Origin: a virus
Virus record (IMG/VR): IMGVR_UViG_3300030329_000870
Coordinates: 13,300 to 37,562 of that record
Reading direction: 5' to 3' (one strand)
Length of the DNA stretch: 24,263 nucleotides
Position 1 is the stretch's first letter. Every line of letters begins with the position of its first letter. Position numbers and translations under genes: made by a program. Below the pieces are notes generated by a model. That model was given only the letters and a program-made list of their open reading frames with translations. It searched no databases and had not been told where the DNA came from. Positions 1-24,263 of this stretch are shown here, in pieces.

Positions 1-1738
1 CTTGCTGATAAACATGATCTGAGTGTGGTAAAAATGACACACCTGACATTTCATTAAAGTACCTATAGACAAATGCACCTACGTCCATCCACTCATGGTC
101 ACGTACTGTAACAGTACAACTAGGTTTATGCTCACACCATTCCTGTTGATACATAAGCCACATAGTTAATTGGTCTACTGCTGTCATGTCATTACGTGTA
201 GTAGAATTATCAGGTGACTTCATAGGAAAACTAAATACCGTAGTGGCATCAGGCTTCATAACGTCAGGCTCATTTGGTACACCCATATCAACCATAAACT
301 TAGTGAGTGGGTCTTTGTTATCACCACGCACAGTTCTAATGTAGTATTCACTATGCCTAGCATGTATGCCACTTGCACTATCACATAGCTGCGATACAGT
401 GCCACTAGGTTTAACACAGGTAATAGCTGTTGATTGTGGTATGTTCCACTTCTTAGCATACTCTTTGTTTGTGTCTACAGCTACCTGTCTTAACATTCGT
501 AGCCTATCGCAAAGATATTCGTCTTTGCCGTTGGTTAAAACATTATCCATAATACCTGTAAGTGATACACCTAAGAGTCTTTCTTCCTCTGTATTATCTG
601 TCCATACTTTTCTAAGATAAGGAAACTTAGTAAGCGTAGCTTGTGCTGTACCTAAGATAGTAGCTAATCGTATTTTACGAGACAATTCTTTGTTTGTATC
701 TGTAGAACGTATAACTACCTCAGTTAAATTACAAAACTGATATGGACGTAACAGTATCTCAGAACATGGGTTGCAGCCGAACTCGTAGTTAGAATCTCGT
801 CTACCATTTTTCTCTGCTTGTTTCTTGGCAGCAACCCTGTTGAAGATACCACGTTCACCAGACTTAGATTCAATTAGAGATGTCCATTCTCTCATAAATG
901 TTTCAGCATCAGGCTTATCTGTATACGAAACAGAGTTGTTAGATAACGCCATGTGTGGTGCAGTATCCCACCACTGCCCTGACTTAGCCTGTCTCATGCG
1001 TATGTCAGATAAATTAGACAGTGAAATCATAGCTGATCTACGTACACCACCTACAACTACAACCTCACCTATCTTACACATAAGGCTATGACAGTCATAG
1101 CTTGTTAGTTTTTTACCTGCATTGTTGCTAAACAGATTAATTGTAAAGTTAAACAGGTCAACCAAAGGAGCAGGACCACTAGCTCTACCGCCAAATGTTT
1201 TAAGTCTAGCTCCTGCAGGTCTAACTTTACTGACGTTGTACGTGGGTATCTCTCCTGCATACAGTAAGGCAATTAGCTGTCGTAAACCTTTAGCCCACCC
1301 TTCTTTACTGTCTTTAATAACTATTGTAGTGTCGCTTTTAAACAACTTCTCTGGTATCTCTGGTAGTTTGTTTATATGTTCTCGCTCTACTGAAAAGCCT
1401 ACACCTGTACCACAAAGTAAAATGTACATGGCTTCATCGAAAGACTTAGGGTCATCAACAGGAAGATAACTACAGTTATATCCTGCAGTATTATCTCTAT
1501 CTAAAGCTAGTCCTGCAGTCATTAGTGCTCTCATAGAGGGCATAACTTCTAGTCCTAGTATAGCTTGTTCTATGTCGTGCTTATCTTGTTTAGAAAACTT
1601 AACTTTGTCATGCATGTAGTCTACATAGCGTGAGACTGTCTCACTCCATGTTTCTCTACGCCCCTCATCGTCTAGCCAACGAGCATAACGTGACGTAGCT
1701 ATAAAGTTTTGATAGTCTGTCGGTAGCATATTGTTCAT
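1..1738 (-). CDS. nrdJ: Adenosylcobalamin-dependent (class II) ribonucleotide reductase, C-terminus cut by window edge
   Basis: Reduces ribonucleotides to deoxyribonucleotides for phage DNA synthesis, using a B12-generated radical. I read 579 codons from ATG 1738 with no stop before the window edge, so the C-terminus is missing. The start follows a GGAG Shine-Dalgarno. Visible motifs are NCSYLPV with Cys89, CGTGVGFS about 25 residues later, NPCSEI with the probable radical Cys325, and QFCNLTE with Cys336. The Cys325/Cys336 spacing of 11 matches C408/C419 of the Lactobacillus enzyme; the Cys89-Cys325 interval is about 50 residues shorter than there, so this is a compact phage form. No class I beta subunit or class III activase gene is near. 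It is the last readable gene of the minus-strand replication operon. Family assignment is firm; whether it uses di- or triphosphates is inferred. Confidence 0.93.
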   Translation of the reverse strand, partial: MNNMLPTDYQNFIATSRYARWLDDEGRRETWSETVSRYVDYMHDKVKFSKQDKHDIEQAILGLEVMPSMRALMTAGLALDRDNTAGYNCSYLPVDDPKSFDEAMYILLCGTGVGFSVEREHINKLPEIPEKLFKSDTTIVIKDSKEGWAKGLRQLIALLYAGEIPTYNVSKVRPAGARLKTFGGRASGPAPLVDLFNFTINLFSNNAGKKLTSYDCHSLMCKIGEVVVVGGVRRSAMISLSNLSDIRMRQAKSGQWWDTAPHMALSNNSVSYTDKPDAETFMREWTSLIESKSGERGIFNRVAAKKQAEKNGRRDSNYEFGCNPCSEILLRPYQFCNLTEVVIRSTDTNKELSRKIRLATILGTAQATLTKFPYLRKVWTDNTEEERLLGVSLTGIMDNVLTNGKDEYLCDRLRMLRQVAVDTNKEYAKKWNIPQSTAITCVKPSGTVSQLCDSASGIHARHSEYYIRTVRGDNKDPLTKFMVDMGVPNEPDVMKPDATTVFSFPMKSPDNSTTRNDMTAVDQLTMWLMYQQEWCEHKPSCTVTVRDHEWMDVGAFVYRYFNEMSGVSFLPHSDHVYQQ

Positions 1739-1743
1739 TTATT

Positions 1744-1908
1744 CTACTCCATTATTGTTTTAATTGATTTTAATCTAATACCATCTATATCATAGATGTA
1801 CTCTTCGATGCCGTGTTCTATTTCTTCGTCAACCATACCGTCAGAAGGAACAGGGTAGTCCTCTTCATCTATGTCAAGGACAAGATAAACTTTAACTCGT
1901 ATTGACAT
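1744..1908 (-). CDS. 54-residue acidic conserved phage protein
   Basis: Short ORF beginning MSIRVKVYLVLDIDEEDYPV and ending YDIDGIRLKSIKTIME. The start at 1908 has an AAGAGG Shine-Dalgarno and overlaps the end of the DUF3310 gene by 17 nt; its stop lies just inside the nrdJ ribosome-binding region, so the three genes look translationally coupled. A beta strand followed by an acidic middle and a second short strand is plausible. It resembles small unannotated phage proteins with a YDIDG.xIKSI ending, from memory only. Function unknown. Confidence 0.75.
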   Translation of the reverse strand: MSIRVKVYLVLDIDEEDYPVPSDGMVDEEIEHGIEEYIYDIDGIRLKSIKTIME

Positions 1909-2140
1909 CTTCCGCCTCTTCTATTTCTTCTATCAAAAGAGAAAGATACCATTGTGATTTTTCTAGGTCTTCTTTTTGTTTACCTTTGTATCTGTATCTC
2001 CAAAGATATTTCATAGAATTGCCCTTTAAATAACCACAAAATTCTAAGTGTGACATAGAGGCTTTGATAGCCTGTATGCATTCTATGCCGTACTGATTAT
2101 AGTGTGGTGGACTGTTTACCATATCTGTTTTATCTTTCAT
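1892..2140 (-). CDS. DUF3310 family protein
   Basis: 82 residues. The segment PPHYNQYGIECIQAIKASMS, then GYLKGNSMKYLWRYRYKG and a DLEKSQWYL stretch, is the DUF3310 signature found in many phages (often loosely labelled nucleotide kinase). The reading frame is open to 2155, but the ATG at 2140 has a GGGAG Shine-Dalgarno eight bases upstream and follows the upstream stop directly (TAATATG), whereas 2155 has none, so 2140 is preferred. It sits between an acidic hypothetical gene and the 54-residue protein, upstream of nrdJ, in line with a nucleotide or DNA metabolism role. No catalytic function is shown by the sequence. Confidence 0.85.
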   Translation of the reverse strand: MKDKTDMVNSPPHYNQYGIECIQAIKASMSHLEFCGYLKGNSMKYLWRYRYKGKQKEDLEKSQWYLSLLIEEIEEAEDVNTS

Positions 2141-2141
2141 A

Positions 2142-2489
2142 TTAAGCACTCCCATCTGTTCTAGTGTTGAAGTTTAATCTAATTACATTAGAGTTTGCGT
2201 CCTTTACAATTATAGGTCTAATAGCCTCGTCTTCTTTTTGTTGCTCTTCATAGTATTCATAGACAGCTTCTCTAAACTCTTTATCATCTTCCATTAAACC
2301 TACACAAGAGCATAACATGTTTGTAAACTGTAGCATATTGCCGTAATCATTATCGTCCAAAGGATTATTATCATCTACTACTATACCAACTACCACTTCT
2401 CCTGTCCACTTTTTATTTTGGTCAAGTTTAGGTTGTAAACGTATAGCAAAGTCTTCCTGTTCTATACTTAAAAATGTTTTACCTTTCAT
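2142..2489 (-). CDS. Acidic hypothetical protein
   Basis: 115 residues, not recognised. Rich in Asp and Glu, with a central segment VVVGIVVDDNNPLDDNDYGN and a helical acidic stretch near residues 68-90. It starts in a four-base ATGA overlap with the endonuclease I gene and ends two bases from the DUF3310 start, so it is part of the replication operon. It has two Cys close together (CSC near residue 60) but no complete metal motif. The acidic nature could suit a partner of a DNA-binding protein; that is only a guess. Confidence 0.75.
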   Translation of the reverse strand: MKGKTFLSIEQEDFAIRLQPKLDQNKKWTGEVVVGIVVDDNNPLDDNDYGNMLQFTNMLCSCVGLMEDDKEFREAVYEYYEEQQKEDEAIRPIIVKDANSNVIRLNFNTRTDGSA

Positions 2490-2944
2490 TGAAATCTCCT
2501 TTTTATTTTAGGACAAGAAAACTTTATAAACTTTGGATGCTTGTCTTTTCCTTTTTCTTTTAACCATTCTTCTGGAATGATGCGATCATAATAATCAAAG
2601 TCGTGCTTGTTACACCACTGATAGTACCTAGTCTTTGCTCCCTTTCGTAGTTTACGATTACTATTTTCAAAAACAAAGCGTATGTCTAGCTGTGGATGTT
2701 GCTTCTTAATAGCAAGATGTTTCTTTCTATCTGCAGCCGTAAACATACCCTTTGTTTCTATGATAATGCCATTGTACAGCACGAAATCAGGAGTGTAGGT
2801 TCTATATGTAAGGTCTTCCCATTCAATCTTCAAGGCTTCATATTTATATTTACATTTCTGTTGTTTTAAATAGTCAGCTATCTTTAGCTCAAGACCACTA
2901 CGGTATCCATACTTACGTGCTGCAATGAATTGTTTAGCGTCCAC
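2486..2944 (-). CDS. T7 endonuclease I-like Holliday junction resolvase
   Basis: 152 residues, close to the 149 of T7 gp3. It resolves branched DNA and helps break down host DNA in T7. The active-site pattern is complete: GYRSGLE with Glu19, TPDF with Asp53, and IETKG with Glu63 and Lys65, matching T7 E20, D55, E65 and K67 in order and spacing. The C-terminus is strongly basic (KHPKFIKFSCPKIKRRFQ), suitable for DNA binding. Start 2944 shares one base with the preceding stop; its own stop overlaps the next start by ATGA. It lies beside a Cas4-like exonuclease and a putative ssDNA-binding protein, forming a recombination and replication-fork processing set. Confidence 0.92.
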   Translation of the reverse strand: MDAKQFIAARKYGYRSGLELKIADYLKQQKCKYKYEALKIEWEDLTYRTYTPDFVLYNGIIIETKGMFTAADRKKHLAIKKQHPQLDIRFVFENSNRKLRKGAKTRYYQWCNKHDFDYYDRIIPEEWLKEKGKDKHPKFIKFSCPKIKRRFQ

Positions 2945-3165
2945 TAGACGTTAAACCAAGGGTTTCTAAACATAGCAGTAGGGCTTGTGTATCCAAGATT
3001 TTTAAGCTCCTCTTGTACGGCTTTATTTGCCTCTGCTCTTGCTTCAATGGCACTCCTTAAATTAGCAGTGCGTTTTTCTCTATACTCCTTACGAGCCTGA
3101 GAAAGCTGCATCTCTAATTCCTTTATGTTTGAAGCTAACGCTTCTAGTTCTTCTGCTTCCATCAT
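2944..3165 (-). CDS. Small coiled-coil protein
   Basis: 73 residues, not recognised. Residues 3-55 are an uninterrupted charged helix rich in Glu, Lys, Arg, Ala and Leu with heptad-like spacing, probably a coiled coil; the last 18 residues (GYTSPTAMFRNPWFNV) look like a short structured tail. Translation is coupled to the exonuclease gene by an ATGA overlap. A second ATG follows directly, at 3162, and has better spacing from the AAAGGAG Shine-Dalgarno, so the protein may lack one Met. Possibly a scaffold or accessory protein for the neighbouring nucleases; no direct evidence. Confidence 0.7.
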   Translation of the reverse strand: MMEAEELEALASNIKELEMQLSQARKEYREKRTANLRSAIEARAEANKAVQEELKNLGYTSPTAMFRNPWFNV

Positions 3166-4016
3166 ACATACTCCTTTCCTAATGTTATGTAGGAAACCAT
3201 TTTAGGTTCTCTAGCTTGTGACTTTACAGCAGGACGTTCAGTTATATCCCAACACGCCTGTCTATATGAACAGAACCTACAGTTTTTATTTAACACGGTG
3301 TTGCCTGTTGGCTTGCCTCTAAAATATTCTACTTCAGGTTCAAAGCAACGTTCAAACTTGTTGCTATTTACTATATGGGTAGTCTGTTTAATTTTTTCAA
3401 GCTCTTCCTCTTCGTTAATTGAAGAGGCAGGTACGTATTTAAAGTCACCGTTTGCTTTATTAACTACCCACCAACCGCCAAGCTTTTTGTCAGATGCTTT
3501 AGCGTAGCCTACTAACTGTGATACATAACCAAAAGAATCTCCATCGGCTAATGTTTCACTAGAAGTAAACTTATTGCGGTATGACCAATCGGATGCCGAC
3601 TTAATATCATCAACAGCACCGTCAATAACAAGATCATATGTTCCGCTAATACTATCCTCTCCCAAGTCAAGAGAAACTTGTTCAGGCTCTTCATACTTAA
3701 CTCCTGCTTCCTTTAGGATGCCTTTGAATACAGCCTCTACTATATCTCCTAGCATCATGTTCATTACAAATGTAGTGGATTTAGGGAGTGCCTTCTCTGG
3801 CTCATTCTTATCAAACCAGAGTTGGCATGTTGGTCTGCCTACATTAGACATACGTAGACTAAATTCATCCCTTTTGTTACCACCCCCGAATTGACGTTGC
3901 ATAGCTTCCATTACGTCCTGACCTATCTGCCGAATGGTGTCCTCTGAGATAGAGGACTTTCCATTGGCTGCATCAGACATGTACTGGTGTATTGCCATTT
4001 CTGCAGGATGATTCAT
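3162..4016 (-). CDS. Cas4/RecB-like PD-(D/E)XK exonuclease with iron-sulfur cysteines
   Basis: 284 residues. Features in order: Cys64 (RPTCQLWF), an acidic helix LGDIVE with Glu94, Asp128 in GTYD, the D-x-K motif Asp137/Lys139 in VDDIKSA, the QxxxY motif Gln167-Tyr171, and a C-terminal CRFCSYRQAC cluster (Cys246, Cys249, Cys255). One distant Cys plus CX2CX5C is the 4Fe-4S arrangement of Cas4/AddB-type nucleases, and the acidic and lysine residues form a complete nuclease site. It probably degrades or resects DNA for recombination-dependent replication or host DNA recycling. It follows the putative ssDNA-binding gene with a one-base overlap. No CRISPR locus is nearby, so a phage exonuclease is meant, not CRISPR adaptation. 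Confidence 0.88.
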   Translation of the reverse strand: MNHPAEMAIHQYMSDAANGKSSISEDTIRQIGQDVMEAMQRQFGGGNKRDEFSLRMSNVGRPTCQLWFDKNEPEKALPKSTTFVMNMMLGDIVEAVFKGILKEAGVKYEEPEQVSLDLGEDSISGTYDLVIDGAVDDIKSASDWSYRNKFTSSETLADGDSFGYVSQLVGYAKASDKKLGGWWVVNKANGDFKYVPASSINEEEELEKIKQTTHIVNSNKFERCFEPEVEYFRGKPTGNTVLNKNCRFCSYRQACWDITERPAVKSQAREPKMVSYITLGKEYV

Positions 4017-4921
4017 TAGACAAGCTCTTCTGATTCAATATCAATAAAGTCATCGACTAAATCTTTATCTAAATCATCGTCCTTGTTCATCTTAGTTGTC
4101 CACTCGTTAAGTATGTACTCATTATAGTTTTGTACCCACAACATAAGATCAGCAAACATCTCTTGATCTGCATCGTTAAGCTCAATAGTCTTAGTTAAGT
4201 CAAGCTTAACCTGTGGTAAGTAATACTGAAAGGATGCGTCCTTTACTTCTTCAGAAGTACAGACCATAGTATGCTGTGGTGGCAACCTCTTAGCTTTAGC
4301 TAGATCAGAGAAAGCCTTACCAAATATTTTAAATGCATCCCTGTTGTCCACTTCCCAGATAAAGGGCATAGGCTCTAGTGAGTCTATAGGCTTGCCATTC
4401 TCGTCATGTGGTTCTACCAATTCGATTGTGCCAAAGATAACTCGTACTCGTTTACAGGATTTGATTAGGTCTTGCTGTGCTTTTGGTAAAGCTTTGAAGT
4501 CCTCAATCCAACCTGACGGTTTACCACAGTTAAAGCCACCATAGTTATCCTTCAAGTCTACGTTGAGACTGTCAGCCATAACAGTTTTGTTATAGTTAGC
4601 CTTGCCATTGCCTACAGCAGGTATGAAACGCTTGTACATAAACCTCTGCATGAAAGGTCTAATGATTGCAGACTTACCTAGATAGGTAGGACCATTAGGT
4701 ACTTCTACTTTATAAGACCCACCAGACAATGTTTCTGCATTGATAGTCTTACCATTGACCTCTACCTCACCCATTACAGGTTTATGGTTTAGTCTGACAC
4801 GTGCTAGTGTACTAGCTTTCTTTGTATCAGTGACCTCACTACGCTCATTGGATATGCCCATAGCTTTAGCCATTGCACTAAAGTTATTTGTGTCTATCGT
4901 TACTACTTCATTATTTATCAT
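4016..4921 (-). CDS. Putative single-stranded DNA-binding or replication accessory protein
   Basis: 301 residues. No catalytic motif is visible. It has a basic, aromatic central part (residues about 85-165, such as FMQRFMYKRFIPAVGNGKANY) and ends in a strongly acidic tail of about 25 residues (DDDLDKDLVDDFIDIE), the layout of gp2.5/SSB-type proteins that use the tail to bind replication partners. The location between DNA polymerase and exonuclease supports this. The start has a strong AAGGAGG Shine-Dalgarno eight bases upstream, consistent with high expression. The DNA-binding function is inferred from composition and context; I cannot show an OB fold from sequence alone. Confidence 0.6.
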   Translation of the reverse strand: MINNEVVTIDTNNFSAMAKAMGISNERSEVTDTKKASTLARVRLNHKPVMGEVEVNGKTINAETLSGGSYKVEVPNGPTYLGKSAIIRPFMQRFMYKRFIPAVGNGKANYNKTVMADSLNVDLKDNYGGFNCGKPSGWIEDFKALPKAQQDLIKSCKRVRVIFGTIELVEPHDENGKPIDSLEPMPFIWEVDNRDAFKIFGKAFSDLAKAKRLPPQHTMVCTSEEVKDASFQYYLPQVKLDLTKTIELNDADQEMFADLMLWVQNYNEYILNEWTTKMNKDDDLDKDLVDDFIDIESEELV

Positions 4922-4964
4922 ATATATATACCTCCTTGTATATTGTTTAAGAATCTTAGTTATA

Positions 4965-7004
4965 TCACGCTACGTCCTTTGTGTCAAGCCAATTAGAACC
5001 TATTTTTGCTTCAAGTAATAATGGCACATTGAAGTCTATATTCCATCGTTGTTCTATTAATTGTTTCAACACAGAGTTTGTTTTGTTTATAACCTCTATG
5101 ACCTCTTTGGTTTCATTTGGGTGTACATCAATCACGATTGAATCATGTACGCTATTTACTATACAACTATTTAAATCGTTAAGTAATTTATCTATATGCA
5201 ATAAAGCAACAGGTACGATGTCTGCCGTTGCTAGCGATTGCACAGGGAAATTTTTTATTTTCGTAAAGTGTGACACACTGCCATTACGTCTACGTTCTAT
5301 ATCAGGAAATGCAAACTCTCTGCCAGATGGAGTACGTATCTTTCCTGTGTTCAGGGCTTCCTTCGCTAATCGACTGTGCCACTGTGCGATACCACTGTAC
5401 TTCTTAACAAACTGATCGTAGTATCTGCCTACAGCAGGTGCTTTACCAAACGAACTAGCTCCGAAGAGCGGTGCGAAAGTATGTGACTTTGCTTCTTGTC
5501 TGGACGTGGGTTGACCTGCACCTGTAATTACTTTAGCTGTATAGGCATGGACATCAAAGCCTGTGTCTATTTCTTTCATAGCTATTTTGTCTTGCCCTAA
5601 GAAAGCAGCGACCCTAAACTCTAGCTGTGCAAAGTCCGCTTCCATAATCTGTCCACCTTCCCATCGTGATACGAACACACGCTTAACAGGAAACGTGCCA
5701 CCTCTAGGCATGTTCTGCATGTTAGGATCAGCACCACTAAACCGTCCTGTGCTAGTGCGATGTTGTAAAAGTCTGACATGTAGCTTACCATTTTTCTTTG
5801 TATAGGTAGATATACCGTCAACAAAACTAGATAGGTATGTATCAACAGCCGACAGTCTACGTACATTTTGTAAGAATGTTATAGCGTCTGTCATGTTACG
5901 ACCTCTGGCTACATTCTCAAGTAGCTCAAGGTTAGTCTTGTTTGTACTAAAGCCATTAGCACTAACCCACTTAGCATTGGGTGCTTTAAACTTTAACCCT
6001 GCTACATCAGGAGTATCGCTAAAAATATAGCCAACACCTGTACAGTCAGGACACTTACTAGGTTTAGCAAAAGGTTTACCGTCTTTCTTTGTCTTGCGTA
6101 TCATACCACGACCAGAGCAAGCTCTGCATTGCTTGGCTTGTTTCTTGTATACAATACTAGAGTGCCACGCTATATTCTCTTTGTAGTCTGTATTATTCAT
6201 GTATGGCTCAAACTGATTACCCCACATAGCTTTATCGTTAGGCTTACGACTATAGATAACCCACGATAACTGCTCTGGACTATTAAGATTGATAGGATAG
6301 TCACCCATTAACTCACGACATTGTTTGTCAAGACTCTGTACAAGAGTAGCACGTTCAGCCTCAAACTCCTTACGCACATCCTCAAGCACAGTAAGGTCTA
6401 CAGAAAAGCCACGTTGATATATACGTGCCAAACATACAGCTACTTCATCTGTAAGTTTAGCCGTAGCACTAAGCATGGAATCAGTCGTAGCTAGTCTATG
6501 TTGTAGCTTGTCAGCAAGTTGTTGTGTAGCATGTAGGTCAGCAGATAAATACTCCGACAGTTCATCAGCAGGTATTTCTCTAGTAGAGTAGCCTTTCTTA
6601 AAGTATTCTTTTAGAGTGTCCTGTTTCTTGGTAGCAAGTTCAAACCTTTCAGCACAGGCTTCAAGAGATAGTGGTTCTTTCAACCCACGTTGTAAGACGT
6701 AGGTGTTGAGCATAGTATCAAACACCTTACCGTTGTACGTGAACCCAGATTCCCACAGCCACATCAAGTCATGTGGTGCGTTGTGCATAATAAGAAGTGT
6801 TGTTGCGTCCAACATTCTCTGCACTTTCTCCTTGCCTGACGGTGTAGGTTCTCTGTCTGCATGGTCAAAGGTAACAATAGTTTCCTTACCAGACTCACAT
6901 AGCATACCCACCATAGTCAGGCTATTGTCAGGTTCAAATGGGTCTAGGTGTAGTTTACCATCACGATGAGTAACGGTGTTTTCTACATCAAGAGTTAGTT
7001 TCAT
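4965..7004 (-). CDS. polA: Family A DNA polymerase with 3'-5' exonuclease and DnaJ-type zinc insert (HMO-2011 type)
   Basis: 679-residue replicative polymerase. N-terminal proofreading exonuclease: Exo I Asp6-x-Glu8, Exo II Asn75-x3-Asp79, Exo III Tyr152-x3-Asp156. Polymerase: STGRFS around 418-423, motif A Asp457 (DFAQLEFR), motif B Arg502-x3-Lys506-x3-Phe510 (O helix), motif C VHDS with His620 and Asp621. Phe510 matches E. coli Phe762. Between exonuclease and palm lies CRACSGRG...CPDCTGVG (Cys293, 296, 318, 321), the DnaJ central-domain zinc pattern reported for HMO-2011 polymerase. Oddities: the usual Glu of motif C (HDE) is Ser, and the motif B Tyr is Phe514. Start overlaps the upstream stop by ATGA. 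Assignment is firm. Confidence 0.96.
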   Translation of the reverse strand: MKLTLDVENTVTHRDGKLHLDPFEPDNSLTMVGMLCESGKETIVTFDHADREPTPSGKEKVQRMLDATTLLIMHNAPHDLMWLWESGFTYNGKVFDTMLNTYVLQRGLKEPLSLEACAERFELATKKQDTLKEYFKKGYSTREIPADELSEYLSADLHATQQLADKLQHRLATTDSMLSATAKLTDEVAVCLARIYQRGFSVDLTVLEDVRKEFEAERATLVQSLDKQCRELMGDYPINLNSPEQLSWVIYSRKPNDKAMWGNQFEPYMNNTDYKENIAWHSSIVYKKQAKQCRACSGRGMIRKTKKDGKPFAKPSKCPDCTGVGYIFSDTPDVAGLKFKAPNAKWVSANGFSTNKTNLELLENVARGRNMTDAITFLQNVRRLSAVDTYLSSFVDGISTYTKKNGKLHVRLLQHRTSTGRFSGADPNMQNMPRGGTFPVKRVFVSRWEGGQIMEADFAQLEFRVAAFLGQDKIAMKEIDTGFDVHAYTAKVITGAGQPTSRQEAKSHTFAPLFGASSFGKAPAVGRYYDQFVKKYSGIAQWHSRLAKEALNTGKIRTPSGREFAFPDIERRRNGSVSHFTKIKNFPVQSLATADIVPVALLHIDKLLNDLNSCIVNSVHDSIVIDVHPNETKEVIEVINKTNSVLKQLIEQRWNIDFNVPLLLEAKIGSNWLDTKDVA

Positions 7005-7477
7005 AATCTTACAAGCTCCGCTTCTTGATACGGTATGTGAAAAAAATGTTCGTTCCTTCGGGCATTACCTAACCAGATTTCCTTTATACAATCATCTGTC
7101 AACTGATTGTCCTTTATTCTCCAAGCAAACTTGCAGTCATTACGTATGATATAAAAATTTAAATACGCTTTATCGTCACCAAGTTCTGCGAATTTATTTA
7201 TGAGTTTGTATTTACGGTACGGTATGCGTATCTCTTTCCATGTTGGATTCCAATCGCCTGTCCATTGATTCTTCATCTCAACTTCAGAGTAATATGTGTG
7301 ACCATTCTTCTCACTCTTTATGTCAAAGGAATAATTTTCCTTGTCCTCAAAGTTCGTATGACCATTGCGTTTCAAATACTTTATAACGATATTCTTTGCC
7401 GTACCGTCATTCTCTCTGTACGAATCACGTTGAAACCTACGGTAATAAGTTCCACTTATGGGCTGTATTGTATTCAT
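7001..7477 (-). CDS. Hypothetical protein, possible PD-(D/E)XK nuclease
   Basis: 158 residues, placed between helicase and polymerase and joined to both by ATGA overlaps. The segment YSFDIKSEKNGHTYYSEVEMK contains Asp52, then Glu65, Glu67 and Lys69; Asp followed about 15 residues later by Glu-x-Lys is the arrangement of restriction-endonuclease-like folds, with a following Trp-rich part (QWTGDWNPTW) and RIPYRKYKLI helix as in some type II enzyme relatives. The fold assignment is an inference from one motif. It might cut host or branched DNA, or be a structural helper of the replisome. Not otherwise recognised. Confidence 0.65.
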   Translation of the reverse strand: MNTIQPISGTYYRRFQRDSYRENDGTAKNIVIKYLKRNGHTNFEDKENYSFDIKSEKNGHTYYSEVEMKNQWTGDWNPTWKEIRIPYRKYKLINKFAELGDDKAYLNFYIIRNDCKFAWRIKDNQLTDDCIKEIWLGNARRNEHFFHIPYQEAELVRL

Positions 7478-8697
7478 GCTGTGTACCTCGCTGTTTTGTA
7501 GTTAAGCTCACAGTGTACAACACCATGCCAACCCGTGAGTTTGTTCTTAACAATGTTTAAATGTCTTTGTGTGTCTTCTTCCTCTTGCCCTTCAACCACA
7601 GGGTTCTTGGCAATCAATATCATCAGGTCTGCTTCAGCAGCTTTACCTGTACGTGAGCCTTCCATCATGGATTGGTTCAATAATATCTTGCCCTCTGCGT
7701 CAGCCGATAGCTGTGACATGTATATCATAGCACAGCCATACTGTTTAGCTATCATCCTTGCATGTATAGCATTGGCTTTGAGTGCCTCGTCAGGTCTAGC
7801 AAACCCTGCTGTGGTAGCAAACTTGTCACCCATGTCGAGTATTACTATGTCAGGATTAAAAGATTTACACATACTCTCAACCCAGTTCATATCGTAGCCT
7901 GATACATCTTTGAACTTTACATTATTTCTAATCTGATTGAACCTGTCCATAGCCTGATGCTTGTTGTCAGCTATCTCATATTTGTCCATGTCATTAGCAG
8001 CCGTAATGTATCTGTGTATAACTCTATGATGTCCTTCTTCATTACATAGCACAGCTACCTTTGCTCCTTGATCTGCAAAGCCACCTCGACCTGCAACTAA
8101 AGACGCATGGAAAGATGTCTTACCTGTATTAGGTCTTGCACCTATCTCAATCAAGTGACCTGCATTGATACCCTCAACCTTACGTGTTAAGGAGGGTAGG
8201 TTAAATGTCCACTGAGATTCAAGCTTATTCATCGACAGTATGGTATCAAAGTCAGAGTCTTCCCACGCAACATTTAATGTTGGAGTAAAGTCATCACTAT
8301 ACTTCTCAAGTATAAGTCGCAGAGGTTCTAGGTTACTCTTAGAACCATTAACATAATCAAAGCCTAAGTTTGCTATGTCCTCACCCACTACCTGTTGAAA
8401 CAACTTAGATAAAACGTCTTGAGCTACGTCATTACCCAATGGCTGTTCTCTTTTTATCTTACTGAACAAGTGAGAGTAGGCTTCCTTCTGTGCTGTAGTA
8501 AGGGTCGCATTATTAGATAAAAACAACGCCTCTATTTCATCAGGTGTAACATTACGTTCATACCGTTGCATTGCTTTATCAATAGACTGCTTAATCTTAC
8601 GCACATCTTTACTAAATAATCTATCAGGACACCTAGCTCCACGATGTTCATCGTAAAACTCTTTGTCCATTAAACTTCTAACGAGAGACAGTTCCAT
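7474..8697 (-). CDS. Replicative DNA helicase, DnaB/gp4-type RecA ATPase
   Basis: 407 residues. Unwinds DNA at the fork as a ring ATPase. The first 150 residues are helical and resemble a linker/N-terminal region; the C-terminal RecA domain has Walker A GARPNTGKT (residues 186-194), a catalytic Glu pair near 220-221 (CNEEG), Walker B VILDMGDKF with Asp288, the H3 region YMSQLS with Gln329, and a DnaB H4-like stretch around 343-365 (MEGSRTGKAAEADLMI). It has no primase part; the primase is the separate gene immediately upstream, overlapping by 20 nt, unlike the fused T7 gp4. Followed by the putative nuclease and polymerase genes. Confidence 0.93.
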   Translation of the reverse strand: MELSLVRSLMDKEFYDEHRGARCPDRLFSKDVRKIKQSIDKAMQRYERNVTPDEIEALFLSNNATLTTAQKEAYSHLFSKIKREQPLGNDVAQDVLSKLFQQVVGEDIANLGFDYVNGSKSNLEPLRLILEKYSDDFTPTLNVAWEDSDFDTILSMNKLESQWTFNLPSLTRKVEGINAGHLIEIGARPNTGKTSFHASLVAGRGGFADQGAKVAVLCNEEGHHRVIHRYITAANDMDKYEIADNKHQAMDRFNQIRNNVKFKDVSGYDMNWVESMCKSFNPDIVILDMGDKFATTAGFARPDEALKANAIHARMIAKQYGCAMIYMSQLSADAEGKILLNQSMMEGSRTGKAAEADLMILIAKNPVVEGQEEEDTQRHLNIVKNKLTGWHGVVHCELNYKTARYTA

Positions 8698-9466
8698 GTA
8701 TTAACCTCCTATGTTGGTCTAAATTTTCTAAGTCAGTCGGGTTTCTATATTTCAGGTCATCAAACAATTTCATAACTCTTACGTTATCTACGTGACCTCG
8801 TAACTCTTTAACAAACTTCATAGCCTTTGGTACTGCGTCAGGGTCTAAAGCTATGATTGCTGTTGAGAACTGTGACAAGTACCTCTTGTGTGATTCAGAC
8901 AGTGACGTACCCAACACAGCCACCCCGACATATACATCACTGCCTACAACCGCAGCACTCACACAGTCCTCAACAACTACTGCGACTGTACCATAACCAT
9001 GAGTGTATGGCAAGTCGCTTTTACCGTATCTCTTCCATTTAGGGAGTCTTTTTCCCAATGCACGACCTGTAGCGTCAACTATTTTTGCACTGTGACAAAT
9101 AGGAAACACAACTCTGTGGTCTTTCACGTCATACATTAGCTCAACTTCATCCTCGTCAAGTCCATATTCATCTCTGAATGGCATGACCTCTTTGGAATGA
9201 GACACGATAAACTCTGGCAGGACAAACTCCTCTTTTTGCTGATGCTGTACGTTGGACGAAAGAGATTGTTTTATATCGTCAGCCGACAGCCTAACTCTCG
9301 TACCACCAGACAAATCACAACCTGCTTTGTAGCAGTTCCACATCAGTTTGCCCATGTTATTTGTAGCTGTAAATGTTTTAACACCGTGACAAGAAGGACA
9401 ATCCATTCTCCTAGTTTCCCCATCACGTATGTTTAAATCACTTACTATATTATATATATTATTCAT
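8678..9466 (-). CDS. DNA primase with zinc ribbon and TOPRIM domain
   Basis: 262 residues. Makes RNA primers for the fork. The N-terminal zinc ribbon is Cys23, Cys26, Cys45 and Cys50 (CPSC...WNCYKAGC); the TOPRIM core has Glu166 (VVVEDCVS) and Asp208/Asp210 (ALDPDA). The frame is open to a GTG at 9502, but ATG 9466 has an AGGAG Shine-Dalgarno eight bases upstream and overlaps the integrase stop by eight bases, so it is preferred. The C-terminus ends near residues PTDLENLDQ and overlaps the helicase gene, so the two were probably derived from, or act like, a gp4-type primase-helicase. Confidence 0.92.
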   Translation of the reverse strand: MNNIYNIVSDLNIRDGETRRMDCPSCHGVKTFTATNNMGKLMWNCYKAGCDLSGGTRVRLSADDIKQSLSSNVQHQQKEEFVLPEFIVSHSKEVMPFRDEYGLDEDEVELMYDVKDHRVVFPICHSAKIVDATGRALGKRLPKWKRYGKSDLPYTHGYGTVAVVVEDCVSAAVVGSDVYVGVAVLGTSLSESHKRYLSQFSTAIIALDPDAVPKAMKFVKELRGHVDNVRVMKLFDDLKYRNPTDLENLDQHRRLIHGTVSR

Positions 9467-10544
9467 ATAACTTACTCCTAGTAGTAAGTGCGTTATTAGC
9501 ACTTGTAAATGTGTTCTTCATGTAGGGTTTGACAGACGCAGGATTAGCGTGACCTGTTACCGACATGACTTGAGGTAATGGTACACCTGCTTCAACCATT
9601 TCAACAACCCCTGTTCTCCGTAAGTCCATCAACCGTAAGGTTTCTGGCAGTCCGACATTACGCATAATCCTACGTCCAACCTTAGACATTTGCATCATGC
9701 TGTACGGCAGGTACTCACCACCTATAGGCTTTGGTATGGGTGCTACGTAGTCTTGGAACTTCCACGTGTCGTGTTGCTCACGTAACATTTGGTTTAACTC
9801 TAAACTAATTGGCAAGAATACTTCAGCCCTACGCTTAGATTGTTCTAGGTATAACTTACCCTCGTCTAAGTCTATGTTTTTCCACACTAAAGTACGCATG
9901 TCTCCAATCCTCTGACACCATTCGTATGCCATCTGTACAATTAATCCGACACTCCTAGTGTCAAAGGAACTGTACGCCTCATCAAGAAAAGATATAACAT
10001 TGGCTTTTGTCCAGACAACTTTACGTTGTGCAGGTTTCTTTCGTTTAATATTAGACCAAGGATTTCTCGTAGCATGTTCCATGTCCATAGCATAGTTGTA
10101 TACCTTAGACATACAGGTACATACATGATTAGCAAAACTAACACCACGTTCAACCCATTCCTCGTAGGTTTGCTTGGCAAACTTGGGCGAGATAAGGGCA
10201 TACTTCTTGTTACCTAGTGACATATTTGCAACAGTTAAGAAATATCTATAGTCTTCTTTAGAAGTATCTCTTAACATTTTAAAATCATTGGACTGATAGT
10301 AGTAATCAATCAGTTGTTTAACTGTACTACTACCACTAAGCCGTACAACTTTAGCCTGTTCCTCTCGCCAATCATCTATTTTTTGATTGTCCTCCCGGAC
10401 AAGCTTGCGTACCTGACGTAGGTCAGAACCAAACTGTCTGCGAGTGACAACTCCTGCATCAACAAGGGCTTGTGGTGGGTTGAATCGGTACTCAACCACA
10501 CCACTTCCTAGTGTCCTAGCCTGTGTGTATCTAGGTAGTTTCAT
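9459..10544 (-). CDS. int: Tyrosine recombinase (phage integrase)
   Basis: 361 residues. Site-specific recombinase expected to integrate or excise the phage. An N-terminal arm/core-binding region (1-175, SAM-like helices) precedes the catalytic domain with Arg212 (CQRIGDMR), Lys237 (QSKRRAE), Arg309 (MDLRRTG), His332 (VTGHAN) and nucleophile Tyr341 (VKPYMKN). The box II histidine three residues before Arg309 is Met306 here, which is unusual. A GTG at 10586 is in frame, but ATG 10544 in a TAATG overlap with the DUF932 stop is preferred. It is embedded in the replication operon and not next to an obvious att site or repressor. Active or relic state cannot be decided here. Confidence 0.9.
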   Translation of the reverse strand: MKLPRYTQARTLGSGVVEYRFNPPQALVDAGVVTRRQFGSDLRQVRKLVREDNQKIDDWREEQAKVVRLSGSSTVKQLIDYYYQSNDFKMLRDTSKEDYRYFLTVANMSLGNKKYALISPKFAKQTYEEWVERGVSFANHVCTCMSKVYNYAMDMEHATRNPWSNIKRKKPAQRKVVWTKANVISFLDEAYSSFDTRSVGLIVQMAYEWCQRIGDMRTLVWKNIDLDEGKLYLEQSKRRAEVFLPISLELNQMLREQHDTWKFQDYVAPIPKPIGGEYLPYSMMQMSKVGRRIMRNVGLPETLRLMDLRRTGVVEMVEAGVPLPQVMSVTGHANPASVKPYMKNTFTSANNALTTRSKLYE

Positions 10545-11389
10545 TAGGCAGCCACCAGTTCTTTGAACTGTGGTGTAGCTATCCACTTGTTGACCTCAAG
10601 CTCTCTGTTAAGCATGGTCACGTTCTTGGTATCACCCTTGGTGTCCTTGACTGCGAATCCATTTCGTTCATCACCGTAGGTAGAGTAGTTGGTAAAGGCA
10701 GAGTATAGTGCAAAGGCATTTGGACCACGCACACTTGCCTCCTGTGAGTACAAAGCGAACATCTTCTTAGCCTTGGTTTCAGACATAATCTTCTCAAGCA
10801 ATGCTTTGACATCAGCATACTTAGTAAGTGTGTCAGCCATGACCTGTAGTTTACGTGTCTGTTGAAAGAAATCTCGTTCTGCTCGTTGCAGTTTGTAAAC
10901 AAACCCTGCGTTGGTATAGTTAGACGAGTGCCTACTCTGCACCTTGTCATGCTCACCGTTTATCTGCCCATTAAAACAAAACTGATCTATCGTACCCAAG
11001 AAACAGTTGGCAGATGTCAAGCTATCTATAGATGTAAAGGCAATCCATCTAGGATTAATAACTGTCTCCATTGTAGGAGTAGTAATACGTTCAATCCTAC
11101 GAGGTAAGGTCACATCCATACAGGCGAACCCACCTCTACGCCCTGTTCGCCAGTTAAACTGAGCACCTTCCAACTCATCAGGTTCTAGTATGTCGGTCAT
11201 TGTAGACCACACTCCATTGAAAAATTCACCATATGGTGCGACTGGTCTGCCAGTACCCACATAATCTACTGCTTCGCCTGTGTCTAGTCTCCTGACTAGC
11301 TTTTTGTGAGGTACTTCAGTGGGTTCTACTGATATGTTAAAGTCAATATCCTCTGGAATATCTAATTGGTTTGTGAAATCTAATGGCAT
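10544..11389 (-). CDS. DUF932 family protein
   Basis: 281 residues, first gene of the minus-strand replication operon. The motif FCFNGQINGEHDKVQSRHSS with nearby FTSIDSLTSANCF is characteristic of DUF932 (phage/plasmid-like protein) found on plasmids and phages, of unknown biochemical function, often next to replication or antirestriction genes. The start at 11389 has a consensus AGGAGG Shine-Dalgarno and a sigma70-like promoter about 40 bases upstream, suggesting strong early expression. Its stop overlaps the integrase start (TAATG). It may condition the cell or protect DNA early in infection; that is inference from position only. Confidence 0.85.
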   Translation of the reverse strand: MPLDFTNQLDIPEDIDFNISVEPTEVPHKKLVRRLDTGEAVDYVGTGRPVAPYGEFFNGVWSTMTDILEPDELEGAQFNWRTGRRGGFACMDVTLPRRIERITTPTMETVINPRWIAFTSIDSLTSANCFLGTIDQFCFNGQINGEHDKVQSRHSSNYTNAGFVYKLQRAERDFFQQTRKLQVMADTLTKYADVKALLEKIMSETKAKKMFALYSQEASVRGPNAFALYSAFTNYSTYGDERNGFAVKDTKGDTKNVTMLNRELEVNKWIATPQFKELVAA

Positions 11390-11428
11390 ATGTTGCCTCC
11401 TTTTCTGTTATGTTTCAACTGATACTTA

Positions 11429-11457
11429 GTTATACTATATAATGTACGTGGGGTCAA
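11429..11457 (-). promoter_or_regulatory. Sigma70-like promoter of the replication operon
   Basis: On the minus strand TTGACC (11457-11452) is followed after exactly 17 bases by TATAAC (11434-11429), reading toward the DUF932 gene at 11389. The -35 box overlaps the TGA stop of the HNH endonuclease gene. It is the only gap of more than 40 bases in the operon from 11.4 to 5 kb, supporting its use as the start of the early/replication transcript. Confidence 0.75.
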
Positions 11458-12191
11458 GCACATTCTTTTACCCAATCTAATTTATTGCTTTTCTCTAGGT
11501 TATCTTTTGCCCACAGGGGTTGCAGGTTTGTGTAGTGAAAACATTTCTTCTGTTCTTCTTCTTTTGTTAAGTCAAAAGAACTGCAAGGAATTATGTGGTC
11601 TATATGCCAACCGTTCTTGGACCAATTATCCCATGTCATGCCCTCTTTAAACTTACTTTCTAAATACTGCTTTAGTTTTTTTATACTACAACCAACAAGG
11701 ACGAGAGAACTTTCTTTTTTTGTAGATAAATGTTCTCTTAATTCTTTGTAAAATCTATTGCGTAAATTAATTGTTAATTTAAAATCAGGGTCAGCATGAT
11801 ACCTATTATGAGTATATTTTTTATTCTTTTCTAAACTTCTCTCCTTATTTTTTTCGTACCAAATTCTGACTTTATTTTTTATTTTTTCTTTATTATCTAT
11901 GTAATAATTCTTATGATATTCAGTGACTTTTTCTCTATTATTTTCTCTATATTTTTTCTGTTGCTCGATTATTTTTTCTTTATTATTTTTAAAATAGATT
12001 CTATGACTTTCTTTTAATTTTTCTTTATTATTTTCATAATAGATTTTTTTAGTTTCTTTTACTTTTTCTTTATTATTTTCATAATATTTTTTTACAGTCT
12101 CTAACCTTTTCTCTCTATTTTTTTCGTACCAAATTCTAGCATCGTTTTTTGATTTTTCTTTATTATTTTCATAATAGGTTTTAGTTGGCAT
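11454..12191 (-). CDS. HNH endonuclease with eight 15-residue N-terminal repeats
   Basis: 245 residues. Residues 6-125 are eight tandem 15-residue units of the form YYENNKEKxKExxKI, very Lys, Glu, Asn rich and predicted helical. The C-terminal part is an HNH nuclease: His196-Ile-Asp198-His199 (GWHIDHIIP), Asn222 (YTNLQPLW) and Asn231/Lys234 (AKDNLEKSNK). Such free-standing HNH genes behave as homing endonucleases that cut relatives lacking them. Base use is far more A/T rich than neighbouring genes on this strand, as expected for a recent arrival. It lies between the lysis gene and the replication promoter, with a GGGAG Shine-Dalgarno at the preceding stop. Repeats may bind DNA; function of that part is unknown. 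Confidence 0.88.
   Translation of the reverse strand: MPTKTYYENNKEKSKNDARIWYEKNREKRLETVKKYYENNKEKVKETKKIYYENNKEKLKESHRIYFKNNKEKIIEQQKKYRENNREKVTEYHKNYYIDNKEKIKNKVRIWYEKNKERSLEKNKKYTHNRYHADPDFKLTINLRNRFYKELREHLSTKKESSLVLVGCSIKKLKQYLESKFKEGMTWDNWSKNGWHIDHIIPCSSFDLTKEEEQKKCFHYTNLQPLWAKDNLEKSNKLDWVKECA
11817..12176 (-). repeat. Eight tandem 45-bp coding repeats in the HNH gene
   Basis: Encodes units starting YYENNKEK, WYEKNREK, YYENNKEK, YYENNKEK, YFKNNKEK, YRENNREK, YYIDNKEK and WYEKNKER, each 15 residues long. DNA copies are diverged but share the TTATTATTTTCATAATA-like stretch. Copy number could vary by slippage. Confidence 0.85.
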
Positions 12192-12192
12192 C

Positions 12193-12612
12193 TTATTTCT
12201 CCCATCTATAAAATATGTGGTTGTCTATTCTTGCAGTACGTGTCTTTGTCACAGCCCAATCAGGATAGACATTAACTGCGTGGTAATGTGTCGCACCATC
12301 TAACATGTCAACGGTCTTACCGTCAAGCACACTAATCGCTACCATCATGGACTTAGCCCAAGCCTTGTGATCTGTTGGATAGTCCTTCAGACCGTCACAG
12401 AACCATGAGAACTGGCACTTGTGTCTTACAGGTAGGTCACTACCTGAATGTCTTACTCCCTGTGTAACGACATTACACACGCTGTCAGGGTATCTGCTAT
12501 CATTTACCCTATTGATTACGACCTGTGCCACAGCTATCTGACCTGCCGTAGATTGTGACCTAGCTTCCCAATAGATGTTCATAGCTAGGCATACGAGTGC
12601 TGTTGTAAACAT
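12193..12612 (-). CDS. SleB-type cell wall hydrolase (endolysin candidate)
   Basis: 139 residues. Matches the hydrolase_2/SleB pattern: NIYWEAR with probable catalytic Glu16, GQIAVAQVVINRV, CQFSWFCDG, then GATHYHAxxVxPxW and a terminal IDNHIFYRW. This family cleaves peptidoglycan glycan strands and serves as endolysin in many marine phages. The N-terminus (MFTTALVCLAMNIYWEAR) begins inside the conserved domain, so no separate signal peptide is seen; release probably needs a holin. A one-helix peptide gene and a 56-residue gene sit just upstream in the same operon, the latter ending one base before this start. Lysis role is inferred from family and context. Confidence 0.88.
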   Translation of the reverse strand: MFTTALVCLAMNIYWEARSQSTAGQIAVAQVVINRVNDSRYPDSVCNVVTQGVRHSGSDLPVRHKCQFSWFCDGLKDYPTDHKAWAKSMMVAISVLDGKTVDMLDGATHYHAVNVYPDWAVTKTRTARIDNHIFYRWEK

Positions 12613-12613
12613 G

Positions 12614-12784
12614 TCACCATACCTTTCTCATTATTCGTTTCTTTAAATCTGCCCATTGACTATTCGTAATCATGTGCATCATACACAGTACAAGCCAACC
12701 CTGAGACACATCTTTGTGTAGATAGTCCATGACTTCCTTGTTGTCAGGGTTGTTAAGTTCCTTTTGTACGTACTCTAAATCCAT
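12614..12784 (-). CDS. 56-residue hypothetical protein next to the lysin
   Basis: Reads MDLEYVQKELNNPDNKEVMD and ends WADLKKRIMRKVW. The start has a GAGGTGA Shine-Dalgarno and follows the stop of the one-helix peptide by two bases; its own stop is one base before the lysin start, so the three are coupled. It contains a short amphipathic segment (GWLVLCMMHMIT) flanked by a basic C-terminus, which might touch a membrane. Not recognised; lysis regulator or unrelated small protein are both possible. Confidence 0.65.
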   Translation of the reverse strand: MDLEYVQKELNNPDNKEVMDYLHKDVSQGWLVLCMMHMITNSQWADLKKRIMRKVW

Positions 12785-12786
12785 TA

Positions 12787-12906
12787 TCACCTCAATAGGG
12801 CAGGGAAAGTAAAGCTACTCAGCCCTGCTATGTTTAAAAAATATTCTACTGTGGCAATGCCTAACACAAGTGCCACACAGATTTGTAGGGTTAAGGTGTC
12901 ATTCAT
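12787..12906 (-). CDS. 39-residue single-helix membrane peptide
   Basis: Reads MNDTLTLQICVALVLGIATV then EYFLNIAGL and a short tail. Residues 6-28 form one probable transmembrane helix with a short charged N-terminus. The start overlaps the previous stop by eight bases, with only a weak Shine-Dalgarno, and the gene ends two bases before the 56-residue gene, two genes upstream of the cell wall hydrolase. Size and place fit a small holin or spanin-like lysis helper, but the sequence alone does not show it. Confidence 0.6.
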   Translation of the reverse strand: MNDTLTLQICVALVLGIATVEYFLNIAGLSSFTFPALLR

Positions 12907-13051
12907 TTTTTAATTTTCTTATGTATATTTTATCTATTTCTTCGTCTACTACAAAGCCATTGTTTTCTAATACGTCAAGTATTTCTTCCCATAAAGGGTT
13001 TTCAAAAATGCAATCTTCATATACACAACGGTTATCAATAACAAGACTCAT
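12899..13051 (-). CDS. 50-residue acidic hypothetical protein
   Basis: Reads MSLVIDNRCVYEDCIFENPL and ends DEEIDKIYIRKLKNE. Start 13051 is two bases after the previous stop and uses a GGGAG Shine-Dalgarno that lies within that stop region. The pattern looks like a small alpha/beta protein with two Cys. Not recognised. Supported by coupling, ribosome site and protein-like composition. Confidence 0.62.
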   Translation of the reverse strand: MSLVIDNRCVYEDCIFENPLWEEILDVLENNGFVVDEEIDKIYIRKLKNE

Positions 13052-13052
13052 T

Positions 13053-13238
13053 CTATTTCTCCCTTTTTTCAACTACTTTAAATTCTAAATTTTTAATATT
13101 ACGCATACCTTTACTTGCTTCTTTGTATGCCTTGACTTGTTCTTCGTTGTCACACAGTCTAACTAGAGGCATCACACCCTTTGTTAAATCACGCATAGAC
13201 TCTAACTCTTTCTTGTACCATCTGTAATCAAACGCCAT
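13053..13238 (-). CDS. 61-residue hypothetical protein
   Basis: Helical, highly charged protein (MAFDYRWYKKELESMRDLTK and then KAYKEASKGMRNIKNLEFKV). The start overlaps the end of the upstream gene by 11 bases and has an AAAGGA Shine-Dalgarno. Similar small helical proteins occur in marine phages, from memory. Function unknown. Confidence 0.68.
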   Translation of the reverse strand: MAFDYRWYKKELESMRDLTKGVMPLVRLCDNEEQVKAYKEASKGMRNIKNLEFKVVEKREK

Positions 13239-13596
13239 CTTTATACATTCCTTTCAACGAGTTTAGTTTGTTTTCTAGTAGTGTTATAGCTGACGCTATG
13301 CCATACGTTTGTTCAGCTACCCAAGCATTATGTCTTACGTCAGGCTTCTCATCTATGTACACTCTTAGATGAGTACACGCATCAGGTGGAGCACCATGAG
13401 ACCAATAGGTATCAGGGTACTTCTTCTTATCTAGGTATTGCCCTTTCACCCTGATGTTGTATCGTTCTCTGTTAAGATACTGACGCAACTGTTTGACAAA
13501 GGCTTTGCCTTCTTCGTCATTCGGTATCTCACAAAATTGATAGCGTGAGTTCTTCTTGTAGTGACTATACTTTTCTTGATTAGTTTTCTTATCCAT
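13228..13596 (-). CDS. 122-residue conserved marine phage protein
   Basis: Basic N-terminus (MDKKTNQEKYSHYKKNSRYQ) followed by a compact domain with KQLRQYLNRERYNIRVKGQY and a later THLRVYIDEKPD segment, ending in a helix. Resembles unannotated proteins of marine cyanophages and podoviruses that share the pattern 'RVKGQxL...LRVYI', from memory. Overlaps the upstream gene by eight bases with a GAGGA ribosome site. No function known. Confidence 0.72.
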   Translation of the reverse strand: MDKKTNQEKYSHYKKNSRYQFCEIPNDEEGKAFVKQLRQYLNRERYNIRVKGQYLDKKKYPDTYWSHGAPPDACTHLRVYIDEKPDVRHNAWVAEQTYGIASAITLLENKLNSLKGMYKDGV

Positions 13597-13750
13597 ACAT
13601 TCCTCGCAATTCTTTTTTTAGTTTGTCTCCTGTTATCTTACGATAGGCTTCAATTAATAAGGCTATATCTTCCTGTTGCTTAACAGTCAAGCCTGTTACT
13701 TTAAGCCAACCACCTTCCCATGCTCTGTCTATTCCCACATCTATTTTCAT
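13589..13750 (-). CDS. 53-residue hypothetical protein
   Basis: Reads MKIDVGIDRAWEGGWLKVTG and ends RKITGDKLKKELRGMYG: two strands, then a helix pair. An in-frame upstream ATG at 13795 lies inside the methyltransferase gene, but ATG 13750 overlaps the methyltransferase stop (ATATGA) and has GGAG seven bases upstream, so the shorter form is preferred. Not recognised. Confidence 0.68.
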   Translation of the reverse strand: MKIDVGIDRAWEGGWLKVTGLTVKQQEDIALLIEAYRKITGDKLKKELRGMYG

Positions 13751-14907
13751 ATCTCCATTCCTTCCATGATATGTTGTATTACATCTACTGTCCACCCATT
13801 GCCTAACATCTTGTAGCGTTGGCTGTTGCTAATAGGTTTGAATGCACCACCCTCTTCAAACAGACCGTAGCTAGTGTAGTAGTCTGGTACAGTCTGCAAT
13901 CTCTCACACTCCTTCGGAGTCAATGCTCTCCAATACATATCCTCATGGTTGACCACCACGTTATCCTTTGTAAGGGTAGTAAGTGTACCTGTTTTCTCAT
14001 CTGCCCTAGTCTCTATACGAGCTTTGGCTTTGATGTCAGGGTTGTAGTCATCACGCTTGCCTGTCTCAGGATTAATCTTACGCTTGATGATTGAACCACA
14101 GACTATCTTAGGTTCTCTGTGTTCACCCTGCATGGTGGTCAAGGCAGGTGCTTTACCTGATGTAGAGTACACACGCTTGATGATGTCATAACCTTTGAGG
14201 TCAGCTTCACCTACCTGATGACAACCCTTCAAGAGATACTTGTGGTCTACACCATCTACTCTAGTAGTATTCATCTTGTCATCAAAGACTAACTGCCTTC
14301 TGGCTTTCTCGTAGTACATCTTCATAGAACCACCCTTGAAGTAGTTGGCATCGACACAGTAGGACTTGTCTCTGTCCACCATACCGTCCTCTATAATGTC
14401 GGACAATACTATGCCCTTGTCCTTGTAGGGTGCAATAGGAATGTTAGTCCAATACAATCGCTTACGGTGGTGAGCAGAGAAATCTTGGCTATTAATTAAG
14501 ACAGGCTCGACACCTAACTCAGCAGAGATTCTATCTTGATGCTCCTGTTTCATAGGTACATTCTCAAACAGGAAGTACTTAGGCTTGAGGTCACGCAAGG
14601 CATCAAAGATAAGTGTAGACAAGTCACGCTCATCATTGTCACCTTTGCCCTGACCTGCCACACTATAAGGCTGACAAGGAAAGCCACCCATCAACAGGAA
14701 TACGTCCTTGCCTACAAGCTCTGTGTAGTTCCTAGCGTCACCATGACGTATAGCTTCTGGATAATTCATACGACTGACAGCTTCAGCGTACTTGTCAATC
14801 TCAAAGGCATGATACTCTACCTCATTGTCCATCAGACCTAGCCTGTCGAGTGCTATCGCACCACAAGACATGCCATCGCATAGACTAGCTACAATTTTCT
14901 TCGGCAT
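13747..14907 (-). CDS. C5-cytosine DNA methyltransferase
   Basis: 386 residues. Transfers a methyl group from S-adenosylmethionine to cytosine C5. Motif I SLCDGMSCGAIAL (8-20), motif IV GGFPCQPYS with catalytic Cys78, motif VI ENV (115-117), motif VIII HRKRLYW (147-153), a target-recognition region about 170-330, and motif IX/X MLGNGWTVDVI near 367-377. No restriction enzyme gene is adjacent, so it is an orphan methylase, probably guarding phage DNA from host restriction or altering regulation. Target site cannot be read from sequence. Motif I has Asp-Gly in place of the common Phe-x-Gly start, as in several phage enzymes. Good GAAGGA ribosome site; overlaps the upstream gene by 23 bases. Confidence 0.93.
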   Translation of the reverse strand: MPKKIVASLCDGMSCGAIALDRLGLMDNEVEYHAFEIDKYAEAVSRMNYPEAIRHGDARNYTELVGKDVFLLMGGFPCQPYSVAGQGKGDNDERDLSTLIFDALRDLKPKYFLFENVPMKQEHQDRISAELGVEPVLINSQDFSAHHRKRLYWTNIPIAPYKDKGIVLSDIIEDGMVDRDKSYCVDANYFKGGSMKMYYEKARRQLVFDDKMNTTRVDGVDHKYLLKGCHQVGEADLKGYDIIKRVYSTSGKAPALTTMQGEHREPKIVCGSIIKRKINPETGKRDDYNPDIKAKARIETRADEKTGTLTTLTKDNVVVNHEDMYWRALTPKECERLQTVPDYYTSYGLFEEGGAFKPISNSQRYKMLGNGWTVDVIQHIMEGMEI

Positions 14908-15082
14908 AAATTTTCCTTCCCATATCTAAAATGTGTTGTTCTAAGTCCTTTAATAAAGTGGACATAACTTCGTTATCTTTATGTATCTTTTGCCTCACAA
15001 TGAACGCTCTGATACTAAAGGCATCAAACATACTTAGTTCTTTGACATTAGCTTGTACCTGATCCCAGTTGCGTAGTGTCAT
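14885..15082 (-). CDS. 65-residue hypothetical protein
   Basis: Helical protein (MTLRNWDQVQANVKELSMFD, then IRAFIVRQKIHKDNEVMSTL). Start overlaps the upstream stop by ATGA with AGGA seven bases upstream; the C-terminus overlaps the methyltransferase start by 23 bases. Not recognised; its position suggests co-expression with the methylase. Confidence 0.65.
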   Translation of the reverse strand: MTLRNWDQVQANVKELSMFDAFSIRAFIVRQKIHKDNEVMSTLLKDLEQHILDMGRKIYAEENCS

Positions 15083-15339
15083 TGTAATGTCCTACAGTCA
15101 TGTACATAAGCATACTGCTCACCAAGTTCTTCAAGCATTTGAAACTCTTTTATACTGTCGAACTCTATGTTCGGTGGTACAGTATGGTGTGAACATTCTT
15201 CGTAGGCATACTGCAAGGCAAAGTCGATAGCCGTTTTCCAATCGGGTCTATCGTGCCACTTTCTTAATCTGTCCTCGTCAATGACCTGTCGTGTCAGGAC
15301 ACCATTAACTTTGAGAAATACTTCGTATCTTTTATTCAT
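15079..15339 (-). CDS. 86-residue hypothetical protein
   Basis: Begins MNKRYEVFLKVNGVLTRQVI. The frame is open to 15417, but ATG 15339 has an AAGGAG Shine-Dalgarno eight bases upstream and follows the previous stop by one base, so it is the likely start. A small alpha/beta domain with a WKTAIDFALQYAYEE helix and an EFQMLEELGEQYAY helix. Not recognised. Confidence 0.7.
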   Translation of the reverse strand: MNKRYEVFLKVNGVLTRQVIDEDRLRKWHDRPDWKTAIDFALQYAYEECSHHTVPPNIEFDSIKEFQMLEELGEQYAYVHDCRTLQ

Positions 15340-15340
15340 A

Positions 15341-15571
15341 TCATTTCTCCTTCGGAGGTTTAGGTTTAGGTAACATCTCGTCATGTGGATCATCTTTAGG
15401 GTGAATGTCCTCATCATCAGACATGATTTCCCCTGTTCTCATGTCTATGTATACATCATCATAGTCATCTATGTCGGGCACATAGTCCTTCTTCTTGTTA
15501 GGGATTACCTGTGGGCTACGTCTTAGACTAAGCATAGCTCTGGCAATCGGATTCACTCGTTTAATTCGCAT
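15341..15571 (-). CDS. Small conserved phage protein, basic head and acidic tail
   Basis: 76 residues from ATG 15571, which has a GAGGAG site seven bases upstream (an in-frame ATG at 15598 lies in the previous gene and is less likely). The segment NPIARAMLSLRRSPQVIPNK is a widely shared phage motif (typically NPVAxxLRxxxxRPQVVPxKK) of unknown function; the rest is acidic and disordered (DDYDDVYID, DDEDIHPKDD) with a Pro/Lys end. Family resemblance is from memory. Possibly a binding peptide for a host or replication protein. Confidence 0.75.
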   Translation of the reverse strand: MRIKRVNPIARAMLSLRRSPQVIPNKKKDYVPDIDDYDDVYIDMRTGEIMSDDEDIHPKDDPHDEMLPKPKPPKEK

Positions 15572-15903
15572 TGGACTTCTCCTCTGGTTTCTATCCATAC
15601 CTTTGCACCACAGGACAAAGGCTTCTCTGGTCTGTAGACCAACTCCATTTCTCCAAGCACCTTGACTCTATGGGCATAGGTATTACTCTTGCCCTGCTTC
15701 ACAGTAAACACAGGGTCACACTTGCCATGCTTTGCATTGGCTTTGATAACGTGTTGGTTGACATGGATTCTTGTAAGCATTGGCTTACTCCTTTCAGGTA
15801 AGTGTCCGACATCGGACAGTGAATTTTTCATTGCTGTCATGTACCAATCAACATCTGCTTTTTCTTTAGCAGATAATCGGTGATAGTTAGGAATTATATT
15901 CAT
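15553..15903 (-). CDS. Conserved phage protein with N-terminal extension across a palindrome; two possible starts
   Basis: The C-terminal 74 residues (from MLTRIHVNQHVIKANAKHGK to the PLSCGAKVWIET segment) match a phage/plasmid small-protein family that normally starts near MLTRIHVNQHVI. ATG 15777 at that point has its own AAAGGAG ribosome site. However, the frame is open upstream to ATG 15903, which also has a GGAG site, giving a 42-residue extension (MNIIPNYHRLSAKEKADVDW onward). The extension spans the recurring 16-bp palindrome, read in frame as LSDVGH. So either a fusion of two short proteins or a dual-start gene with the palindrome as its leader. Function unknown. Confidence 0.75.
   Translation of the reverse strand: MNIIPNYHRLSAKEKADVDWYMTAMKNSLSDVGHLPERSKPMLTRIHVNQHVIKANAKHGKCDPVFTVKQGKSNTYAHRVKVLGEMELVYRPEKPLSCGAKVWIETRGEVQCELNE
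15777..15818 (-). promoter_or_regulatory. Internal start with Shine-Dalgarno and upstream palindrome
   Basis: On the minus strand the palindrome at 15803-15818 is followed by AAAGGAG and then ATG 15777, the same order as at four other genes in this region. This supports an internal start for the 74-residue conserved domain even though the frame is open upstream. Confidence 0.55.
15803..15818. repeat. 16-bp palindrome, copy 1
   Basis: TGTCCGACATCGGACA, in frame in the 15553-15903 gene and 26 bases upstream of its internal start 15777. Confidence 0.9.
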
Positions 15904-16054
15904 ATTCTACTCCATAATAATTCCACCATGCTTCTTCTGTAATTCCTTCTTCTTTAGCGTACAACTCTGCATTGACTGCACACCCTTGACATAGGGTTTC
16001 ATAATCTTGCCATAATAAAGGAGTCTCACAACTCTTACAATATTCTTCATCCAT
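15887..16054 (-). CDS. 55-residue zinc-ribbon-like protein
   Basis: Reads MDEEYCKSCETPLLWQDYET then LCQGCAVNAELYAKEE and an acidic, aromatic tail (EAWWNYYGVEYEYNS). Cys6-x2-Cys9 and Cys22-x2-Cys25 form a four-cysteine zinc ribbon. Start 16054 has an AGGAG site seven bases upstream; the stop lies 17 bases inside the next gene. Possibly a small adaptor that binds protein or nucleic acid. Not recognised as a family. Confidence 0.68.
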   Translation of the reverse strand: MDEEYCKSCETPLLWQDYETLCQGCAVNAELYAKEEGITEEAWWNYYGVEYEYNS

Positions 16055-16075
16055 ATCAGTCTCCTATTCCTATAG

Positions 16076-16153
16076 TTATACATGATTCCACCATAAATAA
16101 AAGTGTAAAATTAGTATACCTATAAATAAAATATTTACAGTTCTCTGGTTCAT
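16076..16153 (-). CDS. 25-residue hydrophobic peptide
   Basis: Reads MNQRTVNILFIGILILHFYL then WWNHV: one membrane helix with a basic N-terminus. It starts in an ATGA overlap with the stop of the deoxyribonucleotidase gene. There is no clear Shine-Dalgarno, so translation would depend on coupling. The size is small enough to arise by chance; kept because of the overlap and the clean helix. Confidence 0.4.
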   Translation of the reverse strand: MNQRTVNILFIGILILHFYLWWNHV

Positions 16154-16683
16154 TTTACTTGCACCGACAGTTTATCTAACAGACTTTCAAGACTGTGCTT
16201 GTTTGCTTGGTATAATATACCAATGCCACCTTTGCCTCGCCACTTATCTATATTAGATGGCTTGTCATCGACAAGTATGTTCGGACTACCGTCAATTTCA
16301 TTGACTGCATAGTTCTCTTTCCTGCCTGTAATAACAAAGTTATGAGGCATTGGCATGAAGTCATGCTTCTCTAACCATCTGCGTTTCCAATAGGCAGAGT
16401 TATCTCTGTCACCTCGTAATGGACTTGAGCATATACCCCACTCCCAACCTTCGTATTCTGCGGTCAGCCTTCGGACATAGTCTACGAGTGACGCAGAACT
16501 TTCAAAAGGCTTTAGCATAAAAAAGAAATTTGTATTTCTTAACTCTCGCAAGGCTTCATTAATACGAGGTATCTGTTTCCAATGTGAAACATTGAAACGT
16601 GCAGGTAGTCCTGTGACTCCAAAGAAGTCAGCTATTACACCGTCCATATCAACATAGAGTTTATTTCCATATAAGTTTGTCAT
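16150..16683 (-). CDS. HAD-family 5'(3')-deoxyribonucleotidase
   Basis: 177 residues. Removes phosphate from (deoxy)nucleoside monophosphates, probably trimming the dNTP pool. HAD motif I YVDMDGVIADF with nucleophile Asp12 and acid Asp14; motif II ICSSP with Ser86; a Lys candidate for motif III at Lys122 in ITGRKEN; motif IV ILVDDKPSNI with Asp139/Asp140. Length and layout match the NT5C-like phage family. Start overlaps the 43-residue gene by ATGA. The gene contains several perfect short inverted repeats (16207-16223, 16261-16275, 16291-16305, 16523-16540, 16580-16594). Confidence 0.85.
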   Translation of the reverse strand: MTNLYGNKLYVDMDGVIADFFGVTGLPARFNVSHWKQIPRINEALRELRNTNFFFMLKPFESSASLVDYVRRLTAEYEGWEWGICSSPLRGDRDNSAYWKRRWLEKHDFMPMPHNFVITGRKENYAVNEIDGSPNILVDDKPSNIDKWRGKGGIGILYQANKHSLESLLDKLSVQVK

Positions 16684-16811
16684 GCTACGTTCCTTTGCTT
16701 TAGTGCTTTGACATCACGCCTGTCCTGCCTACGCTTACGCTTCCAATCATCACGCTTTGGTGTAGGCTTGTCGGACTTAGGCTTGGTTTTATTTTTAATA
16801 AAGTTCCTCAT
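16680..16811 (-). CDS. 43-residue basic protein
   Basis: Reads MRNFIKNKTKPKSDKPTPKR then DDWKRKRRQDRRDVKALKQR. About 40% Lys/Arg, likely disordered and nucleic-acid binding. It is joined to both neighbours by ATGA overlaps, which supports real translation. Not recognised. Confidence 0.62.
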   Translation of the reverse strand: MRNFIKNKTKPKSDKPTPKRDDWKRKRRQDRRDVKALKQRNVA

Positions 16812-17554
16812 GCTACATACTTCTTTCCATTCCCATGTGCAGGAATTAATATTGATTTTGCGTTTACTCTACTGCCACCACAAAGTTTACAACTTTGACA
16901 CGTGGTACGTCTACCTGCTTCTTCTGATGCAGGACATAATATCTCTTTACCTTTTACTAAGGTATTAAGTGGTGCTACCCTAAAGGTACGCTCACCATTT
17001 GACCAAGCCGTTTGAGCTTGCTCAATAGTGTCAGCACTACGCATCATGTACTCAGGTACATACTGAGCATTTTGCTCCATTGCCTGATGCGAATAAGCCG
17101 TATTTGATTTGCATTTAGATAGCAAGCTATCCCATATATAACTTGGAACAACAGCAGGATCACCATACGTGCCTAGCCTAACGTCCTTGTCCTCACCTAT
17201 GCTTGCTATGGTATTGTGTCCTAATGCTACAGGATAGTTACCTTTAACATAGGACTTGTAAACATTAGATGGACCTTGAAACAAGATCACATAACATGGA
17301 CGTTCTTTGGCTTGTTTAGCCACAGGATCGTCAGGTACAGCTATACCTTTATGTGGACAGTTACCACATATACTAAAATCTTCACCCATCTTTGATGCTT
17401 CCATAGGATTCATATCACTACGCATGATGTACGTTTGTACCATGTTCCCTGTCTTACCATTGCTAGACTTTAGCAAAGCTACAACCATGATAGGTTTACC
17501 GTCAAGTAAACTAGCACCTTCGTATATTACGTAACCTGTAGGTTTTTTAGTCAT
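16808..17554 (-). CDS. Conserved cysteine-rich phage/plasmid protein of unknown function
   Basis: 248 residues from ATG 17554, chosen over an in-frame TTG at 17566 because GGAG lies eight bases upstream. Recognisable landmarks are KTGNMVQTYIMRSDMNPMEA, SICGNCPHKG, the LGTYGDPAVVP segment, ERTFRVAP, and LCPASEEAGRRTTCQSCKLC. The Cys pairs (CGNC, later CxxC-x2-C) suggest metal or Fe-S binding. Similar proteins occur on many phages and plasmids without known function (from memory). The recurring palindrome sits 19 bases upstream of the start. The coding sequence carries eight perfect inverted repeats of stem 6-7 bp. Confidence 0.78.
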   Translation of the reverse strand: MTKKPTGYVIYEGASLLDGKPIMVVALLKSSNGKTGNMVQTYIMRSDMNPMEASKMGEDFSICGNCPHKGIAVPDDPVAKQAKERPCYVILFQGPSNVYKSYVKGNYPVALGHNTIASIGEDKDVRLGTYGDPAVVPSYIWDSLLSKCKSNTAYSHQAMEQNAQYVPEYMMRSADTIEQAQTAWSNGERTFRVAPLNTLVKGKEILCPASEEAGRRTTCQSCKLCGGSRVNAKSILIPAHGNGKKYVA

Positions 17555-17573
17555 GTTATTCTCCAATTAAAGT

Positions 17574-17587
17574 GTCCGACATCGGAC
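17574..17587. repeat. Palindrome, copy 2
   Basis: GTCCGACATCGGAC followed by TGTTT, 19 bases upstream of start 17554. The ATG in its minus-strand loop opens a short frame (MSDTLIGE) that stops one base before 17554. Confidence 0.9.
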
Positions 17588-17820
17588 TGTTTCAGTTTTT
17601 AGTTTTCACTAAAAAGGTACATACCTAACCATCTTTGCTGTCGCACTGAGCATCTTGTGACCTGTGCTTAGTCTGATTTCAGACTGTCCGTTGCAGTCTT
17701 TTCGACACAGTATCTACTGTCAACTCATATGGTTTTACTTATTTTAGCTAGGCTAAATATGTACCTCATTAGTAAAAACTATTTTAGTGACAGGGCTGTT
17801 AAGCCCTGCCATTTGTGTTG
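17588..17820. other. Non-coding, hairpin-rich spacer; possible structured RNA
   Basis: No convincing gene on either strand. It contains a run of perfect inverted repeats: 17596-17615 (8-bp stem, 4-nt loop), 17670-17685 (AGTCTGA TT TCAGACT), 17707-17720 (ACAGTA TC TACTGT), 17743-17757 (TTTAGC TAG GCTAAA) and the terminator-like 17791-17808. Minus-strand transcripts from the 17821-18057 gene would run through it. It may be a 3' region with several hairpins or a small RNA; no tRNA shape or promoter was seen. Confidence 0.5.
17780..17810 (-). terminator. Terminator-like hairpin, copy 1 of a 31-bp repeat
   Basis: CAGGGCT GTTA AGCCCTG (17791-17808) forms a GC-rich 7-bp stem just after the minus gene ending at 17821. 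A T5 tract follows on the minus strand about 14 bases later, so termination is plausible but not textbook. The same 31 bp recur at 19112-19142. Confidence 0.55.
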
Positions 17821-18057
17821 TTACCCTGCAAAGTGCCAGAGTTTACGAACAGAGTTCGTGTTACGCTTGGTCTCAAACCAAACTGTACGCTTCCAGAAGT
17901 GGAAGCCAACCATGCAATCGCTACGGTCAAAGAGTTTGAAACCTCTTGACTTGAACTGCCTCTTACGAGTGAGACCTTTTAATCCTAAAAGGTTAAAACG
18001 AAATCCCTTTGTACCGTCATTCAAAGGCTTGATTGCTATGCAAGTAAAAAAGTTCAT
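17821..18057 (-). CDS. 78-residue basic hypothetical protein
   Basis: Reads MNFFTCIAIKPLNDGTKGFR then a Lys/Arg/Phe-rich body ending SVRKLWHFAG. ATG 18057 has an AAAGGAA site; an in-frame ATG at 18132 would read through the palindrome and promoter and is not favoured. A sigma70-like promoter and the recurring palindrome precede it. Coding DNA contains perfect hairpins at 17845-17859, 17889-17906 and 17974-17993. Not recognised; weak beta-rich character. Confidence 0.62.
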   Translation of the reverse strand: MNFFTCIAIKPLNDGTKGFRFNLLGLKGLTRKRQFKSRGFKLFDRSDCMVGFHFWKRTVWFETKRNTNSVRKLWHFAG

Positions 18058-18080
18058 GTAAGTTTCCTTTCGTTGTTGTT

Positions 18081-18094
18081 GTCCGACATCGGAC
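18081..18094. repeat. Palindrome, copy 3
   Basis: GTCCGACATCGGAC followed by AGTTT, 23 bases upstream of start 18057 and just downstream of the promoter at 18109-18139. The ATG in its minus-strand loop opens MSDNNNERKLT, which ends in an ATGA overlap with start 18057. Confidence 0.9.
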
Positions 18095-18108
18095 AGTTTA
18101 TGTATTAT

Positions 18109-18139
18109 ATTATATAAATACCTTTTTCCCAAAGGTCAA
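18109..18139 (-). promoter_or_regulatory. Sigma70-like promoter upstream of the palindrome
   Basis: Minus strand TTGACC (18139-18134), 17-base spacer, TATATA (18116-18111), overlapping TATAAT (18114-18109, spacer 19). The predicted start point is near 18102, so the palindrome 18081-18094 would fall at about +8 to +21, an operator or 5' hairpin position. The spacer region is itself an inverted repeat (ACCTTT TTCCC AAAGGT, 18120-18136). Confidence 0.55.
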
Positions 18140-18158
18140 GGTATTTATATTTATAATA

Positions 18159-18368
18159 CTATACCTTGTTTGCCCTAAATGCCACAAACAAATATCCAAA
18201 TGTTCCCGATAGGAACAAGACGCAAGCAAATCCAAACAGGTAGACATCAGCCCAGTTGTACCCGAAGTCAGCTACCTGTGTACTTTCCATAGCGTTGACT
18301 AGATGGAAGCCTACTAAAAAGTAGGCACTAGATAATAGCAAGATTGCTATGTAAGAAATAAATTTCAT
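18159..18368 (-). CDS. Two-helix membrane protein
   Basis: 69 residues (MKFISYIAILLLSSAYFLVG then an outside loop to about residue 40 and VYLFGFACVLFLSGTFGYLF). Two probable transmembrane helices, near 4-24 and 43-63, with a positively charged end (RANKV). It starts next to the TAA of the upstream gene with CGGAG nine bases upstream. The size suits a holin, superinfection-exclusion or membrane-anchor protein; nothing more specific can be said. The start codon lies in the loop of an 8-bp hairpin (18356-18374). Confidence 0.65.
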   Translation of the reverse strand: MKFISYIAILLLSSAYFLVGFHLVNAMESTQVADFGYNWADVYLFGFACVLFLSGTFGYLFVAFRANKV

Positions 18369-18581
18369 TTATTTAAGCTCCGATTTAACTTTAGTTAATG
18401 CTTCTATCAGACTATCTAAGTCTGAAAAAGGGTGTATGTCCATGTCACCATCACCATGTATGAGTGCTACCTCAGACACATCCCACTCTGACTTTTTATC
18501 TTGACCATGTTGGGCAATAGATATTTGTTTTCCATTTTCTAAAGAAAATCTAATGTTGTTAAAATCCCATTCATTAATCAT
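18369..18581 (-). CDS. 70-residue acidic hypothetical protein
   Basis: Reads MINEWDFNNIRFSLENGKQI then KSEWDVSEVALIHGDGDMDI and a helical end. An in-frame ATG at 18611 lies inside the palindrome, but ATG 18581 has the CGGAG site, placed in the loop of a TTAAT/ATTAA hairpin, and is preferred. Predicted alpha/beta, not recognised. Leader is copy 1 of the perfect 51-bp duplication. Confidence 0.65.
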   Translation of the reverse strand: MINEWDFNNIRFSLENGKQISIAQHGQDKKSEWDVSEVALIHGDGDMDIHPFSDLDSLIEALTKVKSELK

Positions 18582-18583
18582 AT

Positions 18584-18634
18584 TTAATCTCCGATTAATT
18601 GTGTCCGACATCGGACAGTTTCACTTTAAGTGAG
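18584..18634 (-). repeat. 51-bp leader repeat, copy 1
   Basis: Perfectly identical to 18826-18876 (offset 242 bp). Each copy holds, in minus-strand order, a TCACT/AGTGA dyad, the 16-bp palindrome and a CGGAG ribosome site in a TTAAT/ATTAA hairpin loop, ending just before a start codon. Acts as a portable 5' leader for two unrelated genes. Confidence 0.9.
18602..18617. repeat. Palindrome, copy 4
   Basis: TGTCCGACATCGGACA inside leader repeat copy 1, about 20 bases upstream of start 18581. Confidence 0.9.
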
Positions 18635-18638
18635 ATAG

Positions 18639-18824
18639 CTACATGCTATCCCACTCTTCAGGTGTAATACCTGTCATAATGAACTCTCGTTCATCAGCCG
18701 ACAAGTTCGGCATGACATTCTGGATCAACGATCCACCCTGCCAAAGATCAATCTGATCTTGGCTTACGTCAATATCCATTGACGATGTGTTGCCAGAAAG
18801 CATAGATGTTTTAGTAATAAGCAT
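18639..18824 (-). CDS. 61-residue conserved protein (LSADEREFIxTGITPEEWD family)
   Basis: Reads MLITKTSMLSGNTSSMDIDV then ending PNLSADEREFIMTGITPEEW DSM. I recognise this as a small family shared by phages, plasmids and bacterial islands, of unknown function (from memory). ATG 18824 has CGGAG in the loop of an ATTAAT/ATTAAT hairpin. The gene is almost wholly tiled by seven consecutive inverted repeats between 18634 and 18784, although its protein sequence looks like an ordinary family member. Leader is copy 2 of the 51-bp repeat. Confidence 0.78.
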   Translation of the reverse strand: MLITKTSMLSGNTSSMDIDVSQDQIDLWQGGSLIQNVMPNLSADEREFIMTGITPEEWDSM

Positions 18825-18825
18825 A

Positions 18826-18876
18826 TTAATCTCCGATTAATTGTGTCCGACATCGGACAGTTTCACTTTAAGTGAG
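18826..18876 (-). repeat. 51-bp leader repeat, copy 2
   Basis: Second perfect copy of the leader at 18584-18634, directly upstream of the gene starting at 18824. The identical length with no mismatch points to recent duplication or gene conversion. Confidence 0.9.
18844..18859. repeat. Palindrome, copy 5
   Basis: TGTCCGACATCGGACA inside leader repeat copy 2, about 20 bases upstream of start 18824. Confidence 0.9.
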
Positions 18877-18966
18877 TAGTTTAAAGACATACTCAGGTCT
18901 AGGATTATGTTTTCCCAATCGTGAGCAATAGCAATTCGCTTCTGCGTTGTGGTCATATGCCACCAT
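18868..18966 (-). CDS. Possible 32-residue ORF or remnant
   Basis: From ATG 18966 the frame reads MVAYDHNAEANCYCSRLGKH and ends PRPEYVFKLLT, a protein-like composition; the same frame stays open for nine more codons upstream (DFSEHDSY part) without a start. No ribosome site is close. A strong AAGGAGGTGAT site lies 60-70 bases upstream in another frame, so this may be the 3' end of a frameshifted gene. Low certainty. Confidence 0.3.
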   Translation of the reverse strand: MVAYDHNAEANCYCSRLGKHNPRPEYVFKLLT

Positions 18967-19030
18967 GTAGCTATCATGCTCTGAAAAATCCCGTTAGGGT
19001 TGCGATTATGTTAAGAATTGAATGAGACAA

Positions 19031-19043
19031 TCACCTCCTTTTT
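19031..19043 (-). promoter_or_regulatory. Perfect extended Shine-Dalgarno without a clear gene
   Basis: Minus strand AAGGAGGTGAT is the full complement of the 16S rRNA 3' end, the strongest ribosome site in the window, yet the frames that follow are 18 codons or shorter. Either a short peptide starting TTG, a frameshifted gene (see 18868-18966) or a non-translational use. Confidence 0.45.
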
Positions 19044-19059
19044 ATATTATTTATATTTT

Positions 19060-19142
19060 AATACTTTCACAAAGTATTCAAGTATTAAAATAAAAATACT
19101 ATAAAGTGTAGTATTTTAGTGACAGGGCTGTTAAGCCCTGCC
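19060..19142 (-). terminator. Tandem terminator-like hairpins, including copy 2 of the 31-bp repeat
   Basis: Behind the minus gene ending at 19158, the transcript meets CAGGGCT/AGCCCTG (19123-19140), then a 9-bp hairpin AAAATACTA/TAGTATTTT (19093-19117) followed by TATTTTAAT, then an 8-bp hairpin AATACTTT CAC AAAGTATT (19060-19078). The middle one has a U-rich tail and is the best intrinsic terminator. 19112-19142 is identical to 17780-17810. Confidence 0.65.
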
Positions 19143-19157
19143 GATGTGTGTAGTTCC

Positions 19158-19823
19158 TTAGGAAGGAACGTCATCAGTACCTGTTTTACTATCGGTTACG
19201 ATAGTCTTACCGATTACCTCAAAACTACCTTTGGTAGTCTCTTTGGCTGTGGATGTAACCTCATCCATCAGAAGTTCAAGAACTTCGCTGAGACTGATGT
19301 TGCTACGGTTACAAGTAACCTTGATGGCTTCAACCACTTCCTTCGGAGTGGATAGTTGAGGTTTAGCTTTGCTAGACTTAGCTTCGCTAGACTTAGCTTC
19401 GGTAGATTGTCCGACATCGGACTGTTTACCTTCGGTAGTCTCAGCCTTCTCTGTTCGCTTCTTTGAAGCGTTTACAGCTTTCTGTAAAGCTGACAGATTG
19501 GTAAAGCCTTTCTTTGAGGCTTTGTTAAAGGCTGTAGCCTCGGCTTGGTTTTCATAAAACCATTTAGCCTCTGACATTCTCCTACGATCTACTGATCGTA
19601 AACCACAAGTGTTCTTATCAGTATTGCCAATGGCAATCTGATGAGCTAGGAAACCGAGCCTAGTCCAAACCCCTATAGGGTTTTTAGGATCAAATACCTC
19701 GACATTTTCAATGTCAGCAGTGAATGTTCCACATTCAGCTCTATGTCTCTTTCGTAAGAAAGAAGCTATGTTTCTACCTTCGGTAGCTAGAGAGTTAGGC
19801 TGTGTTGATTTTGAGTTTGCCAT
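19158..19823 (-). CDS. 221-residue hypothetical protein with low-complexity linker
   Basis: ATG 19823 with AAAGGA eight bases upstream is chosen over in-frame upstream codons that would run into a large hairpin. N-terminal domain (1-110) has conserved-looking SFLRKRHRAECGTFTADIEN and a GVWTRLGFLAHQIA helix. Residues about 120-160 are a Ser/Lys/Glu/Ala linker containing SSEAK-type 15-bp repeats and the in-frame palindrome (QSDVGQ). The C-terminal part is helical, then Thr/Ser rich. Fourteen perfect inverted repeats with stems of at least 6 bp lie in the coding DNA. Not recognised; no catalytic motif. Confidence 0.68.
   Translation of the reverse strand: MANSKSTQPNSLATEGRNIASFLRKRHRAECGTFTADIENVEVFDPKNPIGVWTRLGFLAHQIAIGNTDKNTCGLRSVDRRRMSEAKWFYENQAEATAFNKASKKGFTNLSALQKAVNASKKRTEKAETTEGKQSDVGQSTEAKSSEAKSSKAKPQLSTPKEVVEAIKVTCNRSNISLSEVLELLMDEVTSTAKETTKGSFEVIGKTIVTDSKTGTDDVPS
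19365..19409 (-). repeat. Three 15-bp tandem repeats
   Basis: Plus-strand units AGCTTTGCTAGACTT, AGCTTCGCTAGACTT and AGCTTCGGTAGATTG encode SSEAK-like pentapeptides in the linker of the 221-residue protein. The third runs directly into the palindrome copy at 19409. Confidence 0.8.
19409..19422. repeat. Palindrome, copy 6 (in coding DNA)
   Basis: GTCCGACATCGGAC followed by TGTTT within the 221-residue gene, read as SDVG in the same frame as copy 1. No start codon lies nearby downstream. Confidence 0.88.
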
Positions 19824-20441
19824 TGAATTTTCCTTTACTTTAATTGTGTATTTATAAGAGAACAATATATCTCTCATAAGTATATGAGATATATTTTCTC
19901 GTTAAATACTAATACAATTAAAGGTAAGTTTGAGGTCGGTTTGCTTCCTCTGCCTGTGCCGTTCCACGCAGGACTGCAAGAAGCACAGCTTCTGAAGTTC
20001 GTGTGCAGAACTTGTGCAGGTGATGCGAGGCTTTCGGTTTGTCCGATGTCGGTCAGTTTATCTCGTAAGAGATAGGGGGTGCATCAACAGAAACATTGAA
20101 CCGATATGGTGAAATCACTCCTTCTGTACAACTTTGTTGTAGCAACTGATGTGATAACAGTTTACTCTAAAGAGTAAGTTGTTGATATATTGAGTGTTTT
20201 AGTCGGTCTGGTTTCTCACGGACTGCACGAAGCCTTCACACGCTGTCTAGACCCGGACCTTAGGTGCATTATGCGAGCATATGCAAGGGGGTGGGCGAGA
20301 GCCACTGGGGGTAGGCAGGTATACGTATACACAAATCTACACAGATCAGGTATTTTCACTGTTAACCACTACAGAAACCTACACACACGCTACTATATAG
20401 TATCATAAATAACACACTTATAAATAAAATGTATATACGCA
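19824..20441. other. Non-coding divergent region with large hairpin and GC-rich patch
   Basis: About 600 bases without a convincing gene. 19858-19900 is a long bulged hairpin in the probable 5' leader of the minus gene starting at 19823. Further hairpins are at 19995-20013, 20059-20074, 20127-20141 and 20162-20177. From about 20210 to 20330 the DNA is locally GC-richer and lacks hairpins; a 72-codon open frame with TTG start (20190-20408) crosses it but has no ribosome site and unconvincing composition. No tRNA or att core was recognised. Confidence 0.5.
20041..20054. repeat. Palindrome, degenerate copy 7
   Basis: GTCCGATGTCGGTC followed by CAGTTT, with the centre TG in place of CA and one arm mismatch; in the non-coding stretch upstream of the 221-residue gene. 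Confidence 0.75.
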
Positions 20442-20470
20442 TTGACGCACCCACAAATACGTGGTATAAT
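20442..20470 (+). promoter_or_regulatory. Sigma70 promoter for the rightward genes
   Basis: TTGACG (20442-20447), a spacer of exactly 17 bases, and the consensus TATAAT (20465-20470). The predicted start is near 20477, leaving a 5' leader of about 170 bases before the first plus gene. It is the best promoter match in the window and marks the switch to plus-strand transcription. Confidence 0.82.
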
Positions 20471-20495
20471 TATGTATAACTAGCTTTCTAAGACA

Positions 20496-20597
20496 CACTT
20501 ACAGTGATACAAATAAACTGTTTAATACCTAAAATAAAAAAACCACTGTAAATGCTACACTATAAGTGTACAATTTCTAAGATTTCACTATAAGTGA
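20496..20597 (+). promoter_or_regulatory. Three CACT-N3-AGTG dyads in the rightward 5' leader
   Basis: CACT-TAC-AGTG at 20496-20506, ACACT-ATA-AGTGT at 20557-20569 and TCACT-ATA-AGTGA at 20585-20597, spaced about 61 and 29 bases. The same dyad (TCACT-TTA-AGTGA) is in both 51-bp leaders on the minus strand (18621-18633, 18863-18875). Candidate binding sites for one regulator, or small RNA hairpins. Confidence 0.5.
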
Positions 20598-20645
20598 CTA
20601 GAACTTAGTTATAAAATCCGTACAAATAACAAAAAGTTCTTGACA

Positions 20646-20888
20646 ATGACTAAGAAATCCGTAAAACTATACACAGACAATGTTATTGAGGCTTTCTACG
20701 AAGCTGTACTTAACAATAGTCTGGACAGACTTCATATTCCCCACAGTGATGTATTCTATGTACGCAAAGCAGTAGAGGCTCACTATGGAAGACCATTTAC
20801 TTTAGAGCATGTAGAACGTGCTATGAAGTTAGAGGGGTGGATAGAAGGTGAAAGAGATATAAGACCACACCCAACGAAGTCGAATTAG
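20646..20888 (+). CDS. 80-residue conserved phage protein, first rightward gene
   Basis: Reads MTKKSVKLYTDNVIEAFYEA then SLDRLHIPHSDVFYVRKAVE, TFTLEHVERAM-like region and GWIEGERD. Helical throughout. A TTG at 20640 is in frame, but ATG 20646 is the natural start; no clear ribosome site precedes either. Resembles small proteins of HMO-2011-type phages from memory. Unknown function; position behind the rightward promoter suggests a regulator or first late protein. Confidence 0.7.
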   Translation: MTKKSVKLYTDNVIEAFYEAVLNNSLDRLHIPHSDVFYVRKAVEAHYGRPFTLEHVERAMKLEGWIEGERDIRPHPTKSN

Positions 20889-20924
20889 CACATACACATA
20901 AAGTAAATTGGTAAAGGAAACACA

Positions 20925-21557
20925 ATGGCAAGTAAAAAACAATCTAAAATGCCTGTAAGAAAAAATTATAAATCTGACAAGGCTTTTGAAAATGCAATGC
21001 TTAAATATATGATTAAACTTGAACCAGAAATGTTTGGTTTTAAAGTTACTCAACGAGAGCAAATGAATAAAGGCGGTATGATGAAAAAGAAAGGTTATGC
21101 TAAAGGTGGCACTGTATCTAAAAATCAACCAATGACTATGGATTGGTTTCGTAAAACAATCGGAACTGCTGAAGGAAGAAGATTAATAGGTTCAGGTGGA
21201 GGAACAGGAAGTTCCAATAGCCCATCAATGATTTTAAAAAAATTAATGGAAAAAAATACTCCTACTTTTAAAATTGATATGTCTTCTAAAAAGAAAATGA
21301 TTGAAAAAATAAAAGAGATGCAGGGCAAAAAAACAGCTAAAGCAGCTAAAGGTGGCATGATGAAGAAGAAAGGCTATGCCAAGGGTGGAGCTATGAAGAA
21401 GAAGAAGGGTTATGCTATGGGTGGTATGATGCCCACACAGGAACGTAAGATTAACCCCACTACAGGCATGACCATGAAAAAAGGTGGTATGATTGATATG
21501 CGTAAATCGGGCATGTTTTCTAAAGGTGGTGTGATAAAAAGATCACGTAAAAGATAA
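20925..21557 (+). CDS. 210-residue Lys/Gly/Met repeat protein
   Basis: Contains repeated KGGMMKKKGYAKGG-type blocks near residues 49-62, 142-155 and 156-168, then further KGG units to the end (KGGVIKRSRKR). Between them is a more normal domain (residues 66-135, TMDWFRKTIGTAEGRRLIGS and helices). Strongly basic, so it probably binds DNA or is packed in the virion; marine phages often carry such proteins without known role. AAAGGA ribosome site. Start of a run of small basic genes on this strand. Confidence 0.75.
   Translation: MASKKQSKMPVRKNYKSDKAFENAMLKYMIKLEPEMFGFKVTQREQMNKGGMMKKKGYAKGGTVSKNQPMTMDWFRKTIGTAEGRRLIGSGGGTGSSNSPSMILKKLMEKNTPTFKIDMSSKKKMIEKIKEMQGKKTAKAAKGGMMKKKGYAKGGAMKKKKGYAMGGMMPTQERKINPTTGMTMKKGGMIDMRKSGMFSKGGVIKRSRKR
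21073..21425 (+). repeat. Dispersed coding repeats GGMMKKKGYAKGG
   Basis: Three related stretches at 21073-21111, 21351-21389 and 21390-21425 encode the Lys/Gly/Tyr blocks. Copies differ mainly at third codon positions, so the protein pattern has been kept by selection after duplication. Confidence 0.7.
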
Positions 21558-21907
21558 TGGCAAATGTTCTTAGTACCTCACGTTATAAAAATGTCAAGCT
21601 TGACCTGACAACAGCGACAGCCACTACATTATACACTTGCCCATCACTAACAACTACCTTTGTGTCCTCTATCCTTGTATCGGAGGACAGTGGCAATGCC
21701 GACACAATAACCCTAACCATTACAAATGGCAGCAGTGTCTTCAGCGTGTATAAGGACAAGGCTGTGTCCTCTAAGGGTACTATAGACTTAATAAGCAATG
21801 ACCTGATACTTGTATCTGGGGATATACTCAAGGTCAAGGCAGGTACAGCCAACAGACTGCATGTAATAGTGTCCTTGGTTGAAGTACCCAAATCAACAAC
21901 GACATAA
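21557..21907 (+). CDS. Small beta-rich protein, possible virion decoration or tail component
   Basis: 116 residues (MANVLSTSRYKNVKLDLTTA, then Thr/Ser/Val-rich alternating strands such as TTFVSSILVSEDSGNADTIT and ILVSGDILKVKAG). Predicted all-beta, no charge clusters. Such short beta sandwiches often are capsid decoration, tail or fibre-associated proteins next to structural genes; this is inference from composition. Start overlaps the preceding stop (TAATGG). Confidence 0.65.
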   Translation: MANVLSTSRYKNVKLDLTTATATTLYTCPSLTTTFVSSILVSEDSGNADTITLTITNGSSVFSVYKDKAVSSKGTIDLISNDLILVSGDILKVKAGTANRLHVIVSLVEVPKSTTT

Positions 21908-21924
21908 CAACTAGGATAAAGTAA

Positions 21925-22200
21925 ATGGCAGGTATGAAAGGTCACACTATTAAAGGCGGTCACAAGCGTCCTACTAAAAAGGGTGCAGGTATGACCGCTA
22001 AAGGTGTGGCTAAATATCGTAGAGATAATCCGGGGTCTAAATTAAAAACAGCCGTGACTGAAAAGAAGCCTACAGGCTCAAGAGCTAAACGAAGAAAGTC
22101 TTACTGTGCGAGGAGTGCAGGACAAATGAAAAAGTTTCCTAAAGCAGCTAAAGACCCTAATAGTAGGCTGCGTCAAGCTAGAAGAAGATGGAGATGTTAA
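21925..22200 (+). CDS. DUF6321 family protein
   Basis: 91 residues. The segment KGVAKYRRDNPGSKLKTAVT followed by EKKPTGSRAKRRKSYCARSA and KDPNSRLRQARRRWRC is the conserved core of DUF6321, common in marine phages. Very basic (about one third Lys/Arg) with two Cys. Probably binds nucleic acid or is a virion protein; function not known. The next gene begins at the base after its stop. Confidence 0.85.
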   Translation: MAGMKGHTIKGGHKRPTKKGAGMTAKGVAKYRRDNPGSKLKTAVTEKKPTGSRAKRRKSYCARSAGQMKKFPKAAKDPNSRLRQARRRWRC

Positions 22201-22422
22201 ATGGCATTAAGAAAACCACCTAATAAAGGAGCAGCAGCGTTACCTAAAACAGTACGTAATAAAATGGGATTTTATAAAAGGGGAGGCAGTGTACCTAAAA
22301 ACAAAGCTTTATATTCCAGAGTTAAATCTGAAGCAAAGAAAAAGTTTAAGGTATATCCATCTGCCTATGCTAATGCGTGGCTTGTACGTACATACAAGAA
22401 ACGTGGTGGAACATATGGCTAA
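22201..22422 (+). CDS. 73-residue basic conserved phage protein
   Basis: Reads MALRKPPNKGAAALPKTVRN and contains SRVKSEAKKKFKVYPSAYAN then AWLVRTYKKRGGTYG, a motif shared by small proteins of cyanophages and other marine phages (from memory). Starts immediately after the DUF6321 stop and overlaps the next gene by eight bases. Function unknown; part of the basic-protein cluster. Confidence 0.75.
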   Translation: MALRKPPNKGAAALPKTVRNKMGFYKRGGSVPKNKALYSRVKSEAKKKFKVYPSAYANAWLVRTYKKRGGTYG

Positions 22423-22654
22423 AACAGGATTAAAGAAATGGTTTGCTGAAGATTGGCGTGACGTTAAGACAGGCAAAAAATGTGGCAGATCAGGTAAAGA
22501 AAAAAAGACAAGACCTTATCCTGCCTGTAGACCTAAAGCTGTGGCAAGTAGAATTACTAAAAAGGAAGCTGCAAAAAAGACAGGACCAAAGATGGTTAAA
22601 TGGTCTGTAACTGCATCGGGAAGAAAAAGAAAAAATGCCAAGAAAAAAGCCTGA
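22415..22654 (+). CDS. DUF5872-like small basic protein
   Basis: 79 residues (MAKTGLKKWFAEDWRDVKTG then KCGRSGKEKKTRPYPACRPK and KMVKWSVTASGRKRKN). The KKWF-x-EDW-x-DV...CGRS...YPxCxP pattern is that of DUF5872 proteins of phages, with two Cys. The frame is open upstream to 22289 inside the previous gene, but ATG 22415 fits the family start and follows a GGTGGA site. Function unknown. Confidence 0.8.
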   Translation: MAKTGLKKWFAEDWRDVKTGKKCGRSGKEKKTRPYPACRPKAVASRITKKEAAKKTGPKMVKWSVTASGRKRKNAKKKA

Positions 22655-22925
22655 CCCTAGAAAAGGAACTGGTAAAAAACCTAAAGGTAGTGGCAGAAGG
22701 TTGTATACAGACGAGAATCCAAAAGATACAGTTAGTATAAAGTTTGCTACTCCTGCAGATGCAAGGGCTACAATAGCCAAGGTTAAAAGAATAAGTAAAC
22801 CATACGCTAGGAAGATTCAAATCTTGACAGTGATGGAACAACGTGCTAAAGTAATGGGCAAGACTGAAGTTGTAAGACTTTCAAAGCAAGCAAAACTCCA
22901 GTTGAAAAAACAAAAGGAGAAGTAA
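22635..22925 (+). CDS. 96-residue conserved marine phage protein
   Basis: Begins MPRKKPDPRKGTGKKPKGSG, then RRLYTDENPKDTVSIKFATP, an ADARATIAKVKRI helix and ARKIQILTVMEQRAKVMGKT. Overlaps the DUF5872-like gene by 20 bases. A short alpha/beta domain follows the disordered basic head. Widely seen in marine phages without a function, from memory. Confidence 0.75.
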   Translation: MPRKKPDPRKGTGKKPKGSGRRLYTDENPKDTVSIKFATPADARATIAKVKRISKPYARKIQILTVMEQRAKVMGKTEVVRLSKQAKLQLKKQKEK

Positions 22926-23602
22926 TGCCCTACTTACAAAGCAATGTACCCTACTTCAAAGCGTGGGTACGAAGAGAGTATACGTGTAACCATGAACAGT
23001 ATCATGGAGAGTTTTTACACTGCATGGTAATAGCAGTAACGAGTATGCCGAATAGATGTTTGAGTTTTCAGGTTATATTCACAGGATGTGAATCAGACCA
23101 TACAGATGAACCAAACATACACGGTGGAGCAATGTGGGCAAGACTGCCCATTACGGCATTGGTAGGAGACACACCAGTAAAAAAATGGGCAAAAGAACTG
23201 CCAGTATATGCAGCACAGCCTTGGGATTGCATGTCACATTATCATTCAGTATATGTGTTGGACAGAGCAACTCCTGCACCTTGGATTGCAAAGGTTGATG
23301 GAGAGTTCTACCCTGCTAAATATTATTTTACTGTGGACTACACAGGCAGTGAGATAGCCGATGACCCTGCACAGCACAAACAAAGTCATGTGCTAGAGTT
23401 AATGGATGCAGGTAAATACACAGGTAACATTGTAGCGTTACCTAATAACAGAGTAAGAGTAACACACCCTGCATGGTTTGAGACAGGGGAAGGAGCACCA
23501 GATTTTAAACCAAATCAACATGTGTTCCATTCTAAATTAGATACAGAGTATGTTTGGGATACTCAACGTGTATTTAATAATTTATATAGTAAGGGAAAAT
23601 AG
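22925..23602 (+). CDS. 225-residue conserved phage protein
   Basis: Reads MPYLQSNVPYFKAWVRREYT and has HGGAMWARLPITALVG, then AAQPWDCMSHYHSVYVLDR, a FYPAKYYFTVDYTGSEIADD segment and VLELMDAGKYTGNIVALPNN with a terminal HPAWFE. Cys and His are abundant, but no catalytic set can be named. Similar proteins occur in HMO-2011-type phages and cyanophages (from memory), usually near structural genes. Start shares one base with the previous stop; AAAGGAG precedes it. Confidence 0.72.
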   Translation: MPYLQSNVPYFKAWVRREYTCNHEQYHGEFLHCMVIAVTSMPNRCLSFQVIFTGCESDHTDEPNIHGGAMWARLPITALVGDTPVKKWAKELPVYAAQPWDCMSHYHSVYVLDRATPAPWIAKVDGEFYPAKYYFTVDYTGSEIADDPAQHKQSHVLELMDAGKYTGNIVALPNNRVRVTHPAWFETGEGAPDFKPNQHVFHSKLDTEYVWDTQRVFNNLYSKGK

Positions 23603-23604
23603 TA

Positions 23605-23736
23605 ATGGGTAAAGGAAAGAAGCCTGTAACCAAAAGTGAAATTTTAAAAAAAAATAAAAGAAGACCTATACAATATAGATCGGCATTTAGAAAACAACCC
23701 AAATTAGGTTCAGGCAAAAGGTTTTTTAAAAAATGA
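23605..23736 (+). CDS. 43-residue basic protein
   Basis: Reads MGKGKKPVTKSEILKKNKRR then PIQYRSAFRKQPKLGSGKRF. Highly basic and probably disordered. Its start is two bases after the previous stop and its end overlaps the membrane protein gene by ATGA, so it is coupled to both. Function unknown. Confidence 0.65.
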   Translation: MGKGKKPVTKSEILKKNKRRPIQYRSAFRKQPKLGSGKRFFKK

Positions 23737-23975
23737 TTACACCCGAAGGTTTATCAGCGTGGAGAATTATACCACGACTGCTTATACTAAGCTATATGAT
23801 TGTATTTTACCAGACATGTAACTGGTTTATGTCCTTACCAGACCCTAACAATGCACAGGCAGGATTTGTGTCTGTCGTTGTGGGAGCAGGTGCAGCATGG
23901 TTTGGTTTATACGTAAATGGTAATAGAGCCTCTATACAGGTTCAATCTAAGATGGAGACTAGAGAAAATGCGTAA
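23733..23975 (+). CDS. Two-helix membrane protein, holin candidate
   Basis: 80 residues. Helix 1 near 10-32 (WRIIPRLLILSYMIVFYQTC) and helix 2 near 43-62 (GFVSVVVGAGAAWFGLYV) separated by a short LPDPNNAQA loop, with a charged C-terminus (SKMETRENA). Size and two helices suit a class II holin that would release the SleB-type hydrolase; phages of this group keep homologs without assigned function. The lysin is far away on the other strand, so the pairing is inference. Confidence 0.7.
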   Translation: MITPEGLSAWRIIPRLLILSYMIVFYQTCNWFMSLPDPNNAQAGFVSVVVGAGAAWFGLYVNGNRASIQVQSKMETRENA

Positions 23976-24263
23976 AAAAATAGTTAAAGCACATCAAGGC
24001 ATGGCTCACGTACCAAAGCCTAGTGGTCAACAAGCACCGTCTAAAGCTAAAGGTACAGCAGGTACAACACCTAGACGTAGACGTATGATTGGTTTGCCAC
24101 AAAGATTTAGAGGTGCAGTAAAAGAACTTTTAAGTGGTAGACGTAGAGAACCTACGCCTCCATCCTATGTTTCTACACCAATGAAACCGTCAGATGGACA
24201 ATCTGCTAAACCCTCTAGAGGTAGACGTATGATTGGTTTGCCACAAAAATTTAAAGGTGGTAG
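23968..24263 (+). CDS. Basic repeat protein, 3' end beyond the window
   Basis: Starts MRKKIVKAHQGMAHVPKPSG and contains two copies of RRMIGLPQ(R/K)F(R/K)G, near residues 39-49 and 87-97, separated by a Pro/Ser-rich linker. It overlaps the holin candidate by eight bases. No stop is reached. Basic and low-complexity, like others in this cluster; may be a virion or DNA-associated protein. Confidence 0.65.
   Translation, partial: MRKKIVKAHQGMAHVPKPSGQQAPSKAKGTAGTTPRRRRMIGLPQRFRGAVKELLSGRRREPTPPSYVSTPMKPSDGQSAKPSRGRRMIGLPQKFKGG
24077..24103 (+). repeat. 27-bp direct repeat, copy 1
   Basis: Identical to 24221-24247; encodes the RRMIGLPQ block of the truncated repeat protein. Further copies may lie beyond the window. 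Confidence 0.85.
24221..24247 (+). repeat. 27-bp direct repeat, copy 2
   Basis: Second copy of the 27-bp repeat, 144 bp downstream of copy 1, in the same reading frame. Confidence 0.85.

Follow-up and report, generated by a model that had tools for sequence, protein, structure and literature searches.

Several described systems combine abundant RNA or DNA structure with coding sequence. In the genome-scale ordered RNA structure (GORS) of plus-strand RNA viruses, structure is spread through the coding sequence and kept while the sequence changes, with no single functional element, and the whole RNA genome is structured. The mitochondrial genes of nematomorphs contain many perfect inverted repeats inside protein-coding sequence, with palindromes up to 284 bp long (PMC6649704). 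The coat site of phages R17/MS2 is a translational operator in which a short hairpin lies before a ribosome-binding site, and post-transcriptional control in phage T4 is a further case (PMC3014915). The lambda nut and HK022 put sites are RNA antitermination elements. Here, we analyzed a window of 24,263 nucleotides from a viral contig (IMG/VR record IMGVR_UViG_3300030329_000870, positions 13,300 to 37,562) in which the 5' part of an early operon is packed with dozens of short hairpins of mostly unrelated sequence, an arrangement that has apparently not been described before. In contrast to GORS, which requires elevated folding energy across the whole genome, only about 4.4 kb of one mRNA of a double-stranded DNA phage is affected, control regions are near chance, and the structure consists of size-capped isolated hairpins anchored at the 5' end. 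In contrast to the nematomorph palindromes, stems here are 5 to 8 bp with loops of 3 to 5 nt, and there is evidence for a length cap. One recurring hairpin, GUCCR-AYGU-YGGAC, resembles the phage operators in lying before ribosome-binding sites, but it is accompanied by tens of further hairpins of unrelated sequence and has no known binding protein. A structured leader plus a repeated hairpin along an early operon also recalls the antitermination elements, although there is no Rfam match and any such function here would be by analogy only.

The first-pass annotation had reported about 64 perfect inverted repeats (stem 6 to 9, loop 2 to 8) at 15803-20177, and this observation was confirmed, with both its count and its boundaries found to be good. 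We counted 75 perfect inverted repeats (stem ≥6, loop 2 to 8) in 15803-20177 and 56 in 17570-20180, or one per 47 bases, while dinucleotide shuffles of the 15803-20177 region gave 7.9 ± 2.8 (maximum of 16 in 300 shuffles). The other 33.2 kb of the contig is near chance, with 90 repeats against 65 expected. To ask whether coding constraints could explain the excess, we compared individual genes to synonymous-codon shuffles, and found 17 repeats against 2.1 in the first gene of the operon (gp1), 8 against 1.7 in the 252-aa gene, and 7 against 1.06 in the nucleotidase-like gene. The polymerase, helicase, primase, and methyltransferase genes showed no excess, while integrase (6 versus 1.9) and a 301-aa gene (7 versus 2.2) showed a mild one. 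Thus, the condition that had been set in advance as a refutation, a density no higher than in the rest of the genome or in codon-preserving shuffles, was examined and did not hold, and chance or base composition is rejected as an explanation. The statement in the first-pass annotation that the stems all differ, so that this is not copying of one element, needs one exception, since a 16-bp palindrome, TGTCCGAcaTCGGACA, occurs 6 times plus a variant. However, this element accounts for only about 7 of the 75 repeats and is the only one that recurs widely, so the region does not fit Rickettsia-type palindromic elements or other repeat families made of copies of one sequence.

The window is from an HMO-2011-type marine podovirus. 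It encodes a DNA polymerase A with a DnaJ-type zinc-finger insert (CxxCxGxG motifs in the open reading frame at 4965-7004) and homologous helicase, primase, and integrase modules, with a helicase 79% identical to that of CRP-345, 77% to that of CRP-1, and 69% to that of HMO-2011. The hairpin-packed zone is the 5' part of its leftward early operon, and the features of this region are as follows.

15803..20177 (-), hairpin-packed zone, 5' part of the leftward early operon (transcript = minus strand); 28% of bases lie in perfect hairpins (35% in 17570-20180, 5% in 1-15000)
19158..19826 (-), gp1, first gene of the early operon; 222 aa, all-helical model, no known relatives; 17 perfect hairpins inside
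19941..20016 (-), 3' domain of a conserved structured leader RNA (covariance model R1, 60 bits, E 3.6e-13; window not used to build the model)
20141..20161 (-), 5' conserved string of the leader RNA (AACTGTTATnnnATCAGTTGC), predicted to pair with the 3' domain
19841..19925 (-), long imperfect hairpin directly upstream of the gp1 ribosome-binding site (core perfect hairpin 19872-19889); covaries in relatives
20040..20055 (-), recurring hairpin, leader copy (variant TGACCGACATCGGACA)
19408..19423 (-), recurring hairpin inside gp1 (codes SDVGQ)
18844..18859 (-), recurring hairpin GUCCGA-UG-UCGGAC before a start codon
18602..18617 (-), recurring hairpin overlapping the start of the 80-aa reading frame
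18080..18095 (-), recurring hairpin
17573..17588 (-), recurring hairpin upstream of the 252-aa gene
15803..15818 (-), recurring hairpin inside the 116-aa gene, left end of the zone
18825..18841 (-), hairpin with the ribosome-binding GGA in its loop (ATTAATC-GGA-GATTAAT) directly before the start of the 61-aa gene; recurs with other stems in relatives
18584..18598 (-), hairpin with GGA in the loop, same 51-nt module as at 18826-18876
19546..19562 (-), gp1 hairpin TGGTTTT-atg-AAAACCA at an alignment position where relatives carry TGGTTCT-atg-AGAACCA
19503..19523 (-), gp1 hairpin AAAGCCT...AGGCTTT at a position where 24 sequences carry a hairpin (three stem versions)
18639..18824 (-), 61-aa early gene, phrog_20898 (unknown function), 4 hairpins
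16808..17554 (-), 252-aa early gene, phrog_2554 (unknown function), 8 hairpins
16150..16683 (-), 5'(3')-deoxyribonucleotidase-like early gene, 7 hairpins
20442..20470 (+), strong sigma-70-like promoter of the divergent rightward operon, which has no hairpin excess

To ask how widely the zone is distributed, we examined relatives of gp1 and found that all 65 non-redundant relatives, including the cultured roseophages CRP-1 and CRP-345, have the same zone. In 63 gp1 genes, there were 601 perfect inverted repeats, compared to 103.5 ± 9.9 in synonymous shuffles. The density is at background upstream, reaches its peak of 12.5 per kb in gp1, and decays to about 1.5 per kb at +4 kb, with a partial dip around the gp1 start codon, while the divergent operon is at chance (112 6-bp stems versus 102 expected). 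The zone is not a general property of the phage group, since CRP-2, CRP-603, CRP-207, CRP-3, CRP-738, and HTVC033P have no such early zone, CRP-212 has at most a mild scattered excess, and HMO-2011 has only a weak zone and a first gene that does not match gp1. It is also not tied to the conserved 252-aa gene, as homologues of this gene in CRP-403 and CRP-118 lie in genomes without hairpin excess. A prophage or host origin was rejected, as gp1 was not found in 84,980 bacterial and archaeal genomes. Structure prediction for gp1 gave a confident helical model, but we found no fold match and no RNA-binding homology.

We also found that hairpins recur at the same codons in diverged relatives with different but matched stems, for example AACTCTT-ac-AAGAGTT and AATTGCT-ac-AGCAATT with near-identical protein, so that both arms change together. 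The ratio of observed to expected stems was 0.97 at 4 bp, 1.96 at 5 bp, 4.9 at 6 bp, 7.8 at 7 bp, 5.7 at 8 bp, and 1.0 at 9 bp (2 seen, 2.0 expected), with no excess at 9 bp or more. Loops are 3 to 5 nt and are closed mainly by C-G (41% versus 16% expected), as in stable hairpins.

To ask on which strand the structure acts, we compared single-mismatch stems carrying G-T, which would pair as G-U in the sense RNA, to those carrying its antisense equivalent, A-C. This asymmetry was clear with 19 loci and absent in an undeduplicated test with 65 loci, and it became clear again only after the repeated palindrome was removed and duplicates were collapsed, which bears out the caution in the first-pass annotation that its lack of G-T pairs was not yet evidence for action at the DNA level. 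With the palindrome removed, G-T was seen 56 times against 21.9 expected and A-C 24 times against 23.9 (P = 7e-5), while strict clustering gave 40 against 17.6 and 17 against 15.9 (P = 0.008), with P values under strict clustering of only 0.008 to 0.03. In contrast, folding-energy z-scores did not separate the strands (-1.45 sense and -1.42 antisense over 700 windows), and first-mismatch preferences in 4- to 6-nt loops showed no strand bias. Thus, the evidence for action in the sense strand is moderate.

Two further RNA elements were identified in the same inferred transcript. Of 281 copies of the GUCC..GGAC hairpin, 126 are followed by a GGA-ATG start, mostly 8 to 12 nt downstream, so that it has the position and covariation of a phage translational operator hairpin. 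Its center is oriented. Its variable pair is G-C in 111 copies, A-T in 166, G-T in 11, and A-C in none, which makes a DNA operator less likely than an RNA hairpin, although 8 of the 11 G-T copies share one inner sequence and may not be independent. The leader RNA covaries, with two-sided changes in 103 cells compared to 32.5 when shuffled, and slid controls drop from 98% to 32 to 48% paired. A search of Rfam with the window and four relatives gave no match at or above the gathering score, the best hit of a leader being a miRNA model on the wrong strand (E 0.32). No clear leftward promoter was found upstream of the leader.

The explanation that we favor, with a probability of roughly 0.55, is that the 5' part of the early-operon mRNA of these phages is kept, by selection on the folded sense RNA, as a chain of short hairpins, commonly 20 to 45 nt from center to center in the densest part and separated by short linkers, to which the leader RNA and the fixed-sequence hairpin, repeated about every 500 nt, also belong. 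In this view, the hairpins would form as the RNA is made, keep it locally folded, and so shield the first and most exposed viral message from single-strand-specific RNases, Rho, or antisense pairing while still letting ribosomes through, and the fixed hairpin would probably be a binding site for a regulator of early translation or elongation. Our analysis establishes the density and position of the hairpins, their excess over codon-preserving nulls, the compensatory changes, the size cap, and the leader RNA, and it gives moderate support for action in the sense RNA, whereas the shielding function, the existence of a bound regulator or repressor, any effect on terminator read-through, and the early transcript itself are inferred from sequence alone. 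Linker composition is like that of control genes, so no particular RNase or Rho target is visibly avoided. The interpretation in the first-pass annotation was partly supported, since it had offered either selected RNA or DNA structure or a mutational process that perfects quasi-palindromes, and our data support the first of these.

Among the alternatives, the least unlikely is that the hairpins are an array of binding sites, in which a phage protein (perhaps gp1) or host RNA-binding protein recognizes hairpin shape and size rather than sequence and coats the early message for regulation, packaging into granules, or processing. The sharp size window, the preferred C-G closing pair, the co-occurrence of a fixed-sequence hairpin throughout, and the constant association of a helical gp1 with the array are consistent with this possibility, but gp1 lacks any RNA-binding homology or fold match, loops and stems share no sequence apart from the fixed hairpin, and HMO-2011 has weak hairpins without a gp1 match in its first gene. 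It is less likely that selection acts on DNA, through hairpins in one strand (entry, replication, or recombination intermediates) or cruciforms in the duplex. Watson-Crick stems dominate, folding energy is equal on both strands, and C-G closing pairs and GAA triloops also stabilize DNA hairpins. However, G-T but not A-C is tolerated in the sense orientation, the zone follows the 5' end of the transcript and spares the gp1 start-codon region and the divergent operon, and the ribosome-binding GGA sits in loops of hairpins before start codons.

An antitermination system, in which the leader RNA and repeated hairpin would act on RNA polymerase like put or nut sites and the variable hairpins would keep the nascent RNA from backtracking or Rho loading, also appears unlikely. 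It would fit the structured leader at the 5' end of the operon, the repeated hairpin in the leader and along the first 3 kb, and the fading of hairpins with distance from the start, but terminator-like sites in the zone are mostly the repeated hairpin itself. We consider mutational drive the most doubtful of these readings. Template switching at quasi-palindromes is known to homogenize arms (PMC8604942, PMC7202029) and could account for paired changes of both arms, including those that change amino acids, without selection. However, this process has no length limit, while no stems beyond 8 bp are in excess, and it predicts neither the G-U/A-C asymmetry nor the confinement of the zone to the 5' part of one operon in one phage group, with preferred 3- to 5-nt loops and C-G closing pairs.

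Subgroup I is the largest and most widespread subgroup of HMO-2011-type marine phages (PMC9038755), and none of the genome papers that we read mentions the zone. A broader reading, which remains tentative, is that this is a distinct way of organizing a viral message, in which a DNA phage encodes its early mRNA as a string of size-limited, sequence-free hairpins written over protein-coding genes, with its own structured leader RNA and a repeated address hairpin, to protect and direct the message in the first minutes of infection. If the early mRNA really is folded into such an array, it is a clean natural experiment on what local mRNA structure does in bacteria (decay, translation, Rho, and defense), with cultured phages that carry it (CRP-1 and CRP-345) and natural relatives without it (CRP-2, CRP-603, and CRP-207). 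It would also show strong RNA-level selection acting through protein-coding genes of a double-stranded DNA virus, while the leader RNA and the repeated hairpin are separate, directly testable new RNA elements.

We first asked whether inverted repeats are more frequent than expected between positions 15803 and 20177. Perfect inverted repeats with a stem of ≥6 and a loop of 2 to 8 number 75 in this region, with 56 of them in 17570-20180, while 300 dinucleotide shuffles of the region gave 7.9 ± 2.8 and at most 16. In contrast, the remaining 33.2 kb of the 37.6-kb contig has 90 such repeats against 65 expected. About 28% of the bases in the zone lie in these hairpins, against 5% in 1-15000. The excess also survives shuffling of synonymous codons, with 17 versus 2.1 in gp1 (the first gene of the operon), 8 versus 1.7 in the 252-aa gene, and 7 versus 1.06 in the nucleotidase-like gene, while the polymerase, helicase, primase, and methyltransferase genes are at chance. 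The integrase gene (6 versus 1.9) and a 301-aa gene (7 versus 2.2) show a milder excess over synonymous shuffles. Thus, the dense field of inverted repeats described in the first-pass annotation is present, with one correction to its statement that the stems are all different, since a 16-bp palindrome, TGTCCGAcaTCGGACA, recurs six times plus a variant.

The window belongs to an IMG/VR record. Its polymerase carries CxxCxGxG motifs and its helicase is 79% identical to that of Roseobacter phage CRP-345, 77% to that of CRP-1, and 69% to that of HMO-2011, so it is an HMO-2011-type podovirus. The zone is the start of the leftward operon, which we call early on the basis of gene order and its position before the replication genes rather than from expression data. 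The features of the window referred to here are as follows.

15803-20177, hairpin-packed zone at the start of the leftward early operon
19941-20165, minus strand, conserved structured leader RNA of the early operon
18584-18634 and 18826-18876, two identical 51-nt modules (ribosome-binding hairpin, repeated hairpin, CACTTTAAGTG hairpin) before successive early genes
15803-15818, 18080-18095, 18844-18859, and 19408-19423, the repeated hairpin inside reading frames
20442-20470, strong promoter, after which the rightward structural operon begins
9459-10550 and 4016-4921, the integrase gene and the 301-aa gene with the milder inverted-repeat excess
11454-12191, minus strand, reading frame with a tandem run of NNKEK-type repeats before a C-terminal part that looks like an HNH endonuclease
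20925-22200, plus strand, Lys/Gly-rich small proteins with repeated KKGYAKGG motifs in the structural operon

To ask whether the zone is found in other phages, we scanned IMG/VR for the 16-mer and obtained 35 loci, most of which are also hairpin packed. An unrelated high-GC viral contig (L035; 67.8% G+C) that holds one copy of the 16-mer has about twice to several times the inverted repeats expected from synonymous shuffles in its long reading frames. An alignment of gp1 found 189 relatives, 80 of which were retrieved. All 65 non-redundant gp1 regions have the zone, and almost all carry a recurring palindrome, either GTCCGA..TCGGAC or GTCCAA..TTGGAC. Among cultured phages, CRP-1 and CRP-345 have the zone strongly and HMO-2011 has it weakly, while CRP-2, CRP-603, CRP-207, CRP-3, CRP-738, and HTVC033P lack it in the early region. 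Thus, the zone is a property of a clade, and it is not mentioned in the genome papers for this group that we read.

When the relatives were pooled, hairpin density was at background more than 1 kb upstream of gp1, rose through the leader, reached 12.5 per kb in gp1, and fell to 5.4 per kb at 1 to 1.5 kb and about 1.5 per kb at 4 kb, with a dip around the gp1 start codon, while the divergent operon was at chance. Stems of 4 bp are at chance; those of 5, 6, 7, and 8 bp are 1.96, 4.9, 7.8, and 5.7 times expected, respectively; and those of 9 bp and longer are not enriched. Loops of 3 to 5 nt are preferred, and the pair next to the loop is C-G in 41% against 16% expected. We also found that hairpins before start codons often carry the ribosome-binding GGA in the loop, with varying stems.

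To ask whether the hairpins reflect selection or a mutational process, we examined a codon alignment of 63 gp1 genes. In this alignment, hairpins recur at the same codons with different matched stems, such as AACTCTT-ac-AAGAGTT, AATTGCT-ac-AGCAATT, and AGTTGCT-ga-AGCAACT at one place and TTGAAG-gaa-CTTCAA, AAGTTG-gaa-CAACTT, and AAGAAG-gaa-CTTCTT at another. Of 169 codon differences between such stem versions, 71 are synonymous. A template-switch process could also match arms, but it does not predict the length cap, the closing-pair preference, the confinement to the 5' part of one operon, or the strand asymmetry described next. The interpretation in the first-pass annotation, which left open selected RNA or DNA structure and a mutational process, is therefore supported in part.

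Since a G-U pair in RNA appears as G-T in the sense strand and as A-C in the other, we used stems with one mismatch to ask whether the structure acts in RNA or in DNA. With the recurring palindrome removed and duplicates collapsed, these stems show G-T 56 times against 21.9 expected and A-C 24 times against 23.9 expected (P = 7e-5), and clustering of similar segments leaves 40 versus 17.6 and 17 versus 15.9, respectively (P = 0.008). At conserved gp1 hairpins, G-T occurs 20 times and A-C 9 times. In contrast, an undeduplicated test showed no asymmetry, folding z-scores are equal on both strands, and loops of 4 to 6 nt show no strand bias. Thus, action in the sense RNA is favored but not proven.

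We also found two companion elements. The recurring palindrome is represented by 294 GTCCnnnnnnGGAC sites, nearly all between -400 and +3000 of gp1, with a YG center in the sense strand in about four of five. Its variable pair is G-C 111 times, A-T 166 times, G-T 11 times, and A-C 0 times, and of 281 well-formed copies, 126 are followed by a GGA-ATG start, mostly 8 to 12 nt downstream. It behaves as an RNA hairpin, GUCCR-AYGU-YGGAC. Inside reading frames, this hairpin writes the peptide SDVG into unrelated proteins (SDVGQ in gp1, LSDVGHN, and LSDVGHLPERS), and SNVGQ is found in the GTCCAA version of relatives. The other element is the leader upstream of gp1, which is a structured RNA of 50 pairs, with 97.7% of cells paired against 32 to 48% when slid and two-sided changes in 103 cells against 32.5 in shuffles. 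A covariance model of its 3' domain (R1) finds the window at 19941-20016 (60 bits) and cultured CRP-1 (81.9 bits; record about 53843-53919), neither of which was used in building it, and it also hits eight further loci not used to build it. A search of Rfam gave no match.

The broad idea that coding RNA can be under structural selection is known from RNA viruses. A local, 5'-anchored, size-capped field of sequence-free hairpins in the early mRNA of a DNA phage was not found in the literature searched, and it fails the criteria for membership in the nearest known kinds, so we regard it as categorically new, with a function that is unproven. The gp1 protein is the constant companion of the zone; its predicted model is confidently helical in the core but matches nothing known in the searches made.

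The density, position, size limits, and paired changes of the hairpins, together with the leader RNA, are results of this analysis, while the way they work is inferred. In this view, the first message of the infection is probably kept as a chain of small hairpins that fold as it is made, short enough to be opened by ribosomes and to stay below the size bound by double-strand-specific RNases, and dense enough to leave few long single-stranded stretches. The repeated hairpin and the leader RNA would be recognized by a factor that controls early translation or elongation, and the chain of hairpins would shield the message from single-strand RNases, Rho, or antisense pairing.
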